This document shows, piece after piece, positions 1-58,183 of a stretch of DNA of 58,183 nt (positions are counted from its first letter, which is position 1; the number at the start of each line of letters is the position of its first letter). The translations under genes were made by a program, and so were the position numbers. Under the pieces are notes generated by a model. That model was not told the origin of the DNA. It ran no database searches and saw only the letters and a list, made by a program, of their open reading frames with translations. Source of the stretch: a virus; the IMG/VR virus record IMGVR_UViG_3300032156_000010, positions 1-58,183 of that record. One strand, 5' to 3'.

Positions 1-127
1 GAAAGGCCAGTCTCTCTTGCCGGCTGTTCTCCTTGCCCTTCAATCTCCGCTACAAAATGGGGTTGCGTAGGTGAGAGATACTTCGGCCTTGGAACCTTGC
101 CCGAAAGGGCAGTTTCTCTCGCCGGCT
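1..127. repeat. Terminal direct repeat, left copy (circular overlap)
   Basis: These 127 bases recur without change at 58057-58183. I read this as the closing overlap of a circular assembly, giving a unit of 58,056 bp. A true fixed terminal repeat of this length is possible but less likely, because the repeat cuts through the middle of a Y-RNA-like hairpin rather than ending at a functional boundary. Confidence 0.9.
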
Positions 128-138
128 GTTCTCCCCAT
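57..138 (+). ncRNA. Y-RNA-like hairpin 2 (no tRNA domain)
   Basis: Second of three tandem hairpins upstream of the Ro60 gene. Outer stem ATGGGG (57-62) pairs with CCCCAT (133-138). An internal loop with TTGCGTA on one side and GGCTGTT on the other follows, then a 9-bp stem GGTGAGAGA/TCTCTCGCC, and an apical GCCC-GAAA-GGGC hairpin. The loop sequences are shared with the hairpins at 58010-58093 and 158-286, while the stems differ by compensating changes, which supports a conserved RNA structure. The paired GG..TNCGTAGG / CCGGCTGTT block resembles the Ro-binding site of Y RNAs in position and shape; this assignment is inference from the adjacent Ro60 gene. Confidence 0.75.
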
Positions 139-157
139 TCTCATAAAGTCGTTAAGA

Positions 158-286
158 CCGGGTGTCGTAGGCGACGGATACTTCGACTTATAATCGAGAG
201 GTCGCGGGTTCGATTCCCGTCTGAGTCTTCGGGCTCGGTAGCTCAGTGGCAGAGCGCTTCCGTACCGTCACCGGCTGTTACCCCGG
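158..286 (+). ncRNA. yrlA: YrlA-type Y RNA with tRNA-like domain
   Basis: Outer stem CCGGGT (158-163) pairs with ACCCCGG (280-286). The shared internal loop (GTCGTA / GGCTGTT) and a second stem GGCGACGG/CCGTCACC follow. The tip is a circularly permuted tRNA-like fold: anticodon-like loop CTTATAA at 187-193, variable AGGTC, T arm at 204-220 with loop TTCGATT, acceptor 3' strand CTGAGTC at 221-227, a TTCG tetraloop at 228-231, acceptor 5' strand GGCTCGG at 232-238, TA, and D arm GCTC/GAGC at 241-255. All seven acceptor pairs form (two are G-T). Bacterial YrlA RNAs bind Ro60 orthologues and carry exactly such a tRNA mimic with a closed acceptor stem. The Ro60 gene starts 34 bases downstream. Confidence 0.88.
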
Positions 287-294
287 CTTTTTTT
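270..294 (+). terminator. Rho-independent terminator after the Y RNAs
   Basis: ACCGG and CCCGG can pair around a short loop and are followed by seven T residues (288-294). The 3' strand is the same one that closes the outer stem of the YrlA-type RNA, so the RNA 3' end and the terminator coincide. Some readthrough would be needed to express the Ro60 gene from the same promoter. Confidence 0.65.
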
Positions 295-320
295 ATTTCA
301 ACAGAGGGAGGGCTTCCACA

Positions 321-1850
321 ATGACACCTTTCAACAAATCCACTCAAGGCTCCGAGAAGACCGTCAATTTTGAGGGCGACCTGGCTTTCAATATGGGGCC
401 CCGAGAGGCGCTCTACGCGCTGGCTTGCACATCGAGCCTCCGGCCGAAATTCTATGTACCGGAAGTGGCGAACGAACTAAAGCGGCTGCGGGCACTGATT
501 AAGCGAGTGCCGGCCGAGTTCGTCGCCAAGCTGGCCGTCTATGTTAGGGAGAAGATGTATCTGCGGACAATGCCGCTGGTACTGGCCGTGGAGCTCTGCA
601 GGGTCCACAAGGGCGACGATCTAGTGCGACGGACCGTCCGGCGGGTCATCAAACGGGCCGACGAACTGGCCGAGATTCTGGCCTACTTTGCGGCGGCCGA
701 GGATCGGATCAGCAGGGATCCGCGGTCGAAGATTTTGAACCGGCTGCCGAAGCAGCTCCGCCTCGGGCTGGCCGACGCCTTTAATACCTTCGACGCATAT
801 CAGCTTGCCAAATACGATCGGGAAACGGCGATCAGACTGCGGGACGTCATGTTCCTTGTCCATCCGAAACCGAAGGATGCGAGCCAGGCCGAGATATTCA
901 AGCGCCTGGCCGAGCAGAGGCTTGAGACGCCCTACACCTGGGAGACCGAATTGTCGGCGAAGGGGAATAAAAAGGAGACCTGGGAGGGGCTGATCGATTC
1001 GGGCAAGGTCGGCTATATGGCCCTGCTGCGAAACTTGCGGAACATTCTCAGAGCTGGCGTCTCCAAGAATCACCTCAAGGCGGTCTGCGACAAGATCAGC
1101 AATTCGGTCGAGGTCGCCAAATCTCGTCAACTTCCCTTTCGGTATTTTTCCGCCTATGTTGAGATCTCCGGCAGCGATCAAGCTGTCTTCGAGAAAGCGG
1201 CCGTTTTATTGGCTCTTGAGGCGGCGACTCTTGCCTCGATCGTCAACGTGGCGATCAGCGAGGAGCGGGTCGTGGTGGCCTGCGATTTTTCGGGTTCCAT
1301 GCAGCACAACGTTTCCGAAAAGTCGGTCATCCAAAACCTGGATATCGGGATCGTCCTTGGGGCTCTCCTGAAAAGCAATCGGAAGACGGCGGTGGTCGGT
1401 ATCTTCGGAGATGAATGGAAGGTGATCGATTTTCCGCCCGGCAATATTCTCGGTAATTGCCTCGCTATGCGGAGACGGATTGGGGAAGTGGGTTATTCGA
1501 CTAACGGCCACCTGGCTGTCGAATGGGCCATCGCGAACAAGATCGAAGCCGATCGTTTTTGCATTTTTACAGATTGCCAACTTTGGGATTCGACCTGGGA
1601 TTTGCCTGTCCGCGGATTAAGAATTTCCGGCTATGGAGCGATGAATGATGCTTGGAACAAATACCAGGCTCTTTATCCCAAGGCCCGGCTGACGCTGTTC
1701 GACTTGACCGGCTACGGGACAACGCCGATTTCACTGAGAAGGCGAGACGTGACGCTGATCGCCGGCTGGTCCGATAAGGTTTTCGATGCCCTGGCCGCGA
1801 TCGAGCGAGGCGAGGAGGCTGTATCGGAAGTCGAAAAGATGGAGATATAG
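321..1850 (+). CDS. rsr: Ro60 orthologue (Rsr), TROVE-domain RNA-binding protein
   Basis: A 509-residue protein with the two parts of Ro60: an N-terminal helical-repeat TROVE ring (about residues 1-310) and a C-terminal von Willebrand A domain with a MIDAS motif DFSGS near residue 322. Ro60 is a ring that holds misfolded or structured RNAs in its cavity and Y RNAs on its outer surface; in bacteria the Y RNA can tether Rsr to the exonuclease PNPase. The start at 321 follows a GGGAGGG ribosome site. Three Y-RNA-like hairpins sit directly upstream, so the phage carries a complete Ro/Y pair. Its role in infection is not visible here; stabilising or processing phage or host RNA is the likely theme. 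Confidence 0.93.
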   Translation: MTPFNKSTQGSEKTVNFEGDLAFNMGPREALYALACTSSLRPKFYVPEVANELKRLRALIKRVPAEFVAKLAVYVREKMYLRTMPLVLAVELCRVHKGDDLVRRTVRRVIKRADELAEILAYFAAAEDRISRDPRSKILNRLPKQLRLGLADAFNTFDAYQLAKYDRETAIRLRDVMFLVHPKPKDASQAEIFKRLAEQRLETPYTWETELSAKGNKKETWEGLIDSGKVGYMALLRNLRNILRAGVSKNHLKAVCDKISNSVEVAKSRQLPFRYFSAYVEISGSDQAVFEKAAVLLALEAATLASIVNVAISEERVVVACDFSGSMQHNVSEKSVIQNLDIGIVLGALLKSNRKTAVVGIFGDEWKVIDFPPGNILGNCLAMRRRIGEVGYSTNGHLAVEWAIANKIEADRFCIFTDCQLWDSTWDLPVRGLRISGYGAMNDAWNKYQALYPKARLTLFDLTGYGTTPISLRRRDVTLIAGWSDKVFDALAAIERGEEAVSEVEKMEI

Positions 1851-1852
1851 AG

Positions 1853-2041
1853 ATGGGCGACACGGGCGATATCTGGCGGGCCTTTAAGGAACAGGAACGG
1901 ATAAGAAAGGCTCAATTGGGGATCGATTGCCCCGGCTGCCCGAAAGTCCAGCCCAAGCGTATTCCCTCACGCCTCCTGCCCGGCCAGGTTTGTCGAGTAT
2001 GTGGTTATCGAGTCCCGCGGATGAAGTTGACGACACAATGA
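1853..2041 (+). CDS. Small two-CxxC zinc-ribbon-like protein
   Basis: A 62-residue protein starting two bases after the Rsr stop. Two paired-cysteine knuckles, CPGCP and CRVCG, lie about 22 residues apart, the layout of a zinc ribbon. The first 20 residues look helical and charged. No specific family is recognised. Tight packing behind rsr suggests co-expression, and its stop overlaps the next start (ATGA). Confidence 0.7.
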   Translation: MGDTGDIWRAFKEQERIRKAQLGIDCPGCPKVQPKRIPSRLLPGQVCRVCGYRVPRMKLTTQ

Positions 2042-2304
2042 AGTGGCGGCATTTTAAACGTGGAGCCTATCGAGAAGCCCTCGCTCATATCTATGCCGGC
2101 GGTATTGCCATCCATGATACGGGCATGAAACGGAACGGAAAAGAGACGGCTCACCTTCTCGCCGACGGAACTCTGCTATTCAAGGCGGCTGCGGATTTGG
2201 GGCTATCTGAAAAATATTTACAGATGACGCCTCGGCCGCACTTCGATCTGTTCGGATGGCCGCTGACACACGCGTTGGCTAGGTGCGAGTTGATGTCCGA
2301 ATAG
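2038..2304 (+). CDS. DUF4031-like protein
   Basis: An 88-residue protein whose start overlaps the previous stop. The segment with HLLADGTLLFKAAADLG followed by PHFDLFGWPL matches the pattern of DUF4031 proteins, in which an HxxADt...PHYD signature is typical. The function of that family is not established. It closes the rsr gene group; the inverted structured element begins 26 bases downstream on the other strand. Confidence 0.6.
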   Translation: MKWRHFKRGAYREALAHIYAGGIAIHDTGMKRNGKETAHLLADGTLLFKAAADLGLSEKYLQMTPRPHFDLFGWPLTHALARCELMSE

Positions 2305-2329
2305 GCATCTATGCTAAGATTGAAGGGTC

Positions 2330-2440
2330 TTTTTTTTGCCCCTACAGCCCCTGAGAACCCGCTCTTGACCCCTCTCCACAGGCCCCGCCATTAAATGCAC
2401 CAGGCGCGTTTGTAGGCCCATCCTGAGGGTCCTCGTTGGT
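2330..2440 (-). ncRNA. Structured repeat element, copy 1 (inverted relative to copy 2)
   Basis: About 110 bp that recur, reversed, at 39795-39904 with only a few differences: one loop base, one inserted G and one C-to-T change. Read on the minus strand the element ends in a run of eight A residues. It can fold into a three-part stem with a possible pseudoknot (details at copy 2), and the differences fall mostly in loops or keep pairing through G-T. It lies between the rsr group and the HNH gene. Whether it acts as RNA, as a recombination site or as a mobile element cannot be told from the sequence. Confidence 0.6.
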
Positions 2441-2485
2441 TATCAGAGAGGGAAAGGACCGCGCAAGGGTAGGATTAGGCCATAA

Positions 2486-2746
2486 ATGAGCCCGATGGAC
2501 CGCCTCCTCTATCATCCTGATTGGGAGCGGATTTCGCTCCACGTCCGGGAGCGGGCCGGCTGGCGCTGCGAATTGTGCCGGACTAAACAGAATATGCTTA
2601 CGCGGAGTGGCGGGCCGGTTGTACTGACCGTTCATCATATCAACGGCGATCTCTCAGACAATCGGCGGGTGAATCTCATCGCCCTTTGTCAGAGGTGCCA
2701 TCTCCGGCTCAACCTGCCATTTAAGACGAGAAAAAGAAAGCGATGA
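2486..2746 (+). CDS. HNH endonuclease
   Basis: An 86-residue protein with a clear HNH (beta-beta-alpha metal) motif: CELC, then VHHINGD, then NLIALCQRCHLRLN, giving the paired cysteine zinc site and catalytic His/Asn/His. Phage HNH proteins of this size are either homing nucleases or partners of the large terminase in packaging. It overlaps the next gene by four bases and follows structured element copy 1, so a homing or mobile role tied to that element is also possible. Confidence 0.88.
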   Translation: MSPMDRLLYHPDWERISLHVRERAGWRCELCRTKQNMLTRSGGPVVLTVHHINGDLSDNRRVNLIALCQRCHLRLNLPFKTRKRKR

Positions 2747-3225
2747 TCTCCACGGCCGAAGATATTAAAAAGGCATTCCGAGGACACTATCTAGGGCGCA
2801 TCCAAGATGTTGGCCTTTTCGAATTCGGGATTGAGCACTATGTGCACCTCCGAGAATGGATTGATCACAACTATTCGGATAGTTATCATAAATGTATTTT
2901 CGACGCCTTTATGATCCGAAATTTCGGGAACGTATTCCGAGGATTTGAATTCAAAATCAGTCTGTCGGATTTTCTTCGAGACAAGTTGGCGGGAAAGTGG
3001 AAAAAATATCTCAAATATTGCCATTTTTTTTATTGGGTCTGCCCCGAAGGGTTGATCAAGGTGGCGGAAGTAGAATCTCCGGCCGGGCTCATTTGGATCA
3101 CTCAGGAAGGTTATTTGAGTATTAGAAAAAGGCCGAAGCGGCGAGATGTGGATCCAAAAATAATTCCCGCCATTCTTTTCAGTTTTGCCGCCCGCGTCAA
3201 GATACGGCGCGAGGATTTCTTTTAA
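2743..3225 (+). CDS. MmcB-like PD-(D/E)XK nuclease family protein
   Basis: A 160-residue protein. The core FEFKISLSDFLRDK with GKWKKYLKY and later FYWVCPEGLI...AEVESPAGLIW follows the pattern of MmcB-family DNA-repair proteins, which have a restriction-endonuclease-like fold. The E-F-K at the start of the core would be part of the catalytic D/E-x-K triad. Starts by overlapping the HNH stop (ATGA), so the two nucleases are translationally coupled. Confidence 0.65.
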   Translation: MISTAEDIKKAFRGHYLGRIQDVGLFEFGIEHYVHLREWIDHNYSDSYHKCIFDAFMIRNFGNVFRGFEFKISLSDFLRDKLAGKWKKYLKYCHFFYWVCPEGLIKVAEVESPAGLIWITQEGYLSIRKRPKRRDVDPKIIPAILFSFAARVKIRREDFF

Positions 3226-3233
3226 GGAGGAAA

Positions 3234-3491
3234 ATGATGGGCATTGAGCAAGTACTTATCAGCGAAGGATATCTTAATTGTGCCGTCCACTTTTCTTTGA
3301 CGAAGGATATCAGCGACCCCGCCACTCCAATCGAACTTATGCTTCAAGTCTGGACACCGCCGCATGGATATGAAAAGGTCACGCTCCTTGTTTTAGAGAA
3401 AGGAAAAATCATTTTCGGGGAGAAGGTCAAAGAGAGGGTGGTCGCAGCGTTAGAGAAATACAATCGGGCTAAATTATCGGGCCGAGACTAA
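3234..3491 (+). CDS. Hypothetical protein
   Basis: An 85-residue protein of unknown function with alternating hydrophobic and polar residues suggesting beta strands and a charged C-terminal helix. Two adjacent ATG codons are possible; the second, at 3237, is better spaced (six bases) from the AAGGAGG site. No family recognised. Confidence 0.6.
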   Translation: MMGIEQVLISEGYLNCAVHFSLTKDISDPATPIELMLQVWTPPHGYEKVTLLVLEKGKIIFGEKVKERVVAALEKYNRAKLSGRD

Positions 3492-3504
3492 GGAGAATTA
3501 AAAA

Positions 3505-3888
3505 ATGGGCGATTTATCCAAAGATTTTTCGAGATCGGAATTCGCCTGCAAATGTGGTTGTGGATTCGATGCCGTGAAACCGTACCTGGTAGAGCAGCTT
3601 CAAAAAATGCGGGATCAGCTTGGGTTCGAAATCATCGTTGAATCCGGCTGCCGCTGCTCTCGTCACAACGCCGAAGTGAACGGCGCCGTCGACTCCTCCC
3701 ACCTGACCGGAGAGGCGGCCGACCTGAAACCGGCGGGCGGGAAACCGTGGGGCTCCGAAGTCCGATTCCGATTCATGGAAGCTGCGCTAGCAGCCCGCTT
3801 TAAGCGCGTTGGGATCGGAGAGACAATCTTTCATGTTGATATATCCACGATCTTGCCGTGGCCGAGACTGTGGCTCTACGAGAAATAG
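3505..3888 (+). CDS. M15-family peptidoglycan peptidase (endolysin)
   Basis: A 127-residue protein of the M15_3 / YcbK-like family, which cuts peptide bridges in peptidoglycan. Visible signatures are SGCRCSRHNAEVNG, then SSHLTGEAADL with the first zinc His and Asp, and a late FHVDIS with the last zinc His. Length fits a single-domain phage lysin. Lysis-type membrane proteins follow shortly after (4316, 5078), so this is one of two cell-wall enzymes in the genome; the other is the lytic transglycosylase at 50053. Confidence 0.88.
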   Translation: MGDLSKDFSRSEFACKCGCGFDAVKPYLVEQLQKMRDQLGFEIIVESGCRCSRHNAEVNGAVDSSHLTGEAADLKPAGGKPWGSEVRFRFMEAALAARFKRVGIGETIFHVDISTILPWPRLWLYEK

Positions 3889-3891
3889 GCG

Positions 3892-4296
3892 ATGATCGAG
3901 GCTTATTTTTTTGAGGACGGCAAGACGCTTTATGTCTCAAAATTTTTCACCTATTCCGTCCCGGCCTTGGATCCGCCTGGCTGGGAGCCGATGCTGAGTC
4001 CGGTACAATATAAGCCGTTCAAAAAGAGGAATCTCAGCTATTTTGCGAAACTAATCCGGGATGATCAGACGGTAGGAAGGAGTCTGGTGATTCACTCCGT
4101 TCATCGATGGGGCGATGATCCCCGGGATCCGTTCCGCTCTAAGCGCGAGCGCGTGACGAGGATCGGGATCGGCGACGAGAATCTTGAAACGGTGCGGCTG
4201 ATTCTTTCTCAGGCGATGACGATCGCTTTCCACCGGCCGGATTTCGTCTGCTTCGGCCGGCTTCCCTCCTTGACAACCCGGCCCCTTCTAGCCTAA
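3892..4296 (+). CDS. Hypothetical protein
   Basis: A 134-residue protein starting three bases after the endolysin stop. Rich in aromatic and basic residues, with no membrane segment or motif that I recognise. Its position between the endolysin and a membrane coiled-coil protein suggests the lysis region, but nothing in the protein itself shows that. Confidence 0.55.
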   Translation: MIEAYFFEDGKTLYVSKFFTYSVPALDPPGWEPMLSPVQYKPFKKRNLSYFAKLIRDDQTVGRSLVIHSVHRWGDDPRDPFRSKRERVTRIGIGDENLETVRLILSQAMTIAFHRPDFVCFGRLPSLTTRPLLA

Positions 4297-4315
4297 TCTT
4301 TTGGGCAGGTGACGG

Positions 4316-5056
4316 ATGGACTACAAGCGAGCATTTACCTGGCTCTGCGTTGCCGCAGTCGCCCTCCTTCTTTTCCTCGGCGCTCTGATCGGAACGATTG
4401 CCTCCGCGCGATCGATGGCTAGGGCGCTGCTAGCCGCCGAACAAAAACATTCCGCTGAACTCGAAGCGCAGATCTCTGTTCTGCGGGTCGATATCGCGGC
4501 GGCCCGGGCGGAAGCCAAGCAATCCTCGATCCTGGCGGCGGCCGCTCTCGAGCGGGCGAATGAGGAGGCGGAGGCGCGGCGCCGGGCGGCCGCGGCCGCT
4601 GCCGATGCGGAGGCGAAGCTCAAGGATGCCCCGCCCGAGACGCTCGTCGCCGAAACGCGAAGGATCCTCGGGACGGCCGAGGTATGGTATAAGCCGGAAG
4701 CCGGCACGATCGAACTTTCACTGGCCGCCTTCCGCACCGCTGCCGTCAGGCTCCACGACTGGGCGGACTTCACGCTGGTCCGCGAACCCGCCTACGCCCG
4801 CGAGATCTCCGGTCTGCGGTCGAGCCTGGCCGCCAAGGCTTCCGAAATCTCCTCGCTCAATGTTGGGATCGCCGGCCTCGAGGCGACGATCAAACTCAAG
4901 GACGAGCAGTATGCGGGGCTTCGGAATACGCTCGAGGAAATTACCCGTCTAGCCTTCGTCCCCTGGTGGGAGCGGGCATCCATCCGCTTTGCGTGGGGCA
5001 TCGGCGGTTGTGTGATAGGAACGTTGGTAGAGAGAGCGCGAGGGCGGAAAAATTAA
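4316..5056 (+). CDS. Membrane-anchored coiled-coil protein (spanin-like)
   Basis: A 246-residue protein with an N-terminal transmembrane helix (about residues 8-28), a long Ala/Glu/Lys/Arg-rich coiled coil (about 40-105), a small central domain, a second coiled stretch and a possible C-terminal membrane segment. An inner-membrane anchor followed by a periplasmic coiled coil is the outline of an i-spanin, although this one is longer than usual. Start follows GGTGACGG at 4316. An alternative is a general membrane structural protein. Confidence 0.55.
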   Translation: MDYKRAFTWLCVAAVALLLFLGALIGTIASARSMARALLAAEQKHSAELEAQISVLRVDIAAARAEAKQSSILAAAALERANEEAEARRRAAAAAADAEAKLKDAPPETLVAETRRILGTAEVWYKPEAGTIELSLAAFRTAAVRLHDWADFTLVREPAYAREISGLRSSLAAKASEISSLNVGIAGLEATIKLKDEQYAGLRNTLEEITRLAFVPWWERASIRFAWGIGGCVIGTLVERARGRKN

Positions 5057-5077
5057 CAGAAAAGGGGACACAACAGA

Positions 5078-5476
5078 ATGGCGCTTGAAACCGTGAATAT
5101 CAGCAAGGAGCTTCTCGGCCTGATCGGAGCCGGGGTGGCGATGGCGATTTTGGGCCAGGTTTTTATGTTCGTCAAAGTGATCCTAAGATGGGCCGGCGAT
5201 ATGAAAAAGAAAAACGAGCAAAAACGGATCGATGACGAACGGCAGGTTGCCGGCAATCCCGGGCCGCTGGTATCCGCCGCCCCCCTACTGACTAACGGGC
5301 AGTTGAAGTTTGCCATCAGCGAGGGTTTGAAGCCAATGCAAGAAAGCGTGAACGCTTTAAACGTGACGGTCCAAGTGTTGACGTCACAATTTGGGGGATT
5401 CAAAGAGGCCTGCTCTGAGAGGCGCAAGGAAATATGGGGCGCGATCGACGTGAAGCAAAGAAGGGGGAAGGAATGA
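5078..5476 (+). CDS. Holin-like single-span membrane protein
   Basis: A 132-residue protein with one hydrophobic span (about residues 12-35, GLIGAGVAMAILGQVFMFVKV) and a charged cytoplasmic part containing a short helix. Placed after the endolysin and the coiled-coil membrane protein, so a holin or lysis-accessory role is reasonable. Its stop overlaps the queD start (ATGA). Confidence 0.5.
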   Translation: MALETVNISKELLGLIGAGVAMAILGQVFMFVKVILRWAGDMKKKNEQKRIDDERQVAGNPGPLVSAAPLLTNGQLKFAISEGLKPMQESVNALNVTVQVLTSQFGGFKEACSERRKEIWGAIDVKQRRGKE

Positions 5477-5892
5477 AGGGCAAGGCCAGGACGCCCGATC
5501 TTTATCTATCCATCGTCGAGCATTTCGACGCCGCTCACTTTCTGCCTCGTTACCGGGGCCCCTGTCGCCGAATGCACGGGCACACCTGGCAGGTAAAGGT
5601 GACGGTGACGCCGGAGCCGGATTTGATAATCAAGGACGGGATGCTCATCGATTTCAAGGATTTAAAAAAGATCGTCCGCACTGCCCTTCCCGATCACCGT
5701 CTCATCAACACCTTCCGGCCTTTTTTCAAGGCCAACCCGCCGACGGCCGAGAACGTGGCGCTCTATCTGGCCGAAACGCTGAGGCGAAAATTACACGTCA
5801 AAAAACTCCTCCTGTCGGAGATCGAGGTATGGGAGTCGGAGAAAGCGAGCGCGAAGCTCGTTTGCCCGATCCTGTTCTATGAAAACTCTTAA
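5473..5892 (+). CDS. queD: QueD, 6-carboxy-5,6,7,8-tetrahydropterin synthase
   Basis: A 139-residue T-fold enzyme that turns dihydroneopterin triphosphate into 6-carboxytetrahydropterin, the second step of 7-deazaguanine synthesis. Signatures: FDAAHF with the first zinc His, MHGHTW with the paired His, PTAENVALYL, and the late catalytic Glu-containing IEVWES. It overlaps the holin-like stop by four bases and the queE start by 14 bases, so the pair is co-translated. Phages use this pathway to make 7-deazaguanines for DNA or to boost host queuosine. Confidence 0.92.
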   Translation: MKGKARTPDLYLSIVEHFDAAHFLPRYRGPCRRMHGHTWQVKVTVTPEPDLIIKDGMLIDFKDLKKIVRTALPDHRLINTFRPFFKANPPTAENVALYLAETLRRKLHVKKLLLSEIEVWESEKASAKLVCPILFYENS

Positions 5893-6490
5893 CATTAACG
5901 AGTGCTTTTACAGCTTGCAGGGGGAGGGCGCCCGGGCGGGGATGCCGGCTGTTTTTCTCCGCCTGGCCGGGTGTAATCTGCGCTGTGAATTCTGCGACAC
6001 CAAATACGCTTACGACCAAGGCCAGGAATTGACAACCGAAAAGGCTGTCTGTTTGATTCATTCCAAAGCTCAAGCCGTTAATCCGCCCGTATGCAGAAAC
6101 GTCATCATAACCGGCGGCGAACCGGCGATACAAATGGATGGGCTGATGGACCTGGTGAGAAGATTGCGCGGGTGGAAACCGGCCTGGAACATAGGCATTG
6201 AGACAAATGGCACTATCGACATAAGCGGTCTCGGTCTGGACTGGATCACCGTCAGCCCTAAGCCGCCCGCCCCGCTCATCCAACGCACGGGCCATGAGTT
6301 AAAAGTCCTCTTTTTCCCGGAGCTCGAACGAAGAATCGGGATCGAAATTATTCGAAGTACGACCGAGTTTCTTTATCATTTCATCCAACCCGTCAGCATG
6401 AAGAACGTCGAGGCGGTGGTGCTGTATATAAAAAAGCATCCGCATTGGAGGCTGAGTCTACAGTGGCAGAAACTAATCGGTATCAAATAA
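5879..6490 (+). CDS. queE: QueE, 7-carboxy-7-deazaguanine synthase (radical SAM)
   Basis: A 203-residue radical SAM enzyme that rearranges 6-carboxytetrahydropterin into 7-carboxy-7-deazaguanine (CDG). The cluster-binding cysteines lie in CNLRCEFCDTKYA (about residues 32-44), with QGEGARAG before and TGGEP after, and the C-terminal WRLSLQWQKLIGIK typical of QueE. No QueC is found in the genome, so conversion to preQ0 would need the host enzyme. Downstream pathway genes are damaged (see the remnants at 6463 and about 6580). Confidence 0.93.
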   Translation: MKTLNINECFYSLQGEGARAGMPAVFLRLAGCNLRCEFCDTKYAYDQGQELTTEKAVCLIHSKAQAVNPPVCRNVIITGGEPAIQMDGLMDLVRRLRGWKPAWNIGIETNGTIDISGLGLDWITVSPKPPAPLIQRTGHELKVLFFPELERRIGIEIIRSTTEFLYHFIQPVSMKNVEAVVLYIKKHPHWRLSLQWQKLIGIK

Positions 6491-6612
6491 CCTGGGAGGA
6501 AATCTATGAGCGCCTCGAGCGCCTGCCCCCGGGCCGCCCGTGGGGAGTGCCGAGGGGCGGAGCGGTGCTGGCCGTCGCTGCCTTATTTGAAGCACATCGA
6601 ATATGCCTATAA
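6463..6612 (+). pseudogene. Truncated phosphoribosyltransferase N-terminus
   Basis: From a GTG at 6463, inside the queE end, an open frame of 49 codons encodes WEEIYERLERLPPGR followed by WGVPRGGAVLAVAALFEA. The PRGG block is the N-terminal signature of the phosphoribosyltransferases often found in phage 7-deazaguanine clusters. The frame stops at 6610-6612, long before the PRPP-binding loop, and the sequence runs into the DpdA-like C-terminus in another frame. I infer a deletion that joined the two genes. Confidence 0.6.
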
Positions 6613-6967
6613 AAACAAGATCCGCGTCCACGGCTTCGCCATGAATTCCCAAATGGTCCACGAGACGCTGCCCTTTTTCTCGATCGACAGTTCAAGCTGG
6701 ATGGCAGTCACGCGGTTTGGCAAGGCGAGCACGTTCAATGAAAAAACGGGCCGAGTTGAATACGTCGCCGTCACCCGCAAGATGCTTGCCCAGCCATATC
6801 TAAAATCCCGCATGGCCGCCAAGCTTTTTCCGCGCCGCCTGCGGTACGATCAGCCCGGAATCCGAGAGTCCGGCGCTTGGGCTCTTTTTAAGGCGGAGGC
6901 GGCCTAGAACGCGTTGGCGCGGCATCTGACGGCGATGTGGGCGGCCAAAGGAGTGACATGGGAATAA
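6506..6967 (+). pseudogene. dpdA: DpdA-like C-terminal remnant (7-deazaguanine transglycosylase)
   Basis: From about residue 26 of the frame opened by ATG 6506 the protein reads YLKHIEYAYKNKIRVHGFAM and then LPFFSIDSSSWM, the late part of the TGT-like DpdA family that swaps guanine in DNA for a 7-deazaguanine. The first ~25 residues are only an out-of-frame reading of the neighbouring phosphoribosyltransferase. The catalytic barrel is missing. A TAG at 6905-6907 then interrupts a frame that continues with HLTAMWAAKGVTWE to 6967, which looks like the family's natural C-terminus. TAG is an ordinary stop elsewhere in this genome. So the gene is deleted at the 5' side and broken near the 3' end. 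Confidence 0.65.
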
Positions 6968-7953
6968 GACACGTTATTCTTCCGATTGAGAGGATCGCCT
7001 CCCGCTACAGCCTCCAGTGGTGGCGATGGCTGGCGAGGAGCGCCTACCACCTTGAAGCCAAGGTCGAGTTCGTCGGCAGTTACGTCTCGCAGAAGATCAA
7101 GGAGGGAGAATTCCTTGACGTCTACGGCACCAACCTCTATAAGGCCCATCAACTTGCCCGCCTCCTTCGCCTGCTCCGTTCCGATCACACTTCCGATTTC
7201 AACATATTGATTTGCGACGGCTGGTATCCGGGCCTCGAGAGCCTGGCCTATGTACGGGACGCGGGCCGCAGGAGGGTCAGGCTGACTGCAATACTCCATG
7301 CCGGTACTTATGACCCGTGGGACTTTCTGACCCAACGAGGCCTAACCTCGTGGGCAGAGCATATCGAGAGAGGGTGGTTCCACCTGTTGGACAGGGTTTT
7401 CGTTGCCACCAGGTTCCATCAAAACTTGCTTATTTCGGCCCGCCAGGTTGACCCGGCCAAGATCAGCGTCGTCCGCTTTCCCGTCCACTACAATCCCCGC
7501 CACCACGGGAACCCTCACCGTGAACCGATCGTCGTATTTCCGCACCGCCTGGCCCCCGAGAAAGATCCCGAAGCGTTCACCCGCCTTCACGAATGCTATA
7601 TAACCCGCTACGGAGCGACGCCCGACGGACTCCACTTCGTCACGACGGCGGCCGGAGGCGGCTGCCGGAATAAGAGCCAATACTATGCGCTCCTCTCCCG
7701 CTGCCGCGTGGCCGTCTCTACGGCGCTGCAGGAGACGTTCGGAATAGCGATGCAGGAGGCCGTCAACGCCGGCTGTATGCCGGTCGCTCCGAATCGACTT
7801 TCCTATCCCGAAACACTTCGCGGTCATCGCCTTTACGAGAGCGAGGACGAGGCGGTGGATTTGATTCGGGAGGGGCTTTTGGATTATAAATGTCCTCGAG
7901 TGCTGTATCCCGGGGACATGGACGATATTCTCAGGAGGTTTTTATGTCAATAA
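6958..7953 (+). CDS. Glycosyltransferase resembling tRNA-queuosine mannosyltransferase
   Basis: A 331-residue GT-B glycosyltransferase. The C-terminal half has VVFPHRLAPEKDPEAF, a VSTALQETFGIAMQEA nucleotide-sugar motif (about residue 255-270) and AGCMPVAPNRLSYPE, a pattern I associate with the GTDC1/QTMAN type that mannosylates queuosine. Start 6958 has an AGGAG site six bases upstream. Next to queD and queE it could glycosylate a 7-deazaguanine base in DNA or tRNA; this is inference. The stop overlaps the next gene start. Confidence 0.72.
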   Translation: MGIRHVILPIERIASRYSLQWWRWLARSAYHLEAKVEFVGSYVSQKIKEGEFLDVYGTNLYKAHQLARLLRLLRSDHTSDFNILICDGWYPGLESLAYVRDAGRRRVRLTAILHAGTYDPWDFLTQRGLTSWAEHIERGWFHLLDRVFVATRFHQNLLISARQVDPAKISVVRFPVHYNPRHHGNPHREPIVVFPHRLAPEKDPEAFTRLHECYITRYGATPDGLHFVTTAAGGGCRNKSQYYALLSRCRVAVSTALQETFGIAMQEAVNAGCMPVAPNRLSYPETLRGHRLYESEDEAVDLIREGLLDYKCPRVLYPGDMDDILRRFLCQ

Positions 7954-8291
7954 CCCGCTGGGTCAAAGCCTACTGCACTTTCGCCGGGATCCATTTTTGG
8001 CCGGGCGCCCCGAAGGGCCATTTCCTCGGCCACCCCCACCGGCATCTATTTCACGTCCGGGCCTTTGCCGTTGTCGGCGGCCCAGACCGCGAGATCGAGT
8101 TTATCGCGCTCAAGGAAAAAATTGAACGCTATTGCATCCGTTATTTCCGCGGCCCCCACACGCTAAGTTGCGAGATGATGGCCGAGCAGTTATTGCGGCA
8201 CTTCCGCCTGGCCCAATGCCAGGTGGACGAGGACGGGGAGAACGGGGCGGTCGTGATGGAGGAGGGATGGTGGAAGGAAAAAAAAGAATGA
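7944..8291 (+). CDS. QueD-like T-fold protein
   Basis: A 115-residue protein with FWPGAPKGHFLGHPHRHLF and later PHTLSCEMMAEQLL. The HPHRH cluster and a trailing S-C-E-M-x-A-E helix resemble a shortened, divergent QueD / pterin-synthase fold found in phage 7-deazaguanine clusters. It overlaps the glycosyltransferase stop by 10 bases and has an AGGAGG site, so it belongs to the same unit. The exact reaction is unknown. Confidence 0.55.
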   Translation: MSITRWVKAYCTFAGIHFWPGAPKGHFLGHPHRHLFHVRAFAVVGGPDREIEFIALKEKIERYCIRYFRGPHTLSCEMMAEQLLRHFRLAQCQVDEDGENGAVVMEEGWWKEKKE

Positions 8292-8345
8292 AACCGACAA
8301 ATTTTAAAGGTTCGAACACGGTACCGAGATAGGGGAGAAAATAAT

Positions 8346-9050
8346 ATGAGCGAGGAAAAGCTGCCCGCCGCCATCAAGCCCTACGACATCAAGGCCATGC
8401 GGGAGATTGAGACGAACCGCCTGGTAAAGGCCGAATGGAACTATAAGGACGATGACGAATTTAAATCGGCCCGCCTCCAAGAGAACCTGAAACGGAACGG
8501 GCAGATTGTCAACCTCATCGTCCGCCGCCTCACAACCGGTTACTACGAGGTGTTGGACGGCAATCACCGGCTGGACGCCATCCTCAAACTCGCCTGGCCC
8601 TCCGTGATCTGCTACGATCTGGGCGAGATCTCCGACGCCAAGGCTAAGCGCATCGCCGTGGAGATCAACGAGACGCGCTTCACGACCAATTATCCGAAAT
8701 TGGCGCAGACCATTAAGGACCTCAAAGAAGAGTTTTCCGACGACGATCTCCTCGCCACGCTCCCGTTCACCGAGCGCGAGTTCCAGGCACTTGAGGATAT
8801 GACCGTGGAGTTCGACTGGGAAAAGGCGGGGGCGGAGGCAGGCGCCAAGCAGAAGACCCTCGAGGACGAGATGGGCGGGGACAGGATCAAAATGGAATTC
8901 ATGCTGACAATCGACCAGGCGGGCGTCGTCAACGAGGCCGTTGCCCGCATCGTACTCGGCCTTAAACTCGAGGGATCGTACAGGAACAGCCGGGCTTTGG
9001 AGCTCATCGCCGCCGATTCCATGAATACCCCGCTGGAGAGTTTGACGTAG
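8346..9050 (+). CDS. ParB-like N-terminal domain protein
   Basis: A 234-residue protein with a ParB/Srx-type fold in the first 110 residues: LVKAEWNYKDDDEF, LQENLKRNGQIVNLIVR, and YYEVLDGNHRLDAIL, the GNHR motif being the nucleotide-binding site of the family. The rest is a helical domain. Phage proteins of this kind directly before the terminase may act in DNA modification, nuclease activity or regulation. A second ParB-family protein is encoded at 53240. Confidence 0.8.
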   Translation: MSEEKLPAAIKPYDIKAMREIETNRLVKAEWNYKDDDEFKSARLQENLKRNGQIVNLIVRRLTTGYYEVLDGNHRLDAILKLAWPSVICYDLGEISDAKAKRIAVEINETRFTTNYPKLAQTIKDLKEEFSDDDLLATLPFTEREFQALEDMTVEFDWEKAGAEAGAKQKTLEDEMGGDRIKMEFMLTIDQAGVVNEAVARIVLGLKLEGSYRNSRALELIAADSMNTPLESLT

Positions 9051-9057
9051 GACCGAG

Positions 9058-9702
9058 ATGGGAAAATATAAGCAAGACTCTAAGTTGCTCGACATTATCG
9101 AAAGCCTGAAGAATAAACGAATTTCGGGCGCCGACCTCACGACCCGCTTGAAGCGGAAAATCGTGCAGTTCTTTATGACCGAGCACTCGGAACTCACTAA
9201 CCGTTTTGTCGCCTCGCTCCTCGCCTGTTCGGAATCCCTGGTTTGTAAAATCAAACATCAACTCGTGCGCGATATGTCGTGGGAAATGGATCGGATGGAC
9301 ATAAAGGAAATCGCCACGGCGCACAAGATCAAAAAGACGGAACTCCAACAGCGGGCCATGCGAGCCGGAGATTACGCCCTGGCCTGGAAAATTGAGATGG
9401 ACTATCTCGACAGCCTCCGACGCCTCGGGTTTATCTTTGAGGCGCCCAAGAGACTGTTGATATCCGACGATCCGCTCGCCCTCCGGAGCGAACTCGAGAG
9501 GTTCTTTGATGAATTCGACGTTAGAAACCCGGCGGAATTCGCCCGCCTCCTCCACGCAGCCGCCGCCACGAACGGCGGCGCCAGGAGACTTATCGGCCTC
9601 CCCGCCGCCATTCCAGCTGTTGTTGTTGGAAGCGCCGACGGTGGAGCTGATGGTGAGACAAGCGGGCTTAAAGATCCTATTCCGCCGGGGGATAAAGACT
9701 GA
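9058..9702 (+). CDS. Terminase small subunit (putative)
   Basis: A 214-residue protein with a helix-turn-helix-like segment (LTNRFVASLLACSESLVCKIK, about residues 44-63) and a long helical middle, ending in a low-complexity Gly/Ala tail that overlaps the large subunit start by 53 bases. Position immediately before the terminase large subunit and DNA-binding outline support the call; sequence alone is not decisive. Confidence 0.6.
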   Translation: MGKYKQDSKLLDIIESLKNKRISGADLTTRLKRKIVQFFMTEHSELTNRFVASLLACSESLVCKIKHQLVRDMSWEMDRMDIKEIATAHKIKKTELQQRAMRAGDYALAWKIEMDYLDSLRRLGFIFEAPKRLLISDDPLALRSELERFFDEFDVRNPAEFARLLHAAAATNGGARRLIGLPAAIPAVVVGSADGGADGETSGLKDPIPPGDKD

Positions 9703-11194
9703 GGCCGACGTCCGCGATGCCGTCGATTGGCTCAAGGAGCCGAAGGTCGGTACTCACGTCAATTGCCGCGAGACGGAGCCCTCTCATTGTTCTCCATTCC
9801 GCTTCCTCTCCGATATCACCTTGGCTGCGGGCAAGGAATGGATTGCTTGGGCCAACCGCGCCGGCTCCAAGTCGTACCTGGCCGCGTTGTCGGTGTGGCT
9901 GAGATCAAGTACGGTGCCCCGCCTCGAGACGACAATTCTCGGAGGATCGCTCGAACAGTCGCAGAAGGCGTACAAGGCGATCGATTCCTTTTGGGCCGTC
10001 TCCGGCATGGGCGAGGAACTGCTCGAGAAACCGCCGTTGCGGAGATCGACCGTCTGGAAATCGGGCAGCCAGGTGGCCGTCCTCACGGCCTCCTCGCGCT
10101 CCGTCCGCGGCCCTCATCCGCAGGTATTGATCATGGACGAGATCGACGAGATGCCCCAGGAAATCTATGACGCCGCCCTCTCCCAACCCACCTCCAAGTA
10201 CGGAGCCGCATCAATGCTCGGCCGCCTCTCGACAAATCATCATCTGGGAGGAGTCATGGACCAGGCGCTCGATCGAGCCCGGGCAGCCGGGATGCCGCTT
10301 TACAAATGGTGCGTCTGGGAGTGTCTGGCGCCGTGTCTGGACTATCGCTGTTCGACCTGCGAGTTGGCGCCCTACTGCCCGGGGGAACACATGAAGAAGG
10401 CCGACGGTTACTACGCCGTCGAAGATCTCCTCGCCAAACTGCGGACGATGAGCTATCTGACGCTCGAAGTGGAATGGTTCTGCCGTAAAGTCGGCTCCTC
10501 GGATTTGGTGTATGGTCACCAATTCGGTCTCGATAAACATTCCGGCCCCTGGCTCCCCTCCTTCTCTGATGGCCTCCCGGCACACCTTTCAATCGACTGG
10601 GGGGGCGAGGTGTTCTCGGTCGGCTGCTGGCAGCAATTTGATTTCGGCTGGGTCCGCGTCGATGAGGTCTATATGCGGAATACCACCAACACCCGACTCA
10701 TGGAGGAGTGTAAGACGCGGCCCTGGTGGGCGAATGTCGAGGATGCCGTGGCCGACCCGTCACGCGACGACCTGATCAGGGAATGGAGGGCGGAGCACGT
10801 CCGGTTCCTCGCTGCCGATAACCGCATCGACGTAGGGGTGGGAAAAACGCGGGACGCGCTGGCGCCCGTCATCGGGCCACCCCGTTTTTATGTCAACCGC
10901 CGTTGCCGCGATTGGCTCCGTGAGGTACAATCCTACAAGGAGAAAAACGGGAAGCCGGTGAAGAAGAATGATCACACTCAAGATGAAACTCGATATTTCA
11001 TTATGGCTCATATTGCTGGCCGGGGCCGGGGCCGGATCATCCTGCCTACGGCGCTGAGGAAGCGCGAGGAGGAATCACCGAAACCGTCCGCGCCCATGCC
11101 GGTCGTTGCCGGCGCCGAGAAAAAAGAGATTGGAGGAAACGATGGAAAAGAAAGCGCCGTCCCGAGAAGCCGAGGGCGGATCTTCGTTCCCTGA
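9650..11194 (+). CDS. terL: Terminase large subunit
   Basis: A 514-residue packaging motor. A Walker A-like segment NRAGSKSYLAA lies near residues 66-76 and Walker B VLIMDEIDEM near 158-167. The nuclease half includes LSIDWGGEVFSVG (first catalytic Asp, about residue 313) and later FLAADNRID. I place the start at ATG 9650 after GTGGAG; the frame is open further upstream, but that part only mirrors the overlapping small-subunit gene. It binds the portal and cuts and pumps DNA using ATP. Confidence 0.88.
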   Translation: MVRQAGLKILFRRGIKTEADVRDAVDWLKEPKVGTHVNCRETEPSHCSPFRFLSDITLAAGKEWIAWANRAGSKSYLAALSVWLRSSTVPRLETTILGGSLEQSQKAYKAIDSFWAVSGMGEELLEKPPLRRSTVWKSGSQVAVLTASSRSVRGPHPQVLIMDEIDEMPQEIYDAALSQPTSKYGAASMLGRLSTNHHLGGVMDQALDRARAAGMPLYKWCVWECLAPCLDYRCSTCELAPYCPGEHMKKADGYYAVEDLLAKLRTMSYLTLEVEWFCRKVGSSDLVYGHQFGLDKHSGPWLPSFSDGLPAHLSIDWGGEVFSVGCWQQFDFGWVRVDEVYMRNTTNTRLMEECKTRPWWANVEDAVADPSRDDLIREWRAEHVRFLAADNRIDVGVGKTRDALAPVIGPPRFYVNRRCRDWLREVQSYKEKNGKPVKKNDHTQDETRYFIMAHIAGRGRGRIILPTALRKREEESPKPSAPMPVVAGAEKKEIGGNDGKESAVPRSRGRIFVP

Positions 11195-12674
11195 AACTAA
11201 AAAAGGCCGGATCTTCGTCTACAAGACGAAGGGGGGGTTGGTGCCGGTGTCGAAGGTTGACCGGTTCTCTCTCCGCAAAAAGACTGAGGACAAGGGCGTG
11301 GCCCGGGCCGAGACCCAACAGCTTCTCGATGAGCAACGGTACTATGCGGACAAAGACCTGGTGAACCTGCCCTACGAGCCGCTGGCGATTATCCGGCTGA
11401 TGGAAAACGTATCGTGGTTCGATGCCTGCGTCCGTCAAATCGCCACCGACGTGATCGGTTCCGAGTACACCATCGTGCCCGACCCGCTGGCGGAGACGAA
11501 GGGCACGGAGGAGGATCGGAAACGGCTGATGGCTTTTTTCGAAGATCCCAACAAAGAGGAGCAGACGATTTCCGACGTGCTGACCAACATGGTCATCGAC
11601 TCCGGCCTGGTGGGATCGATGGCGATGGAGGTGAGCCGGGACGAGAGCGGCATTATCGACGGCCTCTACCACCTGCCGGCCCACACGCTGCGGATCCACA
11701 AGGGACGGCAAAAATATTGCCAGCGCCGCGGCACCGAATACCGATGGTTCAAGCTATTCGGGGAGTCGAAGGGGGGGGCACTCGTTCCAAGTCAGGAGGC
11801 GGAGGACATCTCCAGCGCCGACGGTCTCCCGACCAATGATCCTAAACTCCGCGCCCACGAGGTCATTGTCTGGAAAAACTACTGGCCGAATAACTTTTGG
11901 TATGGAATGCCGCCGGCCCTTTCCGCCGTGGGTTCCATGCTGTCGCTCGTTGGGATCCGCGACTACAACCTGGCCTTCTTCGAAAACTACGGAGTGCCGG
12001 CTGCCATCGTCACGCTCACGGGCGATTGGGATGCGGACGATGTGGACGCCTTCTCGAAGTTCATCAACACGGAGATCAAGCGGGCCGAGAACGCCCACAA
12101 GACGATCGTCATGAACCCGGTCGGCACGGGCGAGGTCGATTGGACGCCCCTCACGTCGGAGGCGAAGGAGAAGGAGGGCCATTTCAAGATTTTAATTAAA
12201 ATGCTGCGGGATGAGATCCTGGCTGTCTTCCGCATGAGCCCCTACCGACTGGGGATTGCGGAGACCGGCAATCTGGGCGGATCGACGGCAGAGGAGGCGA
12301 CGCCCGTCTACATCTCCTCCGTCGTCAATCCCATCAAGCGGATCGTGCAAACCGTGATGACACAAAAGGTGATCAGACGAGGATTCGGAATCGTGGGCTG
12401 GGCGTTTCGGCTACCGACACTCGACATCCGCGACATGAATCGCCTGGTGGAGCGCGCAGAAAGACTTTTTGGAATGAGCGTGCTCCATCGGGATGCGATC
12501 CGCGAGCAGATCGGCAAGGAACCGCTCGGCAAAGCGGCAGGCGGTGAGGACTATTACCTAGCCTCCACCTATGCGCCCCTCGGCGCGGAGGGGGTGGCCG
12601 CAGGAGTGGCCGCCCAAGATCAGGCTATTGCCAAACTCAAGCGCGACGTGGATGCCGCGCTGAGAAAAAAATAA
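11142..12674 (+). CDS. Portal protein
   Basis: A 510-residue protein whose order of features fits a phage portal: NVSWFDACVRQIATDVIG near the N-terminus, YHLPAHTLRI, IVWKNYWPNNFWYGMPPAL and SPYRLGIAETGNLGGSTAEEA, the late part being typical of HK97/SPP1-type portals. Start 11142 has GGAGG seven bases upstream and overlaps the terL end by 53 bases. The portal forms the dodecameric DNA gate at one capsid vertex. Confidence 0.9.
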   Translation: MEKKAPSREAEGGSSFPETKKGRIFVYKTKGGLVPVSKVDRFSLRKKTEDKGVARAETQQLLDEQRYYADKDLVNLPYEPLAIIRLMENVSWFDACVRQIATDVIGSEYTIVPDPLAETKGTEEDRKRLMAFFEDPNKEEQTISDVLTNMVIDSGLVGSMAMEVSRDESGIIDGLYHLPAHTLRIHKGRQKYCQRRGTEYRWFKLFGESKGGALVPSQEAEDISSADGLPTNDPKLRAHEVIVWKNYWPNNFWYGMPPALSAVGSMLSLVGIRDYNLAFFENYGVPAAIVTLTGDWDADDVDAFSKFINTEIKRAENAHKTIVMNPVGTGEVDWTPLTSEAKEKEGHFKILIKMLRDEILAVFRMSPYRLGIAETGNLGGSTAEEATPVYISSVVNPIKRIVQTVMTQKVIRRGFGIVGWAFRLPTLDIRDMNRLVERAERLFGMSVLHRDAIREQIGKEPLGKAAGGEDYYLASTYAPLGAEGVAAGVAAQDQAIAKLKRDVDAALRKK

Positions 12675-12696
12675 CGATGGAAGGGAGGGCATAAAA

Positions 12697-12993
12697 ATGC
12701 CGATGATTTTACTTCTCCGTGGGGCACAAAAGCTCGTTAACGAGACGGATCTCAAGGCGGCTATCCGGCGGTCGGACGTCAAGGAGTTTGCCCGGTTCAT
12801 CTCTCATACCGGCCAAGTCGAATACATCCGGGTGAGCGAGATTATGGGGGCCGTCGTCGCCAACGACGAGGACGTGGAACGCTTTAAGGACCGACTCCGG
12901 CACCAAGAGGAAGCGAAAGACCCGGGGGCGGCGGGGATGGGCAGCCGTCTGGTGAAGCCCGGTTTCGCGATTCCGAAAAGCGGTAGAAATTAA
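12697..12993 (+). CDS. Hypothetical protein
   Basis: A 98-residue protein between portal and minor head genes, preceded by GGAGGG. Contains a segment FARFISHTGQVEYIRVSEIMGAVVANDED with a small mixed fold and a flexible tail. No family recognised; a small head-assembly accessory is possible from position only. Confidence 0.6.
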   Translation: MPMILLLRGAQKLVNETDLKAAIRRSDVKEFARFISHTGQVEYIRVSEIMGAVVANDEDVERFKDRLRHQEEAKDPGAAGMGSRLVKPGFAIPKSGRN

Positions 12994-13007
12994 CCGAAGG
13001 AGAGCGG

Positions 13008-13961
13008 ATGATCTGGACTGAGGCGCTGGTGGAGGTGAGCGAGTCGCTTGCCTTTTATCTGAAAAAAGCTCGTGCACCTCGCGCCTATCGGGAACACCTG
13101 CGGTTGGCGGCTCTGGCGGAGCGGCCCCTCAAGGTGGCCATCGATCGATGGTTCCGAATGTTGGCCGCTGCGGTGCGTGAGGAGTTGCCCGCGGAGCGGC
13201 CCGCCGGGACGGCCAGCGAGATAGCCGAGAAGATCGTCGACTGGAAGGCTTTCGAACGGGTGAGCCGTCCCGTGTTGGAGCCGGCGCTGCTCGAGGGGCT
13301 GGTCGCGGTGGGCCGGCGGGTCTATGAGCGCCATCACCGGCGCCGCGAAAAACGAACCTTCGATCTGTTGAAGCAGACGTTTGATCCGATCTCTCAGAGA
13401 GCCACCGCCTATGCCCGCGGCCGCGGCTCGACACTCATCACGCTGATCACCGAGGAATCCAAAGACGCCATCCGCGAGATCGTCGGCGGCGGGCTCCGGG
13501 CGGGGGACTCTTGGCAGACGATGGCCCGCCAGGTCCGTACTCACATCGGCCTCAACCGGCCGCAGATCGGCAGTTATAACCGGACGATTGACGATTGGAT
13601 TTCGCAGGGTCTGGATCCCGACGAGATCAGCGTCAGGGCCGAAGGACTATTCAATCGTCTATTGAGGGAGCGGGCGGAACTGATCGTCCGCACGGAAGGA
13701 AACCGAGCGGCCCGGGCCGGAATCGCCGAGGGGTATGGGCAGATGGGCCTGGAATTTGTCGAATGGATTACCGACCCGGAAGCCTGCGATATCTGCGTCG
13801 CGATCGCCGCTGCCGACGGCGGTCATGGGCCCGGCGTGTACACCATCGAGGAATCCGAGGCGGTGGGTGACACTCACCCAAACTGCGAGTGCACGTGGGT
13901 GGCCGCCGAGCCAGTCGCGGCGCCGGCGGCGGGGGGAACGGAAGGCGGGGCCGGTGAATGA
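13008..13961 (+). CDS. Minor head protein (SPP1 gp7 / Mu gpF type)
   Basis: A 317-residue protein ending in the characteristic gp7/F domain: LIVRTEGNRAARAGIAEGY, then WITDPEACDICVAIA and THPNCECTW, giving the conserved cysteines and His near the C-terminus. Members of this family associate with the portal and a few copies enter the head. Location right after the portal is the usual place. Overlaps the next gene by four bases. Confidence 0.85.
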   Translation: MIWTEALVEVSESLAFYLKKARAPRAYREHLRLAALAERPLKVAIDRWFRMLAAAVREELPAERPAGTASEIAEKIVDWKAFERVSRPVLEPALLEGLVAVGRRVYERHHRRREKRTFDLLKQTFDPISQRATAYARGRGSTLITLITEESKDAIREIVGGGLRAGDSWQTMARQVRTHIGLNRPQIGSYNRTIDDWISQGLDPDEISVRAEGLFNRLLRERAELIVRTEGNRAARAGIAEGYGQMGLEFVEWITDPEACDICVAIAAADGGHGPGVYTIEESEAVGDTHPNCECTWVAAEPVAAPAAGGTEGGAGE

Positions 13962-14149
13962 AAGCCGGTGGTCGGAAGGCCTCGCTCCGGATGGCCGCTG
14001 AGCAGTGTGACCGATGCGGGGGAGCGATGTTCATCATGGCTGCCTGCTGCGGGCTCGAGAAGCGTGGCTGGCAGACGGCGAGGAAGTGTTTGAGGTGTGG
14101 TCACAAAGAGGGCCACGATCGAATCCCTGACAAGGGGGGAGTAAAATGA
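13958..14149 (+). CDS. Small zinc-ribbon protein
   Basis: A 63-residue protein with CDRCGG and CLRCGHKEGH about 28 residues apart, a classic two-knuckle zinc ribbon, plus an extra CC pair between them. The start overlaps the minor head stop (ATGA); a later ATG at 13991 just before the ribbon is also possible. Role unknown; the same kind of small ribbon occurs after rsr and at 50907. Confidence 0.7.
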   Translation: MKAGGRKASLRMAAEQCDRCGGAMFIMAACCGLEKRGWQTARKCLRCGHKEGHDRIPDKGGVK

Positions 14150-16551
14150 GAATTGAAAACATCACGACAGCCGGACTCCGGGCGCTCTCGACCGAGGAGC
14201 TTTGGAGTTTGAGATCTCGCTGCATTAACGTCCACGTCCAGGCTTGCGGCGACGGCAAGGGGGAGGGCTTGGAGGTCATTGCCGGCATAGAAAAGGCCCG
14301 CTTCATGTCGGCCTATGCGGGCGTTGTTTATGAGCTTCAGCGCCGGGGGCTGCCGCCGAAAACAAAAACGACGCTCGACGACCAGATCGCCGTTCACCTG
14401 CTCCGCCGGGCGGTCTGGAAGATCGACATGGCGACCCTACCGGAGATCCTCGTCTCGCCTGGTCACGTGGCGATCGGAGGCGCTTTTGTCTCCGATCCGA
14501 AGGACGCTCAAGATATCGAAGTTTTTGTCAAGCACCCGAAACCGGAAAACAGAACGGCCCTTGAAATAACAATCGAACGCGTGATCCGCGCCGAGGTGCC
14601 CGACAAAGCCACTCGTTTCGTTTATGATCCGGCCGGCCCGCCGGAGGGTTCCGTGGTGCCGCTCTACGACCTGATATTGCAGCCGAGGGCCGAGGCAAGG
14701 GTGGAAAAGGTTGAGAAACAGGTTGAGCAGCCCACCGGGACCCGCCAGACCAATGCCGTAAGGGGCGATGGGGAGGGGGAGGCGGGGGAGGAGTCCCGCC
14801 TGGCCTGTAAGGTTTTCGACTTCCGATCGTTGGACGACGGGCGACGCGCATACCGCTGCTCATTCACCGGCCTCGAGGATCCCGTGGAGGCGGAGCCTAC
14901 CGCCCTCGAGATCCCCATCGGTTCGCTGATCGAGGTGAAGGCCGCGGCGCTGGGACTGGATAAGGCGGGGCGCTCGACGCTGGCCGGGATCTCCGTCGTG
15001 GGCATCGCCGCTGCCGATCGTGTTCCCTCTGATCTGGCCGCGCTGGCGAAAGCGGAGGCAGAGGATCTCAAAGAAGGCGATTCCGGTGCGGGCATCCTGC
15101 AGCTCCACCTCTTGGGATTGTCGGAAGAGGAGGCGGAGGCCGTGCGCGGGGCTGGGGACCGCCTGGTCGTGGCCCGGCTGAAAACCGATCGCCTCGAGGC
15201 ATTGCTCGGCGAACTCATCAAGAAACCCGGCGCCGTCCAGCTTGACTGCCAATTGGCGAAAGGGGCATCCGGATCTCAGTTTGAGTTTTTTGTCGGCGAT
15301 ACGCTCAGCCTGGAAAAATTAGATTCCTTCCTGGCGGGCAAGCGTAAACTGCGAGCCGTATGGAAAGCCGGGGGCGGCGCGATGGACGTCGGCGCCCGGG
15401 GCCCGGTCCTGTTTGAGCCGGGGATAACCGCGATGGCTAACCCCGGATGGGGGGCTGTGCTCCGGCTTGACGCCTTCGACTGGACTGCCTACCAAGCGGG
15501 GCCCCACGTGAAGAAACTCCACGTGAGCGGCAGCCGGATGATGGATGGTAACTGGACGCTCGAGGCTAAGCCCGCCGGCGCCGGCAGAGTGTGGCTGGGC
15601 AGCCGGTTGACCGACGATGATCACGAGAAGGTTGAGAAGAGGCTTTCGCCGGTCGATCAGGCGGACCTGGAGCGGGAGGATGAGGCCATCGCCGAGAACA
15701 AAAAGAAACCCGAGGCTTCCAAGCCCCATCAGTTCAAAGCGGCCGACTGGACGGCCGGGAACGGTCATCCCCGATGCTTGACTTGTGGCGACGAGGAGTC
15801 GACCGGGAAGGTCTGCAATATGCCGGACTCTTGGTATGCCAAACACGACTGGGACGACGAGGCCGCCTGGCTCGAGGAGCGAAAAAAGCTGCGGGCCGAG
15901 GGCGTCATCAAGGCATTCCACGTTGAGAAGCCCTATCCTAACGAACACGCCTGCCGGCTGATCGACCCGGGCCAAGTCACGGTAGTCGGTTCCGGGGAGC
16001 GAGATCACGAGGGGAAAAAGTACCGTGTTCTCTATGCCCGAAGGGACGGGAAAACGGTTGTGCAGGCCCATCGCTATCCGAAGGATGCTTGGACGGCGGA
16101 CGCGGCCCGGGCACACTGCAAAGGATACGGCGGGACGTTCGAGCCGGCTGCGGGCGAGACTAAGGCCGATTCTCGCCCGGAAATTAAATTCAAAATCCTC
16201 AAGGCGGATCGAAAAAGGCAATTTGTGGGAGGCATTGTTTATGAGCCAGACGTGGCCGACTCCCAGGGGGACTGGACGTCATCGCCGGAGATCGAGGACA
16301 TGAAATTCCGATTCATGGAACGCTACGCCATCGATCCTCGCCGGTTCAAAATCATGCACGACGGCCGGCTCCGCACCTATCCCGTCATTGAGAGTTTTCA
16401 GCCCGAGCAAGACACTAAAAAAGGCAGCGATGTGATCAAGGCTGGGGCCTGGTGGATCGGGATCAAGGTGACTGATGACGATGTGTGGAAGGCGATTGAG
16501 GACGGCACCTTGACGGGCTTCTCTTTTGGTGGGACAGCGAGGAAGGGTTGA
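14146..16551 (+). CDS. Large head-maturation protein with XkdF-type C-terminal domain
   Basis: An unusually long 801-residue protein with several parts. Residues about 85-190 (ILVSPGHVAIGGAFVSDPKD, DIEVFV) resemble a nucleotidyltransferase-like or odd ligase-like fold. A linker rich in charged residues follows, then a cysteine-containing segment (RCLTCGDEESTGKVC), a small EHACRLIDP...YPKDAWTADAARAHCKGYGG domain seen in phage proheads, and finally an XkdF-like putative serine-protease domain (KRQFVGGIVYEPDVADSQGD to LTGFSFGGTA). The C-terminal part is the probable capsid maturation protease. The fusion is longer than a typical XkdF protein. Confidence 0.7.
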   Translation: MRIENITTAGLRALSTEELWSLRSRCINVHVQACGDGKGEGLEVIAGIEKARFMSAYAGVVYELQRRGLPPKTKTTLDDQIAVHLLRRAVWKIDMATLPEILVSPGHVAIGGAFVSDPKDAQDIEVFVKHPKPENRTALEITIERVIRAEVPDKATRFVYDPAGPPEGSVVPLYDLILQPRAEARVEKVEKQVEQPTGTRQTNAVRGDGEGEAGEESRLACKVFDFRSLDDGRRAYRCSFTGLEDPVEAEPTALEIPIGSLIEVKAAALGLDKAGRSTLAGISVVGIAAADRVPSDLAALAKAEAEDLKEGDSGAGILQLHLLGLSEEEAEAVRGAGDRLVVARLKTDRLEALLGELIKKPGAVQLDCQLAKGASGSQFEFFVGDTLSLEKLDSFLAGKRKLRAVWKAGGGAMDVGARGPVLFEPGITAMANPGWGAVLRLDAFDWTAYQAGPHVKKLHVSGSRMMDGNWTLEAKPAGAGRVWLGSRLTDDDHEKVEKRLSPVDQADLEREDEAIAENKKKPEASKPHQFKAADWTAGNGHPRCLTCGDEESTGKVCNMPDSWYAKHDWDDEAAWLEERKKLRAEGVIKAFHVEKPYPNEHACRLIDPGQVTVVGSGERDHEGKKYRVLYARRDGKTVVQAHRYPKDAWTADAARAHCKGYGGTFEPAAGETKADSRPEIKFKILKADRKRQFVGGIVYEPDVADSQGDWTSSPEIEDMKFRFMERYAIDPRRFKIMHDGRLRTYPVIESFQPEQDTKKGSDVIKAGAWWIGIKVTDDDVWKAIEDGTLTGFSFGGTARKG

Positions 16552-16553
16552 CC

Positions 16554-16695
16554 GTGAAAAGCGTTGAACGAGTAGGTAAAAGAGGCGGCCGTTATCGTCA
16601 AAAGCGGTTACCGCTTTTCTTAAAGCGGTTACCGACTCTCTGTCTCTGTATAAGTATCTGTATCTGTATCTGTATATTTTAGCTTTAAATTAAAG
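16554..16695 (+). repeat. Relic of the replication-initiator coding segment with AAAGCGGT(T/A)ACCGC repeats
   Basis: This gap between head genes contains AAAGCGGTTACCGCTTTT and a second AAAGCGGTTACCG, followed by a TATCTG microsatellite. In one frame it reads KAVTAFLKAVTDSLSLYKYL. The same arrangement occurs inside the initiator gene at 49090-49165 (KAVTAATSLYKYKSQYLSL). Both the near-palindrome and its order before the CTCTGTATAAGTAT run are shared, so this looks like a moved or leftover fragment of that gene rather than chance. Confidence 0.5.
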
Positions 16696-16711
16696 CCGGA
16701 TCGATGTTTTT

Positions 16712-17020
16712 ATGAAGCGCGAAGGCGAGTGCCGAAGGTGTGGCCGTTGCTGCCAGGACGGCTATGATTTTATCTATTCCATCAGCCGCGACTCCCGAGG
16801 GAAACTCGATTATAAAACATTGAAATTTAAACAGGCCGAGCTCGCCGATTCTTCGGCGCGAAAGTCCTGCATGAAATTGACGTTCGATCCCGAAACGGGC
16901 CGCGCGATCTGTCTCGCCGAGGATGCGAAGCCGGAAATTTGCCGGCGTTATCCAACGACAGCGGGGGAGCGGGTGTTCTCGGATTGCGGATTTCGATTTA
17001 TCGAAACGGGGGGGGCTTGA
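16712..17020 (+). CDS. YkgJ-family Fe-S/zinc cluster protein
   Basis: A 102-residue protein with the YkgJ-type cysteine pattern: CRRCGRCC near the N-terminus, CM and CLAEDAKPEICRRYP in the C-terminal half, and a final C. The family is thought to bind an iron-sulfur cluster or zinc; its biochemical role is unsettled. It stands alone between the head protease and the capsid promoter. The -35 box of that promoter overlaps its stop codon. Confidence 0.8.
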   Translation: MKREGECRRCGRCCQDGYDFIYSISRDSRGKLDYKTLKFKQAELADSSARKSCMKLTFDPETGRAICLAEDAKPEICRRYPTTAGERVFSDCGFRFIETGGA

Positions 17021-17045
17021 CAAACGAAACGAATGCGCCTATATA
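17017..17045 (+). promoter_or_regulatory. Strong sigma-70-like promoter for scaffold and capsid genes
   Basis: TTGACA at 17017-17022, exactly 17 bases, then TATATA at 17040-17045. This is a perfect -35 box and a near-perfect -10. Transcription would start near 17052 and run through a 220-nt leader into the scaffold-like and major capsid genes, the proteins needed in greatest amount. Confidence 0.8.
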
Positions 17046-17051
17046 GACGAT

Positions 17052-17274
17052 GAATGACGGGGCCCCGAGCCCCGGCCACTGAGAAGTCGCCTCCAAGACT
17101 TCGCATCGCGACCGTAGGGCCGCACTCGGTGCCGTGCAATGCGGCGACCGGAGAGCGGCGCCGAGGTCGGCGGACGTCGAAGGGCGCCCAGGCGACGGCG
17201 CTCACGGAAGACGGCCGCTCGACCCCGATGTAAGAACGCGAGAAAAACGCGGACGGCGCGGGCAGGAGACGACG
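17052..17274 (+). ncRNA. GC-rich structured leader of the capsid transcript
   Basis: About 220 nt without a convincing gene between the promoter and the scaffold start. Several hairpins are visible: GGGGC(CCCGA)GCCCC near 17058, GAAGTC/GACTTC around 17085-17105, GCCGCA/TGCGGC around 17117-17145, and GCGCC/GGCGC further on. The base content is much more GC-rich than coding sequence around it. It could stabilise the capsid mRNA, regulate translation, or be processed into a small RNA. I do not recognise a known family. Confidence 0.5.
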
Positions 17275-18045
17275 ATGTTCACGGCATTAACCGGCGGCAA
17301 AGGTCGCCGGAAAATCAAAGACATCGACGCCGAGGAAATCTCGATCGTCGACCTCCCCGCTACCCGCAAAAAATTTTTTCTTCTCAAAAGGAGAACTCAA
17401 CTCATGGAGGAATTACTCGCACTACTCAAGTCCTTCTTGGGGGAGCTGCCCGAGGAGCTGGCGAAGGCTGCCAAAGGGATTCCCGAAGAGGTGATGAAGG
17501 CGTTGAAGGCGGCCCTCGGGACAATCGAAAAATACAAAGGCGAATTGCCCGACGATCTGATGGGCGCGTTGAAAACGCTGGCGAAATACGCCTCCGGCGG
17601 TTTCCCCGGCAAGAAACCCGGCGAGGGTGACGGCTCGGGAGACGGCGAGGGTGACGGCAAGGAACCGAAGAAAAAGGCCGGACGCCGGCTTTCCAAAGCC
17701 ACGGCCGAGGAGCTGTTCAAGGCGCTCGCCATTTTGAAGAGCCTGGTCGAAGAGGATAAGGACGAGGAGCTGAAGAAGAAGGTGGCCGACGGCGATCTGC
17801 CCGAGGACGTGCAGCTCCGGCTCGAGAAACTGGATGAGATCGAGGCCGCGGAAAAAGAGAAGCTGGAAAAGGCCTCCAAGGATCGCGTCGACAACCTCGA
17901 GAAAGACATCAAGGACCTCAAGGCCAAGCTCGAGGCCGCCGTGAAGAAACGGGGCGACTCCCAGCAAGCCAAGGGCACCGACGAGGGCAACGACAAGCCT
18001 GAAGTCGACAACTGGACCACGCTCAAGATCGGCTCCGACGATTAG
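17275..18045 (+). CDS. Scaffolding-like coiled-coil protein
   Basis: A 256-residue, highly charged protein just before the major capsid gene. The N-terminus (KIKDIDAEEISIVDLPATRKKFF) resembles the start of phage capsid-assembly or maturation proteins; the middle is helical with a Gly/Asp/Lys-rich linker, and residues about 190-235 form a coiled coil (EKASKDRVDNLEKDIKDLK). Size, charge and position match a scaffold that templates the procapsid and is later lost. Start 17275 follows AGGAG. Confidence 0.7.
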   Translation: MFTALTGGKGRRKIKDIDAEEISIVDLPATRKKFFLLKRRTQLMEELLALLKSFLGELPEELAKAAKGIPEEVMKALKAALGTIEKYKGELPDDLMGALKTLAKYASGGFPGKKPGEGDGSGDGEGDGKEPKKKAGRRLSKATAEELFKALAILKSLVEEDKDEELKKKVADGDLPEDVQLRLEKLDEIEAAEKEKLEKASKDRVDNLEKDIKDLKAKLEAAVKKRGDSQQAKGTDEGNDKPEVDNWTTLKIGSDD

Positions 18046-18080
18046 CTCCCGCCGTCACACTGTGAAGGAGAACACAACAC

Positions 18081-19187
18081 ATGATTAAATCCATCATGGA
18101 AAAACTGAGGGTTCGCAAGGCATACGACCTGGTCTCGCTGCCCAACATCCAATTCAGCCCCGAGGAGGCGGATCGGTTCATCACCTACATTGTCGAGGCC
18201 GGCGTTCTCAAAAATTTCGCCAGGATCGAACGGATGAATCGTCCGCAGAAGGACATCCCGGCCATCGGTTTCGGCACGGGCCGATTCCTGTATCCGGCCG
18301 GGCAGTTCAACGAGAGCAAATACAAAAAGGAATTTGCCTCGACCAAAATCCGGCTCGAAACTCAACACCTGCGGGGCGCCTTTCCGATTTTCGACAGCGA
18401 CCTGGAGGACCTGCCCGAGAACATGAGCGAAGCGGCCTACAAAGACGCCCTCATCAAACTCATCGCCCAAAAGATCGATCAGGAGATCGAGGCGGCTTTT
18501 TGGATCGGCGATACGGTGGGCCTCAACGGTTTTGCCGCCGACGACATCCGCAGCCTCTTTGACGGCTGGCGCTACCGGATCGTCAACTCGCAGATTGCCG
18601 GCCAGGCCTATTACAACCTGGTGGCCGGCGGCTCCCACGTGATCAACGCCTGCGAGGGCGGCCTTTCGGGATCCGATTTCGCGATTGCCGGAAAAATCGC
18701 CGAGCGGTTGGGCACGCCTCCCTACGACTGGGAGTTCAAGTACCACCAAATGCTCAAGGAAATGCCCGCCCGCTACAAAGCCGGGCTCGCGGATTTCCGT
18801 TTCTTGAACTCCGACCTGGTGACGCAGGACTATATCGGGGCCCTCGCCTCGCGCGGCACCACGCTGGGTGATGCCGTCATCACCGGCACCATCAAACCCG
18901 CTTTTGGGGCGGTACAGATCGTCGACGTGCCGCTCATGCCGACCGACCTGGGCGACCCGACCGCCACCCCCGACACGGATGGCGTTTTGGGCGCGGGCAA
19001 CTACACCGACGTTCTGCTGACGCTGAAAGACAATCTCATCGTCGGTTTTCAGCGGGATATTCGCATTGAGAGCCAGCGCGAGGCGGCCGACGAGGCGACC
19101 TACTTCTTCTACTCCATCCGGGTCGCGCTCGCCATCGAGAATCCTAACGCCATCGTCCTGCTCCGGTGCCTGGAGCACGCCTGCTAG
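18081..19187 (+). CDS. Major capsid protein (HK97-fold)
   Basis: A 368-residue protein in the normal capsid position, with an E-loop-like region (IPAIGFGTGRFLYPAG), a spine-helix candidate (EAAYKDALIKLIAQKIDQEIEAAF cut in two halves around residue 125-150) and a late FQRDIRIESQREAADEATYFFY segment typical of HK97-fold coat proteins. Preceded by GAAGGAG. It assembles into the icosahedral shell around the scaffold. Confidence 0.88.
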   Translation: MIKSIMEKLRVRKAYDLVSLPNIQFSPEEADRFITYIVEAGVLKNFARIERMNRPQKDIPAIGFGTGRFLYPAGQFNESKYKKEFASTKIRLETQHLRGAFPIFDSDLEDLPENMSEAAYKDALIKLIAQKIDQEIEAAFWIGDTVGLNGFAADDIRSLFDGWRYRIVNSQIAGQAYYNLVAGGSHVINACEGGLSGSDFAIAGKIAERLGTPPYDWEFKYHQMLKEMPARYKAGLADFRFLNSDLVTQDYIGALASRGTTLGDAVITGTIKPAFGAVQIVDVPLMPTDLGDPTATPDTDGVLGAGNYTDVLLTLKDNLIVGFQRDIRIESQREAADEATYFFYSIRVALAIENPNAIVLLRCLEHAC

Positions 19188-19221
19188 GAGAGAGGCGCAA
19201 CGGTGACGGAAGCCTAACCTG

Positions 19222-19542
19222 ATGATTGTTCAAAATCACGGCCCACGGCGGACATTCCCGACACGGATTGGCGACCTTTATTTTGTGACGGGTGAGCGGC
19301 GAGAGATCGCCGACCTGGCGGTGGTGGAGGAGATTTCCCATTATCCAATGGTGACGATCGAAGACGCTCAGCCCGCACTTCCCGCGTTGCCGTCGATCCG
19401 CGCCGGGCTGTCCGCAGAGGGGTTCCGTGGTCTGACGCTCATGCAGCTCCGGGTTGAGGCGCGGCGCCTCGCCATCACGCTTCCGACGGGGGCGCGGAAG
19501 GCTAACGTCATCGCAATCCTCGAAAAGGAGATAAACACATGA
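19222..19542 (+). CDS. Hypothetical protein with SAP/HeH-like C-terminus
   Basis: A 106-residue protein. The first 55 residues look like a small beta barrel; the last 35 (GLTLMQLRVEARRLAI... ARKANVIAILEKE) have the helix-extended-helix outline of SAP or LEM/HeH domains often found on phage head accessory proteins. Overlaps the next gene by four bases. Confidence 0.6.
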   Translation: MIVQNHGPRRTFPTRIGDLYFVTGERREIADLAVVEEISHYPMVTIEDAQPALPALPSIRAGLSAEGFRGLTLMQLRVEARRLAITLPTGARKANVIAILEKEINT

Positions 19543-20342
19543 ACGAAACTTTTGACACTGAACGGTTTCCTAAGGTTGGAGCGGACAGACAGCTCTATAT
19601 TCGTGACATCGAGTTCGCCAACCTTCACATCAATCACGACAAGATGGATCTCCTGTGTAACTACCTGGACCTGGCTCAAGCGTTCCGGGTGGAGGAGGAC
19701 TTCAGTTATCTTGACACCGGCCACTGGACCATCGTCTACACGGGAGGGAACGGCTCGGCGACCATTATCGACTGGCCCTGCGGCTTGGCTGAGTTCGTGC
19801 CCGACGTCCACGCCGGCGATGACGTCGAGGTATTCACCCCCGCCCAGGTTTTCGAACTCCATTCCGGCTATCCGGCCTACTTCGAGATCAGAGGCAAGAT
19901 TTGGGGTTTTAGTGACTGTGACTTTTGGTTCGGCCTGGTGGACGCCGGGTTCTTCGCCGGCGCCTACACCAACTGCGTCATCTGGAAAAAGGACGACGGC
20001 GACACCGAACTGGATTACCTGTGCACGACCCCCGACGGCACGACCGCCGGAACGGCCGACGTCGACATCATCGGCGGGGACGAGGTCTTCGGCCGCCTCG
20101 GAATTTATTGGGACGGCAAAGGCAACGTGGCCTTCATCGGGCTGGCCGACGGGGATTGGCCGGAGGCCGTGGTGTTTGTCCACGTGGTGTCCGCCTTCAT
20201 TCCCACGGACATCACTATGTACCTAGGCTTCGGTTTCCAAATCGGCGCTCTCGCCGGGGCCAATGCTCTGTACGTGGACTACGTGAAAGGCGTTCAGCGC
20301 CGGCTGCTGTATGAATACGAGGTGCCGCGCAAACCGCAGTAA
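19539..20342 (+). CDS. Putative capsid-associated structural protein
   Basis: A 267-residue, aromatic-rich, mostly beta protein with many Asp and Gly residues and a lectin- or jelly-roll-like look. Directly downstream of the capsid genes, where decoration or major accessory proteins are usual. No known family recognised. A terminator-like hairpin follows, which marks the end of the abundant capsid transcript. Confidence 0.55.
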   Translation: MNETFDTERFPKVGADRQLYIRDIEFANLHINHDKMDLLCNYLDLAQAFRVEEDFSYLDTGHWTIVYTGGNGSATIIDWPCGLAEFVPDVHAGDDVEVFTPAQVFELHSGYPAYFEIRGKIWGFSDCDFWFGLVDAGFFAGAYTNCVIWKKDDGDTELDYLCTTPDGTTAGTADVDIIGGDEVFGRLGIYWDGKGNVAFIGLADGDWPEAVVFVHVVSAFIPTDITMYLGFGFQIGALAGANALYVDYVKGVQRRLLYEYEVPRKPQ

Positions 20343-20394
20343 ACCGCTGGTACCTTCCGCGAGGGAGTCACGCTTTACTTTTGAACGATGAAGG

Positions 20395-20445
20395 GAGCCG
20401 GGGTGAACGGCTGAGAAAGCCAAGCAGCTCCGGCTCCTTATTTCA
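20395..20445 (+). terminator. Terminator-like hairpin after the capsid genes
   Basis: GGAGCCGG (20395-20402) pairs with CCGGCTCC (20431-20438), with an inner GGCT-GAGAAA-GCC hairpin, followed by TTATTTC. The T-run is weak, so it may only attenuate transcription into the downstream genes or protect the capsid mRNA 3' end. Confidence 0.55.
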
Positions 20446-20484
20446 CGCCTAGCGTCCAGCCCGTCGGGGCTGAGGGAGGGATCG

Positions 20485-21108
20485 ATGGGTTATAACGGAA
20501 ACTATATCTCCGACACCGACATCACCTGGCCTTCCGGCATATCGGCCGCCGAGAAGCAGGAGATCATCGAGACGGCCGAAGCCGTCCTCGAACACGCCCT
20601 GGCCTGGCGCCCCCGCTTCAGTCATTTCGATATTCGGATGGACGGCAACAGCAAAAACCGGATCATCCTCCCCCTGCGAGAGCGGATCATTGAGGTCTCC
20701 GACGTCTACGTCAACGCTCAAAAACTCGAACCGACCTGGTGGACCCACGATCTGTGCTCCGTCTATCTTGACGCTTGGAGCTCCAACGCCGCTCTTCCCT
20801 CCGATCCCGAGCTCGACCGCCTGTTGAGCGAGAGGGACGGCGGGATCTTCGTCCGCGGTTACAATAACATTCGCATTGTCGGCACCTGCGGAGTGAGTGC
20901 CGTGCCGGCCTGGGCCCGCCGGGCCGTCCGCATGATTGTCGACGCGATGAACGATCCCACGGCCTATACCATCTACCACACGGGCGGCGAGACGATCGGA
21001 CGCTATTCCTACAACAGCCCGGCCGGGGCCTGTAAGACGGGCATTCGGGAAGTTGACGAGCTGCTGAAGCTCTTTGTCCGGAAGAAACCGATCCTCATGG
21101 CCCCATGA
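20485..21108 (+). CDS. Head-tail connector (gp6-like) protein
   Basis: A 207-residue protein with the outline of phage head-completion adaptors: a helical N-terminal region (EKQEIIETAEAVLEHALAWR), a central beta part, then VPAWARRAVRMIVDAMNDP and VDELLKLFVRKKPIL at the C-terminus, resembling gp6/gp15-type connectors. A small AGCCC-GTC-GGGGCT hairpin (20457-20471) lies just before its ribosome site. It overlaps the first gene of the glycan cassette. Confidence 0.65.
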   Translation: MGYNGNYISDTDITWPSGISAAEKQEIIETAEAVLEHALAWRPRFSHFDIRMDGNSKNRIILPLRERIIEVSDVYVNAQKLEPTWWTHDLCSVYLDAWSSNAALPSDPELDRLLSERDGGIFVRGYNNIRIVGTCGVSAVPAWARRAVRMIVDAMNDPTAYTIYHTGGETIGRYSYNSPAGACKTGIREVDELLKLFVRKKPILMAP

Positions 21109-21863
21109 CGATTGCCAAGCGGGCCTTCCCCTTCCAGACTAAACGACGGGAGCTCCGTGATCCTGACCAGGATCCTAATTTTGGAACGCCCGACTGGGGC
21201 AATCGTCACGTCGCCGAGGTATTGCCACAGGGCTGTTGGACCGGCCATCCGTGCGTCATCGTGGGAGGCGGGCCGAGCTTCGAGGCGTTCGACGCCTTTC
21301 GGCTCAAGGGCTGGCGCACGATCGGTGTCAACCGAGCCTTCATTCGTTTCGAACCGACGATCGTTTTTTCCATGGACACTCGCTATTTGAATTGGCTTTT
21401 GGCCGGACAATACGGCGTCTCCGAAAAACTCCATTTTTTGACCCTTCGTTCCTACCGCGTATGGCACCTCGTGAGGCCGGCCACCTTGCCGGGCGAATAC
21501 TATTACGCGCAGGGCTATCGCGGGGCCATCAATGCGCTTGATTCCGTGAGTCTGCGCCTCGAGGAGGGGCTGGGGACGGGAGCTAATTCCGGCTACGGGG
21601 CGTTGAACCTGGCGGTGTTGTTGGGGGCCGCCCCGATTTATTTACTGGGCTTCGACTGTAGCCATACACCGAACGGCCGCACTCACTGGCACGCGGGTCA
21701 TCCGGTGTCTCAAACTCAACGCCATCTTAACGCCTTCATTTCGCATTTCACGGCCGCCGCCCGGGAGTTCAAACGCCTGGCCCGCGGTCCGATCATCAAT
21801 CTAAGCCGCGGAACCGCCCTGCGGTGCTTCGATCTGGGCGACCCCGAGGAGGTATTCCAGTGA
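21105..21863 (+). CDS. DUF115 / MptE-like family protein
   Basis: A 252-residue protein with VIVGGGPSFE near the N-terminus and GANSGYGALNLAVLLGAAPIYLLGFDC in the C-terminal half, signatures of the DUF115 family, which includes motility-accessory (flagellin glycosylation) factors, sialyltransferase-like proteins and MptE. It opens a ten-gene glycan cassette embedded in the structural block; a transferase acting on a sugar of the virion is the natural reading. The stop overlaps the next start. Confidence 0.7.
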   Translation: MTIAKRAFPFQTKRRELRDPDQDPNFGTPDWGNRHVAEVLPQGCWTGHPCVIVGGGPSFEAFDAFRLKGWRTIGVNRAFIRFEPTIVFSMDTRYLNWLLAGQYGVSEKLHFLTLRSYRVWHLVRPATLPGEYYYAQGYRGAINALDSVSLRLEEGLGTGANSGYGALNLAVLLGAAPIYLLGFDCSHTPNGRTHWHAGHPVSQTQRHLNAFISHFTAAAREFKRLARGPIINLSRGTALRCFDLGDPEEVFQ

Positions 21864-22213
21864 TCTCAGGCAAAGTGTGGGGCACGACAATGCCTATTTT
21901 TCAGACACCTTTCGTCAAATCCTTCGGGCTAAAAATCAAGGCCGGGGGCTTCTCCTCCGAACACCGTCATCGCTACCGCTCCAACTATTTTTTTATCGCC
22001 ACGGGGCGACTGCGGGTGTTGACCTGGATGGAGAAGGGAAAGGCGCCGGACGTGATCGAGCTCAGACCATTCGAATCGACCTGCGTCCCGCCTGGCCTGT
22101 GGCATAAATTCGAAGCCCTCGAGGCATCGATCGTCGTGGAGTCCTACGTCGGGATGGAAGCGGACAACGGCGACATCGAACGCCGCACTCGCGGCGGGCT
22201 TGGAAAAGGATGA
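21860..22213 (+). CDS. Cupin-fold protein (WxcM/sugar-isomerase-like)
   Basis: A 117-residue protein starting at GTG 21860, overlapping the previous stop (GTGA). It has the cupin spacing: HRHRYRSNYFFIATGRLRV, then a later PPGLWHKFEALEASIVVES, with metal-type His residues in both parts. Small cupins of this sort act as sugar epimerases, isomerases or sensors in glycan clusters. The exact reaction is unknown. Confidence 0.7.
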   Translation: MISGKVWGTTMPIFQTPFVKSFGLKIKAGGFSSEHRHRYRSNYFFIATGRLRVLTWMEKGKAPDVIELRPFESTCVPPGLWHKFEALEASIVVESYVGMEADNGDIERRTRGGLGKG

Positions 22214-22337
22214 TGGGCGAGGTGAGGGGCGGGAGGAGCATGGGCCGAGTTCCGACGTTTTGGACGCGACGGGAAAGCCCTCCCTCACGGCTTGTGCGCC
22301 CGCCTCTCACCACGCCTTTCCACCGTGGAGCCCGGCC

Positions 22338-23246
22338 ATGAAGGTGGCGCTCTATAGCCGGACACCGCTGGCGGCCGCCCCGCTTGAGATCTGGAAGGCA
22401 CTCGAGCGATATGGCGTCGGCATCGAAACTTCGCTCATCAACAGGACGCTCGGCTATAGAGACGGCCGACGATTCCCCGGGCATCTCCTGGCCTCTAACG
22501 CCGATGCCGCAAGGGCATTAAAAGGGGCTGACCTGTGGCACGTTCACAATTATTGGGATCGGGAACCGCTTGACGCGCTTCTCGCTCGATACGGGCGCCC
22601 CGTGGTGGCCCAATTCCATTCCGTCCCAAGGCTGGGCAACTGGGCCGAACTCCAATCGAAGGCAAAAATCAGTTACACAATTCGACAGCCTTTACAGGCC
22701 AGGGAGTACGCGCCCTTTATGACAATGCCCAACCTTGTCGATGCTGACGAGCGCCGGCCCGCCCGTCGATCGATGGAGGGCCCCGTGCGAATTGCCTTCG
22801 CTCCCTCGACCCAAGCCCCGGTCGGACATCCGGCGTCGAAAGGCCGGGCGGAGGTGTTGGCGATCTTGAAGACCGTTGCCGCCGAGCGGGCCGTGGAGGT
22901 GGTGCTGATCGAGGGCGTTCCCTACGAGGAAAACCTGAAACTCAAGCGATCGGCTCACATCCTGGTGGACGACGTGGTGACGGGCAACTGGCATCGCACC
23001 TCCCTCGAGGGCGCCTGCTTCGCCTGTGCCGTCCTCAATGCCGCCCGACAACAGGGCGCCGCCTGGCCGTGGGTCCATGCGACGCTCGCCTCGCTCCGCG
23101 CCAAGCTTCTGCAGCTTATCGACGATCGTCCGCTATTGATCAGGGTGCAGGAAATGACCCGCGCCTGGATTCTCGGTTCCGAGTTTCATGCCCTCGAGGG
23201 CGTCAAGGAATATGTCAAAGCCTATCAGGAGGTGCTAAGTGCGTGA
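22338..23246 (+). CDS. GT-B (family 4-like) glycosyltransferase
   Basis: A 302-residue protein with a Rossmann-like start (MKVALYSRTPLAAAPLEIWK), LWHVHNYWD, then RIAFAPSTQAP and a C-terminal nucleotide-sugar region (ILVDDVVTGNWHRTSLEGAC). The pattern fits a short GT4-like transferase. The region 22214-22337 before it has no gene of its own. It overlaps the next gene by eight bases. Confidence 0.72.
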   Translation: MKVALYSRTPLAAAPLEIWKALERYGVGIETSLINRTLGYRDGRRFPGHLLASNADAARALKGADLWHVHNYWDREPLDALLARYGRPVVAQFHSVPRLGNWAELQSKAKISYTIRQPLQAREYAPFMTMPNLVDADERRPARRSMEGPVRIAFAPSTQAPVGHPASKGRAEVLAILKTVAAERAVEVVLIEGVPYEENLKLKRSAHILVDDVVTGNWHRTSLEGACFACAVLNAARQQGAAWPWVHATLASLRAKLLQLIDDRPLLIRVQEMTRAWILGSEFHALEGVKEYVKAYQEVLSA

Positions 23247-23919
23247 GATCACCGTCATCATCGCTACGCGCGGGCGACTCGAAAAGTTGCGCCGGACATT
23301 GGTCTCCATCCCGCTCCAAGCAAACGGCGCGGCCGTACATGTCGCCGTCGCCTGCGACGCGGACGAAGCGACGTTCCATGAGCTCGGGAAGCAGGGACTC
23401 CGCCGCGCTGGCGAAGTCGATGAACTTGTATTAATCCCGGAGCAGCGGGGGGCCGTCTATTGCCGGAACCGCCTGGCGGAGAACGTGAGGGACGCGGTGT
23501 TGTGGGCTACCGATGACATTGTCTTCAAACCTCGATCGATCGAAGCCGCCGCCGAAAGCCTCTCCCGCCGCTTCACCGAGGAGGACGGGGTTGTGGGTTT
23601 CAATCAGGTGAATCACAAGCATTTCAACCCGACGGGCGTTGGGATTATGGGCCAGGCGTTTCTTCTTCGTTATCCCGAGAAGCACCTATTTTTTCCCGGC
23701 TACTTTCATTTCGCTTGTCAGGAGATTCACTGGTTAGCCACGAGGTTGGGAAAATTTCATTTTGAGCCGATGGCGCGGCTTGTCCACCACCATCCGTCGG
23801 AACGGGAATTTCGAGAGGAGATGGATCAGACGCACGCTGATGCCCGAATTTTCAAGAGCCGCGACATGGCACTCCTCGCCCAGCGTACCGAAGCGGGCGA
23901 GGCATGGGGGGCGGAATGA
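23239..23919 (+). CDS. GT-A (family 2-like) glycosyltransferase
   Basis: A 226-residue protein starting at GTG 23239. ITVIIATRGRLEKL opens a GT2-type nucleotide-binding fold; LWATDDIVF holds the Asp pair equivalent to the DxD metal site, and an EIHW segment follows. C-terminal His-rich stretch LVHHHPSE. A small, single-domain enzyme; the sugar is unknown. Confidence 0.75.
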   Translation: MREITVIIATRGRLEKLRRTLVSIPLQANGAAVHVAVACDADEATFHELGKQGLRRAGEVDELVLIPEQRGAVYCRNRLAENVRDAVLWATDDIVFKPRSIEAAAESLSRRFTEEDGVVGFNQVNHKHFNPTGVGIMGQAFLLRYPEKHLFFPGYFHFACQEIHWLATRLGKFHFEPMARLVHHHPSEREFREEMDQTHADARIFKSRDMALLAQRTEAGEAWGAE

Positions 23920-23952
23920 ACCTGGCCGGGGCGGAGAGGGCCGAGATCAGGG

Positions 23953-24807
23953 GTGGAAATGCCCTGCGATATGCACCAGGTGCATCCTGCTGGGTCAATA
24001 CGGGTGGGCCTTATAAGGACGCCGGAAAGGGCGATCGAGGCTGACGTGGGCAAATTCCCGCCCCGTGTCCGGTTCGTCGTTGAGACGTTCCTGGCCTACG
24101 ACCGGCCCACTCAAACGCCCTCTCCCGAATGGGTTCAATTCCGGCTTCGTTGGTTTGTCGATCACACGCTCCGCTCCCTCCGGGCTCAGACCTGGCGGGA
24201 GTTTGAGATCTTCGTACAGACCGGAGAACGATATCGGGATCTCGTCAACGCTTTCGCCTGGCCGGACGATGTGAGGGTGTGCCGGCAGCGCGGCCGGGAG
24301 GCATATCAGGAGGGGCTGGGGCGTTACGATTTTCTCTCCATGACCCGTATTGATAGCGACGACCTTTTCCGGCAAGATGCCATGGATGAGGTGCGGGCGG
24401 CGGTCCTGTCTCGGCTGCCCGTCAAGGAACGCACGGTATTGGTCTTTCCGGCCCGATCGGTTTGGGATGCGATGAATGGGCTGATCATCGGCCCCCATAC
24501 CCGGCCCTCGAGTCCGTTCTTCACCCATATTTTTCCCTACTCTATGGTAGCCGACTGGCCCGCGTTCCAGGCGGCTCACTTCTGTGGGCACGGTTCGGGC
24601 GGAGCCGGCGACCGTGGAGCGATGCACCTATCGCGAGATAAAGTGATGGTCGTCAAGCATGGATGGAATTGGTCGAATCTTAAACGCGGCAAAAGCTGGC
24701 CGAAGAAGGCGGCCGATCTCGAAAAGCTCCAGGCCCAATTTCCCGGCGTTGAGGTGACGTGTGACCCGGCCAGGATCGCGGCGATCCTTTCGGAGTATGG
24801 ACAATGA
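23953..24807 (+). CDS. Putative glycosyltransferase
   Basis: A 284-residue protein with SLRAQTWREFEIFVQTG and LSMTRIDSDDLF, a DSDD metal site as in GT-A enzymes, plus a basic C-terminal segment (NWSNLKRGKSWPKKA). I give the GTG at 23953; the first ~30 residues are weakly convincing and a later start is possible. Part of the embedded glycan cassette; overlaps the next gene by four bases. Confidence 0.6.
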   Translation: MEMPCDMHQVHPAGSIRVGLIRTPERAIEADVGKFPPRVRFVVETFLAYDRPTQTPSPEWVQFRLRWFVDHTLRSLRAQTWREFEIFVQTGERYRDLVNAFAWPDDVRVCRQRGREAYQEGLGRYDFLSMTRIDSDDLFRQDAMDEVRAAVLSRLPVKERTVLVFPARSVWDAMNGLIIGPHTRPSSPFFTHIFPYSMVADWPAFQAAHFCGHGSGGAGDRGAMHLSRDKVMVVKHGWNWSNLKRGKSWPKKAADLEKLQAQFPGVEVTCDPARIAAILSEYGQ

Positions 24808-25487
24808 TTAGTGAGAAGACATTTTCGGTTCTGATCACCACTCGTGCGCCCGAACGGCGGACGACAATCGGGGAGGTGGTCGGGGCCTGGGCCGCGCAGA
24901 CGGCCGATCAAGTATGGCTTCTCAATTGCGGCGCCCCGCTGCCGGCCATGAAGGGGGCCAGGGTTTTTAACCTCCCCGTCGATCCCGGCACTCGCACCGA
25001 CTATTCGATGGCCTTATTGACGACGGGGGATTTCGTGGTACTAGCCGACGACGACGTGGTCGTGGGCCATGGCTTCCTCGAGGCCTTATTTCAAGGTTGG
25101 CAGGAGGCCGGAGCGAGGGGCCTGGTGGGAATCATAGGCCGAACGTTCCAGGGTTCTACCTATTGGGGGGAGACCACTTTTTTCCGCGCCTCGCTTCTCG
25201 ATCGACCCGTGAGAGTGGGTTTTGTCGGCGTGGTGATCCTGGCGCCGCGCGAGCTGATGGCTTTTGACGCTCGGGGATGCCCGAGAAATTGCGATGACCT
25301 GTGGCTGGCGATGAAGACGTGGCCGGACGAGCCGAAACACGTGGTGCCCGTCCATCCCTACCGCAATCTGGCGGAAGCGAAGGGCAAGTCGGCCATGTAC
25401 CGTGATCCCGCGCTCCGTGAGCAACGGCAGCAATTCTACGGCGATCACTATCTCAAAACCTATGCGCCAGCGGGAAGGAAATTCTAG
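24804..25487 (+). CDS. GT-A (family 2-like) glycosyltransferase
   Basis: A 227-residue protein with FSVLITTRAPERR at the start and FVVLADDDVVVGHGFLEAL, a textbook DDD metal-binding motif. GCPRNCDDLWLAMK later in the chain provides the usual second acidic site. Third of three GT-A enzymes here, which suggests that a chain of several sugars is built. Confidence 0.78.
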   Translation: MISEKTFSVLITTRAPERRTTIGEVVGAWAAQTADQVWLLNCGAPLPAMKGARVFNLPVDPGTRTDYSMALLTTGDFVVLADDDVVVGHGFLEALFQGWQEAGARGLVGIIGRTFQGSTYWGETTFFRASLLDRPVRVGFVGVVILAPRELMAFDARGCPRNCDDLWLAMKTWPDEPKHVVPVHPYRNLAEAKGKSAMYRDPALREQRQQFYGDHYLKTYAPAGRKF

Positions 25488-25488
25488 C

Positions 25489-26031
25489 ATGGTGGATCTG
25501 AAGGTGGCCGCGGTGATCGTTGAAACGATCGTCGGGATTATGGCCGAGGCTGAGATCCCGGTTTTTTTGACGCTTGGCACGGCCCTCGGTGCCTGGCGGC
25601 ATGGCGATTTCCTGCCTCACGATCTCGACATCGACCTAGGATTCCTGGCCGAGGACGGGAAGGCGGCCCGCCTCATCCTCGCCGCCGGAGCATTCATGAG
25701 GGCGGGATTTGTGACGAAAGCGTTGACGACGGGCATGGGTTTCAAGCTCTCCCGCTCCCCGTTCCATGCCGATCTGCCTCCCTATGTATTGGAGGGGAAA
25801 GCGCGAGTAGTCTACTCGAATAATAAAACGAAAAATAAAAGGCATTACAAGTTGGTCTATCCGGCAACGCTATTCGAGCACATGGAGACGGTTAGGCTAG
25901 GAGGTCACCGCTATCTCGCGCCGATGCCCATTGAGACCTACCTACGTCGACAATACGGGCCGACCTATGCCGTGCCGGATCCGGAGTGGAAAGCGCAGTG
26001 GAGCCCGGCGCGGGTATATCTAAAGCCATGA
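25489..26031 (+). CDS. LicD-family phosphotransferase-like protein
   Basis: A 180-residue protein with the LicD core LTLGTALGAWRHGDFLPHDL and DIDLGF: the D-x-D acidic pair after a G-T-x-L-G-A-x-R lead. LicD proteins move phosphocholine or similar phospho-groups from CDP-linked donors onto glycans. The next gene is a cytidylyltransferase that could make such a donor. One base separates it from the preceding stop and it overlaps the next start. Confidence 0.82.
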   Translation: MVDLKVAAVIVETIVGIMAEAEIPVFLTLGTALGAWRHGDFLPHDLDIDLGFLAEDGKAARLILAAGAFMRAGFVTKALTTGMGFKLSRSPFHADLPPYVLEGKARVVYSNNKTKNKRHYKLVYPATLFEHMETVRLGGHRYLAPMPIETYLRRQYGPTYAVPDPEWKAQWSPARVYLKP

Positions 26032-26486
26032 ACACGGACAAGTTGAAGGACCTGGCTCATCCCCGCGTTCTGGTGGTCGGGTGTTTTGATTTATTCCATC
26101 GCGGCCACCTGGCACTCCTCGAGCGGGCTCGCCGTTGCGGCGTCTCGCTCATTGTGGGCGTGGTGACGGATGAATTTCGCGCCAAGACGAAAGGCGCGGA
26201 ACCCATCATTCCGTTTTCCGATCGGGCGATAATCCTGGCCGGCCTCCGGTGTGTCGACGCGGTAGTCGAGGTGCGAGAGCCTGACTTCCGCCCTCTGATC
26301 AAGGAATATGGGATCGATGTTTTCGTTCACTCGCCCGAACACCGCGAGATCCGCTTTCTCGAGGCAACCGACGTTATCCGCCGCCGCGGAGGTCACGTGG
26401 TGTTGTTATCGAGGACGCCCGATATTTCATCGACGATGATCAGACGGAGGATCGTCGAGACATGGAACGAAGGGAGGGTGGAATGA
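26028..26486 (+). CDS. Cytidylyltransferase-like (TagD type) nucleotidyltransferase
   Basis: A 152-residue protein with GCFDLFHRGHLALLERA, the HxGH nucleotidyltransferase signature, and ISSTMIRRRI near the end, equivalent to the ISTT..K/R motif. The family activates glycerol-phosphate, choline-phosphate or ethanolamine-phosphate with CTP. Together with the LicD gene next door it forms a donor-and-transferase pair. Overlaps both neighbours by four bases. Confidence 0.85.
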   Translation: MNTDKLKDLAHPRVLVVGCFDLFHRGHLALLERARRCGVSLIVGVVTDEFRAKTKGAEPIIPFSDRAIILAGLRCVDAVVEVREPDFRPLIKEYGIDVFVHSPEHREIRFLEATDVIRRRGGHVVLLSRTPDISSTMIRRRIVETWNEGRVE

Positions 26487-27061
26487 AAATGACCGCTGAC
26501 GATTACATCCGAAAACATTGGGAGCCGCGCCGGGTCTGGACGCACCTTGAGTGGCCGAAACACCGCAACCGTTTCGCCCGCATCGCGACCATGCTCAACG
26601 GGCCTAGTAAGTCGGGCCTCTACGTGGACGTCGGCTGCTGCTTCGGCCATTCAACATACCACCTGGCTCGCCTTCAAACGGGGACGTGGCATGGTGTCGA
26701 CTTTTCTCTCCGGGCCGTGGACATGGCGAAGACCTTTTTCCCGAAACTCAATTTTATCTTTTGCTCCGGTTTCGACGACTTGGCTCTCCTCGGGCCCTAC
26801 GATGGTGTCGTGTGCTCGGAAGTTATCGAGCACGTTGAGGACGATGCAGGATTAGCCCAGGCGCTGGCTATCATAACGCGCGGGAAGCTCGTCGTCACGA
26901 CGCCGGCGGTGCGGGTGAACGATCCGGGTCACCTCCGCGTTTATAACGAGGCATCGTTAGCCGCCCTTTTCAAAGACCTGGGGCTCCAAGTCTTGACCTC
27001 GATCCATGGGCCGTTTATTTATCTCCAAGGCTGGATGCCGCCAGCCGAGGCGGGAGAATGA
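26483..27061 (+). CDS. SAM-dependent methyltransferase
   Basis: A 192-residue class I methyltransferase: YVDVGCCFGHSTYHLA is the SAM-binding motif I, GVDFSLRAVDMAK follows, and YDGVVCSEVIEHVEDD is the motif seen in small-molecule and sugar methyltransferases. Likely methylates a sugar of the glycan built by the neighbouring genes. Confidence 0.82.
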   Translation: MKMTADDYIRKHWEPRRVWTHLEWPKHRNRFARIATMLNGPSKSGLYVDVGCCFGHSTYHLARLQTGTWHGVDFSLRAVDMAKTFFPKLNFIFCSGFDDLALLGPYDGVVCSEVIEHVEDDAGLAQALAIITRGKLVVTTPAVRVNDPGHLRVYNEASLAALFKDLGLQVLTSIHGPFIYLQGWMPPAEAGE

Positions 27062-27825
27062 TGAAGCAAGCGAGGGTTCTCGATTTCATTATGGAGATCG
27101 ATGAACGAGACGGATTGGGCCGGAAGCTCTTGAAAAATGGAATTTATGAACTCCGTGAAGCCCGTACCTGGCGGGCGATTTTGCGGCCAGGGGCGACGGC
27201 ATTTGACATCGGCGCTCACTGGGGCTATTATTCCATCCAAGCGTCCAAGATCGTCGGCGAGGGGGGCTGTGTTGTCGCCGTGGAGCCTGAGCCGATGAAT
27301 TATGGGATGCTTTGCCGGAACCTCGACCTCAACCGCTGCTCGAACGTCAAGGCAATGGAGGCGGCGGTCGATGGCCCCGATCTGTCCGATTATCCTCCCG
27401 GAGCCTTCCTCCCCAACGCTAAAAATTCCGGCGCCGGCCGCCTCCTCCCCGGCCCGGCCGTTTATCCCCTTCTCCAAACGATTGCCGTCAACCGGTTGTC
27501 GCTTCTTTCTCTTCTTCGCCTTTATCCCAAGGCCAACATCGTAAAATGCGACACACAAGGCGCGGAGGCACACATCTTTTGCGCCGACGCCCTCGAGGAG
27601 CTCCGGCGGCGCGAGGCAAAAATCATTTTTGAGTACTGGCCTCGAGGACTCAACCTTCGCGGTTCCAACGGCAAGGGGCTACTGGCAAATTTTATAAACG
27701 CCGGTTTCGCCCTCTTTCGCTTCGATAAATCCGGCCTCGAGCTCCTCGGCGGGAGGGATCCCCTGGCCGGCGCCCGGGCGGGGCATACAAACCTCTTCGC
27801 CCGCCCCCGGGAGGTCGCGCCGTGA
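27058..27825 (+). CDS. FkbM-family methyltransferase
   Basis: A 255-residue protein with AFDIGAHWGYYSIQASKIVG, VAVEPEPMNYGMLCRNLDLN and VKCDTQGAE, the three hallmarks of FkbM methyltransferases, which O-methylate sugars and other small hydroxyl groups. Two methyltransferases in a row suggest a multiply capped glycan. The stop overlaps the start of the neck gene, so the cassette is transcribed with virion genes. Confidence 0.85.
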   Translation: MMKQARVLDFIMEIDERDGLGRKLLKNGIYELREARTWRAILRPGATAFDIGAHWGYYSIQASKIVGEGGCVVAVEPEPMNYGMLCRNLDLNRCSNVKAMEAAVDGPDLSDYPPGAFLPNAKNSGAGRLLPGPAVYPLLQTIAVNRLSLLSLLRLYPKANIVKCDTQGAEAHIFCADALEELRRREAKIIFEYWPRGLNLRGSNGKGLLANFINAGFALFRFDKSGLELLGGRDPLAGARAGHTNLFARPREVAP

Positions 27826-28124
27826 GCTACCTCTCCCTCCTCCCCAACACCGTCCAGCTCGTCTTGATGGCGCCCGACACCATGAATCGTGTCACCCGGA
27901 GCGTGGTCGCTACGGAGAAAGCCAGGATCGAGTACACGGACAAGCTGTTCCGTATGCCGCAAGGCGAATACATCAGGTCCGTGGCCTGCGTTTTCTTGAC
28001 CGCTAAAAGCGTTGTCCGTCAGGAGCACCTGATCTGCTTCGGCGGGCGAGACTATTCGATCATCGAGCTCCGCCGCGAGCAGGGCGCCACGAAGCTCCAC
28101 CATATCGAGGCTTGGGTCCGATGA
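27822..28124 (+). CDS. Putative head-closure / neck protein
   Basis: A 100-residue, mainly beta protein starting at GTG 27822 by overlapping the FkbM stop. Size, beta content and location between head genes and the tail terminator fit a head-closure protein of the SPP1 gp16 / HK97 type. No diagnostic motif is seen. Confidence 0.5.
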   Translation: MSYLSLLPNTVQLVLMAPDTMNRVTRSVVATEKARIEYTDKLFRMPQGEYIRSVACVFLTAKSVVRQEHLICFGGRDYSIIELRREQGATKLHHIEAWVR

Positions 28125-28561
28125 AACCTCCGGCTATATCCGCCATTTCGACCAAAAATCTTTCGTTGATTTTTGACGATGTGGATTTTTCCAACGGGTA
28201 CGCTCGTTTCATGGGGACGACCGCGCCGGAGACCGCCAAGCGGGCGATATTCCGTACCTGGGCGTTCATCCTTCGCGACGCCATCGTGGAGGAACCGAGA
28301 GCGCCGCACAAGCGCGGTTTCCTCTGGAATTCGCAGACCATCATGACGCCCTATATGATCGGCGACGAGATCGTTTCCATCGGCGGTTTCAGCATCGTCT
28401 ACGCCGGCTATCTTCACGATAAAGGCAAGCCGTCCTGGAATTGGACGCTGGCCGGATCCGGCCCCAGATATCTCTCAACAAAGTTGGCGCGGAACGCCGA
28501 AAAATATCTTCAGATCGCCGCCCGCGAGATGGCCCGCGAGTGGCCGAAGGGAAAGGGGTAG
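28121..28561 (+). CDS. Putative neck / tail-completion protein (gp10-like)
   Basis: A 146-residue protein that includes KRAIFRTWAFILRDAIVEE and a C-terminal AEKYLQIAAREMARE helix. The order helix, basic loop, helix is seen in HK97 gp10-like tail completion proteins. Overlaps the preceding gene by four bases. Confidence 0.55.
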   Translation: MKPPAISAISTKNLSLIFDDVDFSNGYARFMGTTAPETAKRAIFRTWAFILRDAIVEEPRAPHKRGFLWNSQTIMTPYMIGDEIVSIGGFSIVYAGYLHDKGKPSWNWTLAGSGPRYLSTKLARNAEKYLQIAAREMAREWPKGKG

Positions 28562-28564
28562 AAA

Positions 28565-29017
28565 ATGCCCGGCAGCGGATTTGCGGAGCTGATGGCCTGG
28601 ATCGAGACGCGAGTCGGAGCCTACTGGGTCAAGGGACGCACGCTGTTTTACGGTCACCTTCCCAAGCTCACAACCCTCGGTCAGACGCCCCCGCTCCGCT
28701 GCGCCGTCCTCGCCCACATGGATCCCGGGGTGACAGACGGCCAATTGCCCGACTTCGCGGAGTTCTCTTTTCAAGTCTGGAATAGGCACAAGGATTATCC
28801 CTCGGCCGAGGAGGACGCTTATCATTTCTTCTGGATCCTCCACGGCCAGGCGGGCCTCAATCTGCCCGTGCTGACATCGGGGGAGGAATGGACGGCTATG
28901 GTAATTGACGCAATCGGACGGCCCACCGCTATCGGCAATCCCGAGGAGGAGGGCTTTTGGACGTTTGCGACGAACTACATTTGCCGGCTTGAAGCGCCGG
29001 CCCTATCACCCTATTAA
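28565..29017 (+). CDS. Tail terminator-like protein
   Basis: A 150-residue protein in the position of the tail terminator, just before the tail tube gene. It resembles small minor-capsid/tail-terminator proteins: an N-terminal helix, a beta region with PLRCAVLAHMDPG and a short C-terminal strand. Call rests mainly on order. Confidence 0.55.
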   Translation: MPGSGFAELMAWIETRVGAYWVKGRTLFYGHLPKLTTLGQTPPLRCAVLAHMDPGVTDGQLPDFAEFSFQVWNRHKDYPSAEEDAYHFFWILHGQAGLNLPVLTSGEEWTAMVIDAIGRPTAIGNPEEEGFWTFATNYICRLEAPALSPY

Positions 29018-29029
29018 GGAGGAAAAAAC

Positions 29030-29560
29030 ATGGGTGTAAAACTTCCTTTCAATGACATCGGACCCTGCGACGTTGTGTGGGATTACGGCGAGCCAGGCGA
29101 GTACAGCCTCGGCCCGTATGTGGGCCAAGTCAAACTCGCGGCCGAGGATCAGATCGTCAAGGTGTTCGAGGAGAGCCTGGGCGATACGGCGGTCGACGCC
29201 GTTAACTCGGGAATGACGGCGGAGCTGACTGTGCCGCTGACCCGTTCGACGCTCCAACAGTTGGAGCACATCCTGCCGGGCGTCACACTCGATGTCAACG
29301 GCAACCTGGTCTTTCGCCCGAGGTGCGGTTCGGCGATGTATTCCGCCGCCAAGGCGATCGTCATCAAGCCGGTCGAGAACATGGTGCCCGTGGCGGATGT
29401 CGGGAAATGGATCATGTTCTACAAGTGCTATCCGTACAAATCGCTCGAGATCCCCTTCGATCGCTCGAGCCAACGGACGCACTTGCTCAAGTTCCTGGTT
29501 TTCCCGAACATGGACTCGGGCTTCAGCTACGAGATGTGGCAGTACGGCGTTCACCCCTAA
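29030..29560 (+). CDS. Major tail tube protein
   Basis: A 176-residue beta-rich protein with a strong AAGGAGG site, followed by the two-frame chaperone gene and the tape measure, which is the fixed order in siphoviruses. GPCDVVWDYGEPGEYSLG at the start and TVPLTRSTLQQLE in the middle fit the tube-protein outline. It stacks as rings around the tape measure. Confidence 0.78.
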   Translation: MGVKLPFNDIGPCDVVWDYGEPGEYSLGPYVGQVKLAAEDQIVKVFEESLGDTAVDAVNSGMTAELTVPLTRSTLQQLEHILPGVTLDVNGNLVFRPRCGSAMYSAAKAIVIKPVENMVPVADVGKWIMFYKCYPYKSLEIPFDRSSQRTHLLKFLVFPNMDSGFSYEMWQYGVHP

Positions 29561-29603
29561 CGGGATGATGCCGGCTTAAAATTCTACGAGGGAGGGATTC
29601 GCT

Positions 29604-29981
29604 ATGCAAGATGAAAAAATTATCAAAGCGGAGGACCACGCCAAGCGGGTCGTCGTCACGGTAGGCGATAAGCGGCTCGCGGTCCGGCGGTTGACCCGCG
29701 ACGTGATGAAAGAGATCTTCACGCTCGACACCCTACTCAAGAAGATCGACGAGGAAAAAGACCCGATGGCCGCGCTAGAGCTGGTCTACAAGCAGCTCCG
29801 CATTTTCCTCGGCCCGGCGCCGGAAATCGAAGAGCTTTCCTACTCGGAAGCCACCGGCATTTCGCGCGATATCACGGCTGCGCTTTTCCCGGGCAGGAAA
29901 CCGCCCGGTGAAGTGCTGGCGCCGGAAATAGCGGTAGGAAAAAACTTGACAGGGCCTGGGGACTCAAAGCGTCCCGCGTAG
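29604..29981 (+). CDS. Tail assembly chaperone, short (G) product
   Basis: A 125-residue protein between tail tube and tape measure. It is mostly helical and acidic-basic mixed, as expected for a lambda G-like chaperone that wraps the tape measure during assembly. A slippery A-AAA-AAC heptamer lies at 29939-29945, and the last 11 residues of this product come after it, so this is the unshifted form. Confidence 0.8.
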   Translation: MQDEKIIKAEDHAKRVVVTVGDKRLAVRRLTRDVMKEIFTLDTLLKKIDEEKDPMAALELVYKQLRIFLGPAPEIEELSYSEATGISRDITAALFPGRKPPGEVLAPEIAVGKNLTGPGDSKRPA

Positions 29982-30196
29982 CCGCGGAGTTTCCGGGCCT
30001 GTTCTCCGCCGCCGAGTTTTACGAACTCGACTGGAGGGAGCTTGATTACTGGGATCTGCTCGCGGAAATCAGGGAGCGGAGGCGAGAGCTCATGCTCTAC
30101 AGTGCTGCCCGCGCCGGTCAGGCGTCGGACGCTTCGTTCCGCGATGCTACGGACGTGCTTTCCTACACGCTTTTGCTTTTAGGCGAGGAGTTATAG
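29604..30196 (+). CDS. Tail assembly chaperone, -1 frameshift (GT) product
   Basis: At the slippery heptamer A AAA AAC (29939-29945), a -1 shift moves translation from the 114th residue into a frame that stays open for 83 codons to the TAG at 30194-30196, one base before the tape-measure start. The extension reads like real protein (AAEFPGLFSAAEFYELDW, YWDLLAEIRERR). The same logic operates in lambda gpG/gpGT. Total length would be about 197 residues. Confidence 0.88.
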
Positions 30197-30197
30197 G

Positions 30198-33100
30198 ATG
30201 CAAGGAAGCGGCGGAAGTTTTGTTGCCGGCTCGATCGTCGGCCAACTGCGCCTTGACAAGTCGCAGTGGACACAATCGATTGGCGGTGTCAAACAGGATC
30301 TAGGCCAGCTCAAGACCTCTGCGTCCCCCGCCGCGGCCGCTATCGGGGGCCTGGCCGGGCAGTTTGCCCTCGGGCAGCTCGCCGCCATCGGGATTCAAGG
30401 CGCCCTTAGATTTGTCGTCGGACAGCTTGGCTCCTGTATCAAGGAGGCCATCGCAGCCGAAGATTCCATCGCTCAACTCGAGGCCGTCCTCAAGAGTACA
30501 AAAAATGCTTCCGGAATGACGAAGGATGAGCTGATCCTTCTCTCCGAGGGACTCCAGGACGTCACGACCTACAGCGATGATACCATCCTTGCAGGCGAAA
30601 ACCTACTCCTGACTTTCACCAAAATCGGTAAAGATATATTTCCGGAGGCGACGGCTTGTATGCTCGATATGTCGAAGGCCCTCGGGCAGGATCTCAAGGG
30701 CTCGGCCATCCAACTCGGCAAGGCGCTCCAAGATCCGATTCTCGGTATCACGGCCCTGCGGCGCGTCGGCGTCAACTTCAACGATGCCCAGAAGGACATC
30801 ATCCAAAAGCTCGTCGAATCCGGGAACCTTTTCGAAGCGCAAAAGCTCATCCTGAAGGAACTTTCCACCGAATTCGGCGGGTCGGCGCAAGCCGCAGCCG
30901 GGACGTATAGCGGCCGCCTGGCGCAGCTCAAAAACAGCATTAACGACGTGAAAGAGGAGATCGGCGCGGCGCTGTTGCCGGTTCTAAAAAAGATCGTTGA
31001 AGCGATCACGCCCATCGTAAGATCGATCGGGGATTGGATTAAAAACAATCAGGATCTCATTGCCGATACCATCAGGCTTGTCGGCGACACGGCAGATTTT
31101 GTCTGGAACATGGGCAACGCCGGAAGTGTTCTCGGCCTGCTAAACGAAAAATTCGCGGACCTCAAGATCACCCTGGCTGATATCGTTGCCGGCCCGGGCG
31201 GCAAGCTCCTCCTTTGGATCATTGAGACGAATCATAAAATGCGCGACGCTGAGCGCCAGACCGAACGCCTGGTTGATCAGCAGGATAAGGCCAAAACCAT
31301 TCTCCGCGATTGGGCGCGGGAGAACGAAATCGGGGCCGCTACGCTAAATACATTGGCGACGGCATACGACAGCAACTATGTCGCCATGCACAACGCCATT
31401 ATGGAAGGCAAGGTCGGCCAGGGACTCCAAGAATCGCTCGCCGAATGGCACAAAAAAGCGGCCGCGGCCGTGAACGACAACGCCGATGCGACGGACGCCC
31501 TCACGGAAACCGCCAAAAGGCTCGGTTTCTCTCTACGCACGGATGTCATCGCGCAAATCAAGGAATTGGAGGGCGCCCTAGAGCTTTTGAGGAAGAAGGG
31601 CGAGGACACGCCGGGCGCCATCAACGAGATCAACGAGAAAATACGCAAACTGCAAACGCTCCTAGTTGACACGAATAATCCGATGGTAGCCATGCGGCTA
31701 AACCTGGATGATTTAACCGATCGCTATACGAAGTATGGCGCCTCCATGCCGCTCGCCGAACAGTTCAAGCTGAGAACGGAAATCGTCAACACAAAGCTGG
31801 CCCTGGAAGGAGCGACTCCGTCGTTCGAGACGATGGTCGATAAAATGATGCTTCAGCGAGAGACCACCGTCCTTGTGCGCGAGGAAACGAAAAGCCTGGG
31901 AGAAGAATTCGGCATCGTGACGAAAGCGAACATAGCCGCGACCATAGATAAAATCACGCGAGCCTTGGAGGAATACAAAAACGTCGGCGCGACGGGGGAA
32001 ACCGAAAAGCTCGAAATGAGACTCATCCAACTAAAGCTCTCCGCCGCCGGCGCCTATCCTCCGGTCGCGTTACTCGAGGAGGAATTCCGGCTGTGGGCCA
32101 AGCAGGGGCCCCCCGTTCGCATGGGCATCGTGGAAATCGGGCAGGCGCTTGGGGTGACGTTCAGCAAGGATATCGAGAATCGAATCGCCATGATCACGCA
32201 GCTCTTCCAGGACTACGGCGATCAACTTCCGGTTGGGCAACAGCGGGCCTTCCGCGAGGAGATGGCCCAGTTAAAGCTCGGCGATATGGCGACGGAATGG
32301 TTTAACTTCTTCGACGCTGTATCGCAGGGCGCCGGGAATGCGGTTAAGGAATGTATCAAATTGCCGGCGGAAATGCGCAAATGGGTGGACGAGTTGCCGC
32401 CCCTCCTGGGGGGCTTGTTCACCTCGATTTATGACGCCTTTTCCCAGATGGTCGCCGATATGATCACGAAATGGGTGAAGGACTTTCTGGTCTCCCTGGT
32501 GAGCGAGACGGCCACCGCAGCCGGCAAAGCTACGGCTTCACTTGTCGGTATCGGCAAGACCGTCATGCAGACCACCGGGGACGTCGCGGGCGCGGCGGCC
32601 AAGACGGCGACCGGGGCCATCAGCGGAGTGGCGACGAGCCTGGTCAACACGATTTCCGGCGTCGTGACGGCCGTCGCCAGCGTCCTAAACCTATTCAAGA
32701 AGGCCGATTACTCGTCCATGACTTACTGGCTCAAGATGATAAAGGATTTGAATCAGGAGATGAGGGATTATCTGTTCATCGTGCTCGAGGGCCAGCACCT
32801 GGGTTACATGCACGACATCATGGTGGACGACAATAAGTGCCTTTGGGATCTGGTCTACAAGGGACAAGGCATCCTCGACCTCTTGGGCAGCGGGTTCCAG
32901 TCCGTGGTGGATGCCATCCACGGCATCAAGAGTATGCAGGGCGGCGGTTACGTGGAACGGGGCGGACTCGCTATGCTGCACGCCGGGGAGCGGGTGTTGT
33001 CGGCCCCCGGCCATGAAAGACCCTTTCAGATGGCGACTGCCGCCGGCTCCGGTCAAACCGTAGCGATCACCATGAACAACACGTTCGAGATCTCCGGCAG

Positions 33101-33218
33101 CGCCTCCGGGGATGACGTTCGAAAACAAGTGCGCGGGGAAATAATTCCGGCCATTCTCGATTCGCTGGACGTGCACTATATGAAAGCCCTTTGGCAACAG
33201 AAATTAGGGGTGAAATAG
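30198..33218 (+). CDS. Tape measure protein
   Basis: A 1,006-residue, helix-rich protein that sets tail length. N-terminal part carries the usual Ala/Gly-rich hydrophobic segment, then AEDSIAQLEAVLKSTKNASG and the conserved GSAIQLGKALQDP...GITALRRVGVNF domain. A hydrophobic region near residues 745-835 and a C-terminal GGGYVERGGLAMLHAGERVL motif complete the standard layout. Length predicts a tail of roughly 150 nm by the common rule of 0.15 nm per residue (inference). Confidence 0.93.
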   Translation: MQGSGGSFVAGSIVGQLRLDKSQWTQSIGGVKQDLGQLKTSASPAAAAIGGLAGQFALGQLAAIGIQGALRFVVGQLGSCIKEAIAAEDSIAQLEAVLKSTKNASGMTKDELILLSEGLQDVTTYSDDTILAGENLLLTFTKIGKDIFPEATACMLDMSKALGQDLKGSAIQLGKALQDPILGITALRRVGVNFNDAQKDIIQKLVESGNLFEAQKLILKELSTEFGGSAQAAAGTYSGRLAQLKNSINDVKEEIGAALLPVLKKIVEAITPIVRSIGDWIKNNQDLIADTIRLVGDTADFVWNMGNAGSVLGLLNEKFADLKITLADIVAGPGGKLLLWIIETNHKMRDAERQTERLVDQQDKAKTILRDWARENEIGAATLNTLATAYDSNYVAMHNAIMEGKVGQGLQESLAEWHKKAAAAVNDNADATDALTETAKRLGFSLRTDVIAQIKELEGALELLRKKGEDTPGAINEINEKIRKLQTLLVDTNNPMVAMRLNLDDLTDRYTKYGASMPLAEQFKLRTEIVNTKLALEGATPSFETMVDKMMLQRETTVLVREETKSLGEEFGIVTKANIAATIDKITRALEEYKNVGATGETEKLEMRLIQLKLSAAGAYPPVALLEEEFRLWAKQGPPVRMGIVEIGQALGVTFSKDIENRIAMITQLFQDYGDQLPVGQQRAFREEMAQLKLGDMATEWFNFFDAVSQGAGNAVKECIKLPAEMRKWVDELPPLLGGLFTSIYDAFSQMVADMITKWVKDFLVSLVSETATAAGKATASLVGIGKTVMQTTGDVAGAAAKTATGAISGVATSLVNTISGVVTAVASVLNLFKKADYSSMTYWLKMIKDLNQEMRDYLFIVLEGQHLGYMHDIMVDDNKCLWDLVYKGQGILDLLGSGFQSVVDAIHGIKSMQGGGYVERGGLAMLHAGERVLSAPGHERPFQMATAAGSGQTVAITMNNTFEISGSASGDDVRKQVRGEIIPAILDSLDVHYMKALWQQKLGVK

Positions 33219-33220
33219 CC

Positions 33221-34000
33221 ATGTCCATGCTCTACGCGATAAATAATCTAATCAACTTAAACACGCTGGTGGCGACGAGCACGGAGGATCCCGTCTACGT
33301 GAAAGAATGGCTTTATGATCGGCGCCCCAGCCGGCCGTTCCGGTTCACGGTCAAGACGGCTCAGTGGATAAAGGTGAATTTGGGCGCTCCGATGCAGATC
33401 ACCCTGGCCGCCCTCTTCAATCACAACCTGCAGGATGCGGTCTCCTCCGTGCTGCTGGAAGCGGATAATGCCGGCGCCTGGCCGCCCGGTTGTTACCAGC
33501 AGGCCATGACCTGGCGCGCCGAAGATCAACGGTTGCTCCTAAATCAGACCTACCAGTGGTGGCGCCTGGCGGTATCCGATGCCACGAATTCCGAGAACCT
33601 ACAGGTGGGCGATTTTTTCCTCGGCAATTGGCAGAAATTCGCCTATGGCAAGGTACAGCCGGGCCGGGCCGACGGGCCGGTACTTCATCGATCAACCTAC
33701 ACCACGCCCTACGGCCAGCTTTGGAGCTCCTATTTCGGGAAATCCGGGAGATTCGAGATAAGGATTCGGAATTTAAGCAGCGCCGCCCAAGTCGATGAAC
33801 TACAAACGTTTATCGAAGCGGTGGCCGCCGCTGGCGGGACATTCGTATTTATGCCGCGGGACACTTTGCCCCATGTCTATTATGTTTTTTTGGAAAACGA
33901 AGAAGCCTTTGCCCAGCAGATCGTAGCCGGCCCGACAGAGGAATTGCGGGACTGGAGCCTGAGGCTTCGCGTTCTAAACAAGGGGATCACCCTGCTGTGA
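33221..34000 (+). CDS. Distal tail-like protein
   Basis: A 259-residue protein following the tape measure. N-terminal part resembles a ligand-binding/discoidin-like sandwich (RPFRFTVKTAQWIKVNLG, ALFNHNLQ); the C-terminal part (RIRNLSSAAQVDELQTFIE, FVFMPRDTLPHVYYVFLE) looks like a tail-hub beta domain. Position corresponds to Dit or the minor tail proteins at the tail tip. Confidence 0.6.
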   Translation: MSMLYAINNLINLNTLVATSTEDPVYVKEWLYDRRPSRPFRFTVKTAQWIKVNLGAPMQITLAALFNHNLQDAVSSVLLEADNAGAWPPGCYQQAMTWRAEDQRLLLNQTYQWWRLAVSDATNSENLQVGDFFLGNWQKFAYGKVQPGRADGPVLHRSTYTTPYGQLWSSYFGKSGRFEIRIRNLSSAAQVDELQTFIEAVAAAGGTFVFMPRDTLPHVYYVFLENEEAFAQQIVAGPTEELRDWSLRLRVLNKGITLL

Positions 34001-34863
34001 ATACCGCCGACGAGATCAAGCAACTACGCCAGGAGGTGACCCGGATAAACTTCCTTCTCATGCAACTTCGGGGCTCGGCTGGACCCGGCGCCGCTCATAA
34101 TCTTTTATCTGCGATGCATGCCGACAGCACGCCGGCCTCTCCGGTACTTGGCGACGTTATCGTGGCAGGGGCCGCCCCGGCTTGGAAAAGGAAAGCCGGC
34201 AACATAACGGCGACCCGGAAATTCTTGAGGCAGGTGGGGACGGGGGCGGTTTCTGACGAACCCGAATGGGACACCCTTCAGCCCGGAGACCTCATGGGCG
34301 CGCTTAACCCGCTCTCCGGAGGGACGCCGCTGGAATACTGGCGGCACTGGGGCGCCACTAATTATGTGAGTTGGTATGCGCCCACTTTTGCACCTGGGAC
34401 GACGACTGGCACCATGACCAAAGACCAGCTTTACGCAGTCCCCTTTAGCTGTCCGAAGAATATCACGCTCGATCGAATCGCCTGCAGGTTGAACACCGCC
34501 GTCGCGGGGAATGCGCGAATCGGGATCTATACTGACGGCGGGAATATTTATCCGGCCTCCCTGGTCTTGGACGCCGGGACGATCAGCACCGCCGCGCCCA
34601 CGGGGCTCAAAACGCTGACGATAAATCAGGCGCTTGTCGGGCCGGCGCTCTACTGGCTTGTCATCGTATTCAGTGCGAACACTTCGATGGTGTGCTCCCA
34701 AGGAGGGGGGACAATTTCTATAGTGGGATTTTTTGATCCGACCGTTGTGGCCACCATAGGTCTTTGGGCGGCCTTCGCTTATGGTGCTCTGCCTGCGAAT
34801 TTTCCCGGGTCGCCAACATTAGTCTCTGTCATAAATGCTTTTTGGGTCAGGTTATCGGCATGA
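33997..34863 (+). CDS. Tail tip / fibre-like protein
   Basis: A 288-residue protein starting at GTG 33997 by overlap (GTGA). A short coiled-coil start (ADEIKQLRQEVTRINFLLMQL) is followed by a Gly/Thr-rich beta region (APGTTTGTMTKDQLYAVPF) like those in phage fibres and receptor-binding proteins. It probably trimerises through the coiled coil. Call is from composition and order. Confidence 0.55.
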   Translation: MNTADEIKQLRQEVTRINFLLMQLRGSAGPGAAHNLLSAMHADSTPASPVLGDVIVAGAAPAWKRKAGNITATRKFLRQVGTGAVSDEPEWDTLQPGDLMGALNPLSGGTPLEYWRHWGATNYVSWYAPTFAPGTTTGTMTKDQLYAVPFSCPKNITLDRIACRLNTAVAGNARIGIYTDGGNIYPASLVLDAGTISTAAPTGLKTLTINQALVGPALYWLVIVFSANTSMVCSQGGGTISIVGFFDPTVVATIGLWAAFAYGALPANFPGSPTLVSVINAFWVRLSA

Positions 34864-37601
34864 TTCCCTTCCGCGAATGGTACGAATTTTACAGCGCCAC
34901 CCTGGAAGCGCTGGACGCGACGGACTTTACCACCGCCGCACAATGGGGCATCGGCCACTACGGCTACTGCTCGCTCGGCCATCAAGAAGAACTCCCCGGC
35001 GGGGTCGGCTGCCTCAACCGCTGGGACGCGCTTTTCAAACCGAAAGACTCGGCCTTCTCCACTGCCAGCGCGGATCACATCTTCGCCTATGCAGCGTGCC
35101 TGAACCTCTGCGTAGCTCAGAACGATTGGGGCGGTGGGAGTTTGACTTCGTTCAAACTGCGGCTCGGCCAGGTGAATGACGTCGTCCATGCCGTCGACGT
35201 CTGGGAGCCGGCCCTGGTGAGCGGCCGCATGTATGACGGCGCAAATAATTGGAGCGGCTTCCCGGTCGACGGCTACTGGCCCTATCCCGTCCCCACCATA
35301 ACGGTCGCCAGCCTCCCGGCGAGCATAGTGACGGAGAAGTCGTGCTATGAACTCGGAGTCGGCTGGGGAGCGCATCACGGCCAACCTGGGATGTTCCGCA
35401 ATGGGTTCCATATCTACCTTGAGAGTTTTGTCCCGGGCCGGCTCCCGGGCGACGTGTTCCGGGCCGGCTGTCGAATAGAATATCTCCGCTGCTACATGGT
35501 CAACTGCGTCGTGAACAGTCTGAGCCGGGTCTGGGTGCACGAAGCGGGCGGCGACACTCTGGTACTGGCGGGGCTGGGCTTCGACAACACAGATGCCGAG
35601 GTGGCCGCGATCGGCCCCGGCGACGTGCCAGGGGGCGGGTTCCTTGACGCCGTGGACTTTATTTATCTGGAAGGGCTGCAGGGCCAGGGTACCTATACGT
35701 TGCAACGCACTTTGGGCCACTTCACGATCGACAGCAATTCGCAGATCACCATCGCCGCCACCCCGGCCATGATACGCGGTACCTATGCCGTTCGGCTGCA
35801 GAAGGTAGGCGTCAACTGTGATGGCGTGGTGCCGACCGTCAATAGCTATGCCGGCGATTTTTGGTGTACCAGTGATGGTCGGATGTACGCCGGTGCCCGC
35901 ATGGCCCTGCAGGTGGGCGAGCCCTTGACGCGACGCCGGCCCATCACGCTGACGAGATGGCGATTCCGAAAGCGGGACGGTACCTATATCACTAAATATT
36001 ACGCACCCATCGACACCTGCGCGCCTGACGTATTTTATGACGGCCGCATCTTGAGCATCGGCAGTCTGGATCGCGGCATGGACGATCTCACGGGGATGCC
36101 CAATATTGCGGAAATGACCGTGGAGATGGCTAATACCGACAAGGAATTCAGCAAACTATTGGACGAATATGTGCTCAAGAACGCCGAGTGCGAAGTGTGG
36201 CTGGCCTGGGCCGAGGAACCGCACGGGCTCAAGGTAGCGCAGACACGCCTGGTGGTGGATGATTACAGCCGGAAAGGCACCGCGTTCAACTTTATTCTGC
36301 GGGATGTTTCGACTCAATATTTCAAAGTCCAAGTGCCTCGCTATTTTGTCACTAAAGTCGAGTATCCGAACGCTCACGAGCAGGCGCTCGGCCAGCCGAT
36401 GCCCGAAGTACTCGGCTATAATGTACACGACACCGGCGACGCGCCCGGCGCCGTTACGGCGCTCTACGTGGACATCACCACCTTCACGTATCTGGCCGCT
36501 CGCGGGAGTCTTCATGCCGTACTCGCCGTCTATTCGGACGGGGTATTAGTGGGCGGCGGGAGTTACGAGGTGTTTTATGACGTCCAAGGGCGCACGCTCA
36601 TCCAGTTCGCCGGCGACCAGGGGAGCAATAAAATCACTTTCAATGCCGAAGGTTATATGTTTGAACCGTGGAATAGCGCCAACGATTACGTGCAAAATCC
36701 GATTTATATTTTGCTTTTTTATCTGGCCCTTATTGCGGAGATCCCGATTGAATTCTTCCGGCTCGATAAATTCATAGACTTGGCCGCCATCTACGACACG
36801 CTCGGCTGGGGCGAAGCCGGGCGATGGGCTGCCGCCAGTTTTCAAGGCGCGGACAGTGGTCTGCAGGAATTACTATTCAGCTTCGGGTGCAAACTCTATC
36901 AGGAAAAATCAGGCCAGTTCGTCGTCGGCAAAAAAGATATTTCGAGCTTTGCCAATTCCATGCGGCTGTTCGATCAGATTGATGCCTTGGAACCTGCTGG
37001 GCAGGCCTTCAGTTTACGCTCCGCGGTGAACAGCCTGCGGGTGTTGGCCGATCTCCAGCTGGCCCCTGGTCTTTGCAAATTGGCTAAACAACAACAGCGC
37101 CAAAGTAGCATTGATGACCTACAGGCTGTGATCGAGCCCGGCACTTCGCCGACCGTTTTTCCTTGGATAACGTTGGAAAGTATGCTCGATCAGTTGATGC
37201 AGGATTATCTGCTCAAATACGGTTATGGTGATCAAAAACTTACCTTCCCGGTCGGCATTCATTATATCGACGAACTGGAAATTTTCGGCAACTTCCGTTT
37301 CCAAGACCTTTTCGGTTTGGACAAATTGGGCGTTGGTCAACCCGGCCGCTATTATTATATCGAGCGCATGAGCACGGATTTGCTGGGCGGGGCCATTACG
37401 ATCACGGCCATTGACTTCCAGTGGCTGTTGCGCCAGTATTTTATCTTGGGAGACGAGGGCGCCCTGGCCGCGACCTGGGCCGCCGCAAGCGACACCGACC
37501 GGATGTATGGCTATCTGTGCAACGAAGTGACCGGGAAGTTCGCCGACGGCGAACCCGGCAAAATACTCGTAGATGAAAACGTGTTGGGGAGCGGCACCTA
37601 A
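34860..37601 (+). CDS. Large tail hub / tail tip protein
   Basis: A 913-residue protein, the second largest of the tail. The N-terminal ~350 residues are Gly- and Trp-rich and may bind ligands; from about residue 390 (TLTRWRFRKRDGTYITKYY) the sequence is like hub proteins that hold the central tail fibre (MTVEMANTDKEFSKLL, LVVDDYSRKGTAFNFIL). Overlaps the previous stop. Contains no obvious peptidase motif. Confidence 0.6.
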   Translation: MIPFREWYEFYSATLEALDATDFTTAAQWGIGHYGYCSLGHQEELPGGVGCLNRWDALFKPKDSAFSTASADHIFAYAACLNLCVAQNDWGGGSLTSFKLRLGQVNDVVHAVDVWEPALVSGRMYDGANNWSGFPVDGYWPYPVPTITVASLPASIVTEKSCYELGVGWGAHHGQPGMFRNGFHIYLESFVPGRLPGDVFRAGCRIEYLRCYMVNCVVNSLSRVWVHEAGGDTLVLAGLGFDNTDAEVAAIGPGDVPGGGFLDAVDFIYLEGLQGQGTYTLQRTLGHFTIDSNSQITIAATPAMIRGTYAVRLQKVGVNCDGVVPTVNSYAGDFWCTSDGRMYAGARMALQVGEPLTRRRPITLTRWRFRKRDGTYITKYYAPIDTCAPDVFYDGRILSIGSLDRGMDDLTGMPNIAEMTVEMANTDKEFSKLLDEYVLKNAECEVWLAWAEEPHGLKVAQTRLVVDDYSRKGTAFNFILRDVSTQYFKVQVPRYFVTKVEYPNAHEQALGQPMPEVLGYNVHDTGDAPGAVTALYVDITTFTYLAARGSLHAVLAVYSDGVLVGGGSYEVFYDVQGRTLIQFAGDQGSNKITFNAEGYMFEPWNSANDYVQNPIYILLFYLALIAEIPIEFFRLDKFIDLAAIYDTLGWGEAGRWAAASFQGADSGLQELLFSFGCKLYQEKSGQFVVGKKDISSFANSMRLFDQIDALEPAGQAFSLRSAVNSLRVLADLQLAPGLCKLAKQQQRQSSIDDLQAVIEPGTSPTVFPWITLESMLDQLMQDYLLKYGYGDQKLTFPVGIHYIDELEIFGNFRFQDLFGLDKLGVGQPGRYYYIERMSTDLLGGAITITAIDFQWLLRQYFILGDEGALAATWAAASDTDRMYGYLCNEVTGKFADGEPGKILVDENVLGSGT

Positions 37602-37613
37602 TAGGAGGATCCC

Positions 37614-37928
37614 ATGCCACTCATTGACGGCCTGGATTTTATCTCGGGCGACATTCTAAGTTATCAGGAAGCGAATCGGCTGAAAAATAATTTCCGGGGG
37701 GCCGGCGTACCGGCCAGTATTCAGCCCGGGATGCTATTTTCCGACAGCGACGACGACCGCCTCTACCACCGCGGCGCCGCGGCCGTGGAGGAAACGCTGC
37801 AAGAAACGCGCAGCAAATATGCCGACCCGCTGTTTTCCGATGGGCAGTTTAAAAGCCTGAACATCGTCTGTAATAACGACGAAGTGCTGGTGAACGACGA
37901 CGACGTGGTGTTCATCACCGCTTATTGA
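37614..37928 (+). CDS. Small tail-tip protein
   Basis: A 104-residue protein after a TAGGAGGA ribosome site. It has a GMLFSDSDDDRLYHRGAAA segment typical of the Asp-rich stretches found in phage tail-tip and fibre accessory proteins. Otherwise unknown. Confidence 0.55.
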   Translation: MPLIDGLDFISGDILSYQEANRLKNNFRGAGVPASIQPGMLFSDSDDDRLYHRGAAAVEETLQETRSKYADPLFSDGQFKSLNIVCNNDEVLVNDDDVVFITAY

Positions 37929-37942
37929 TAGAGGAGGATAAG

Positions 37943-38332
37943 ATGAATTTAAAACAGTACGCGCCAACGCTGGTCGCTACCATTGCAGGAATCAATGCCA
38001 AGGCGGTAGCCATCACCAGTCTTTACACGGTGCCGCCCGGCTACAAGTTCATCCCGGTGTTCGTGCACATCCGGGTGACGGCCTTCGTGGTAGGCGCCAA
38101 GGCCGTCCAGGCCGTCGCGTCCTTCGGCTGCAACGCCGCGACCTACGACGATTATCTAAACAGCATCACCTATACGGTGGCGGCCGTGGATAAGTTCATC
38201 CGCGACAGCGTGGAGGACAGCGCCCTGCCCATCTGCACGGCCGGTCAGGTGTTCAAAATCAGCGTTGAAATCGGCTCCGATGCCACCACGGAAACCTGGG
38301 CCGTGGATGTATTCGGCTACCTGACGGTCTGA
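37943..38332 (+). CDS. Small beta-rich tail or fibre-associated protein
   Basis: A 129-residue beta-rich protein with a strong GAGGAGGA site. LYTVPPGYKFIPVFVHIRV resembles phage fibre-head or tip modules in which a TVPxGY motif is common. No catalytic residues seen. Likely a virion component. Confidence 0.55.
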   Translation: MNLKQYAPTLVATIAGINAKAVAITSLYTVPPGYKFIPVFVHIRVTAFVVGAKAVQAVASFGCNAATYDDYLNSITYTVAAVDKFIRDSVEDSALPICTAGQVFKISVEIGSDATTETWAVDVFGYLTV

Positions 38333-38355
38333 TAGGAAACAAAGAAGACGAGGAA

Positions 38356-39750
38356 ATGATGGAAATAAAAAGATGGAATAAGCCCGAACTATCCGCGGCC
38401 ATTACGATCACTATTCTTTTGCTATTTTGTTTTGGCTGCCCCCCGCCCAAACCGATCTGGGTCGATGTTGTCGTCTGCTCTGCCTCTCATCTTCTTCCGA
38501 CGGAAAACTGTCCGGAACGCGTCATCATAAAATTCGAGGCCGGGAAGGAGCCTAAGGATCCCTGCTTCGTTCATCCCGCCGGTCGGGTCAAGGTCTGTAC
38601 CGATACGGGCGAATTAGCCGGCGCCGGCTGTCCATCGATCCATGAAGTTCCGTTCTACGAGAAGCCCACGGATTTTTATTGTCTCCGGCACGCTCGGAAT
38701 CCTCTTCCTCGGCCCCTGCTGATCCTGGCCTGGCTGGACGGGCAAAGCAAAATTCATCGCATGACTGATGAGCAGACTGAGGACGGTTCTCACAAGGTCG
38801 GAGAGGCAGGCGTGAAATATATGCGGATTTTTTATCCCGGCTGGCTTGACGGCCTGGATTGTATCCTCCCCTATCTGCAGGAGGCGGATGGACGATTCAA
38901 TCTTGATCGGCCCAATCCGAAATATGATGAAAACTTGAGGCGCCTGGCCGTCGCGCTGGGGCGCCATGAGGTCGGTCTCCTGATCGACATGGCGGATCAG
39001 TGTGGATGGAATTCGGAATGGGATTTTTGGCGAAAAAACGTGAACGGCGTCTACGGCTGGCAGGATGAATCGGCCGTGGCCTTTGAATACTGGAAGACGG
39101 CCGTCAATAGAGTGATCGAGGATATCGGCGGCCTCGAGGGGAATTTGATCGGGCTTGGGAATGAACTCCGCCATCCGGCCGACGACGATCTGGTAGGCTC
39201 CTGTACGTGGGCCTTGACTTGGGCGGGCAAGCGAGTCGATTATCTCGTCTCTCTCGGCCAACCTCGGCCCGTCCTTTTTTCAGGTTGCTGCAACACGGCT
39301 CACAAAATCATCGGCTGCGTCTCGAGCGAGGACGGATACTATCCCGACAATCGTTTCGTCTCGCTGGTCATTCACGGCATAGGACTTGTCGATCATCAGC
39401 CCGATGGAAAACCGCTGGCGGAATGGTTGGCCGGGCTGTCGGTGACGAGGCCATTCGGCTATTCAACCGACGGCGTCGACACGGCGACCTGGAATCACGT
39501 CCCGCCCGAACGGGCCGGGACTTGTGATAAATTCGGCGGCTGCTCCGGGAATATCGAGGAGACCATCGCCGTCATCCGTCTTTTTGAACGCTACCTTGAC
39601 GAAGGCCGGTTTGTGTCGATCGAATATCTTCCGCGTGAGATCAGCTTTGATGAACCCCTCTCCGCAATCCAACAATTGAGTCTCGATATGTTTTGGCGTA
39701 CCGCTCTCGAAGTCTACGGTGTGGACGTGAGGCGGGCTTTTTCTGATTGA
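38356..39750 (+). CDS. Putative exported glycosidase-like (TIM-barrel) protein
   Basis: A 464-residue protein with an N-terminal hydrophobic segment (about residues 13-27) ending in FCFGC, a lipobox-like but imperfect signal (Cys and Phe precede Gly-Cys). The body from about residue 125 has the strand-helix rhythm of a TIM barrel, with NLIGLGNELRHPAD where the acid/base Glu of clan-A glycosidases would stand, and a late VSIEYLPREI that may supply the second Glu. It could be a polysaccharide depolymerase or an exclusion lipoprotein. Last gene of the late block. Confidence 0.55.
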   Translation: MMEIKRWNKPELSAAITITILLLFCFGCPPPKPIWVDVVVCSASHLLPTENCPERVIIKFEAGKEPKDPCFVHPAGRVKVCTDTGELAGAGCPSIHEVPFYEKPTDFYCLRHARNPLPRPLLILAWLDGQSKIHRMTDEQTEDGSHKVGEAGVKYMRIFYPGWLDGLDCILPYLQEADGRFNLDRPNPKYDENLRRLAVALGRHEVGLLIDMADQCGWNSEWDFWRKNVNGVYGWQDESAVAFEYWKTAVNRVIEDIGGLEGNLIGLGNELRHPADDDLVGSCTWALTWAGKRVDYLVSLGQPRPVLFSGCCNTAHKIIGCVSSEDGYYPDNRFVSLVIHGIGLVDHQPDGKPLAEWLAGLSVTRPFGYSTDGVDTATWNHVPPERAGTCDKFGGCSGNIEETIAVIRLFERYLDEGRFVSIEYLPREISFDEPLSAIQQLSLDMFWRTALEVYGVDVRRAFSD

Positions 39751-39794
39751 AACGCGGAATTTCGTCCGTGCGGCTCCTTTTGCCTCTCTGGTAG

Positions 39795-39904
39795 CCAACG
39801 AGGACCCTCAGGATGGGCCTACAAACGCGCCTGGTGCATTTACTGGCGGGGCCTGTGGAGAGGGTCAAGAGCGGGCTCTCAGGGGCTGTAGGGGCAAAAA
39901 AAAA
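39795..39904 (+). ncRNA. Structured repeat element, copy 2
   Basis: Near-identical, inverted copy of 2330-2440. Fold: GACCCTC (39803-39809) with GAGGGTC (39860-39866), inside it GGCC (39816-39819) with GGCC (39850-39853), then CGCC (39828-39831) with GGCG (39845-39848). The bulged CCTACA (39818-39823) is complementary to TGTAGG (39887-39892), giving a possible pseudoknot. The element ends in nine A residues, which on the minus strand form the T-run of a terminator. The two copies bracket the 37-kb late block. Confidence 0.6.
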
Positions 39905-39951
39905 GGCCCGCTGCGGGCCTTTCCCGCAAACGGGCCTTTTCTTTTCGGCTA
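39896..39951. terminator. Bidirectional terminator between convergent operons
   Basis: GGCCCG-CTG-CGGGCC (39905-39919) flanked by nine A residues on the left gives a strong rho-independent terminator for leftward transcription. For rightward transcription, CCCG-CAAA-CGGG (39923-39934) followed by CCTTTTCTTTT serves. It separates the late block from the convergent leftward operon. Confidence 0.82.
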
Positions 39952-39967
39952 GAATCCTCCTGATCTA

Positions 39968-40765
39968 TCAGGCGTCGTAGGCGTCGCCAGGTTCGCCGCT
40001 CTTAATGCTTTCGACAAAATCATTGATGTTGATGCAGGGATCGTCGCGGAGCCTGATCGCCGCGTTGCAGAGATCGACGAGTTTGCGCTGTTTGTCGAAC
40101 TGTCCGATAAGTGACGTCTGGGCGTGGGTCAGAAAATCAGTGGCGGCGCCGTGAAACGCTCGCAGATTGGATTGGGGATAGACTGTCTCGCGGAGCTGGA
40201 TAAAATCACGGATCGAGGAGCCGGGGATAATCCCGAGCGCGACGGCGGTCAGGGTGAGATAGGAAAATTTCGCCGGATGGAGGCTGTAATCCGTCAGCCC
40301 TGCCTCCCATGCGCCCAAGGCATCGAAGCGAGGGATCGTCTTTTCGATCGCCTCGCAAGATAACGCATAGAGTTCATCGCTTGTCAGGAGTCCCGAATGT
40401 TTACGGAACAGGACCACGTCGCCGCTGAAAGCCAGGTTGTCGCAGACGAAGACCCGCATTCCTACGGCCAGACCGACAGCCATCGACTTGTCCATCGAAT
40501 TTCGGATCCCCAGCGCGAAGCTGCTCTCGAAGCCGTAACGCTTGCCGAAATCCCAAAGGCCAAACATTTTGTGGCCGTTGGCCGAGAGCGAATAAGTCCG
40601 CTTGAGGGGCACTAGGCTCTGCTTTTCGCAGGCGGCACCGATCGTGTCAAGGATTACGGCGTGATGGATGGGGCGCCACGATGCCGTGAAAGGAACCGCG
40701 GACACCGCTCTCACCCTTTCCTCGGTGGTGTAGATAGTATCCCCGTGGGCAATTAAACCGTTCAT
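39968..40765 (-). CDS. DUF932-family protein
   Basis: A 265-residue protein, last in the leftward operon. FALGIRNSMDKSMAVGLAVG followed by RVFVCDNLAFSGDVVLFRKH is the DUF932 / phage-plasmid-related (TIGR03299-like) signature. Function of the family is unknown. A strong AGGAGG precedes the start, with a structured 110-nt leader above it. Confidence 0.75.
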   Translation of the reverse strand: MNGLIAHGDTIYTTEERVRAVSAVPFTASWRPIHHAVILDTIGAACEKQSLVPLKRTYSLSANGHKMFGLWDFGKRYGFESSFALGIRNSMDKSMAVGLAVGMRVFVCDNLAFSGDVVLFRKHSGLLTSDELYALSCEAIEKTIPRFDALGAWEAGLTDYSLHPAKFSYLTLTAVALGIIPGSSIRDFIQLRETVYPQSNLRAFHGAATDFLTHAQTSLIGQFDKQRKLVDLCNAAIRLRDDPCININDFVESIKSGEPGDAYDA

Positions 40766-40875
40766 TTAAAACCTCCTTTACCGCGCCTCCCCGCCAAGTC
40801 CTTTCGGACCCCCCCTTTCTGGCTCGGGGCTTTGGGTCGGGCTGAAGACGGGGCCGCGGGGCCCCGCCCTCCTGG
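40766..40875 (-). ncRNA. Structured leader A before the DUF932 gene
   Basis: Read on the minus strand: a 9-bp hairpin (GGCGGGGCC/GGCCCCGTC) right after the previous stop, then GCCCCGAGCC, AGAAAGGGG, a GTCC-GAAA-GGAC hairpin and the block GGACTTGGCGGGGAGG before the ribosome site. Leader B (41778-41880) has the same order of parts. It stands where other junctions of this operon have hammerhead ribozymes, but the CTGANGA core is absent. I do not recognise the family. Confidence 0.45.
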
Positions 40876-41124
40876 TCATTTGTCTCGCGTGAATTTGTGC
40901 ATCTTCAAGATAGCTTCACAGGCTTCTCTCACCGCATTCCTGTCCCAAGAATCGAGGAACACAAATAGTGCCGTGGGCAACGTCTTCGTCCAAAAATCCT
41001 TTTTCTCGTGTCCCAACTGCTTCCCCAAGGCCAGAGCCGCGATCTCGAAGGTGTTGATGGTTTTTTGCTCGGCTGCGTAGACTTGTGGCGCTGCTTCTCG
41101 GCCGAGAAAGTGGAAGTCGATCAC
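40876..41124 (-). CDS. Hypothetical protein
   Basis: An 82-residue helical protein starting at GTG 41124, overlapping the previous stop (GTGA). Contains INTFEIAALALGKQLGHEK and FVFLDSWDRNAVREACEAI. No family recognised. Translationally coupled to the gene at 41121-41777. Confidence 0.6.
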   Translation of the reverse strand: MIDFHFLGREAAPQVYAAEQKTINTFEIAALALGKQLGHEKKDFWTKTLPTALFVFLDSWDRNAVREACEAILKMHKFTRDK

Positions 41125-41777
41125 TTCTTCGCTCCGGTGGCTTGCTGGACTTCTTCTTCCTGAATTGCCTCCCGCAGCGGCACCAGCCATTTTTGATCAG
41201 GCCGGCAGCCCTTGGGAAGCGCTTCGAGATAGCCGAGACATCCTTTCGCCGCCGTCAATAGCTTTGACGGTTCCTTCGATTCCTTGGCCGGGAGCTTTTT
41301 CTCCTCCCAACGTCGCCAGCCATCACCCGTAAATTTGCCACCAAGCTCATGCTCGATAACCGCTGCGACGTCGGCCGAGATATTTGGCCACGTTCTTTCT
41401 CCGCACATTCCGCAGATATTCTCGGCCTGGAAAACGTCAGGAAGATCGCTTCGCTCAGCATAGTCGCCGACTACGGCAATCCGATCACCGGCCCAGCGCC
41501 CGATGGTCCGCCTGGCAATCTCTGGATACTCCTCGGGCATGGGGCCTGGGCAGGTGTTGTGCTCGAGAAACGTGCGCTCCGGCCCGTGCCAATTCTTGTC
41601 CATGTCCAGATCGCCGCCGCCTCTCGGCTCCGGCATGGCCGCGCAGAGAACGATGAGCGCCGCCCCCGGGCCCGGATAAGCCGAAAGCTGTTCCGACAAT
41701 TTAAGCCCGGACCCAAGGTCGTGCGGGTTGATGAATTCCCGCTTGTCAAGATTGACCACATACCAATATTGTCCCAT
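41121..41777 (-). CDS. Conserved phage-type protein of unknown function (MGQYW family)
   Basis: A 218-residue protein starting MGQYWYVVNLDKREFINPHD, then GSGLKLSEQ. This N-terminus recurs in conserved hypothetical proteins of phages and bacteria, although no function is known. Two CxxC pairs (CGMCGE) and a basic, helical C-terminus are seen. The better-spaced start is at 41777, not at an upstream ATG at 41795. Confidence 0.7.
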   Translation of the reverse strand: MGQYWYVVNLDKREFINPHDLGSGLKLSEQLSAYPGPGAALIVLCAAMPEPRGGGDLDMDKNWHGPERTFLEHNTCPGPMPEEYPEIARRTIGRWAGDRIAVVGDYAERSDLPDVFQAENICGMCGERTWPNISADVAAVIEHELGGKFTGDGWRRWEEKKLPAKESKEPSKLLTAAKGCLGYLEALPKGCRPDQKWLVPLREAIQEEEVQQATGAKK

Positions 41778-41880
41778 TTCCTTGACCTCCTTCATTGGCT
41801 CCCCGGCAAGTCCCCGCCGCGGGGGCTCCGCTTTTCCGCCTCAGCGCGGAGGCTCGGGCAGGAGGCGGGCCAGACCCGCC
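41778..41880 (-). ncRNA. Structured leader B
   Basis: On the minus strand: GGCGGG-TCTGG-CCCGCC hairpin directly after the upstream stop, GCCCGAGCC, GGAAAAGCG, a CCCC/GGGG hairpin, then GGACTTGCCGGGGAGCC and the ribosome site. Same order as leader A, with changed but still paired stems, so the two are likely the same RNA class. Not a hammerhead. Function unknown. Confidence 0.45.
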
Positions 41881-42177
41881 TCACCTCACCACATTCCGGC
41901 AATTGACGATAAGATCATTCAGCATCCCGTGAGCATCTTCGCTCGGCGGTTCCGGCAACATCCCGCCATGGATGACATGGTCGGCAAGTTGGCGAAGAAA
42001 AAGACCAAGTTCGGCCGGGATCTCCACATACCGATATCGCCCGGCTGCCATCTTGATCTTCTCTGCCACTCGTTGATCATGGGCCTTGATCCGCTCAACA
42101 ATGATTCGTTTAAACCGGCTACAGTCATTCGTCTTGGGCCGGCCTCTCGGCCGGCGCCCGATGGATTCGTTGTTCAT
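41881..42177 (-). CDS. Hypothetical basic protein
   Basis: A 98-residue protein with a basic N-terminus (GRRPRGRPKTNDCSRFKRI) like an AT-hook or flexible DNA-binding tail, followed by a helical part. Starts by overlapping the stop of the 53-residue gene before it. Possible DNA-binding protein. Confidence 0.6.
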   Translation of the reverse strand: MNNESIGRRPRGRPKTNDCSRFKRIIVERIKAHDQRVAEKIKMAAGRYRYVEIPAELGLFLRQLADHVIHGGMLPEPPSEDAHGMLNDLIVNCRNVVR

Positions 42178-42335
42178 GATTTCAGCCTCAAGTTCCGTAG
42201 CCGTCCGAAAGCGGTGCTGAGTTTAGCCTCGATCCTGTCCCGGCCAGGCCCGTCCGGCTCGCGCCGCAGAGCGGCGACCAGGCTGGCGATCTTTGCGGCC
42301 CTGGCTCCGGTCCCGTTTTTGGATCTCGAACGCAT
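42174..42335 (-). CDS. Small basic protein behind a hammerhead leader
   Basis: A 53-residue protein (MRSRSKNGTGARAAKIASLV at the start) supported by a strong GGAGG site nine bases before the ATG and by overlap of its stop with the next start. Basic and helical. A longer open frame on the same strand in another phase (42188-42373) has no ribosome site and runs through the ribozyme, so I reject it. Function unknown. Confidence 0.7.
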   Translation of the reverse strand: MRSRSKNGTGARAAKIASLVAALRREPDGPGRDRIEAKLSTAFGRLRNLRLKS

Positions 42336-42364
42336 TTGAAAACCTCCTCATTGAAATTTGACCT

Positions 42365-42427
42365 GCCTTTCATCAGCGCCAGGAGGTCAATCCTAGCGGA
42401 CCGGGCCGCTGATGGCCCGGTTTCGGC
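42365..42427 (-). ncRNA. Type II hammerhead ribozyme 1
   Basis: Minus strand, 5' to 3': GCC, core GAAA, stem III CCGGGCC/GGCCCGG, cleavage triplet GTC, stem I CGCTAGGA/TCCTGGCG (8 bp), core CTGATGA, two extra A, and GGC closing stem II with the first GCC. All conserved hammerhead core bases are present. Predicted cut lies between 42399 and 42398. It begins one base after the preceding stop codon and ends 29 bases before the next ATG. Stem II being the open one defines type II. Confidence 0.88.
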
Positions 42428-42428
42428 T

Positions 42429-42851
42429 TCATTTGGAAAGGACGCGTTTTTCGGATTCCCTCAAGGCGTGCTCGTAAGTCCGGACAGTTGATTTGATTAA
42501 CGGATTAAGCAATCCCGTCGCCTTCCAGCGCCGCCAGGAATACAAGTTACGGACGATCTGATCTAACATCTCGTCGAAATGCGCGGACGTAATCTCGGAG
42601 GAATCCGATTTGAATTTTTCGAGTACCATCTCATTGATTCTTTTGGTGAAAGATTCGAGGGTCAGATCATGTCCATCCCGCTTGGAGAGATCGACGGCCG
42701 TTAAAGCTGCGGAGATAAAATAGGTTATTCCCGACGCGAACCCGGCCGAAAATGTCCCAGCGTCCTCTTCGAGAAATGAAAGGCCCTTGGCGAGCATTGT
42801 TATGTGAGCCAGGATTAGAGCCGTCGTCCTGATGTGATCTTTGGCTTCCAT
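42429..42851 (-). CDS. Hypothetical protein
   Basis: A 140-residue protein, mostly helical, with hydrophobic stretch FSAGFASGITYFISAALTAV that could be amphipathic rather than membrane-spanning. Third gene in a tightly packed trio (43605 to 42429). No family recognised. Confidence 0.6.
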   Translation of the reverse strand: MEAKDHIRTTALILAHITMLAKGLSFLEEDAGTFSAGFASGITYFISAALTAVDLSKRDGHDLTLESFTKRINEMVLEKFKSDSSEITSAHFDEMLDQIVRNLYSWRRWKATGLLNPLIKSTVRTYEHALRESEKRVLSK

Positions 42852-42864
42852 GTCTTTTTTCCTT

Positions 42865-43152
42865 TTAAAAAGCCAAGAGCTTTTTTAGACAGCCGGTATG
42901 GAAAGCCCGCCCTTCCCGCAGCTTGATGTCATCAAGGCCAACCGGTTCGCCGCAATAACCGCAGTAACTCAATCGCCGGATCCCAATGCTGTTCAGCTGG
43001 CCGCCGGCCTCCCTTTCCTTTCGTTCCCGCTCTATGCGGGCTTCCTTGGCTTCAAGACTTCTGACCCGCCTGGCCGCCCGATCCGTCCTCGCTTTGGCGT
43101 CCACCTGGCGCAATAATTCTCGCTGCTGCGCTTTCAATCGGAGCTTTTTCAT
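42865..43152 (-). CDS. Small protein with a helical arm and zinc site
   Basis: A 95-residue protein: a highly charged helix (LRQVDAKARTDRAARRVRSL, about residues 13-60) followed by YCGYCGEPVGLDD and FHTGCLKK, giving three or four metal-type cysteines as in DksA-like or small zinc-finger proteins. The outline of coiled coil then zinc finger suggests an RNA-polymerase accessory, but this is only resemblance. Confidence 0.6.
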   Translation of the reverse strand: MKKLRLKAQQRELLRQVDAKARTDRAARRVRSLEAKEARIERERKEREAGGQLNSIGIRRLSYCGYCGEPVGLDDIKLREGRAFHTGCLKKLLAF

Positions 43153-43155
43153 CTC

Positions 43156-43605
43156 TCAGCCCCCAAACATCTTATTGGTCAGGACACGAAACGCCTCGGT
43201 TGCCGCATTTTTTCTGACGAATATCCGACTTCCCCGCTTGCCGAGCACTGTGCCGGTCGGATAGAGACAGGCCAGGCGGGTGAGCCTTTGCGCATCTTCG
43301 CGGATAATGGCCGTCGCTTCCTCGGGCGTGTGATATTTCGCCCATCCGGCTTTTTTAAACGACTTACGGACTTCGGAGAGAAATTCGCCGGGTGTCATGT
43401 CGGGCTGGTCTTCAATCTTAAATGAGGTCGTCGCCCTCAGGCATTCCATCCCGACCATCGAGCGTCGGCAGCCGCACCGACCGTCCCAGCGGTCGTCGCT
43501 GTCGCACTCCATTGCGAATGTCACCAGTTCGCCTTCGGGTACACAACAGAAGTCCCGTCTGCCCCAATCGCCTTGCGTCTCCTTTGTGGAAACTAATACC
43601 TTCAT
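43156..43605 (-). CDS. Hypothetical protein with DUF7715-like outline
   Basis: A 149-residue protein with MKVLVSTKETQGDWGRRDFC at the N-terminus, then DDRWDGRCGCRRSMVG and a helical C-terminal half. This N-terminal pattern with a CxC segment recurs in actinobacterial and phage hypothetical proteins, so the family name is only a tentative memory. First gene after hammerhead 2. Confidence 0.55.
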   Translation of the reverse strand: MKVLVSTKETQGDWGRRDFCCVPEGELVTFAMECDSDDRWDGRCGCRRSMVGMECLRATTSFKIEDQPDMTPGEFLSEVRKSFKKAGWAKYHTPEEATAIIREDAQRLTRLACLYPTGTVLGKRGSRIFVRKNAATEAFRVLTNKMFGG

Positions 43606-43635
43606 CGAAAACCTCCTCCTGAAAGATTTGACCTT

Positions 43636-43698
43636 GCCTCATCAGGTTGTAGACGGTCGGGCTACAACGACCGAGGCCCCGTGGTCCTCGGTTTCGGC
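43636..43698 (-). ncRNA. Type II hammerhead ribozyme 2
   Basis: The cleanest of the four. Minus strand: GCC, GAAA, stem III CCGAGG/CCTCGG, cleavage GTC, stem I GTTGTAG/CTACAAC (7 bp), CTGATGA, GGC. No core deviation. Predicted cut between 43669 and 43668 gives a 63-nt leader for the next gene. It starts two bases after the previous stop and ends about 30 bases before the ATG. Confidence 0.92.
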
Positions 43699-43700
43699 TT

Positions 43701-43919
43701 TCAGCCTTCCTCCTCGTCTTCTTCTTTCGTTGGTTGAAGCTGGGAATAAGTCCAGTTTTTGTAATCGTCGGCGATCCCGAGACAAACCTCGATCAGCGTC
43801 TTTGCTGCCCGCATTTCCTCTTTGGAATCGCTCACCTCGGCGTTCTCCAGCGCCGACCGGCACGCATTCAAGTCTAGGAGCGTATTCTGGAACCGACAAT
43901 AACTCATATTCGCCATCAT
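43701..43919 (-). CDS. Small hypothetical protein
   Basis: A 72-residue acidic, helical protein (YCRFQNTLLDLNACRSALEN, ending in an Asp/Glu tail). This composition recurs in short phage early proteins that bind host factors. Preceded by GGAGGG. Its stop sits two bases before hammerhead 2. Confidence 0.65.
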   Translation of the reverse strand: MMANMSYCRFQNTLLDLNACRSALENAEVSDSKEEMRAAKTLIEVCLGIADDYKNWTYSQLQPTKEEDEEEG

Positions 43920-43946
43920 CCCCTCCTTCCTGAACGTCTTCTCCCT

Positions 43947-44276
43947 TTAACAAAGCGGTTCGGTATCAACATATCGACGCTCAAAAGCCGCCATGACCAG
44001 TTTGACGATCCGCCCATTTTCCTGCCTTGCAAAAACGACTTTTTTGTGCCGCAACCTTGTCTTGATGACGGTCAGGCAGGATCCATCTCTCGTAAAGAGC
44101 AGCATCCCTTCCCGAAGTTTTAGGAGCAGGGAGCGAGTTTCCTTTGCGTTTCTCCGGTCGAATGTTTTGGCCGGAATAGCCACAAGTTTCTTGATCTTGG
44201 GCGTCCATTCTGTGGCCTTGAGTTTGCATTTGAACAAAGAACGGAAAAAAGAACCGATCCATTTAATGAGTTTCAT
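43947..44276 (-). CDS. Hypothetical basic protein
   Basis: A 109-residue, very basic protein (LIKWIGSFFRSLFKCKLKAT at the N-terminus) with an amphipathic first helix and a small beta domain. The ATG at 44276 is preceded by GGAGG and lies 28 bases after hammerhead 3. Upstream in-frame codons would run through the ribozyme, so I do not use them. Confidence 0.62.
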   Translation of the reverse strand: MKLIKWIGSFFRSLFKCKLKATEWTPKIKKLVAIPAKTFDRRNAKETRSLLLKLREGMLLFTRDGSCLTVIKTRLRHKKVVFARQENGRIVKLVMAAFERRYVDTEPLC

Positions 44277-44304
44277 TCGAAAACCTCCTGAAAAAATTTT
44301 GACC

Positions 44305-44362
44305 CGCCTCGTCAGATCGTGGTCGGTCAAGCCACGATAACCGGGCCGGAGCCCGGTTTCGG
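44305..44362 (-). ncRNA. Type II hammerhead ribozyme 3
   Basis: Minus strand: GCC, GAAA, stem III CCGGGC/GCCCGG, cleavage triplet GTT, stem I ATCGTGG/CCACGAT (7 bp), core CTGACGA (the variable seventh position is C), GGC. NUH allows T at the cleavage position, although GTT is usually slower than GTC. Predicted cut between 44338 and 44337. Begins three bases after the preceding stop codon. Confidence 0.88.
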
Positions 44363-44365
44363 CTT

Positions 44366-44560
44366 TTAGTGGACGTCGAAATACTCCGTGCACGTCCCGA
44401 GCAAATTGTCGTAATCGCCGGACATCGCCTTCTTCATAAATTCGTCCAGCCTTTCCTTCGACCAGCCGGCTTTCTTGGCCGCCCTAGATGCCAGGCCCAA
44501 GACCACGAAGGCGTTGCCGTCCTGTCCGATCAGCGTAAGTTTCGGCTTTGTCTCGTTCAT
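44366..44560 (-). CDS. Small hypothetical protein
   Basis: A 64-residue protein starting by overlap with the preceding stop (ATGA). Contains AFVVLGLASRAAKKAGWSKE and a helical tail ending in acidic residues; this outline is common among short phage proteins annotated only as conserved. Function unknown. Confidence 0.65.
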   Translation of the reverse strand: MNETKPKLTLIGQDGNAFVVLGLASRAAKKAGWSKERLDEFMKKAMSGDYDNLLGTCTEYFDVH

Positions 44561-44901
44561 GATGATCTCCTGATTCGCCGCTGTTCCTTCCTGTACCAGA
44601 GCCGATCCTCATGCCTTCCGATATCCAAATTCTCCCAATCTGCGAGTTGGCAATCGGGCCGCTCAAACCGTTCGGCCATTATTGGCATTGCGGCATAAGG
44701 ACAAAACACGTCGTCCCGGCTGCAGGAAAATTCCTGTGGGTCGCCGGCCCGGGCAGGACACTCTTTTTTCCCCCGTTCTCGCATCCGCCCATCCATGTAA
44801 CCCCTGCAAAAATCTTTGGGGCCGACCGCCAGCACCGGGATGCCCCGCCGTTCGTGATCCACGCCCCGCGCAAAGCCATCTGTGTACATTTTTTTGACCA
44901 T
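44557..44901 (-). CDS. Hypothetical cysteine-containing protein
   Basis: A 114-residue protein with an RDDVFCPYAAMP segment and several further cysteines, rich in Arg and Asp, perhaps a small metal-binding protein. Preceded by GGAGG and by hammerhead 4. Coupled to the next gene. Confidence 0.6.
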   Translation of the reverse strand: MVKKMYTDGFARGVDHERRGIPVLAVGPKDFCRGYMDGRMRERGKKECPARAGDPQEFSCSRDDVFCPYAAMPIMAERFERPDCQLADWENLDIGRHEDRLWYRKEQRRIRRSS

Positions 44902-44928
44902 TGAAAACCTCCTTCGAAAATTTGACTT

Positions 44929-44990
44929 GCCTCATCGGGCTGCGCGTTGTCATCGCGCAGCGACAGGCCCCGGCGGGGGCCTGTTTCGGC
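44929..44990 (-). ncRNA. Type II hammerhead ribozyme 4 (core variant)
   Basis: Minus strand: GCC, GAAA, stem III CAGGCCCC/GGGGCCTG, cleavage GTC, stem I GCTGCGCG/CGCGCAGC (8 bp), core CCGATGA, GGC. The second core base is C in place of the conserved T, so cleavage may be slower or absent. Everything else, including position (two bases after a stop, 27 before an ATG), matches its three neighbours. Predicted cut between 44962 and 44961. Confidence 0.78.
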
Positions 44991-44992
44991 TT

Positions 44993-45412
44993 TCAGATTA
45001 TCCCGGCCGTGATCAGCCAGGATTGGAAACCGTGCGGACATTGGCCATCGGGTTCAACCCGGCAGCCGTCCGTTGCCTTGGCTACGCCATCCATCGCCCA
45101 TCGTTCCATCGTATGGAGTGAAGGTTGACGGATTCCGGCACTACTGATGAAGCCCTGTTTGTCGTGATAGAACTGGAAAAATCGGGTCGTCATTTCTGCC
45201 TGTGTAAATGCCCATTCTTTTTTGTAGCGCCGCCACAACTTCCATTCTCCTAAGAGTGTCTTCCGCAGGATTTCGCCGTCGCTCATGAGGGCAATCAGCG
45301 ACCCTGATTTCGGGTTGAACAGCCGGACAAGTTCCTTCTTGACATTCTTCGTGTGTGGATGCTTTTTTATATACAGCACCACCGCCTCGTGTACGCTCAT
45401 CGATTTTGCCAT
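44993..45412 (-). CDS. First protein of the leftward operon, unknown function
   Basis: A 139-residue, basic, helical protein (VHEAVVLYIKKHPHTKNVKK, then WKLWRRYKKEWAFTQAEMT). May be a nucleic-acid-binding early protein. Preceded by AAGGAGG and a long structured leader. It is the promoter-proximal gene, so it should be the earliest made. Confidence 0.6.
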   Translation of the reverse strand: MAKSMSVHEAVVLYIKKHPHTKNVKKELVRLFNPKSGSLIALMSDGEILRKTLLGEWKLWRRYKKEWAFTQAEMTTRFFQFYHDKQGFISSAGIRQPSLHTMERWAMDGVAKATDGCRVEPDGQCPHGFQSWLITAGII

Positions 45413-45820
45413 CCTGAACCTCCTTAAAAATTTTTATTGGCGCCCTCTCGCACCGGCTACCTAAACCGGCCCCTTTTATTGCGCCGTCAGAGCAAGGCGA
45501 GAGCGGGCAGCGGCCAGTAGGCGCTGACCGTGATCTGCCCATTCGGAGGTTTTGGAGGTTTGTTGTGCTGGTGAATGATTTTCGGTACCTGGCAAATTTT
45601 TACCGCTGCCCCGACGTCTGTTCGGTCTCCTTAGGCTGTCGGGAATATCCCGAATCCGCCGAGACCGTCAGCCGGACAGCGTCATCCGCCGTCCCTACTC
45701 ACCACATTCTTTCTGCGCCTGACGATCAGACCTGGCCTTAGCCGTTCCGTCCGTCCCCTCTGCCTTGGGGCCCGTCAGGCTTTTTTCAAAGATCAATTGC
45801 TACGCCCGGTAGCTGCTTAT
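45413..45820 (-). promoter_or_regulatory. Long untranslated leader of the leftward operon
   Basis: About 400 nt with no convincing gene. It holds several GC-rich hairpins on the minus strand, including GGGCAG...CTGCCC near 45520 and GGCGC...GCGCC (about 45436-45490) next to the first gene, an inverted TCGGGATATTCCCGA hairpin around 45650, and three CTGACGG motifs. A short patch near 45705-45735 resembles the 3' end of the gene at 41881. It may hold antitermination or regulatory sites; no known family recognised. Confidence 0.45.
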
Positions 45821-45849
45821 ATAATAAGTATATCCATTAGTATTGTCAA
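45821..45849 (-). promoter_or_regulatory. Leftward promoter of the hammerhead operon
   Basis: On the minus strand TTGACA (45849-45844), exactly 17 bases, TATTAT (45826-45821). A perfect -35 and 5/6 -10 match in an AT-rich pocket within a GC-rich genome. No other convincing promoter was seen in the leftward block, so all its genes appear to depend on this one. Confidence 0.85.
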
Positions 45850-45922
45850 GACTCTACAGACAATTTATGGAAAATAATCAACTCCGTAAGTTTCTTAAAT
45901 TAAAGGGGTTACGCTTTTTGGG

Positions 45923-45951
45923 TTGATTTTTATGCTAATCTATCTTATTTT
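45923..45951 (+). promoter_or_regulatory. Rightward promoter of the early/replication block
   Basis: TTGATT (45923-45928), 17 bases, TATTTT (45946-45951), with TATAAT also present slightly downstream. It faces away from the leftward promoter, about 75 bases apart, so this AT-rich gap is the main divergent early control region. The first product is a ribbon-helix-helix protein that could bind here. Confidence 0.6.
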
Positions 45952-45982
45952 ATAATAGATTGCCAGATAAAGGAGGCGTGGA

Positions 45983-46174
45983 ATGAGGCAGAAAATCGGG
46001 GAGCCCAAAAGCTCCACCATAACATTCACCCTTGAGCCCTCGCTGAGGGCCAGGTTGGAGACGCAGGCAAGGCAGGAGGGCCGGTCGGTGTCGAGCATGA
46101 TCAGACAGCTTGTGATGACCGCCCTCCATCGAGAAGTCCGCCCGCTCGAGACGCGGACTCCGGCTCCGAAATAA
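45983..46174 (+). CDS. Ribbon-helix-helix transcriptional regulator (CopG/Arc-like)
   Basis: A 63-residue protein with STITFTLEPSLRARLETQAR and EGRSVSSMIRQLVMTAL, the strand-helix-helix pattern of RHH DNA-binding proteins; the strand residues contact the operator as a dimer. It lies directly downstream of the divergent promoters and has an AGGAGG site. A regulator of early transcription is the natural role. Confidence 0.85.
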   Translation: MRQKIGEPKSSTITFTLEPSLRARLETQARQEGRSVSSMIRQLVMTALHREVRPLETRTPAPK

Positions 46175-46178
46175 AGTT

Positions 46179-46547
46179 ATGGCATCGGCCAGGCCGAAGT
46201 GCCGCTTTATTTTTTGCCGAAAATCATTTATCCCAAAACGGCCTTGGCAGACATTCTGCCGATATAATCATCAAAAAGCCCAAGAGCGGTTTGAGCGCGG
46301 AGCGATAAATATTTTCTCAATCAACCTGCAGGCGCTAGCCGACTTTGTGGCTAAAGTGAAGGGGGTGAGAATCAGGGGAAGATCAGATTTTAAAATCAAG
46401 AAGTCGAGGAACAAAAAGGCCCCGGCCTTTTTGTCTCGAGTTGGGAGATCAAGGTCGGAGCGGGCCCCGGGGGGGCCGAAGAGGCGTGCTATCCACAAGG
46501 TAGGTTCCGGCCGGATGATTGTCAAGAGGGAGAAAAAAAATGATTGA
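46179..46547 (+). CDS. Small basic protein with N-terminal zinc-finger-like site
   Basis: A 122-residue, strongly basic protein. KCRFIFCRKSF and FCRYNHQKAQ at the N-terminus provide cysteines and His spaced like a small CGNR- or transposase-associated zinc finger. A long low-complexity basic tail follows. Likely nucleic-acid-binding. Overlaps the next gene by eight bases. Confidence 0.6.
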   Translation: MASARPKCRFIFCRKSFIPKRPWQTFCRYNHQKAQERFERGAINIFSINLQALADFVAKVKGVRIRGRSDFKIKKSRNKKAPAFLSRVGRSRSERAPGGPKRRAIHKVGSGRMIVKREKKND

Positions 46548-47610
46548 TACAAAAAAAGAGCCGGGGCCGGGTCCGGTCGAATCTAGGCCTCCGGCTGCTC
46601 AGTCCATCGCCGAGCACACAGTGGGCGAGACGAAAACATCGACAGCCGCCGATTTTGGGAAAGTGTGGTTTGCTGTCGGGCCTGACGGCAAACTGCTCAA
46701 ACCGTTTGCCGCTTCGATCCGGCTATTCGAGCGTGCCGGCCATCTCTACAAGGTGCCGGGCGGAGGGAAGGCTGGCGATCGATGGGGGATCACCATGCCG
46801 GGTTACTCGGTGTTGAATAAGGTGGCGTCGGTATCGGTGTTGACTCCGCCCTGCGTGTCGTTCGGGGGCCGGGAGGTTTCAAATCCATATGTGGAAAGAA
46901 ACGCGGTCACCCGGGCGATCGAAAGCGTGATTATCCGCAAAGTCGCCTTGGGAATGACGCCGGTGGGAAACGTAGTCGTGATCGACAAGACCCTCTATTA
47001 CAACCCCTACACTTATTTCCTGCAATCCATCCAAGCGAAGGCCAGGAGAAAGGTGTGGGAGATGGGGAAGATGACCAACAAACTCGCCCACCCCGACGCC
47101 GCTCGGCTGGGCACCAAGGATGTCCAGCCCGAAGGGGCGACCGCTGGTCGATGGATTTTCAAGCCCATCGACGAGACGATCGGATATTGGATCAACATTG
47201 ATGACTCGGCCATTCAAGAAGTCATTGACGAGCACCTACAACGGCAGCGATTCGGTGATCGGATAGCGCAGACCATCTGCGCCCGCAACGCGCTCAAAGA
47301 CCATCCGGCCATCGCTGTTTCTCAGGTCCAGCCGGAATTCGTTTATCACAAGGTGTACGGTAAGGATAAGGAGGAGGCCTTCGCCGAGGTGTCCATCACG
47401 GTCTACGGATATCGACATGAGCTTGGTCGGGATACGCAGGAAAATATTATGCTCAGCCTGGTGATGCCCGGCACTTCTACCAGACCGCTTTCCGGGCCTG
47501 TCGAGCATAGGCGGGAAACTCTGCCTTCGCCGTTGCCCGAGGACGAGGCCTTTGCGCTCAAAGAGTCGGCCGAGGAAGAGGACGCGGAGCTCGGGCTGAA
47601 AAAGGAATGA
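46540..47610 (+). CDS. Putative recombination-associated protein
   Basis: A 356-residue protein with no motif that I can name with confidence. It sits directly before a Cas4-like nuclease and the initiator gene, the place where many phages encode a RecT-, Erf- or Rad52-type annealing protein or its accessory. Mixed fold, with SVIIRKVALGMTPVGNVVVI and TQENIMLSLVMPGTS. The last ~40 residues are acidic, as in ssDNA-binding partners. Function inferred from context only. Confidence 0.5.
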   Translation: MIDTKKEPGPGPVESRPPAAQSIAEHTVGETKTSTAADFGKVWFAVGPDGKLLKPFAASIRLFERAGHLYKVPGGGKAGDRWGITMPGYSVLNKVASVSVLTPPCVSFGGREVSNPYVERNAVTRAIESVIIRKVALGMTPVGNVVVIDKTLYYNPYTYFLQSIQAKARRKVWEMGKMTNKLAHPDAARLGTKDVQPEGATAGRWIFKPIDETIGYWINIDDSAIQEVIDEHLQRQRFGDRIAQTICARNALKDHPAIAVSQVQPEFVYHKVYGKDKEEAFAEVSITVYGYRHELGRDTQENIMLSLVMPGTSTRPLSGPVEHRRETLPSPLPEDEAFALKESAEEEDAELGLKKE

Positions 47611-48692
47611 CCCCGATGAGCACGCCGCAAGAATTATTTGAAGATATGACGGAGCCGGCCCGGCCCGGCGCCTCCCCGGCCGCGGAGCAGCGGTTCCCGG
47701 AGGGGCTGGCGGAATTGACGGTCGAAATCGAAGCGAAGCTTGACGAGCAGACTAGGCTTGACGAGGAGCGAGACCCCAGCGAGCCGATCGATCATTCGGC
47801 CTCAAATTGGGCGTCGGAAATCGGCCATCCCTGCCAGCGAATGCTTGTCTACGCGAGACTCAACTGGCGGGAGCGAAAACCGATCGATATCGCCGGTCTT
47901 TATAAAGTGCAAGAGGGCAAGCGGCAGGAGCGGGAGTTGAAACACAAACTCGAGCGAGCGGGTTTTGAGGTCGTGGAGGGCCAAGCCCGTTTCACCTGGC
48001 CGCAATTCGAGATTAGCGGCAAGATCGACGGCAAGCTCCGCCGTCCGCGCACCAAGGCGCTTTTCCCGCAGGAGACCAAATATATCAACCCCATGTTTTT
48101 TGATCAGATCAGAACGGTCGACGACCTGAAACGGAGCCGGAAGTGGTGGCTTCGAAAAATCCCCTCCCAATTAAACTGCTACCAATTTATGACGAATATC
48201 GAGGGGGGGATTTTGGCTTTGACGACGGCCGGGAGGAAACCCAAGATACTGCCCATGGCGATCGATTACGACCTGGCCGAGGCTGATACTCGAAGGGCGG
48301 AGGCTATCAACGCCCATGTTGCGGCCGGCACCTATCCCGCGCCCATTCCCCACGATGCCTCGATCTGCGGCCTTTGCCCATTCGATCACCTCTGCCCGCA
48401 ACTCAAGGTGAAGGGCGCCGATTGGACGGAGCTCACGGATGACGATTATTGGGAACTCAAACTCATGCTCCATCTTGAGGAGCAGGGCAAAAAGGGAGAC
48501 AAGATCAAGGCCGAATTAATCGGAACCGAGAAAAAGCCGGGGAGGTTTTTCGGCCGGAATGCCCTGATGAACGATATCGAGATTGTATCGAGGAAGCGAG
48601 GGCAGACCACTTTCAACATCCCGGCCGAGATCAAAGAGCCCTATAAGAAGGTCGGCGAGATCACCGTGACGTCCGTCGAGATAACCGAATGA
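47607..48692 (+). CDS. Cas4/RecB-like PD-(D/E)XK nuclease
   Basis: A 361-residue protein with a Cas4-type arrangement: an early cysteine (HPCQRMLVYARL, about residue 76), FEISGKIDGKL (catalytic Asp, about 140), FPQETKYI (E-x-K, about 155), and a C-terminal CGLCPFDHLCPQ cluster that with the first Cys would hold an Fe-S cluster. Such phage enzymes chew DNA ends for recombination or replication. The ATG at 47607 overlaps the preceding stop; 47616 is an alternative. Confidence 0.8.
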   Translation: MTPMSTPQELFEDMTEPARPGASPAAEQRFPEGLAELTVEIEAKLDEQTRLDEERDPSEPIDHSASNWASEIGHPCQRMLVYARLNWRERKPIDIAGLYKVQEGKRQERELKHKLERAGFEVVEGQARFTWPQFEISGKIDGKLRRPRTKALFPQETKYINPMFFDQIRTVDDLKRSRKWWLRKIPSQLNCYQFMTNIEGGILALTTAGRKPKILPMAIDYDLAEADTRRAEAINAHVAAGTYPAPIPHDASICGLCPFDHLCPQLKVKGADWTELTDDDYWELKLMLHLEEQGKKGDKIKAELIGTEKKPGRFFGRNALMNDIEIVSRKRGQTTFNIPAEIKEPYKKVGEITVTSVEITE

Positions 48693-48728
48693 AACACGGG
48701 AATTTATGAAATACACCAGGAGGGCACC

Positions 48729-49547
48729 TTGAAAAGAGGGCGCTCATACGATTGGATCCCGTTGTGGGTCAAGAAGTGGCTCTGGGGTTCGACCCGCCAT
48801 GAACTCAAGCATGACGAGCGGGCAATCTTTATCGACCTGTTGGCCCTAGCCTCGCAGGACGACGGCTACATCAGGGCCAGCGAGACAATCCCTTATCCGC
48901 TTTATCAGCTTGCCGGGATGCTACAGGCCGAACCCGAGCTCGTCCAGAGGACTATCGATAAATGTCTCAGGGAGGACATAAAAAAACTTGAGAGAAAGGA
49001 AAACGGCACTCTCTATATTATCAATTGGGAGGAATATTGTCTGGCCCCAGGTTACAAAAGAGCGGTGACTGCTTCAACAAAAGCGGATACCGCTTCTCCT
49101 AAAGCGGTTACCGCGGCTACGTCTCTGTATAAGTATAAGTCTCAGTATCTGTCTCTGTCTTTTATTCAAGAACATAAGAACGTCCTCACGGAGGAGCAGA
49201 TCAAGCCCTCCAATAATGCCCGGCGATTAGTCGCGGAGCTTATCATCCTCATGGAACGGAACGATCCAAGAAGCAGGACGCTGAGGAACCTGACGGAGCG
49301 GAGGCGCGAGGCGTGGGAGAGGGAGGCGTGGCGGATTGTGGCGCTTGACGGCTATACCTTTGAACAGGCGCTGTGGCTGTTAAGGTGGTGCCAGGAGGAC
49401 GCCTTCTGGCGAGGCAATATCCTGTCCATGCCGAAATTCCGCGAGAAGTTCGATCAGCTGAAACTCCATGCCGCGCGGAAGCATGGCCCTTCGGCGGCCT
49501 ACGAATGGCTGAAAGAAAAACGGGAAAAGGAGGAAAAAATAAAATGA
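48729..49547 (+). CDS. DnaD-like replication initiator / replisome organiser
   Basis: A 272-residue protein starting at TTG 48729 after AGGAGGG. An N-terminal winged-helix-like domain (ELKHDERAIFIDLLALASQD, YPLYQLAGML) is followed by a low-complexity linker with AVTASTKADTASPKAVTAAT and a C-terminal helical domain. Phage replisome organisers have this plan. Within the linker DNA lie three AAAGCGGNNACCGC-type repeats, as in lambdoid origins where iterons are embedded in the initiator gene, so 49070-49125 may be the replication origin. A remnant of the same segment occurs at 16.6 kb. Confidence 0.75.
   Translation: MKRGRSYDWIPLWVKKWLWGSTRHELKHDERAIFIDLLALASQDDGYIRASETIPYPLYQLAGMLQAEPELVQRTIDKCLREDIKKLERKENGTLYIINWEEYCLAPGYKRAVTASTKADTASPKAVTAATSLYKYKSQYLSLSFIQEHKNVLTEEQIKPSNNARRLVAELIILMERNDPRSRTLRNLTERRREAWEREAWRIVALDGYTFEQALWLLRWCQEDAFWRGNILSMPKFREKFDQLKLHAARKHGPSAAYEWLKEKREKEEKIK
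49065..49125 (+). promoter_or_regulatory. Possible replication origin: iteron-like repeats inside the initiator gene
   Basis: Three GCGGT-type units, GCGGTGACTGCTT, AAAAGCGGATACCGCTT and AAAGCGGTTACCGCG, are spaced about 22-24 bases apart, roughly two helical turns. Each contains a near-palindrome GCGGNNACCGC. Phage initiators often bind repeats within their own gene. No AT-rich unwinding run is seen except the TATAAGTATAAG stretch immediately after (49126-49145). Confidence 0.5.
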
Positions 49548-50056
49548 TAGAGGACGTGGTTTTCGCACAACTTATGAGACGCCTCGAGCGGGCTTTCCCG
49601 ACCGTCAAATTGACGAAGGAGGTGGTCGATCTATATTGGGATTTTTTGAATGACGTTAACGAGGACGCCCTAATCCAGGCCGTGAGTTTTATGATTGCCA
49701 CCCGAAAGGACCCCCGCTTTCCGACCGTCGGTGAGCTCCGGGCGGCCGTCTTCGGTTCTCTCGAGCTCAAGGCGATCGAAGCCTGGGGGCAGGCGAAAGA
49801 CCCGAAGTTCACCCGGCACCGCATGGAGGAGGAGGGGCCAGAGAACGAGGACGATCAGCTCGTCCGCAAGGTTATCAGGACGGCCTGGGGCAGGGAACAG
49901 CATTTCGGCCGGGCGGAGGTGAATGAGGCCGCTGATCGACGGGCCTTTATCGACACCTATAAGCTGGTGGCGGTCCGGGAGAGGAAGGCGCCGGAACAGC
50001 GGTTGTTGTCGGCGAAACAATTTTTTCTCGACATAGGACAAAAAAAGGAGGAATGA
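49544..50056 (+). CDS. Helicase-loader-like protein (G39P type)
   Basis: A 170-residue, helical protein starting by overlap with the initiator stop. FPTVKLTKEVVDLYWDFLND and RFPTVGELRAAVFG match the N-terminal helical domain of phage G39P-like loaders, which bring the host replicative helicase to the origin. Together with the DnaD-like initiator it forms an initiator/loader pair, consistent with no helicase gene in the genome. Confidence 0.65.
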   Translation: MIEDVVFAQLMRRLERAFPTVKLTKEVVDLYWDFLNDVNEDALIQAVSFMIATRKDPRFPTVGELRAAVFGSLELKAIEAWGQAKDPKFTRHRMEEEGPENEDDQLVRKVIRTAWGREQHFGRAEVNEAADRRAFIDTYKLVAVRERKAPEQRLLSAKQFFLDIGQKKEE

Positions 50057-50910
50057 AAAATGATTACGAACGAGCGGATTTTCTAGTCATGGGCGATCCC
50101 ATCAAATTTGAATCAGAGGGAGAGGGGCGACGGACGCCATGGGGGCAACTTGTTCGTTATCTTAAAGGCGTCTCTCCGCTAAAATGGCGGCAGGCAATCA
50201 CGAGGATTGTCGCCTCATTGATCGGAGCGGCCGGTATCGCCGGAATTATTTATTTCGGGAATCAGTGGCGATACGCGGATTTGAAAGCAGACCTGGCGGC
50301 ACTCACCATGAACGTCAGCGGCATGATGGATGACAATGCCGGGGCCGAACGGGAGCTCCGTGCCGCGCTCGATGTGGCTTCGATCTTGGCAACGGATTCG
50401 CGAAATAAAATCAGCTTGCCAAAGGCGGTCGAGACGGCGAGGGTCATTCGCCGGAAATGTATCGCCTATGGCCCGGCCTACGGATTGGATGAAGCCAGGG
50501 TGCTGGCGGTCGGAGAGCGGGAGACGGATGGATTCGACCCGCGGGCAAGGTCATCGACGGGCGCCTTGGGTCTCATGCAGGTTGTGGGGACAACGTACAG
50601 GAAACACCTGGCAAGAATCGGGATGGCCGATAAATTCACCGAGGAGCTTGCCTTCGATCCGGCCGCTAACGTCGAGATCGCCATCGAGGAGTTAATTGAA
50701 CAGCGACGCACGTTCCAGCCGATCGAGAAGGACTCCTGGCTCTTGACCTTGACGGCCTACCGCTGGGGCCCAGGCGAGGCGCAGAAGCTGATCAGTCACA
50801 TGATCGGCGGGCAGACGACGAGCCTCGAGTATGCCGTGAATGTCGAGCAGCGGGCTGACCGCTGGCGGAAAAAACTGGCCGAGATCCGGGCGGGGAGGGT
50901 GAGACAATGA
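50053..50910 (+). CDS. Membrane-anchored lytic transglycosylase
   Basis: A 285-residue protein with a transmembrane helix around residues 50-73 (RIVASLIGAAGIAGIIYFG) and a C-terminal SLT domain: VGERETDGFDPRARSSTGALG with the catalytic Glu about residue 157, then LMQVVGTTY and AYRWGPGEAQ. It cleaves glycan strands of peptidoglycan. Its place among early genes, away from the M15 endolysin, is unusual and suggests use at entry or in building a lysis or replication site. Confidence 0.85.
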   Translation: MKNDYERADFLVMGDPIKFESEGEGRRTPWGQLVRYLKGVSPLKWRQAITRIVASLIGAAGIAGIIYFGNQWRYADLKADLAALTMNVSGMMDDNAGAERELRAALDVASILATDSRNKISLPKAVETARVIRRKCIAYGPAYGLDEARVLAVGERETDGFDPRARSSTGALGLMQVVGTTYRKHLARIGMADKFTEELAFDPAANVEIAIEELIEQRRTFQPIEKDSWLLTLTAYRWGPGEAQKLISHMIGGQTTSLEYAVNVEQRADRWRKKLAEIRAGRVRQ

Positions 50911-51197
50911 AATACTGGGGCATGCCTGGCCCGGGAGGAAGCTTGGGCAAGTGTGCGGTCTGCGGCAAGCCCTTCCTGGTGGAAATCTTGATGGGGCAGC
51001 CCGTCCAATCATTCAAGATCAAAGGCATTGCGGAGATGCTCTATGCTCACCAAAAGTGCGCCGATCTGTTGAAGAAAATCATGGATAGCGATGCGAAGGA
51101 CTGGCGGGAATTACCAGGGGGGCCGCTACGGACGGCATTTGAGGAACAGGAAAAAACGGGGCCGATGGCCGAGGAGGGGGAGGGTGAAAGCAAATAA
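50907..51197 (+). CDS. Small zinc-binding protein
   Basis: A 96-residue protein with KCAVCGKPF and HQKCADLLKK, together a C-C-H-C zinc site. The start overlaps the transglycosylase stop. Compact metal-binding phage protein of unknown role. Confidence 0.62.
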   Translation: MKYWGMPGPGGSLGKCAVCGKPFLVEILMGQPVQSFKIKGIAEMLYAHQKCADLLKKIMDSDAKDWRELPGGPLRTAFEEQEKTGPMAEEGEGESK

Positions 51198-51468
51198 ATG
51201 GCAAAATTGTTTTTTGTGTCCTTCGCGTGGCCCAGGTCGATGGTGCTGGGAATTAAAAGCGGTACTTGATGACATGGATTTTGATAAAATTCACCCCTCC
51301 TGTCCCCTTCCCGACTGGCCGAGTGTGAGCAAAAAAGATATTGAAAATTGGATTGATGAACTTTGGCAAGAAGCCATTGAAAAAGATGGAGCGATTAAAT
51401 TTTTAATTAATCAAATCCGCTCCCTCGGCATCATCATAACCGAGCCGGATAAGGAGGTGCCGAGATGA
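51184..51468 (+). CDS. Small paralogous protein 1 with cysteine lead
   Basis: A 94-residue protein starting at GTG 51184. NCFLCPSRGPGRWCWE at the start provides cysteines; the C-terminal half, IENWIDELWQEAIEKDGAIK then IRSLGIIIT, recurs in the genes at 51658 and 51924. These three share a W/ELW...LG-F/Y-EI pattern and probably arose by duplication. The local base content is much more AT-rich than in the late block. Confidence 0.6.
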   Translation: MKANKWQNCFLCPSRGPGRWCWELKAVLDDMDFDKIHPSCPLPDWPSVSKKDIENWIDELWQEAIEKDGAIKFLINQIRSLGIIITEPDKEVPR

Positions 51469-51665
51469 CTATTGCAATTGATATTTTACGGGAACATCTT
51501 ATAGGAGCCAAAAATCCTGACGAGTGGTCTGTTATTCAAGATGCAATAAATTATTTATCAATGAGGGATGATTTTATTCAGTTAGTTTTTAAAACAAGAC
51601 ATCAAATGGCTGAATTTTTGGACGCTTGGCCGGAGATAAAGCCGAAGGAGGTGCCGCATGACTAA
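51465..51665 (+). CDS. Small hypothetical protein
   Basis: A 66-residue protein with AT-rich codons, overlapping both neighbours (ATGA at 51465 and eight bases at the end). Segment HLIGAKNPDEWSVIQDAINY suggests a small helical protein. No family recognised. Confidence 0.58.
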   Translation: MTIAIDILREHLIGAKNPDEWSVIQDAINYLSMRDDFIQLVFKTRHQMAEFLDAWPEIKPKEVPHD

Positions 51666-51927
51666 ACAAGAACGGCTGGATTCGTTTGACGAGATGTGGG
51701 CGTCGGCCGCAATAGGAGAAACCTGGAAACTGCACGACCGAATCCGCTCTCTCATCTCCGCCCACGGCGGGGAGGCCGAACAGAAGCGGATGGTGAATAG
51801 ATTAGATTTTGACGAATGGGTTGATTTTTTGTGGCACTCATTAGATCGAAAAGATCACAGTCTTTTGGGAAGAAGATTGGAATATATTCTTTCTCATCTT
51901 GGCTTTGAGATAAGGGAGAGAACATGA
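51658..51927 (+). CDS. Small paralogous protein 2
   Basis: An 89-residue protein. Its C-terminal half, DEWVDFLWHSLDRKDHSLLG then ILSHLGFEIRE, is related to the proteins at 51184 and 51924. The N-terminal half is helical and different. Overlaps both neighbours. Confidence 0.6.
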   Translation: MTKQERLDSFDEMWASAAIGETWKLHDRIRSLISAHGGEAEQKRMVNRLDFDEWVDFLWHSLDRKDHSLLGRRLEYILSHLGFEIRERT

Positions 51928-52406
51928 GCTTCGTCGAGGTGGGGGATGAGGAAAGGGAAATTTTGGCTGGTCACATTATGTGTGATTTTGAATTTGACCA
52001 AGAAATATCCCCAATAAAACCATGTCCTCTCTGCCAGCGAATCCGCGTCCTCATCCGGCAGAAGCGGATGATGAGCAGGGAGCAAATAGAGGAGTGGGGA
52101 AGAGAGCTTTATGAGGAGGCCAGGTTTATCGGTTCCTGTCGGCCTAAATTAAAATCGATTCTCTCCGATCTCGGCTATGAGATAGTGGGATTGAGAGCGA
52201 GAAGTTTTTATATTACGTTTGGGCAAATTCACGTTCATTCAATCGAGGGCAAAACGTTTGATAAAGATTGTGTGGCAAAAATTCAAGAAAAGGACTTCGA
52301 CAAAGCACGCGAAAAAGCCATGATCATTTTCAAGGGAAAATTTTGTTTTTTATATGAAGAAATTCCCGATATGAGTTATTACCCGCGCGGGATTATCGAG
52401 ATTTAG
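51924..52406 (+). CDS. Small paralogous protein 3, extended
   Basis: A 160-residue protein. A CPLC pair (about residues 33-36) lies before the shared segment IEEWGRELYEEARFIGSC then ILSDLGYEIVG, and an extra C-terminal domain follows (TFDKDCVAKIQEKDFDKARE). Third member of the paralogous set. Function unknown. Confidence 0.6.
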   Translation: MSFVEVGDEEREILAGHIMCDFEFDQEISPIKPCPLCQRIRVLIRQKRMMSREQIEEWGRELYEEARFIGSCRPKLKSILSDLGYEIVGLRARSFYITFGQIHVHSIEGKTFDKDCVAKIQEKDFDKAREKAMIIFKGKFCFLYEEIPDMSYYPRGIIEI

Positions 52407-52439
52407 AGAGGGCGGCGATGTCCGATAAGAGGAGGGGAG

Positions 52440-52673
52440 ATGAAAAACAGGAAGGCTAAACTCACCATGATTTTTGATACGAGTCCGCATGGCAAAGTTT
52501 TGACCTGCGGATATGAGGCCTTTCCCGGTATCTGCGGTAGCATCAATTTCGAAATAACTCCCAAACTTAGAATCCGTTGTTCTGATTGTGGCCGGATCGT
52601 GGGTTATGCCAAACGATCAACAGTGGCGCCCCGGGGCGAGGCCGCGCAGCACGAAGACGATGAAAAAAAATAG
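52440..52673 (+). CDS. Small zinc-ribbon-like protein
   Basis: A 77-residue protein with CGYEAFPGICG and RIRCSDCGRIVGY, two cysteine pairs about 28 residues apart. A ribbon fold that may bind RNA or DNA. Stop overlaps the next gene by 14 bases. Confidence 0.6.
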   Translation: MKNRKAKLTMIFDTSPHGKVLTCGYEAFPGICGSINFEITPKLRIRCSDCGRIVGYAKRSTVAPRGEAAQHEDDEKK

Positions 52674-52968
52674 CCTATGGGTTCTGCTGGAGCGGTTCCT
52701 GGAGAAAGACCCAGCCATGTTCAAGTGCTTGTTCAAGCATGTCGTCATCGGGGAGCTTCGTCGGCATGGTGTCAGCACGGTCGACCTGAGTATGGGCCTA
52801 GACGACAAGGGGGGCCTGTGGATGAAGGCCGATTATTGGGACAAGGGCATCATTTTCAAGGATGGACCGGTAGCGTTCCTGTCCCTGCTTGGCGAATTGA
52901 AAGGCTGTGGCAACCCGGCCGTTTTTTGGGCCGCGGTATCTCCGATTGAAGAAAAAAAGAGAGGATGA
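52660..52968 (+). CDS. Hypothetical protein
   Basis: A 102-residue protein. FKCLFKHVVIGELRRHGVST and DKGGLWMKADYWDKG suggest a mixed helix-strand fold. Neighbour genes overlap on both sides, as throughout this block. No family recognised. Confidence 0.55.
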   Translation: MKKNSLWVLLERFLEKDPAMFKCLFKHVVIGELRRHGVSTVDLSMGLDDKGGLWMKADYWDKGIIFKDGPVAFLSLLGELKGCGNPAVFWAAVSPIEEKKRG

Positions 52969-53210
52969 ACAGGATGACAACTAGAACCCGGCTGATGGAA
53001 ACGGTCGCCTTGCTGGCGCTTACGGCGACATTCACCAAAAAATACAGCTTCGGGCAGCTAGGAATGGGCTTACAGCGGGATTACGATCCTCGAGGCCAAT
53101 TGAGCCCTGGCCCGGGAAATCCGCGAGTTGTGCGGGCGCCTGGTCCGACGGAATCGCGGCCGCTCGTGAAACCGATTCTAAAAATCCCCGGGCGGAGAAA
53201 AAATAGATGA
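52965..53210 (+). CDS. Small basic hypothetical protein
   Basis: An 81-residue protein, Pro/Arg-rich in the second half and with a short hydrophobic start (METVALLALTATFTKKYSFG) too weak for a secretion signal. ATG 52965 overlaps the previous stop; 52974 is an alternative start. Likely disordered. Confidence 0.5.
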   Translation: MNRMTTRTRLMETVALLALTATFTKKYSFGQLGMGLQRDYDPRGQLSPGPGNPRVVRAPGPTESRPLVKPILKIPGRRKNR

Positions 53211-53239
53211 GATCAAAAATCAAAAGGAGGAAAAATCAA

Positions 53240-54940
53240 ATGGGCAAAGAAAGTTCTGTCGAAGTCGGAGCGGGAATCCTTTCGGACATCCCGCTGGATC
53301 AGATCGCAACGAATCCCTTGAATCCCCGGTTGAATATCACCGGGGGCGAGGCATTCGCAGACCTGGTGAAGTCTGTAAAGATCAAGGGCGTGATCGTCCC
53401 AATCATTGTGAGGCTGTTAAAGAGCGTGACGTATCCCTATCAGCTCGTGGTCGGGGAACGGCGTTTCCATGCGGCTCGGGCAGCCGGGCGTGCCACCGTC
53501 CCTGCTTTCATCCGAGAGTTGACGGATGGCGAAGCCTATGAAATCATGCTCATCGAAAACCTGCAACGGCAGGATCTCACGGAGCGCGAGGAGGCCAATA
53601 CCTTCAAAGCCTTCGAGGGGGCCCACGGTAGCATCCAGACCCTCTCTGAAAAGACGGGTGTCAGCCCGCGCTATATCCGGGCTCGGATCGCGGTACTGGC
53701 GCTGCCGGACTTCCTCCTGGTGGCCTGGGAGAAGGGCGTGCTCAAATACGACCATCTGGAACAATTCCTAAAGCTACAAGGCCAGACGGAGCGGATGAAA
53801 CTCCTATTCCGCCGGGTCAAGGATCAAAGTCTTTCTGCCGTCCAGATGAAAAAAGATATTGGAGAGGAGCGGATCCCCCTGAGTATGGCCCTCTTCGATG
53901 TCAAAAAATCGTGTGCCGAATGTCGTTCAAACTCCGCCGTGCAGAAAGACCTGTTCGGGCTCGGAGATTCAAAGAAAATCGCCTGCTTCGATCCAAAATG
54001 TTTTAAGGCCCAACAGGGGCGGTGGCTCACCGCCCACTGGTCTGAAACAGCGGAAGGGAAAAAGTACGGGACGAAAGGCGTCCGGTTTGACGATGAGATT
54101 CGTTGGAATGAAAAAGAGGCCTTCAAGAGCAGTGGACCCGTTCCCAAAAAATGCCTCGAGTGTATGCAATTCGCTTCTCTCGTCTGGTTGAACGGCAAGA
54201 TCAGGCATGAATATGGTGACGCCCGCGTCTGCATTGGAAACAAACCGTGTTTCAAGGCCGTTCAAAAAGAGATGATAGCTTCGACCCGAGGGAAGAAAAA
54301 GGGAGTAATCGCCGGCGCCATCGGCAGTGGACCGCGGGTCGCCTGGCATGGCGAGTATTTCCGCAACGCGTTTTATAAAAAAAGAGTGCCGGAAGTGCTG
54401 GCCGGGATGAAGGCCGAAGACCCGAAGCTCAAGACCCTGCTCGTCGCCTGCCTAATCCACACCAACGGCTATGCGCTCGATGCCGCGGCGAAGGCGCTCC
54501 AAACAAAAAATTACACATCAAAGGCCGACCTGATGAAAAAATTGTTTGCCCAGCCCTACGAGAAGGCCGTGGCCCCGCTTTTCGCGAAGATCGTGGAGGC
54601 CATGTTTGACGAGGGTCAGAACGTGGGGGAGCGGAACGGTCTCGGGTCCAGCTGCCGGCGCGAGATCGGCAATTTCCTTGGTATCAACCTGGCGAAGGAA
54701 TGGGCCCCCACAGAGGAATACTTCCAGAAAAAAACGACCAAGGAGATATTGGCCTTCGGGAAGAAATCCGGTCTGTTTGCTGAGCCCAAGGTGAAAGAAT
54801 ACCTGGCGAAGACGATGAAGAAGAAGCCGGATTCGTTTGACAGGCTGAAGAAGTCAGAGCTCATCACTCTTCTCCTCAAATCCGGCGTGACCCTTGTTGG
54901 TCGAGTCCCCGACGAAATTATTAAAGCCCAAGAGGTGTGA
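53240..54940 (+). CDS. ParB/RepB/Spo0J-family protein, extended
   Basis: A 566-residue protein. The N-terminal ~210 residues are a full ParB core: IPLDQIATNPLNPRLNITGG, YQLVVGERRFHAARAAGRAT (CTP-binding ERR motif), AYEIMLIENLQRQDLTEREE, and a helix-turn-helix (LSEKTGVSPRYIRARIAV). A cysteine-rich middle (CAECRSN, CFDPKCF, CLECMQF) and a long C-terminal domain follow, like ParB-type phage proteins that also act as partition or nuclease factors. No ParA is found. Start 53240 follows AAGGAGG. Confidence 0.85.
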   Translation: MGKESSVEVGAGILSDIPLDQIATNPLNPRLNITGGEAFADLVKSVKIKGVIVPIIVRLLKSVTYPYQLVVGERRFHAARAAGRATVPAFIRELTDGEAYEIMLIENLQRQDLTEREEANTFKAFEGAHGSIQTLSEKTGVSPRYIRARIAVLALPDFLLVAWEKGVLKYDHLEQFLKLQGQTERMKLLFRRVKDQSLSAVQMKKDIGEERIPLSMALFDVKKSCAECRSNSAVQKDLFGLGDSKKIACFDPKCFKAQQGRWLTAHWSETAEGKKYGTKGVRFDDEIRWNEKEAFKSSGPVPKKCLECMQFASLVWLNGKIRHEYGDARVCIGNKPCFKAVQKEMIASTRGKKKGVIAGAIGSGPRVAWHGEYFRNAFYKKRVPEVLAGMKAEDPKLKTLLVACLIHTNGYALDAAAKALQTKNYTSKADLMKKLFAQPYEKAVAPLFAKIVEAMFDEGQNVGERNGLGSSCRREIGNFLGINLAKEWAPTEEYFQKKTTKEILAFGKKSGLFAEPKVKEYLAKTMKKKPDSFDRLKKSELITLLLKSGVTLVGRVPDEIIKAQEV

Positions 54941-54941
54941 T

Positions 54942-55358
54942 ATGTTAAGCACGATAACCTATTGCGTGAAGCGACTCTTGGAAAAAGGGGTCGAGGCGTG
55001 GCGTCATGACGGCCTCCGGCTTTCCGACCCGCCGGTAAGGGTGAAGCACATCGTGTATCATTCGCCGGACGGCTTTGAGTGCGGATACGGCGGGAGCGGG
55101 CCGGCGGACCTGGCTCTGTCCATCCTGGCTGATTTCACCGACGAGACGGAGCGTAACCCGCGCCGGGATCGCCCGGGCGTCGCCATGAGGAATCATCAGG
55201 AATTCAAGTGGCGGTTCATCGCCGGCTTGTCTCTCAGGCCGGGAGAAGAAAAATATATCGGGGGCAATGATATCGCGGCCATGCTCGATCAGATAGAACC
55301 GGAATGGAGATCGGAAAAACCGAAAGGAAAAGAGAATGGGGATGAACACGCCTCCTGA
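54942..55358 (+). CDS. DUF6166-like protein
   Basis: A 138-residue protein with HIVYHSPDGFECGYGGSGPA then DLALSILADF, the pattern I associate with DUF6166. The family has no known function. One base separates its start from the ParB stop. Confidence 0.65.
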   Translation: MLSTITYCVKRLLEKGVEAWRHDGLRLSDPPVRVKHIVYHSPDGFECGYGGSGPADLALSILADFTDETERNPRRDRPGVAMRNHQEFKWRFIAGLSLRPGEEKYIGGNDIAAMLDQIEPEWRSEKPKGKENGDEHAS

Positions 55359-55752
55359 AAAATGGGTCGAGATCTCCGACCTGGTGGAAAAGATCGGCGA
55401 GGATTTAAGCGCGATGATGAAGACACTCTATTCCCTCAGTAATTTGTTTGCCTATCTCGCCGGGCTTCTTAACACGCCGGAAATGCGGGCCGCCCTCTCG
55501 GAGCTCCGCCGGGAGGACCAGACAAGTGGATCGTTGGAGATCGAGGATGAGGAAGCCGAGAAGTATATCAAACTGGCCGGTTACGAGACGATCAACGCCA
55601 TCCTCGAGGATGGAACATCCGGCTGGCTAAAATTGAATGCCGCCCTCATTCTTTCTGAACGTATAACCGTTGATGATTTTCGCGAGGCTAGGGATTCGAT
55701 CATCCGGGCCCTAAAAAAGAAGGGCCTTGAATTTGGGCCGACACGGCCCTGA
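55336..55752 (+). CDS. Hypothetical acidic protein
   Basis: A 138-residue acidic, helical protein (ISDLVEKIGEDLSAMMKTLY, LAGLLNTPEMRAALSELRR). Overlaps the preceding gene by 23 bases and has a second ATG six bases on. No family recognised. Confidence 0.55.
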   Translation: MGMNTPPEKWVEISDLVEKIGEDLSAMMKTLYSLSNLFAYLAGLLNTPEMRAALSELRREDQTSGSLEIEDEEAEKYIKLAGYETINAILEDGTSGWLKLNAALILSERITVDDFREARDSIIRALKKKGLEFGPTRP

Positions 55753-55765
55753 AAGGAGAAGGAAT

Positions 55766-56050
55766 ATGGACGTAGCGGTATTAGCAGCAGCCGTCGTGTT
55801 GGGCGTCCAGGTTATTAAGACCGGGTTGAAAGAGTTGGGGCTGATCGTCCAAGGATGGGGAGCTGTCCTCTTGGCGATCTTGGCTTCGGCGGCCGTCGTC
55901 TCCTTTGAGGCGGTTCACCAGGTGATACCTTTTAACCTGGCCCTCTTTTGGATCTTCGCCCAGGTCGCCTTTTTCGCGGCTACCGGCAAGGCGTTCTTGA
56001 GCTACACCATCAATAAGCTCAAGGCGCCAACGCTTCCTCCGGTACCCTGA
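55766..56050 (+). CDS. Holin-like multi-span membrane protein
   Basis: A 94-residue protein with three likely membrane segments (VAVLAAAVVLGVQVI, GWGAVLLAILASAAVVSF, LALFWIFAQVAFFAATG). It follows AAAGGAGA. Class I holin outline; lies in the early block near another small membrane protein at 56443. A role with the transglycosylase at 50053 is possible. Confidence 0.6.
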   Translation: MDVAVLAAAVVLGVQVIKTGLKELGLIVQGWGAVLLAILASAAVVSFEAVHQVIPFNLALFWIFAQVAFFAATGKAFLSYTINKLKAPTLPPVP

Positions 56051-56146
56051 CTACCCTGACGGTGAGCGGGGTCGGCTTCGGCCGGCCCTAAACCCCAGTC
56101 CGGGTACGCAAGGCCCGGCCAGGGAATTTGAACAAGGAGGAATCGA
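56051..56146 (+). other. Short intergenic gap with GC hairpin
   Basis: About 95 bases with no gene. GGCTTCGGCC and CCGGCC runs allow small hairpins; an AAGGAGGA ribosome site for the next gene ends it. No T-run or promoter seen. Confidence 0.4.
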
Positions 56147-56446
56147 ATGGTACAAAGACGGGACATGGATCCCAGGATGGAGCTCATCGAGCGGATGAGG
56201 ATTAAAGTCAGAGCGGATTGCTCTAAGGAAATTGCAGACATCGAAAACCGAAAGGCGAAGACGATGGAATGGCTCGACATGGAGGAGCTACGCGTGGCGA
56301 AGTCGGCGCTGACGGGCGGGGTGATATCACTGACGCTGGAAGAAGATGCCCGCGGTCCGAAAGTCACGGACAACCGGTCGGGCGAGACAACGCGGCTGCC
56401 CGGCCCGCTGCCGGAGGAACAAAAAAAAGAGGAGAAAGAAGCGTGA
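56147..56446 (+). CDS. Hypothetical protein
   Basis: A 99-residue protein: an amphipathic helical start (RMELIERMRIKVRADCSKEI), then a small strand region and an acidic tail. Overlaps the next gene by four bases. No family recognised. Confidence 0.55.
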   Translation: MVQRRDMDPRMELIERMRIKVRADCSKEIADIENRKAKTMEWLDMEELRVAKSALTGGVISLTLEEDARGPKVTDNRSGETTRLPGPLPEEQKKEEKEA

Positions 56447-56646
56447 TAAAAAAGCCAAAAGGAAAGGGTCTGGCAAGTCTGATCGCCGCCACAATTGCCT
56501 TCGCCCAGGTCGTGCTCATCGTTCTCAAACTGGACCATCGGATTGATTCTTGGCTTTTGGCGCTGAGCCCGCTGTGGAGTTTTATGATTGTAATTATCAT
56601 ATTGCTGGCGATCGGGACATTCATTGACAAAGGACCAACTGGATGA
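56443..56646 (+). CDS. Small two-span membrane protein (holin-like)
   Basis: A 67-residue protein starting at GTG 56443, overlapping the previous stop (GTGA). Two hydrophobic segments (LIAATIAFAQVVLIVLKL and SFMIVIIILLAIGTFI) with a basic N-terminus. Holin or anti-holin outline; may pair with the protein at 55766. Confidence 0.6.
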   Translation: MIKKPKGKGLASLIAATIAFAQVVLIVLKLDHRIDSWLLALSPLWSFMIVIIILLAIGTFIDKGPTG

Positions 56647-56794
56647 AAGAAGCTGGCCGGAGTGACCGGAGACCCGTAGCAGGGCGGTGTCGACGGGTTT
56701 TTTGCCTGGGTTCCCTACCCATTTCATTGACCCCTCCTTTTTGGACTTGCCTACTCGCCCGCCCCACTCCGGCCGGCTCTTATTGGAGGGACTA
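56647..56794 (+). other. Intergenic gap
   Basis: About 150 bases. A longer frame starting at 56687 runs into the next gene but its first 36 codons are Pro/Phe-rich and unconvincing. A TTGGAGGGA ribosome site lies at the end. No promoter or terminator identified. Confidence 0.4.
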
Positions 56795-56968
56795 ATGACG
56801 GTAAAAGAATTGGCTGCCGATCTGAGGGCGGCCCAAAAGAGAAATTCGGGCGCTTATTTGATTCTATCTCAAGTGGCGGCAATTTCGGAAGACAGAATCC
56901 GAGATATTGCCGAAGAGAAAGTTCTGCCGACCGTCTATGAAAAAGGCGTACTTGAGGCCTTGAGATAA
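56795..56968 (+). CDS. Small helical hypothetical protein
   Basis: A 57-residue protein with KELAADLRAAQKRNSGAYLI and AEEKVLPTVYEKGV. A three-helix outline resembling a short DNA-binding fold (a helix-turn-helix-like SQVAAISEDRIRDIA), but this is speculative. TTGGAGGGA precedes the start. Confidence 0.6.
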   Translation: MTVKELAADLRAAQKRNSGAYLILSQVAAISEDRIRDIAEEKVLPTVYEKGVLEALR

Positions 56969-56991
56969 AAAGAAGAAGGAAGGATAAATAA

Positions 56992-57489
56992 ATGAGCGAA
57001 AATGATTGGCGAGATTTATATGGGGATCGCTCGCAGGATTTCTTTGCGGGGATACGGGCAGCCCTTAAAACGCTCGGTATTAAAGAAGGCAGTATTCAGA
57101 TAAAAAATTCTTCCTTGGAGACGTGCATCGAAAAAGATTTTTGTTGCAAAATTCACTATCTGGGCATTAAGCCGGAACTCAAAATAGGAGATACGATTCT
57201 TTGGCCTGATCGCGATGGCGATGTGATTGGATCGTTCGACGAACTTATATTTGCCCAAAGACATCGTGATGATGTGGTTTTAATATGGGATTGGAAGCGA
57301 GCTTGCGCCTGGTTGATAGAAAAGGGATGGACTATTTTGACACTTAATCGCCATGACTTGGGCTCGGACTTTGAGGCGTATTCCGGTGGATTAAATAAAA
57401 AATTAAAAGCAAAGGGAGATACCGGCCTAGAGGCGATTTTAAAAGTCTTTGTGGCCGCGGCAGGGGAAGAGACAAATGGAAGAAAATAA
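56992..57489 (+). CDS. Hypothetical protein
   Basis: A 165-residue protein with AT-richer codons. Mixed composition with DDVVLIWDWKRACAWLIEKG and a Lys-rich C-terminal tail. Overlaps the rusA gene by 14 bases. No family recognised. Confidence 0.55.
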   Translation: MSENDWRDLYGDRSQDFFAGIRAALKTLGIKEGSIQIKNSSLETCIEKDFCCKIHYLGIKPELKIGDTILWPDRDGDVIGSFDELIFAQRHRDDVVLIWDWKRACAWLIEKGWTILTLNRHDLGSDFEAYSGGLNKKLKAKGDTGLEAILKVFVAAAGEETNGRK

Positions 57490-57991
57490 AATAATCTGGC
57501 AAAAAATCTTCGAGGCCTTTATTCCCGGCCCGGCCAAAGGACAACCGAGGCCGCGGGCAACGGCCATGATGGGGAGACGTGGGCGATTCGTCGGCCACGT
57601 CTATAAGAGTCGGGCGCAGGAGATCGCCGAGGCTATTTGCCGGGTGGCGATGGATATAGAGGGCGAATATTCGCTCGGTGTCAAGGGCCCCTTTCCTACC
57701 GAATCCCCGGTCGAGCTCCGCGTTTCTGCTTATATCCGTCCGCCCAAGACGATGACAAAACAGCGACGGGCGGAGATCGCGGCCGGCATCGCTTTCCCGA
57801 TTAAAAAACCTGATCTCAAGAATATCATCGCCCTGGTCGAGGATGTGATGACCGGTAGGATATTTAGAGACGATGCTCAGGTGGTCTGTATCTCGGCGAC
57901 GAAAGACTACACGAAAGAAGGTAGTGAGCTCCGAGATCGCGAGGGGATTCGCGTCGTAGTGAATGAGGCCACCGTTGACAAAGCACTCTAA
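57476..57991 (+). CDS. rusA: RusA-like Holliday junction resolvase
   Basis: A 171-residue protein with GPAKGQPRPRATAMMGRRGR, SAYIRPPKTMTKQ and KKPDLKNIIALVEDVMTG followed by IFRDDAQVV. The Asp residues in KPDLKN and FRDDAQ are the metal-binding acids of RusA, a dimer that cuts four-way DNA junctions to resolve replication and packaging intermediates. Early start ATG 57476; the -35 box of the Y-RNA promoter lies within its last codons. Confidence 0.88.
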   Translation: MEENKIIWQKIFEAFIPGPAKGQPRPRATAMMGRRGRFVGHVYKSRAQEIAEAICRVAMDIEGEYSLGVKGPFPTESPVELRVSAYIRPPKTMTKQRRAEIAAGIAFPIKKPDLKNIIALVEDVMTGRIFRDDAQVVCISATKDYTKEGSELRDREGIRVVVNEATVDKAL

Positions 57992-58003
57992 TAATGTTAG
58001 ATT
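57975..58003 (+). promoter_or_regulatory. Promoter of the Y RNA / Ro60 unit
   Basis: TTGACA (57975-57980), 17 bases, TAGATT (57998-58003). The expected start, seven bases on, is G at 58010, which is the first base of the outer stem of Y-RNA-like hairpin 1. This exact fit supports both the promoter and the RNA 5' end. Confidence 0.75.
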
Positions 58004-58009
58004 ATAAGC

Positions 58010-58093
58010 GGCGAGGTTGCGTAGGTGAGAGTTACTTCGTTCAGCAAACGTTGGCCGAAAGGCCAGTCTCTCTTGCCGGCTGTTCTCCTTGCC
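58010..58093 (+). ncRNA. Y-RNA-like hairpin 1 (no tRNA domain)
   Basis: Outer stem GGCGAGG (58010-58016) pairs with CCTTGCC (58087-58093). Then TTGCGTA / GGCTGTT internal loop, stem GGTGAGAG/CTCTTGCC with G-T pairs, and apical GGCC-GAAA-GGCC. Same design as the hairpins at 57-138 and 158-286, with different stem sequences that still pair. First of the tandem set, at the promoter start point. The last part overlaps the terminal repeat, so the next hairpin is reached by crossing the circle closure. Confidence 0.72.
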
Positions 58094-58183
58094 CTTCAAT
58101 CTCCGCTACAAAATGGGGTTGCGTAGGTGAGAGATACTTCGGCCTTGGAACCTTGCCCGAAAGGGCAGTTTCTCTCGCCGGCT
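58057..58183. repeat. Terminal direct repeat, right copy
   Basis: Identical to bases 1-127. Joining the two copies gives one continuous run: Y-RNA-like hairpin 1, hairpin 2, the YrlA-type RNA, terminator, rsr. This continuity across the junction is further evidence that the molecule is circular. Confidence 0.9.

What the first reader, a model, noticed from the sequence alone, without database searches (positions are those of the whole stretch)
184..258. Circularly permuted tRNA-Ile(UAU)-like domain closed by a UUCG tetraloop
Seen: T arm with TTCGATT, D arm, a 7-bp acceptor stem capped by TTCG, and a 7-nt loop CTTATAA that would read as anticodon TAT. The natural tRNA 5' and 3' ends are joined and the chain opens in the anticodon stem between positions 28 and 29. 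Known: YrlA RNAs mimic tRNA this way. The intact anticodon loop and a full stem make it an unusually complete mimic, so tRNA-modifying enzymes or nucleases could act on it.
Basis: partly seen in the sequence, partly recalled or inferred. Interest (0 to 1): 0.82.

Follow-up and report, generated by a model that had tools for sequence, protein, structure and literature searches.

The report
Phage Y RNAs displaying tRNA anticodon loops
Next to the gene for a ring-shaped RNA-binding protein (Ro60), this phage encodes a small RNA that folds like an entire transfer RNA cut open and re-joined, anticodon loop included; hundreds of related phage sites show that the anticodon loop is a conserved, fast-changing display piece, which suggests a decoy for enzymes that attack tRNAs.

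Summary
Window 184-258 is a circularly permuted tRNA: anticodon hairpin, T arm, 7-bp acceptor stem capped by UUCG, D arm, with the chain opening between positions 28 and 29. It is the apical domain of a YrlA-type Y RNA (about 156-292), the last of at least three tandem Y RNAs directly upstream of a Ro60 gene (321-1850).

It is not a one-off. Related phage loci gave 112 distinct YrlA RNAs. Of these, 82 carry a closed 7-nt anticodon loop in exact tRNA register, with U33 in 79. The split anticodon stem (27-28 after the D arm, 42-43 before the T arm) pairs in 80 of 82, against 40 in shuffles. Un-permuted, all 82 are called as tRNAs by ARAGORN.

New here: (a) anticodons are diverse and change between near-identical relatives while U33 and A38 stay fixed; (b) a second class of Ro60-linked Y RNAs lacks the T arm and keeps only an anticodon stem-loop (35 seen; 1.4 expected). 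This makes the anticodon loop itself the likely working part.

Best mechanism, inferred and untested: Ro60-held decoys for host enzymes that act on anticodon loops, probably anticodon nucleases. Not a translating tRNA: no discriminator base, no CCA.

The parts
1..40 (+). 3' end of a first Y RNA, cut off by the start of the record (GAAAGGCCAGTCTCTCTTGCCGGCTGTTCTCC)
   Evidence: Same 3' motif ...TCTC-GCCGGCTGTTCTCC as the Y RNA at 56-138; read from sequence
56..138 (+). Second Y RNA without T, acceptor or D arms; basal stem ATGGGG/CCCCAT, CGTAGG...GCCGGCTG internal region, GAGAGATAC/GTTTCTCTC stem, GCCC-GAAA-GGGC hairpin
   Evidence: Folds -37.3 kcal/mol, z -3.5; shares CGTAGG, GATACTTCGG and GCCGGCTGTT with the third copy
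156..292 (+). Third Y RNA, YrlA type: Ro60-type stem plus permuted tRNA domain, ending in a U run
   Evidence: Rfam YrlA 171-274 E 1.4e-6, below the gathering score; model R1 170-272, 88 bits; terminator-like site 273-288 followed by TTTTTTATTT; fold
158..183 (+). 5' strand of the Y (Ro60-type) stem, CCGGGTGTCGTAGGCGACGGATACTT
   Evidence: Pairs with 259-287 in the lowest-energy fold; GTAGG...TACTT shared with relatives
184..186 (+). anticodon stem positions 29-31 (CGA)
187..193 (+). anticodon loop positions 32-38, CUUAUAA (U33, anticodon UAU, A37)
   Evidence: loop rules in relatives
194..198 (+). anticodon stem positions 39-43; 39-41 pair with 184-186, 42-43 pair with 257-258
   Evidence: Covariation of both halves
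199..203 (+). variable loop 44-48 (AGGTC)
204..220 (+). T arm GCGGG-TTCGATT-CCCGT
221..238 (+). 7-bp acceptor stem (221-227 with 232-238) capped by UUCG (228-231); no discriminator base, no CCA
241..255 (+). D arm GCTC-AGTGGCA-GAGC
256..258 (+). positions 26-28 (G, CT); 27-28 close the anticodon stem with 197-198
259..287 (+). 3' strand of the Y stem, including GTACCGTC and ACCGGCTGTT
321..1850 (+). Ro60/Rsr protein, 509 aa (TROVE plus vWA_Ro60 domain)
   Evidence: Pfam TROVE 7.7e-37 and vWA_Ro60 2.7e-8; D-x-S-x-S residues D322, S324, S326 invariant in an alignment of 11 phage homologues

Best explanation
Anatomy (shown by sequence): the element is a phage Y RNA of YrlA type. Its two ends form a stem of the kind Ro60 binds. 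Its tip is a complete tRNA written in permuted order: the acceptor ends are joined by a tetraloop and the Y stem enters the anticodon stem between positions 28 and 29. Mechanism (inferred): the phage Ro60 protein binds and stabilises the RNA, and the RNA presents an uncharged, untranslatable copy of a tRNA anticodon arm. That copy acts as a decoy or competitive substrate for host enzymes that act on anticodon loops during infection, most likely the anticodon nucleases used in anti-phage defence. Different phages display different anticodons and change them quickly; some carry several Y RNAs; some have reduced the display to the bare anticodon stem-loop. Steps shown: structure, linkage to Ro60, conservation of the loop rules, diversity and rapid change of the anticodon, existence of anticodon-stem-loop-only Y RNAs. 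Steps inferred: binding by this Ro60, expression, and competition with a nuclease.
For: Loop rules of real tRNAs: 82 of 112 distinct motif-found YrlAs have a 7-nt loop in tRNA register, U33 79/82, A38 75/82, purine 37 81/82. Split stem covaries: 80/82 against shuffle mean 40, maximum 52 of 10,000; 97.4% of cells paired, covariation 0.636 against 0.155. Un-permuted, 82/82 are called as tRNAs, 81 with the predicted anticodon; with the 5' half of another molecule only 28-32/82, fully shuffled 0. Linkage: 89 of the first loci encode Ro60; in Ro60-first loci all 84 model hits lie on the Ro60 strand. Anticodon-stem-loop-only class: 35 cases without a T arm against 1.4 expected (maximum 5 in 200 shuffles), 1 on the opposite strand. 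Rapid change at the anticodon: CcrColossus against CcrPW, the only two differences in the first 104 bases compared are anticodon bases 34-35; L359/L363 differ inside one Y RNA only at loop positions 36 and 38; in 28 close pairs, mismatch at 34 and 35 is 0.43 and 0.46, at 33 and 38 it is 0.04. No 3' CCA and a short closed cap in place of free ends. Literature: host anticodon nucleases are anti-phage effectors and phages respond at the anticodon loop (PMC10264068, PMC11555353, PMC11455837); [quoted passage not shown]
Against: No nuclease, host or expression data for this phage. No RtcB, RNase PH/PNPase or Pfam RNA_ligase gene in the 58-kb record, so no repair partner is visible. The Salmonella YrlA was not cleaved by the anticodon nuclease tested (PMC7790460). 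In Bacillota chromosomes the same loop occurs, mostly one anticodon (CUGUUAA), where a role against host defence is less obvious. In Ro60-first loci with a YrlA model hit only 27 of 46 have a closed U33 loop; the others are open or degenerate.
Confidence: 0.42

Rival explanations
1. The RNA is an ordinary RYPER scaffold. The Y stem binds Ro60 and the tRNA-like domain tethers host PNPase (or another RNase) to degrade structured RNA. The anticodon arm only completes the tRNA-like fold.
For: Function demonstrated for Deinococcus Rsr, Y RNA and PNPase, and described for YrlA (reviewed in PMC8394870). Same gene pair and same T, D and acceptor mimicry here. Many YrlAs in the same loci have open or degenerate anticodon regions.
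Against: Does not explain why U33 and A38 stay fixed while 34-35 vary, nor Y RNAs that keep an anticodon stem-loop and drop the T arm.
Confidence: 0.27
2. Bait or sponge for tRNA modification enzymes: the loop is a substrate for position-37 enzymes (t6A for U36-A37-A38, m1G for G36-G37), titrating them or having the RNA modified for stability or recognition.
For: In the T-arm class 76 of 82 loops are U36-A37 or G36-G37, the recognition doublets of t6A and m1G37 synthesis (doublet counts; enzyme rules from general knowledge). Position 36 differs from tRNAs in the same loci, chi-square 48, p 2e-10, not corrected for relatedness. Salmonella YrlA is modified by DusA and TruB (PMC8394870).
Against: The restriction fails in the anticodon-stem-loop-only class, where A36 is common (12 of 35). 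Modification does not need a hypervariable 34-35.
Confidence: 0.1
3. Sensor: cleavage of the displayed loop by a host nuclease releases or remodels the Ro60 complex and signals tRNA damage, as damaged tRNAs switch on the Salmonella RNA repair operon.
For: The permuted order means a cut in the loop separates the 5' Y strand from the rest (sequence). Regulation of an rsr-YrlA operon by tRNA fragments is known (PMC7790460).
Against: No repair genes found in the record for the families tested. No regulator identified.
Confidence: 0.1
4. A working tRNA: either the linear tRNA-Ile that ARAGORN calls, or a permuted precursor that is processed into a mature translating tRNA.
For: ARAGORN calls a linear tRNA-Ile(TAT) at 155-230. 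Un-permuted relatives score as tRNAs.
Against: Linear reading 29.5 bits with unpaired acceptor positions; only 11 of 82 relatives are called in natural order. Cap of 4 nt leaves no discriminator base or CCA. A34 anticodons in 9 of 82.
Confidence: 0.02

Closest known systems
YrlA Y RNA of Salmonella (Rfam RF02553; PDB 6CU1)
   Same: Next to a Ro60/Rsr gene; ends form a long stem; T arm, capped acceptor stem and D arm in the same permuted order
   Different: Described YrlA mimics the D, T and acceptor arms (PMC8394870). The Rfam consensus runs from the Y stem straight into the 41-43 strand, without an anticodon loop. Here a closed 7-nt anticodon loop branches off between 28 and 29. Rfam score 36.7, below its 69-bit threshold
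Deinococcus Y RNA, Rsr and PNPase complex (RYPER)
   Same: Ro60 protein with tandem Y RNA genes at the same locus
   Different: No PNPase gene in this record; PNPase binding not testable here
Phage tRNAs that counter anticodon nucleases (T5 tRNA-Lys against PARIS, T5 tRNA-Tyr against retron-Eco7; PMC11455837, PMC11555353)
   Same: Phage-encoded RNA whose anticodon loop is the point of contact with host defence
   Different: Those are translating tRNAs that replace the lost tRNA. This RNA cannot be charged in the form encoded
Permuted tRNA genes of algae and archaea
   Same: 3' half of the tRNA lies before the 5' half
   Different: Those are processed to mature tRNAs with a CCA end (general knowledge). 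Here the halves are joined by a 4-nt cap and embedded in a Y RNA

Membership tests
YrlA / bacterial Y RNA | Encoded beside a Ro60 (TROVE) gene | tested here: met
   Ro60 at 321-1850 directly downstream, TROVE 7.7e-37
YrlA / bacterial Y RNA | tRNA-like domain with T arm, capped acceptor stem and D arm in permuted order | tested here: met
   Rfam alignment, pair counts on 62 relatives
YrlA / bacterial Y RNA | 5' and 3' ends pair into a Ro60-binding stem | tested here: met
   Predicted fold 158-183 with 259-287; binding itself not tested
YrlA / bacterial Y RNA | Score above the Rfam RF02553 gathering cut-off (a detection threshold, not a biological feature) | tested here: not met
   36.7 bits against 69, although E 1.4e-6; no RF02553 match at the cut-off in 15 further loci, several of which model R1 finds strongly
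YrlA / bacterial Y RNA | Bound by Ro60; modified by TruB and DusA; binds PNPase | not testable with these tools
   Needs biochemistry
tRNA | Cloverleaf including a 7-nt anticodon loop with U33 | tested here: met
   After un-permuting, ARAGORN calls tRNA-Ile(tat)
tRNA | Linear order with free acceptor ends, discriminator base and CCA | tested here: not met
   UUCG joins the acceptor halves at 228-231; linear match 29.5 bits
Anti-defence RNA decoy | Competes with a host nuclease and rescues infection | not testable with these tools
   Inferred only

The most novel reading that the evidence does not exclude
Phages (and some bacteria) use Ro60 as a holder for a diversifying set of anticodon stem-loop mimics, either as complete permuted tRNAs or as bare stem-loops, that neutralise host anticodon nucleases: an RNA counter-defence whose specificity is re-set by changing two or three anticodon bases.
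Probability: 0.35. Interest if true: 0.92.

Novelty: new variant of a known kind. Interest (0 to 1): 0.76.

Why it matters
Why phages carry Ro60 and Y RNAs is unknown. The anatomy points at one contact surface, the anticodon loop, and gives a direct prediction: the displayed anticodon should match the tRNA attacked in the host. If true, it is a new, re-programmable counter to tRNA-cutting defences. In practice, some 'tRNA' genes annotated beside phage Ro60 genes are these RNAs, so phage tRNA inventories need correcting, and the Rfam YrlA model misses this form at its own cut-off.

Tried and rejected
Linear tRNA-Ile: rejected, weak acceptor and low score. Thermodynamic stability as evidence: no, z-score 0.1. 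RNAalifold alone recovers the T, acceptor and D arms but not the anticodon arm; the anticodon arm rests on the named-structure counts and on pair tests. ARAGORN as evidence for the anticodon arm: weak, because it still-71 of 82 when the anticodon segment is shuffled, so I use it only for the acceptor/T/D architecture. Restriction of position 36 to U or G as a general rule: holds for the T-arm class, fails for the stem-loop-only class. The idea that the feature is exclusive to phages: rejected. Repair genes RtcB, RNA_ligase and RNase PH in the record: none. About ten near-identical motif hits (L004 and others) are an unrelated repeat and were excluded. Chen et al. 2014, Wang et al. 2018 and the 2020 Annual Review on bacterial Y RNAs are not held, so I could not check whether they already mention an anticodon arm. 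Not done: phylogeny-corrected tests; prophage status of the Bacillota loci.

Full report
What is there. The window is one linear IMG/VR virus record of 58,183 bases with portal, head, tape-measure-like and protease genes of a tailed phage. Its first 300 bases hold an array of Y RNAs and then a Ro60/Rsr gene at 321-1850 (TROVE, vWA_Ro60). The first Y RNA is cut by the record's start (1-40). The second (56-138) has no T, acceptor or D arm and folds well (z -3.5). All share GTAGG and/or GCCGGCTGTT stem motifs, and the third ends in a terminator-like stem and U run.

The element. Mapping tRNA positions on the sequence gives a full tRNA in permuted order: 29-31 at 184-186, loop 187-193 (CUUAUAA), 39-43 at 194-198, variable loop 199-203, T arm 204-220, acceptor 3' half 221-227, UUCG 228-231, acceptor 5' half 232-238, D arm 241-255, G26 at 256, 27-28 at 257-258. 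The Y stem enters between 28 and 29. Rfam's YrlA model matches 171-274 at E 1.4e-6, but at 36.7 bits, below its cut-off of 69. ARAGORN and Rfam also give a linear tRNA-Ile at 155-230, a poor match (29.5 bits) that takes its 5' half from the Y stem.

Relatives by motif. After removal of an unrelated repeat and duplicates, 112 distinct RNAs remained. Of these, 82 have 30-31/39-40 paired around a 7-nt loop in exact tRNA register (31-39 occurs as CG, AU, UA, GC and GU); U33 in 79, A38 in 75, purine at 37 in 81. Positions 36-37 are U-A in 49 and G-G in 27. The loop was not part of the search pattern; C29 and G30 were. Positions 27-28, which lie after the D arm, pair with 42-43, which lie before the T arm, in 80 of 82 with nine different partner combinations; shuffling gives mean 40, maximum 52 in 10,000. 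An alignment of 62 RNAs from Ro60-bearing loci gives 97.4% paired cells for the whole permuted cloverleaf (shuffled 72%; slid partners 25-45%) and a covariation score of 0.636 against 0.155. Related sequences inflate such scores, but the slid controls keep relatedness and fall to 0.07-0.13.

tRNA test. Re-cut into linear order, 82 of 82 are called tRNAs by ARAGORN, 81 with the predicted anticodon; in natural order only 11 are called. Joining the 5' half of one molecule to the 3' half of another drops the calls to 28-32 of 82, and full shuffling to 0. ARAGORN is lenient about the anticodon segment (63-71 calls when it is shuffled), so this supports the architecture, not the loop. The acceptor halves are joined by short caps, among them UUCG, GAAA, GUAA and GCAA; no discriminator or CCA is encoded in the window's RNA. 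Nine of 82 have A34, in anticodons (AUG, AUU, ACU, AGU) that bacterial tRNAs normally avoid.

Junction variants. The break between Y stem and anticodon stem slides: 28/29 in most, 29/30 in L001 second copy, L035, L048 and L099, and 31/32 with the loop opened in L015, L068, L018, L100 and L031. The Rfam consensus (mainly Salmonella type) has no loop at all. So the closed loop is one end of a range.

Named phages and bacteria. Xanthomonas phage 10KY502B, Caulobacter phage CcrColossus and Brevundimonas phage Kikimora have the same RNAs directly upstream of Ro60. Their records annotate them as tRNA-Thr, tRNA-Gln and tRNA-Ser, but model R1 places permuted YrlAs with UGU, CUG and GCU loops there. 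Ro60 loci in Bacillota chromosomes also carry closed-loop YrlAs, several with CUGUUAA, so the feature is not confined to phages; whether those are prophages was not tested.

Ro60-first sample. To escape the motif bias I fetched viral loci by Ro60 protein alone (over 500 relatives exist). In the first 80 loci, all 84 model hits lie on the Ro60 strand; 27 of 46 loci with a hit have a closed U33 loop. Across about 235 loci, TACTTC occurs 467 times upstream on the Ro60 strand against 72 on the other. Of the RNAs with a T arm, none is on the opposite strand, and 44 of 47 seven-nt loops obey U33 and R37.

A second class. In the same sample, 312 TACTTC sites lack a T arm. Seven is again the commonest loop size (51 of 159 hairpins), and 35 of these 51 obey U33 and R37; shuffling the segment gives 1.4 on average, at most 5 in 200 trials, and the opposite strand gives 1. 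The shuffles kept base but not dinucleotide composition, and a few of the 35 may be chance. The loops are those of real tRNAs: CUGUUAA (Asn) in L167, the closest Ro60 relative of the window (53% identity), CUGUAAA (Tyr), CUGAAAA (Phe), CUUUUAA (Lys), CUGCAAA (Cys), CUUGUAA (Thr), CUCCUAA (Arg). These are Y RNAs whose only tRNA part is an anticodon stem-loop.

Change. In 28 independent close pairs of T-arm RNAs, mismatch frequency is 0.43 and 0.46 at positions 34 and 35 (0.43 at 32), against 0.04 at U33 and at 38. CcrColossus and CcrPW differ, in the first 104 bases compared around one YrlA, only at anticodon bases 34-35 (CUG to UAG), while a second YrlA (GUU) of the same two phages is unchanged in its loop; L359 and L363 differ within one stem-loop-only Y RNA only at loop positions 36 and 38.

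How it most likely works. Fixed loop frame, free anticodon, rapid change, several copies per phage, and survival of the bare stem-loop all point to the anticodon loop as the contact surface. Host enzymes that act there and matter for phages are the anticodon nucleases (PrrC, PARIS AriB, VapC and others). Phages are known to answer them with tRNAs mutated in the loop or with extra tRNAs (PMC10264068, PMC11555353, PMC11455837). Ro60-held decoys would be a third answer. [quoted passage not shown] I give this mechanism 0.42. The known RYPER scaffold role is the main rival and is compatible with it.

What is known and what is new. YrlA and its mimicry of the D, T and acceptor arms are known, in bacteria and phages. 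A complete anticodon arm, its diversity and rapid change, and the stem-loop-only class were not found in the literature I could search, but the key papers (Chen 2014; Wang 2018; Sim 2020) are not held. Hence 'new variant of a known kind'.

Noticed in passing
window 42357-42428 and 44298-44364, minus strand: Two type II hammerhead ribozymes (46.3 and 37.7 bits), each starting one or two bases after the stop codon of a minus-strand ORF.
   Followed up: no
L123 2172-2239, L124 1673-1740, L125 2311-2385: GenBank tRNA-Thr, tRNA-Gln and tRNA-Ser features directly upstream of phage Ro60 genes overlap permuted YrlA RNAs and are probably misannotations.
   Followed up: partly
L158, L160, L163, L166 (Bacillota genomes): Chromosomal Ro60 loci with closed-loop YrlAs, all four with the CUGUUAA (Asn GUU) loop.
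   Followed up: partly
L167 1841-1870: Y RNA of the closest Ro60 relative found carries only an Asn-like anticodon stem-loop, CGGA-CTGTTAA-TCCG.
   Followed up: yes
T-arm class of YrlA, 82 RNAs: Position 36 is almost always U or G with A37 or G37 to match; A36 and C36 are nearly absent, unlike tRNAs in the same loci. The stem-loop-only class does not share this bias.
   Followed up: partly
L125 5902-6107: Permuted tmRNA match (RF04321, 50.1 bits) downstream of Ro60 in Brevundimonas phage Kikimora.
   Followed up: no

Follow-up and report, generated by a model that had tools for sequence, protein, structure and literature searches.

The stretch at 5434-8291 of the window (the whole viral DNA analysed, 58,183 nucleotides, IMG/VR record IMGVR_UViG_3300032156_000010) probably represents what is left of a cassette for hypermodification of viral DNA, of a 7-deazaguanine type without QueC, in which a glycosyltransferase would place a sugar on the base in DNA. 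Gene content, linkage, the exclusion of QueC, the folds of predicted models and a pseudogene were observed or computed. QueD, QueE, a GT4 glycosyltransferase (GT) and a short QueD-fold protein, here called QDL, are intact in the stretch. The features are as follows.

5434..5892 (probable start 5473), plus strand: QueD (6-carboxytetrahydropterin synthase), intact; Pfam PTPS 1e-31, TIGR03367 QueD 7e-23.
5879..6490, plus strand: QueE (7-carboxy-7-deazaguanine synthase), radical SAM, intact; phrog_2076 QueE-like 3e-33, best NCBIfam match TIGR04508 3e-40.
6463 to ~6575, plus strand: remnant of the phosphoribosyltransferase (PRT) part of a PRT-FolE fusion; positions 6-35 of 271 of the FolE-fusion profile.
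6570..6967, plus strand: dpdA pseudogene; phrog_887 6.5e-11, DpdA profile positions 182-245 of 313 at 1.6e-21.
6937-7953 (probable start ATG 6958 behind AAAGGAG), plus strand: GT4 (GT-B) glycosyltransferase; Pfam GT1/GT4.
7944 (probable start, behind AGGAGGT)..8291, plus strand: QDL, short QueD-fold protein; phrog_17812.
8346..9050, plus strand: ParB-like protein; phrog_723 1e-21.

The original prediction placed queD, queE, a glycosyltransferase and a short QueD-like protein at 5473-8291, and Pfam, PHROG and NCBIfam profiles bear out all four, including the QueD and QueE genes for 7-deazaguanine synthesis. Direct reading of the translations shows the CxxxHGH, PTAEN and terminal Glu motifs in QueD, and the cluster motif of QueE is CNLRCEFC. 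The ParB-like protein probably belongs to the packaging region, outside the pathway; its family lies directly 3' of the cassette in many relatives (48/110 GT loci). QueC, the enzyme of the preQ0 branch, was searched with PF06508. This model matched 12 of 14 controls and gave no match in the window, in 22 GT contigs, in 50 QDL records (6 cultured phages among them), or in ACP17, PAC2, Phosso and BUCT-ZZ01.

The dpdA gene, which sits between QueE and GT, had been predicted to be broken, and this is the case. Its first 60% is deleted and only the last ~40% is kept; the deletion joined, out of frame, the start of a PRT-FolE fusion to this part of dpdA. Read in the frame of 6506-6904, the remnant spans only the profile positions given above, and it is followed by an internal TAG at 6905-6907, 20 codons before the end, beyond which the C-terminus of the family continues to the original stop, TAA at 6965-6967, overlapping the GT start. 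Alignment with intact relatives also showed the truncation. The dpdA of the window is a real pseudogene. No intact DpdA transglycosylase was found in the window, and a search of six frames for three types of DpdA revealed no second one. Recoding of TAG as an explanation for the stop was rejected because other genes of the window, such as those encoding ParB and TROVE, end in TAG. The sequence from 6463 to ~6575 aligns with the PRT-FolE fusions of six other loci (L005-L009 and L014), one of which (L006) consists of FolE (2.6e-64) and PRT. This indicates that the FolE domain was deleted and that folE was also lost from the window. This fusion start was overlooked in the original prediction. A lone phosphoribosyltransferase at 6463-6609 was considered and rejected, as relatives have the start of the PRT-FolE fusion there.

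With folE and most of dpdA deleted and what remains of dpdA interrupted, the genome of the window has most likely lost the ability to install the base, and the cassette is probably dead or decaying, as had been suspected. The dpdA lesion could be an assembly or sequencing error in a working cassette, as the contig is metagenomic and the other four genes are intact. However, there are two separate lesions, the out-of-frame deletion and the TAG, and folE is gone together with the deletion, so that we regard such an error as quite unlikely. A close relative of the window that still has an intact dpdA did not turn up; GT identity reached 48% at best. The window is a natural example of a virus without the inserting enzyme that has kept the tailoring genes.

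QDL is rightly called QueD-like, as had been proposed, because 3 of 16 family members match Pfam PTPS (the QDL of the window alone gives no match) and its AlphaFold model (pLDDT 93) matches E. coli QueD with Z 12.1 and an rmsd of 2.9 over 105 residues; hhalign of QDL against QueD gives 93%. QDL shares with QueD this predicted fold, the three zinc histidines (H17, H32 and H34, invariant in the family alignment) and the base-binding Glu. In contrast, the catalytic Cys before HGH in QueD is replaced by an invariant Leu28, the Asp-His pair and its loop are absent in the alignment, and an invariant Ser-Cys-Glu is new. A true QueD is present in the same cassette. QDL has at least 587 matches in one collection, and neither QDL nor DpdA has a family name in Pfam or NCBIfam.

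The GT model (pLDDT 90.8) has the GT-B fold and matches MshA (Z 24.6) and BshA (Z 23) in structure comparison; no GTDC1/QTMAN entry is listed among the solved chains that it matched, which bears neither way on likeness to them. The EX7E donor motif is present, and E266-x7-E274 is invariant in the family alignment. QTMAN proteins outranked every other GT4 as matches to GT in 8 of 8 bacterial genomes, the QTMAN_N protein scoring 33-61 bits and the next GT4 no more than 14.5. hhalign of GT against QTMAN gives 99.2% over the C-terminal half, and HRxxxxKxP, EX7E and GCxPxxPNRLxYPE are common to both donor domains. By sequence, the donor domain is related to that of QTMAN/GTDC1, the tRNA-queuosine mannosyltransferase (PF12038), and the acceptor domain is not that of QTMAN. 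The N-terminal QTMAN_N domain matched 0 of 17 GT members at E<=10; the model matched 0 of 14 control genomes, and its positives came from a phylum search (52/198 Bacteroidota genomes). Therefore, of the proposed QTMAN-like glycosyltransferase, the motif and the kinship of the donor domain stand, but the acceptor domain does not.

The transfer of a sugar onto 7-deazaguanine would be common to GT and QTMAN. QTMAN acts in a tRNA setting on the side chain of queuosine, whereas the setting of GT is DpdA and DNA, where no such side chain is expected. The donor domain, with its GCxPxxPNRLxYPE motif, and the broken dpdA would fit an enzyme that now has tRNA of the host or the virus as its target and places a sugar on queuosine or on a different 7-deazaguanine there. 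However, QTMAN_N is lacking in the GT family, relatives have a DNA-type DpdA beside GT and lack QueC, and the viruses analysed were reported to lack QueA and QueG, on which the cyclopentenediol used by QTMAN depends (PMC6884629). We consider a tRNA target very unlikely, and a QTMAN-type action on tRNA queuosine, as the original prediction had suggested, is not supported. The lack of QTMAN_N and a DpdA partner without QueC suggest that GT should have as its acceptor a 7-deazaguanine in DNA that is simpler than queuosine.

The original prediction called for a search for the GT/QDL pair with intact dpdA in other phages, and the result was strongly positive. Loci selected by GT alone (n=31) contain a DpdA-type transglycosylase in 27 cases, QDL in 26 and any 7-deazaguanine gene in 29. 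Among all 110 GT loci gathered, a set to which selection by DpdA or by QDL also contributed, 105 have DpdA and 101 have QDL. DpdA-selected loci with synthesis genes have both GT and QDL (24), GT only (1), QDL only (0) or neither (14; p=1e-9), and QueC occurs in 0/24 of those with QDL versus 8/15 of those without (p=1e-4). Many viral contigs are fragments, so that absences are no proof and the counts are lower bounds. The conserved gene order is QueD-QueE-(PRT-)FolE-QDL-GT-DpdA-ParB, and a second order is FolE-rSAM-DpdA-GT-QDL-ParB (L002-type). The cultured carriers are PA5oct-like Pseudomonas phages, Acidovorax phage ACP17 and Xanthomonas X1 phages, and cassette genes are found in cultured phages of Pseudomonas aeruginosa, Acidovorax, Xanthomonas, Sinorhizobium and Synechococcus.

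The association of GT, QDL and DpdA is not accidental. Co-occurrence counts alone do not separate DNA from another substrate. GT4 enzymes have broad acceptors, and one bacterial homologue (Paenibacillus) lies in a metabolic locus without dpdA, as expected if GT acts on a surface polymer, a protein or a small molecule and is a mere neighbour of the 7-deazaguanine genes. This is unlikely in view of the near-perfect GT-QDL co-occurrence in DpdA-selected loci, the linkage of GT in diverse viruses to unlike DpdA families (phrog_887 and phrog_10773), and the frequent overlap or adjacency of the genes (GT-DpdA gap <300 bases in 19/29). A distant homologue lies beside Gat-QueC in PhiXhv-15 (L028), and in L157 GT is paired with QueC and there is no QDL. 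Among the loci gathered, only L157, of the QueC type, has a PIG-L deacetylase motif, so that GlcNAc as a general donor is only a hint; PhiXhv-15 has a BshB-like annotation, and the window has no such motif.

We infer a pathway, including the substrate of QDL, the order of steps, the sugar, the attachment atom and a protective role, in which FolE, QueD and QueE of intact relatives would produce 7-carboxy-7-deazaguanine (CDG). QDL, with its remodelled active site, would act on CDG or its product in place of QueC; DpdA would put the deazaguanine into DNA in exchange for guanine; and GT would add a sugar from a nucleotide-sugar donor. The glycosylated 7-deazaguanine may shield viral DNA against host nucleases. 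That an ancestor glycosylated a 7-deazaguanine, as originally predicted, is the best reading because of the place of GT in a dpdA cassette and the kinship of its donor domain to QTMAN; the queuosine or tRNA acceptor of that prediction is not retained. Neither CDG nor the 7-deazaguanine that a decarboxylating QDL would yield has an obvious hydroxyl acceptor, and therefore an ester, an N-glycoside and a C-glycoside are all possible. QDL may have the role of DpdL, a CDG decarboxylase. One tentative version of the pathway, which we would not put first, is that QDL decarboxylates CDG, DpdA inserts plain 7-deazaguanine and GT attaches the sugar to the free nucleophilic C7 as a C-glycoside. QueC and QDL are mutually exclusive, the zinc and base-binding positions of QDL are kept while the Cys of QueD is not, and QDL occurs without nearby GT (phiST; about 30/80 loci), as expected if a usable base is made by QDL alone. 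On the other hand, C-glycosylation by a retaining GT4 would be unusual and the activity of QDL is putative.

DpdA-dependent 7-deazaguanine modification of DNA is known in phages 9g, CAjan, Rosebush and nt-1 (Hutinet 2019, PMC6884629). These systems share with the cassette FolE, QueD, QueE, DpdA and post-replicative base exchange in viral DNA, but they use QueC, whereas the cassette has QDL instead and a tightly linked glycosyltransferase. The known phage 7-deazaguanine bases among those checked have small substituents. No glycosylated 7-deazaguanine in phage DNA was found in the literature searched, so that novelty is not proven. In T-even phages, hydroxymethylcytosine is glucosylated in viral DNA by beta- and alpha-glucosyltransferases; the base is modified first and then glycosylated. 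The logic proposed for the cassette is the same, although the cytosine analogue is made as a nucleotide and the guanine analogue would enter by transglycosylation, and the genes are unrelated apart from the general GT-B type.

We somewhat favour the view that many viruses share a pathway independent of QueC: CDG is remodelled by a protein of QueD fold, a GT related to QTMAN then adds a sugar in DNA, possibly C-linked at C7, and the glycosylated 7-deazaguanine represents a new class of DNA hypermodification. It can be tested now because cultured phages carry the cassette genes. If true, the glucosylated cytosine of T-even phages would have a counterpart on the purine side in a sugar-bearing guanine analogue, two unannotated families common in viruses, QDL among them, would be explained, and the tRNA-modifying QTMAN lineage would be linked to viral DNA.

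The window carries four cassette genes within 5434-8291, all on one strand (+) and several overlapping, and two gene remnants that separate QueE from the glycosyltransferase (GT):

5434/5473-5892, +, QueD (Pfam, PHROGs, NCBIfam)
5879-6490, +, QueE (Pfam, PHROGs, NCBIfam)
6463 to ~6575, +, phosphoribosyltransferase (PRT) remnant, aligning to the start of the PRT domain fused to FolE in relatives
frame of 6506-6904, +, dpdA remnant, matching 182-245 of 313 of the DpdA profile (1.6e-21)
6958-7953 (from ATG), +, GT4 glycosyltransferase (general GT4/GT1 models)
7944-8291, +, QDL, a QueD-fold protein of 115 residues (phrog_17812, unknown function)

The original prediction of queD, queE, a GT and a short QueD-like protein with overlaps was thus confirmed, QueD and QueE by all three collections; general GT4/GT1 models were the sole matches of the GT in Pfam, PHROGs and NCBIfam. 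Elsewhere in the window, a tRNA-Ile gene (anticodon TAT) is directly followed by the gene for an RNA-binding protein of the TROVE/Ro60 type that includes a vWA domain (155-1850), and near the right end (53207-54940) lies another, larger ParB, which has an HTH domain.

The GT alone as query recovered 22 viral contigs (36-48% identity) and 20 phage records, and neighbour analysis revealed that QueD, QueE, FolE, QDL and DpdA recur around its homologues. The window's gene order DpdA-GT-QDL-ParB is also found in loci L002 and L003, and the cultured phages ACP17, PAC2 (PA5oct group), Phosso, X1 and BUCT-ZZ01 carry GT and QDL beside 7-deazaguanine genes. Among 31 GT-selected loci, 27 have a DpdA-type protein, 26 QDL and 29 any 7-deazaguanine gene; the proposed search for the same pair with intact dpdA elsewhere therefore succeeded. 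Most loci pair the GT with a phrog_887 DpdA and others with one from the dissimilar phrog_10773 group, so the pairing is not simply one inherited operon. A scan of bacterial and archaeal genomes yielded five loci. DpdA, QDL and synthesis genes accompany the GT in three of them, and QDL does so on a short contig in a fourth; the fifth, in Paenibacillus polymyxa ISL-58 (L039), has none of these. The GT homologue there (7001-8023, 37% identical) lies in a metabolic-looking locus without dpdA, among genes that by eye are decarboxylase-like, acyl-CoA dehydrogenase-like, ATP-grasp-like and AraC-type. Cassettes also contain a radical SAM protein similar to those that bind B12 (L001 6616-8004, L002, L015 and six more loci) or a SPASM radical SAM protein (L004, L011 and others), which may be further tailoring enzymes.

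GT was present in 50 of 80 QDL-selected loci. We also selected loci by DpdA, removing duplicates and requiring at least two synthesis genes (n=39): 24 had GT and QDL, one GT only, none QDL only and 14 neither (Fisher p=1e-9). QueC occurred in 0/24 of these loci with QDL versus 8/15 without (p=1e-4); both p values take loci as independent, though some are related. A QueC search that was positive in 12 of 14 control genomes likewise found none in any of the 22 GT contigs, in ACP17, PAC2, Phosso or BUCT-ZZ01, or in any of 50 QDL records. X1 gave only a match below threshold, and phage PhiXhv-15 (L028) has a real Gat-QueC. The sole DpdA-selected locus with GT and QueC, L157, lacks QDL. A PIG-L/BshB-like deacetylase adjoins the GT homologue in two QueC-type loci (L157 5346-6774, PIG-L-type; L028 8144-9858), a hint of N-acetylglucosamine transfer followed by deacetylation.

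The QDL model (pLDDT 93) best matches E. coli QueD (Z 12.1). QDL retains the QueD zinc histidines (H17, H32, H34) and the base-binding Glu (E96); an invariant Leu replaces the catalytic Cys, the Asp-His loop is absent, and positions 75-77 are an invariant Ser-Cys-Glu. Since the cassette already encodes a genuine QueD, the substrate of QDL should be a different compound of the 7-deazaguanine pathway, most likely 7-carboxy-7-deazaguanine (CDG) given that QDL replaces QueC. In Chryseobacterium phage MA9V-3 (L032 6452-7333) and Vibrio phage Bakedbeans (L033 6143-7294), QDL is the C-terminal part of a fusion with other N-terminal regions.

The AlphaFold model of the GT has a confident GT-B fold (pLDDT 90.8), nearest to MshA, BshA and other retaining GT4s. 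In eight genomes bearing the tRNA-queuosine mannosyltransferase QTMAN, the protein with the QTMAN N-terminal domain (QTMAN_N) ranked first against the GT profile in 8/8. All matches of 33-61 bits were to QTMAN_N proteins, via the donor domain, and the next GT4 scored at most 14.5. Profile comparison with QTMAN gave 99.2% over the donor half, where EX7E and GCxPxxPNRLxYPE are present. None of the GT family members searched matched QTMAN_N, a model positive in 52/198 Bacteroidota genomes. The predicted QTMAN-like motif therefore holds for the donor half only; the donor domains are related, but the GT is not a QTMAN as a whole enzyme.

The dpdA gene was predicted to be broken, and the partial profile match, an out-of-frame deletion and an internal stop bear this out. 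The remnant aligns to intact DpdA proteins solely from LPYLKHIEYAYKNK onward and is interrupted by an in-frame TAG (6905-6907), a true stop because other window genes end in TAG. Past it, the frame reads NALARHLTAMWAAKGVTWE-TAA, the C-terminus of the DpdA family (LTxLWxxRGIxW). Since only the PRT start and the DpdA end are left, mutually out of frame, a deletion took the rest of PRT, FolE and ~60% of dpdA, in addition to the nonsense codon. PRT-FolE fusions occur in relatives including L005-L009 and L014, and PRT genes also in the PAC2 and BUCT-ZZ01 cassettes; PRT might recycle guanine released by DpdA. No second DpdA was found in the window with three DpdA types searched, and without DpdA base entry into DNA is impossible by the known route. 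The window's QueD, QueE, GT and QDL retain family-invariant residues, which indicates that decay is recent or that the genes retain some use; we favour recent decay.

FolE, QueD and QueE first make CDG, by an established pathway (PMC6884629, PMC13329287). QDL would then process or handle CDG, DpdA would insert the base into DNA and the GT would add a sugar; alternatively, the GT could act before insertion. A decarboxylase role has been proposed for DpdL. If QDL is a decarboxylase, C7 would be free and a C-glycoside thus chemically reasonable; if not, the linkage may be acyl or N-glycosidic. We found no published report of glycosylated 7-deazaguanine in phage DNA, within incomplete literature coverage. 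The window's copy itself falls outside the DpdA systems. As a group, the cassettes form a DpdA-system variant that would work like other DpdA systems but with a T-even-style glycosylation step in addition.

What the first reader, a model, noticed from the sequence alone, without database searches (positions are those of the whole stretch)
21105..27825. Ten-gene glycan cassette inserted in the virion structural block
Seen: DUF115, cupin, one GT-B, three GT-A enzymes, LicD, cytidylyltransferase, a class I methyltransferase and FkbM, nearly all joined by 4-base overlaps, lie between the head-connector and neck genes. Known: some phages encode glycosyltransferases that modify virion proteins. Inferred: virion proteins receive a multi-sugar, phosphorylated and methylated glycan made during assembly, possibly to hide from antibodies or host surveillance or to bind the host.
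Basis: partly seen in the sequence, partly recalled or inferred. Interest (0 to 1): 0.9.

Follow-up and report, generated by a model that had tools for sequence, protein, structure and literature searches.

The report
Swappable phage sugar-coat gene cassette
This phage carries ten sugar-building and sugar-decorating genes wedged between two genes for its head-tail joint, and dozens of relatives carry differently composed sets in the same spot behind one constant enzyme, so these viruses probably coat their own particles with interchangeable glycans.

Summary
The ten genes are real (21105-27825, + strand) and lie between two head-tail connector genes. In cassette-free relatives those two genes are neighbours, in three cases with a 4-base overlap; in the window both edges of the cassette are 4-base overlaps.

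The slot is conserved: 46 IMG/VR contigs have a DUF115-family gene 2.0-8.5 kb upstream of the same neck gene, 24 of them with no detectable homologue of this capsid. DUF115 diverges in step with the structural genes; the genes behind it are swapped. All 24 family-2 glycosyltransferase matches in 13 such contigs fall inside the slot, about 13% of contig length.

The DUF115 protein is predicted to fold like Maf, the flagellin O-glycosyltransferase (Z 15.7). A LicD/FKRP-like transferase sits beside a cytidylyltransferase, suggesting a CDP-alcohol donor. No transmembrane protein, flippase or polymerase was found in the cassette.

Best explanation: cytoplasmic, protein-linked glycosylation of a virion component. 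The acceptor is not shown. Precedent: mycobacteriophage Corndog/Che8 virion glycosylation. This is a larger, modular variant with a conserved Maf-fold lead enzyme. The antibody-evasion idea has no support here; host-surface modification remains the main rival.

The parts
18081..19187 (+). major capsid protein (context)
   Evidence: phrog_1623 E 8e-45; 24-28% identity to annotated major capsid proteins of Streptomyces and Vibrio phages
19539..20342 (+). virion-block protein with predicted ConA-like (L-type lectin/GH16) fold; candidate glycan partner or acceptor
   Evidence: AF2 pLDDT 69; Foldseek legume lectins E 1e-8; VIA Z 16-18.6 to GH16 glucanases and lectins; found in 41 of 43 DUF115-positive contigs with this capsid and adaptor
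20485..21108 (+). head-tail adaptor, left edge of the slot
   Evidence: phrog_442 E 3e-8; 4-base overlap with c1
21105..21863 (+). c1: DUF115/MptE-like, predicted Maf/GT42-fold transferase; conserved lead gene
21860..22213 (+). c2: cupin (possible sugar isomerase/epimerase); GTG start with GGAGG upstream
   Evidence: Cupin_2 8e-7; weak D-lyxose isomerase similarity
22338..23246 (+). c3: GT-B glycosyltransferase
   Evidence: Glyco_transf_4 5e-4; 50-58% identity across 9 loci
23239..23919 (+). c4: GT-A glycosyltransferase (GT2-like)
   Evidence: homologue in L006 scores PF00535 6e-16
23959..24807 (+). c5: GT-A glycosyltransferase (putative rhamnosyltransferase family); start could be GTG 23953
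   Evidence: Rhamno_transf in 11 of 12 family members; invariant DxDD
24804..25487 (+). c6: GT-A glycosyltransferase (GT2)
   Evidence: PF00535 in 9 of 14 family members; invariant DDD
25489..26031 (+). c7: LicD-family phospho-alcohol transferase
   Evidence: LicD 1e-9; FKRP (6kaj) 5e-9 across residues 12-165; DLDIDLG motif
26028..26486 (+). c8: cytidylyltransferase (glycerol-3-P / ethanolamine-P type)
   Evidence: CTP_transf_like 2e-21; 3elb 6e-16, 1coz 7e-14; HxGH and ISSTxI motifs
26483..27061 (+). c9: class I SAM methyltransferase
   Evidence: Methyltransf_23 3e-11
27058..27825 (+). c10: FkbM-family O-methyltransferase
   Evidence: Methyltransf_21 4e-7
27822..28124 (+). connector protein, right edge of the slot; directly follows the adaptor in cassette-free relatives
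   Evidence: phrog_793 E 0.007; profile match to the post-adaptor protein of cassette-free phages, 94%, E 1e-7
28121..28561 (+). Neck1/tail-completion protein
   Evidence: phrog_5 E 4e-4; profile match in cassette-free phages, 78%, E 2e-5
29030..29560 (+). probable major tail tube protein ('Ig domain' PHROG); candidate acceptor
   Evidence: phrog_2175 5e-10; second gene upstream of the tape measure gene; conserved in 42 of 46 complete-slot contigs

Best explanation
The cassette is a virion-glycosylation operon. It lies co-directionally within the virion gene block, with 4-base overlaps to the connector genes at both edges, so it is probably transcribed and translated with them late in infection. 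c1, a Maf/GT42-fold transferase, most likely attaches or primes sugar on a phage structural protein in the cytoplasm. The GT-B and GT-A enzymes extend the chain, c8 makes a CDP-alcohol that c7 transfers onto it, and c9/c10 methylate it. The 3' genes are exchanged between phages, so particles of related phages would carry chemically different coats. Shown: gene content, position, empty sites, conservation of c1, turnover of the rest, absence of export machinery in the cassette. Inferred: order of reactions, acceptor protein, purpose.
For: Empty sites: in relatives with a homologous capsid the adaptor is followed directly by a protein homologous to the window's right-edge connector, with a 4-base overlap in L215, L222 and L203. 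The slot recurs in 46 contigs, 24 without a detectable homologue of this capsid in the locus. All 24 GT2 matches in 13 DUF115-positive contigs fall in the slot; none occurs in four cassette-free contigs. Apparently independent glycan insertions at other connector junctions in L218 and L220. c1 identity tracks structural-gene identity (rho 0.38-0.53, like structural against structural 0.40-0.55); the rest of the content does so weakly (0.14-0.20). c1 model: Maf Z 15.7 over 192 residues, Cst-I/II about 11-12; Maf enzymes O-glycosylate flagellins (PMC11339370). No transmembrane segment in the cassette. Precedent: Corndog has one O-methyltransferase and three glycosyl/GlcNAc-transferases in its virion gene block (PMC4351075), and glycans have been reported on capsid and tail tube of mycobacteriophages (Freeman 2023, cited in PMC12619734 and PMC11256854).
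Against: No acceptor or glycan is shown. Late expression from the virion block would also suit enzymes acting on the host envelope. c1 also resembles archaeal HPPK (Z 11.7), so a protein-transferase role is not proved by fold. Nothing recognised as nonulosonate synthesis occurs in the cassette, so the donor of c1 is unknown. The host is unknown. Insertion between overlapping genes can be tolerated without a functional link.
Confidence: 0.68

Rival explanations
1. Host-surface modification: the enzymes alter the host's cell-wall or surface glycans during late infection, for example to prevent superinfection or stop progeny sticking to debris.
For: This reading was proposed for LicD in Flandersviridae and for a glycosyltransferase encoded near structural genes in Gratiaviridae (Benler 2021, PMC8008677). 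LicD enzymes decorate surface polymers in bacteria. Variable composition could follow host surface variation.
Against: No membrane protein, flippase, polymerase or lipid-carrier transferase in the cassette. No integrase or serine recombinase detected, so lysogenic conversion lacks support. The lead gene tracks structural genes, and insertions sit among connector genes in several arrangements.
Confidence: 0.2
2. Moron-style cargo: a permissive site between overlapping connector genes collects any late-expressed genes, and the glycan enzymes have no single shared role.
For: Structural or unrelated genes (LamG, collagen, transaldolase, radical SAM) also appear near the slot in some phages.
Against: Glycosylation, methylation, sulfation and sugar-synthesis families dominate the recognisable slot genes, and one DUF115 family leads the slot in 46 contigs.
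Confidence: 0.07
3. DNA hypermodification: the glycosyltransferases glycosylate modified bases of phage DNA.
For: Phage glycosyltransferases that modify DNA are known (Pyle 2024, cited in PMC12619734; phage Thanatos, PMC12838424, listed).
Against: No thymidylate-synthase-family gene in the window and no base-modification family among the scanned ORFs. These enzymes are usually in replication modules, not at the head-tail junction (general knowledge).
Confidence: 0.03

Closest known systems
Mycobacteriophage Corndog (cluster O) gp35-gp38 module and virion glycosylation of Che8/Corndog-type phages (Freeman 2023; PMC4351075)
   Same: Glycosyltransferases and an O-methyltransferase encoded inside the virion gene block; glycans reported on capsid and tail tube of such phages
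   Different: Four genes between portal and protease, against ten between adaptor and connector here. No Maf-fold/DUF115 lead gene, LicD/cytidylyltransferase pair or sulfotransferases were reported in what I read
Caulobacter phages CcrColossus and CcrPW, DUF115 ('alpha-2,3-sialyltransferase') gene cluster
   Same: DUF115 gene overlapping a tail gene, followed by sugar-transferase, methyltransferase and GT9 genes
   Different: Located between tail gene and endolysin in phages of about 280-308 kb; only 31% identity over about 70% of c1; no functional test found
Maf flagellin glycosyltransferases (5mu5; PMC11339370)
   Same: Best structural match of c1 (Z 15.7, 192 residues)
   Different: c1 is much shorter (252 against 632 residues), about 14% identical, acceptor unknown; no nonulosonate pathway recognised alongside
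FKRP/LicD and glycerol-3-phosphate or ethanolamine-phosphate cytidylyltransferase pairs
   Same: Nearest solved relatives of c7 and c8
   Different: Here in a phage virion gene block; which alcohol is activated is unknown

Membership tests
Phage virion glycosylation system (Corndog/Che8 type) | glycosyltransferase genes within or linked to the virion structural genes | tested here: met
Phage virion glycosylation system (Corndog/Che8 type) | glycan covalently attached to a virion protein | not testable with these tools
   needs virion proteomics
Maf/GT42-fold glycosyltransferase (c1) | Maf/CstII fold | tested here: met
   AF2 pLDDT 86.7; Maf Z 15.7, Cst-I Z 12.0; HPPK also at 11.7
Maf/GT42-fold glycosyltransferase (c1) | transfers sugar to Ser/Thr of a protein | not testable with these tools
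   needs an enzyme assay
Maf/GT42-fold glycosyltransferase (c1) | sequence family PF01973 | tested here: met
   E 2.4e-5, below Pfam cut-off for c1 itself; homologues in L022, L025, L028 score 37-42 bits, over the cut-off of 34.6
LicD-family transferase (c7) | LicD profile over curated cut-off and acidic motif | tested here: met
   39 bits against cut-off 22.6; DLDIDLG
Lysogenic conversion / O-antigen modification cassette | membrane flippase, membrane glucosyltransferase or O-antigen polymerase | tested here: not met
   no transmembrane segment and no such family in c1-c10
Lysogenic conversion / O-antigen modification cassette | integrating temperate phage | tested here: not met
   no tyrosine integrase or serine recombinase match in the record, which may be incomplete
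DNA hypermodification system | dNMP hydroxymethylase (thymidylate-synthase homologue) or comparable base-modifying enzyme | tested here: not met
   no PF00303 match in the record; no other modification family among scanned ORFs

The most novel reading that the evidence does not exclude
The slot is a coat-type locus for phages: a conserved Maf-fold enzyme stays with the virion genes as a fixed linker to a structural protein, while the downstream chain-building genes are swapped like capsule or O-antigen genes, so many uncultured phage lineages display different glycans on otherwise similar particles.
Probability: 0.45. Interest if true: 0.85.

Novelty: new variant of a known kind. Interest (0 to 1): 0.66.

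Why it matters
Virion glycosylation has been demonstrated for a few cultured mycobacteriophages. Here a dedicated cassette with one conserved lead enzyme, clean empty sites and swapped downstream genes occurs across dozens of environmental phage contigs, including ones with unrelated heads. If confirmed, it would make protein-linked glycans a common, fast-changing feature of some tailed-phage particles, give a marker gene (the DUF115 gene at the head-tail junction) for finding such phages, and offer a set of compact glycan-modifying enzymes. The empty-site relatives and the cultured Caulobacter phages make the idea testable.

Tried and rejected
Searched PDB sequences with c1 and c3 profiles: no match, so c1 rests on its predicted fold. 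Searched papers for DUF115 with phage or flagellin terms: nothing. The Freeman 2023 paper itself is not held, so it is cited through papers that describe it. Looked for promoters or terminators around the cassette: counts near chance. GC content shows no step at the cassette, so no compositional sign of recent acquisition. Looked for the host: the capsid search of 84,980 bacterial and archaeal genomes gave three MAG contigs from three phyla; not resolved. The broad tail-protein alignment was too divergent to search with; a closer subset worked. Relatives of the record could not be drawn because it is a virus record. Considered the PHROG label 'alpha-2,3-sialyltransferase' for c1: the fold fits GT42/Maf, but sialic acid as donor is unsupported. 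Considered the 'DNA methyltransferase' PHROG label on the upstream 801-residue protein: the match is only to its C-terminal ~130 residues and the same stretch matches head maturation protease families, so it was not taken as DNA modification.
Full report
1. Check. The window is a whole 58,183-base virus record. Ten intact ORFs on the + strand fill 21105-27825. Family assignments hold: DUF115/MptE, cupin, GT-B, three GT-A, LicD, cytidylyltransferase, class I methyltransferase, FkbM. Some are below Pfam cut-offs in this sequence but are supported by family members: c4 through its L006 homologue (PF00535, 6e-16), c5 (11 of 12 members match Rhamno_transf, DxDD invariant), c6 (9 of 14 match Glycos_transf_2, DDD invariant). 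Seven of eleven junctions, both edges included, are exact 4-base overlaps, fewer than 'nearly all'. The flanks are a head-tail adaptor upstream and two connector/neck genes downstream, with the capsid protein and tape measure further out.

2. The slot is conserved. Capsid, DUF115 and tail-protein searches of IMG/VR gave loci that collapse, together with the window and a few others, to 147 distinct contigs. Of 73 with the Neck1-type gene, 46 have DUF115 upstream, with 2.0-8.5 kb between. Many of the other 27 are contigs cut off before that point; some have other genes there. Of the 46, 24 have no detectable homologue of this capsid in the locus, so the cassette also sits beside other head modules, though a few of those loci are short upstream.

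3. Empty sites. Relatives with a homologous capsid but no cassette (L215, L216, L222, L211, L203, L209) have the adaptor directly followed by a small connector; in L215, L222 and L203 the overlap is 4 bases. That connector is homologous to the window's right-edge gene (profile comparison 94%, E 1e-7), and the Neck1-type gene also has its counterpart close by in these phages (78%, E 2e-5). Streptomyces phage Coruscant, with a related capsid, also lacks a cassette there. In L220 and L218 glycan genes occur one and two genes further downstream, respectively, which suggests separate insertions into the same gene block.

4. Constant front, swapped rear. In 46 complete slots (354 proteins) DUF115 is the constant member; the c4-type glycosyltransferase, cupin and GT-B are frequent; the rest varies. 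Pairs with 50-60% identity in the tail-side proteins share 62% of cassette genes; pairs at 30-40% share 26%. Close pairs show exchanges: L024 and L034 (about 84% flank identity) differ by a block of two genes against three; L084 and L095 share 56%; L106 and L107 share 50%. DUF115 identity tracks structural genes about as well as structural genes track each other, while the remaining content tracks them weakly. Alternative genes include sulfotransferases, epimerase/GDP-mannose dehydratase, GT9, C-methyltransferase and radical SAM.

5. Location is specific. A family-2 glycosyltransferase search of 22 contigs of 39-55 kb gave 25 matches: 24 in 13 DUF115-positive contigs, all inside the slot, and one in the connector block of L218. 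Four cassette-free contigs gave none. The slot averages 13% of contig length. The window itself has one further glycosyltransferase, of GT-B type, outside the slot (6937-7953).

6. Chemistry. c1 (AF2 pLDDT 86.7) best matches Maf (Z 15.7), then Cst-I/CstII (about 11-12) and HPPK (11.7). Maf enzymes O-glycosylate flagellins (PMC11339370). c8 is nearest to ethanolamine-phosphate and glycerol-3-phosphate cytidylyltransferases and c7 to FKRP, so they may form a donor-plus-transferase pair; the alcohol is unknown. No transmembrane segment occurs in the cassette, which fits cytoplasmic modification better than surface polysaccharide export.

7. Acceptor. Not identified. The protein at 19539-20342 between capsid and adaptor is predicted to have a ConA-like fold (pLDDT only 69; Z 16-18.6). 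It is present in 41 of 43 DUF115-positive contigs with this capsid and adaptor, but also in several without DUF115; phylogeny is not corrected for. It may be an acceptor, a glycan binder or neither. Capsid and tail tube are the known acceptors in mycobacteriophages (as described in PMC12619734).

8. Rivals. Host-surface modification has been proposed for LicD and glycosyltransferases in gut phages (PMC8008677) and cannot be excluded. DNA hypermodification lacks the expected enzymes. Lysogenic conversion lacks integrase and membrane proteins. The record may be incomplete, so absences are limited evidence.

9. Novelty. Glycan enzymes in virion gene blocks are known (Corndog; annotated without comment in Caulobacter phages). 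New here are size, the head-tail junction slot with empty sites, the Maf-fold lead gene and the turnover of the rest. I found no paper describing this slot, within an open-access library only.

Noticed in passing
window 6937-7953: An eleventh glycosyltransferase (GT-B, Glycos_transf_1 2e-7) lies alone upstream of the terminase gene, outside the cassette.
   Followed up: no
window 155-1850: A tRNA-Ile (anticodon TAT) is followed by a TROVE/Ro60-like protein with a vWA domain; Ro60 proteins bind Y RNAs, so a Y-RNA-like gene could be looked for.
   Followed up: no
window 19539-20342: Conserved virion-block protein with a predicted ConA-like lectin/GH16 fold; L032 has a LamG-domain protein in the corresponding region.
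   Followed up: partly
L028:13042-16323, L022:4941-7497, L025:11455-13787: DUF115 fused into proteins of 777-1093 residues (in L022 with a GT9 domain), suggesting one-polypeptide glycan assembly.
   Followed up: no
L033:15056-17890: A 944-residue GT2-TPR-methyltransferase protein downstream of the capsid gene in a phage without DUF115, near a protein with a depolymerase-like C-terminus.
   Followed up: no
L141:1-3800 and L160:1-4300: Different sugar-pathway-like genes (epimerase, C-methyltransferase-like, radical SAM-like, GT-B-like by eye) upstream of the same connector gene in other phages.
   Followed up: no
window 8346-9050 and 53207-54940: Two proteins with ParB N-terminal domains in one phage without a detected integrase.
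   Followed up: no

Follow-up and report, generated by a model that had tools for sequence, protein, structure and literature searches.

A pair of overlapping genes in the virus record IMGVR_UViG_3300032156_000010 probably constitutes a two-enzyme phage module that adds phosphodiester-linked groups to a glycan, most likely one on a virion protein, a reading to which we assign a probability of about 0.6. The genes encode a LicD-family transferase and an HxGH cytidylyltransferase-like enzyme, and computation supports their family assignments, the fold and catalytic residues of LicD, the recurrence of the pairing, and the conservation of the genomic slot.

The window, which is the whole 58,183 bp of this IMG/VR record, has a 127-bp direct repeat at both termini and is therefore probably a complete circular tailed-phage assembly. 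The recognised virion genes are on the (+) strand, between approximately 14,000 and 33,000, and are ordered as a protease (14146-18045), a major capsid-type (MCP) virion structural protein (18081-19187; phrog_1623, 154 bits), a head-tail adaptor (20485-21108; phrog_442), a glycan cassette, a tail completion or Neck1-type protein (28112-28561; phrog_5), and a tape measure gene starting at 30198. The adaptor and the neck-type protein, both of which are kept in related phages, form the upstream and downstream borders of the cassette, and the LicD pair thus lies inside a virion-gene block as the first-pass annotation had placed it. Elsewhere, the region 155-1850 contains a TROVE/Ro60 gene with a vWA domain (127.8 bits) directly 3' of a tRNA-Ile call. 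The call overlaps a Y RNA-like (YrlA) match that is full-length (171-274) but under the gathering score (36.7 bits). The phage possibly carries Ro60 and its Y RNA, in which case the 'tRNA' would be the tRNA-mimic portion of the latter. A ParB-like protein (53207-54940), in which the N-terminal and HTH domains are both recognised, suggests plasmid-like maintenance or regulation.

The first gene of the pair (25489-26031, +) begins with an ATG at 25489, has its stop codon ending at 26031, and encodes a 180-residue protein containing GTALGAWRHGDFLPHDLDIDLGF. It matches the Pfam LicD family PF04991 with 39.7 bits, above the cut-off of 22.6, but the match is confined to residues 20-56 in the N-terminal core. 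A phmmer search of the PDB extends the similarity, with a match to FKRP spanning residues 12-165 (E 5e-9). An AlphaFold2 model, for which 25 sequences were aligned, reaches a pLDDT of 88.8, and FKRP chains rank first when it is searched with Foldseek. VIA-align superimposes 160 residues on FKRP with a Z score of 18.6 and an rmsd of 2.5, and gives antibiotic nucleotidyltransferases as the next-best family with a Z score of 11.9; an identity with this latter group (LnuA, ANT(2'')) was considered and rejected because FKRP scores far higher. Residues D45, D47, D49 and D95 align with FKRP D360, D362, D364 and D416, each of which is essential in FKRP (PMC6965139), and all four catalytic aspartates are thus present. 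By profile, modelled fold and catalytic residues the gene product is a LicD-family transferase, for which a phospho-substituent transfer activity is predicted, and the earlier LicD call is borne out. Two relatives in other contigs (L075, 6378-6956, and L084, 6363-6902), each adjoining a cytidylyltransferase gene, have lost catalytic aspartates.

The second gene (26028-26486, +) overlaps the LicD gene by 4 bp, the LicD stop and its own start sharing ATGA, as had been proposed. Its best start is the ATG at 26028, where the program's list of open reading frames gives a GTG at 25986, and its stop codon ends at 26486. The 152-residue product is certainly a member of PF01467 by sequence (77.1 bits), with the HxGH motif in the form HRGH and a C-terminal RTPDISST. 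Its subfamily is less clear. The NCBIfam model for the HldE nucleotidyltransferase domain (TIGR02199) scores 92.4 bits and that for TagD/GCT (TIGR01518) 64.7 bits, missing their cut-offs of 181.5 and 165.4 respectively, and the best PHROGs score is likewise to HldE. Relatives in the PDB include the ethanolamine-phosphate (the best match), glycerol-3-phosphate and Fom1 cytidylyltransferases. RTPDISST is cytidylyltransferase-like, and its RT pair is missing from the HldE reference sequences. Phylogenetically, the window enzyme is sister to that of a second phage contig, L045 (support 86/88). It lies outside the supported GCT clade; a grouping with GCT was not rejected (p-AU 0.33). With the family scores ambiguous and the tree position poorly supported, we refer to the enzyme as cytidylyltransferase-like and infer CTP as its nucleotide. 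The earlier description of it as TagD-like is correct only in a loose sense: it has the fold family, HxGH and the RTxxISxT motif in common with the TagD/TarD glycerol-3-phosphate cytidylyltransferases, but HldE scores higher, and the enzyme lacks both the MGDDWxGKFDFL stretch of TagD/TarD and the [GK]xDD[WY] that most relatives carry.

Both genes belong to a (+) strand cassette at 21105-27825 in which most neighbouring genes either overlap by 4-8 bp or are separated by only 1-33 bp. It begins with a DUF115/MptE-like (Maf-like) transferase (21105-21863; phrog_4603 sialyltransferase, 88.7 bits) that is kept in relatives, and a conserved WbuC-like cupin (21866-22213; PF07883, 28.4 bits, with the WbuC family below cut-off). 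Four glycosyltransferases follow: a GT4-like enzyme of ambiguous start (22335-23246; PF13439 weak, 48-56% identity in relatives), a GT2-like enzyme present in relatives (23239-23919; PF13641 weak), a rhamnosyltransferase-like enzyme (23953-24807; PF11316 weak), and a second GT2-like enzyme (24804-25487; PF00535 weak). Downstream of the LicD pair are a SAM methyltransferase (26483-27061; PF13489, 43.6 bits) and an FkbM-type methyltransferase (27058-27825; PF05050, 30.8 bits). Profile searches and the gene order of relatives both locate the glycosyltransferases in the virion gene block. No multi-span membrane protein was found among the cassette proteins, and scans for promoters and terminators in the cassette gave no signal beyond shuffles.

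A related capsid protein is encoded in 37 virus contigs, and across this MCP clade the slot between adaptor and neck holds a glycan cassette. Among contigs that are long enough, 20 MCP relatives have the DUF115 gene near or after the adaptor; the slot lacks it in L033 and L034, which are divergent. Cupin and the first two glycosyltransferase genes are present in many of the relatives, and the distal half of the cassette varies. LicD is found in none of the 37 relatives' records, many of which are fragments, so LicD decoration appears to be optional in this lineage. In one contig (L030, 13435-16716) the DUF115 enzyme forms the N-terminal part of a 1093-residue protein. Sulfotransferase-like genes, all of them under the Pfam cut-off, occur in four related cassettes (L007, 16705-17361; L032, 6445-7092; L045, 5992-6579; L072, 3273-3926), and those of L045 and L072 also carry LicD.

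The pairing itself recurs widely. Viral contigs were scanned with a two-sequence cytidylyltransferase alignment as the query, leaving LicD out of it, and 32 contigs were recovered. A local iterative profile places a LicD gene in 19 of these, invariably on the strand of the cytidylyltransferase gene, upstream or downstream of it, and within 5 bp in 15 cases; several contigs are near-duplicates or relatives, so independent pairings number fewer than 19, and the profiles were derived from the loci themselves, with independent Pfam support for LicD in the window, L045 and L058. The LicD-linked enzymes are spread over several tree clades and mostly bear the cytidylyltransferase signature xTxx[IV]S[ST]T, and an HldE-type clade among the sampled loci has no LicD neighbours. 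In one 143-kb virus (L051) LicD is paired with a GCT-clade enzyme, and in L057-L061 LicD and the cytidylyltransferase are encoded as a single protein; the L058 product, from one virus group, is a GT2-LicD-cytidylyltransferase-GT2 fusion with each domain type above its Pfam cut-off. Three phages (L045, L071 and L072) share with the window the glycosyltransferases GT23239, GT23953 and GT24804, LicD, the cytidylyltransferase and the methyltransferase MT26483 at approximately 25-49% identity (43-49% for the methyltransferase) and in shuffled order, and two of the three also have DUF115. Head or tail genes lie near the cassette in L045 and L072, and the flanks of other contigs with the pair include head, tail or lysis genes.

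Similar neighbourhoods occur in bacteria. Among 145 Verrucomicrobiota genomes, with neighbours counted within short flanks, an HxGH gene lies next to LicD at approximately 11 of 28 loci. Several of these enzymes belong to the GCT clade, and the partnership is thus also a cellular one; the partners that could be placed are mostly of the glycerol-phosphate (GCT) type. An Opitutales locus (L098, 1423-6405) has a cytidylyltransferase-PEP mutase fusion together with LicD and, identified by eye, decarboxylase-like and alcohol-dehydrogenase-like genes, and resembles a locus for tailoring glycans with hydroxyethylphosphonate. Adjacency or fusion in many viruses, together with LicD beside true GCTs in bacteria, supports the earlier suggestion that LicD and the HxGH enzyme are a functional pair. 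LicD was not found near the cytidylyltransferase genes of the named phages CRP-6, Atuin, Vibrio 1.031.O and DAC19. The window LicD as a single-sequence query gave no matches in either the viral contigs or annotated phages, and the L072 LicD gave none in annotated phages, indicating that there is no relative in that annotated-phage collection at those thresholds.

In the route that we propose, the 26028-26486 enzyme would convert CTP and X-phosphate to CDP-X, where X-phosphate is a phosphorylated small molecule from the host, most simply sn-glycerol-3-phosphate. LicD (25489-26031) would then move X-phosphate onto a sugar of a glycan, the presumed acceptor, with release of CMP. The glycan would be started by the Maf-like DUF115 enzyme encoded from 21105, built by the cassette glycosyltransferases, further methylated, and most likely attached, late in infection and in the cytoplasm, to a virion protein. 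No member of the APH/choline-kinase, PEP mutase, PfkB or SIS families was found in the phage genome, so the host probably supplies the phosphate compound that provides X. All cells contain glycerol-3-phosphate, and by analogy with the mostly GCT-type LicD partners placed in the sampled cells glycerol-phosphate is our likeliest guess for X; the missing GDDW stretch in the window enzyme leaves room for another.

The alternatives for the donor are less probable in varying degrees. The HxGH enzyme could be an HldE-like adenylyltransferase supplying an ADP-sugar to the glycosyltransferases, with LicD drawing on a host CDP donor instead. Its best NCBIfam and PHROGs scores would fit this, as would one tree in which the window and L045 enzymes join the HldE clade, a grouping that was not rejected and has support of only 58/19. 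We nonetheless consider this unlikely, as it does not fit with the RTPDISST signature, the overlap with LicD and the recurrent pairing, the HldE-type enzymes sampled have no LicD neighbour, and the genome lacks the PfkB kinase and SIS isomerase of the heptose pathway. Phosphocholine or phosphoethanolamine as X is similarly improbable: the LicD-family enzyme Mf1, to which the window LicD has a weak NCBIfam match, transfers both (PMC11982090), and the HxGH enzyme finds its best PDB match in ethanolamine-phosphate cytidylyltransferase, but a choline/ethanolamine-kinase-type (APH) gene is absent and the placed Verrucomicrobiota partners of LicD favour glycerol-phosphate. The specific proposal of phosphocholine in the first-pass annotation is not upheld, as the first-step enzyme is not of the LicC type and neither an APH/choline-kinase nor a PEP-mutase gene is present. 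A phosphonate such as hydroxyethylphosphonate is very improbable; the fused enzyme of L057 and L058 groups with the Fom1 cytidylyltransferase and one Verrucomicrobiota locus joins a cytidylyltransferase-PEP mutase fusion to LicD, but the phage has no PEP mutase and its HxGH enzyme is placed apart from Fom1.

The target of the tailoring can also be read in two ways. The same chemistry might act on a host surface polysaccharide or lipid-linked glycan, for instance as a block against competing phages, with the location among virion genes simply reflecting late expression. Surface polysaccharide loci contain glycosyltransferases and WbuC-type cupins, as the cassette does. The licD gene of some 'Flandersviridae', reported with ispD in the replication module, has been interpreted in terms of host-surface modification, and the pair also in terms of isoprenoid synthesis (PMC8008677). 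We regard this as rather unlikely here, because the cassette encodes neither a flippase nor a polymerase nor any other multi-span membrane protein, leaving it without a route for surface-polysaccharide export, because the adaptor-neck slot is conserved through the clade, and because the model of the core DUF115 enzyme has as its nearest structure the Maf flagellin glycosyltransferase 5mu5, with the CstII sialyltransferase second. The likeness is weak, and is consistent with DUF115 being a protein glycosyltransferase. The Maf-like model and the missing export route make a virion protein the better guess, and we infer the virion as target from gene position and the missing export proteins.

Several known systems resemble parts of this arrangement. 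FKRP, fukutin and bacterial LicD (PF04991) are CDP-dependent and have in common with the window LicD the fold, the catalytic aspartate set and a neighbourhood of glycan genes, but the window protein is phage-borne, a single domain of 180 residues, partnered with an HxGH enzyme and set in a virion-gene block. True TagD/TarD enzymes are found as LicD partners both in Verrucomicrobiota and in the large virus L051. Giant viruses also carry LicD proteins. The 'Flandersviridae' arrangement likewise has LicD beside a phage cytidylyltransferase, although IspD has a different fold and the pair lies in a DNA replication module. Phage-borne LicD was thus already reported (PMC8008677), although, within the literature searched, not with the present partner or in the present place. 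GCT-like genes have been described in Roseobacter phage CRP-6 and cyanophage S-SZBM1, where their function was called unclear (PMC6918029, PMC9146016); these and the window gene are all phage-borne and cytidylyltransferase-like, but that of CRP-6 has no adjacent LicD. Virion glycosylation is established in mycobacteriophages Che8, Corndog and Myrna, where, according to Freeman 2023 as cited in PMC12363180, it affects capsid or tail proteins and, as would be the case here, uses phage-coded glycosyltransferases. A search of mainly open-access literature found no paper joining phage LicD, GCT-like genes and virion glycosylation. To our knowledge, neither phosphate donor synthesis nor a LicD step is known in mycobacteriophage virion glycosylation.

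These data raise the possibility, which we put somewhat below an even chance, of a widespread and unreported class of phage virion glycans bearing teichoic-acid-like phosphodiesters, made by a mobile cytidylyltransferase-LicD module that is sometimes fused to glycosyltransferases and is found beside, or replaced by, sulfotransferase-like genes, with phages thereby adjusting the charge of their coats. The LicD partner provides a testable explanation for LicD-linked phage genes annotated as 'glycerol-3-phosphate cytidylyltransferase', namely that they provide the donor from which a glycan receives its phosphate decoration. Were the virion indeed to be the target, its surface would be chemically of a new kind, and both adsorption and recognition would be affected.
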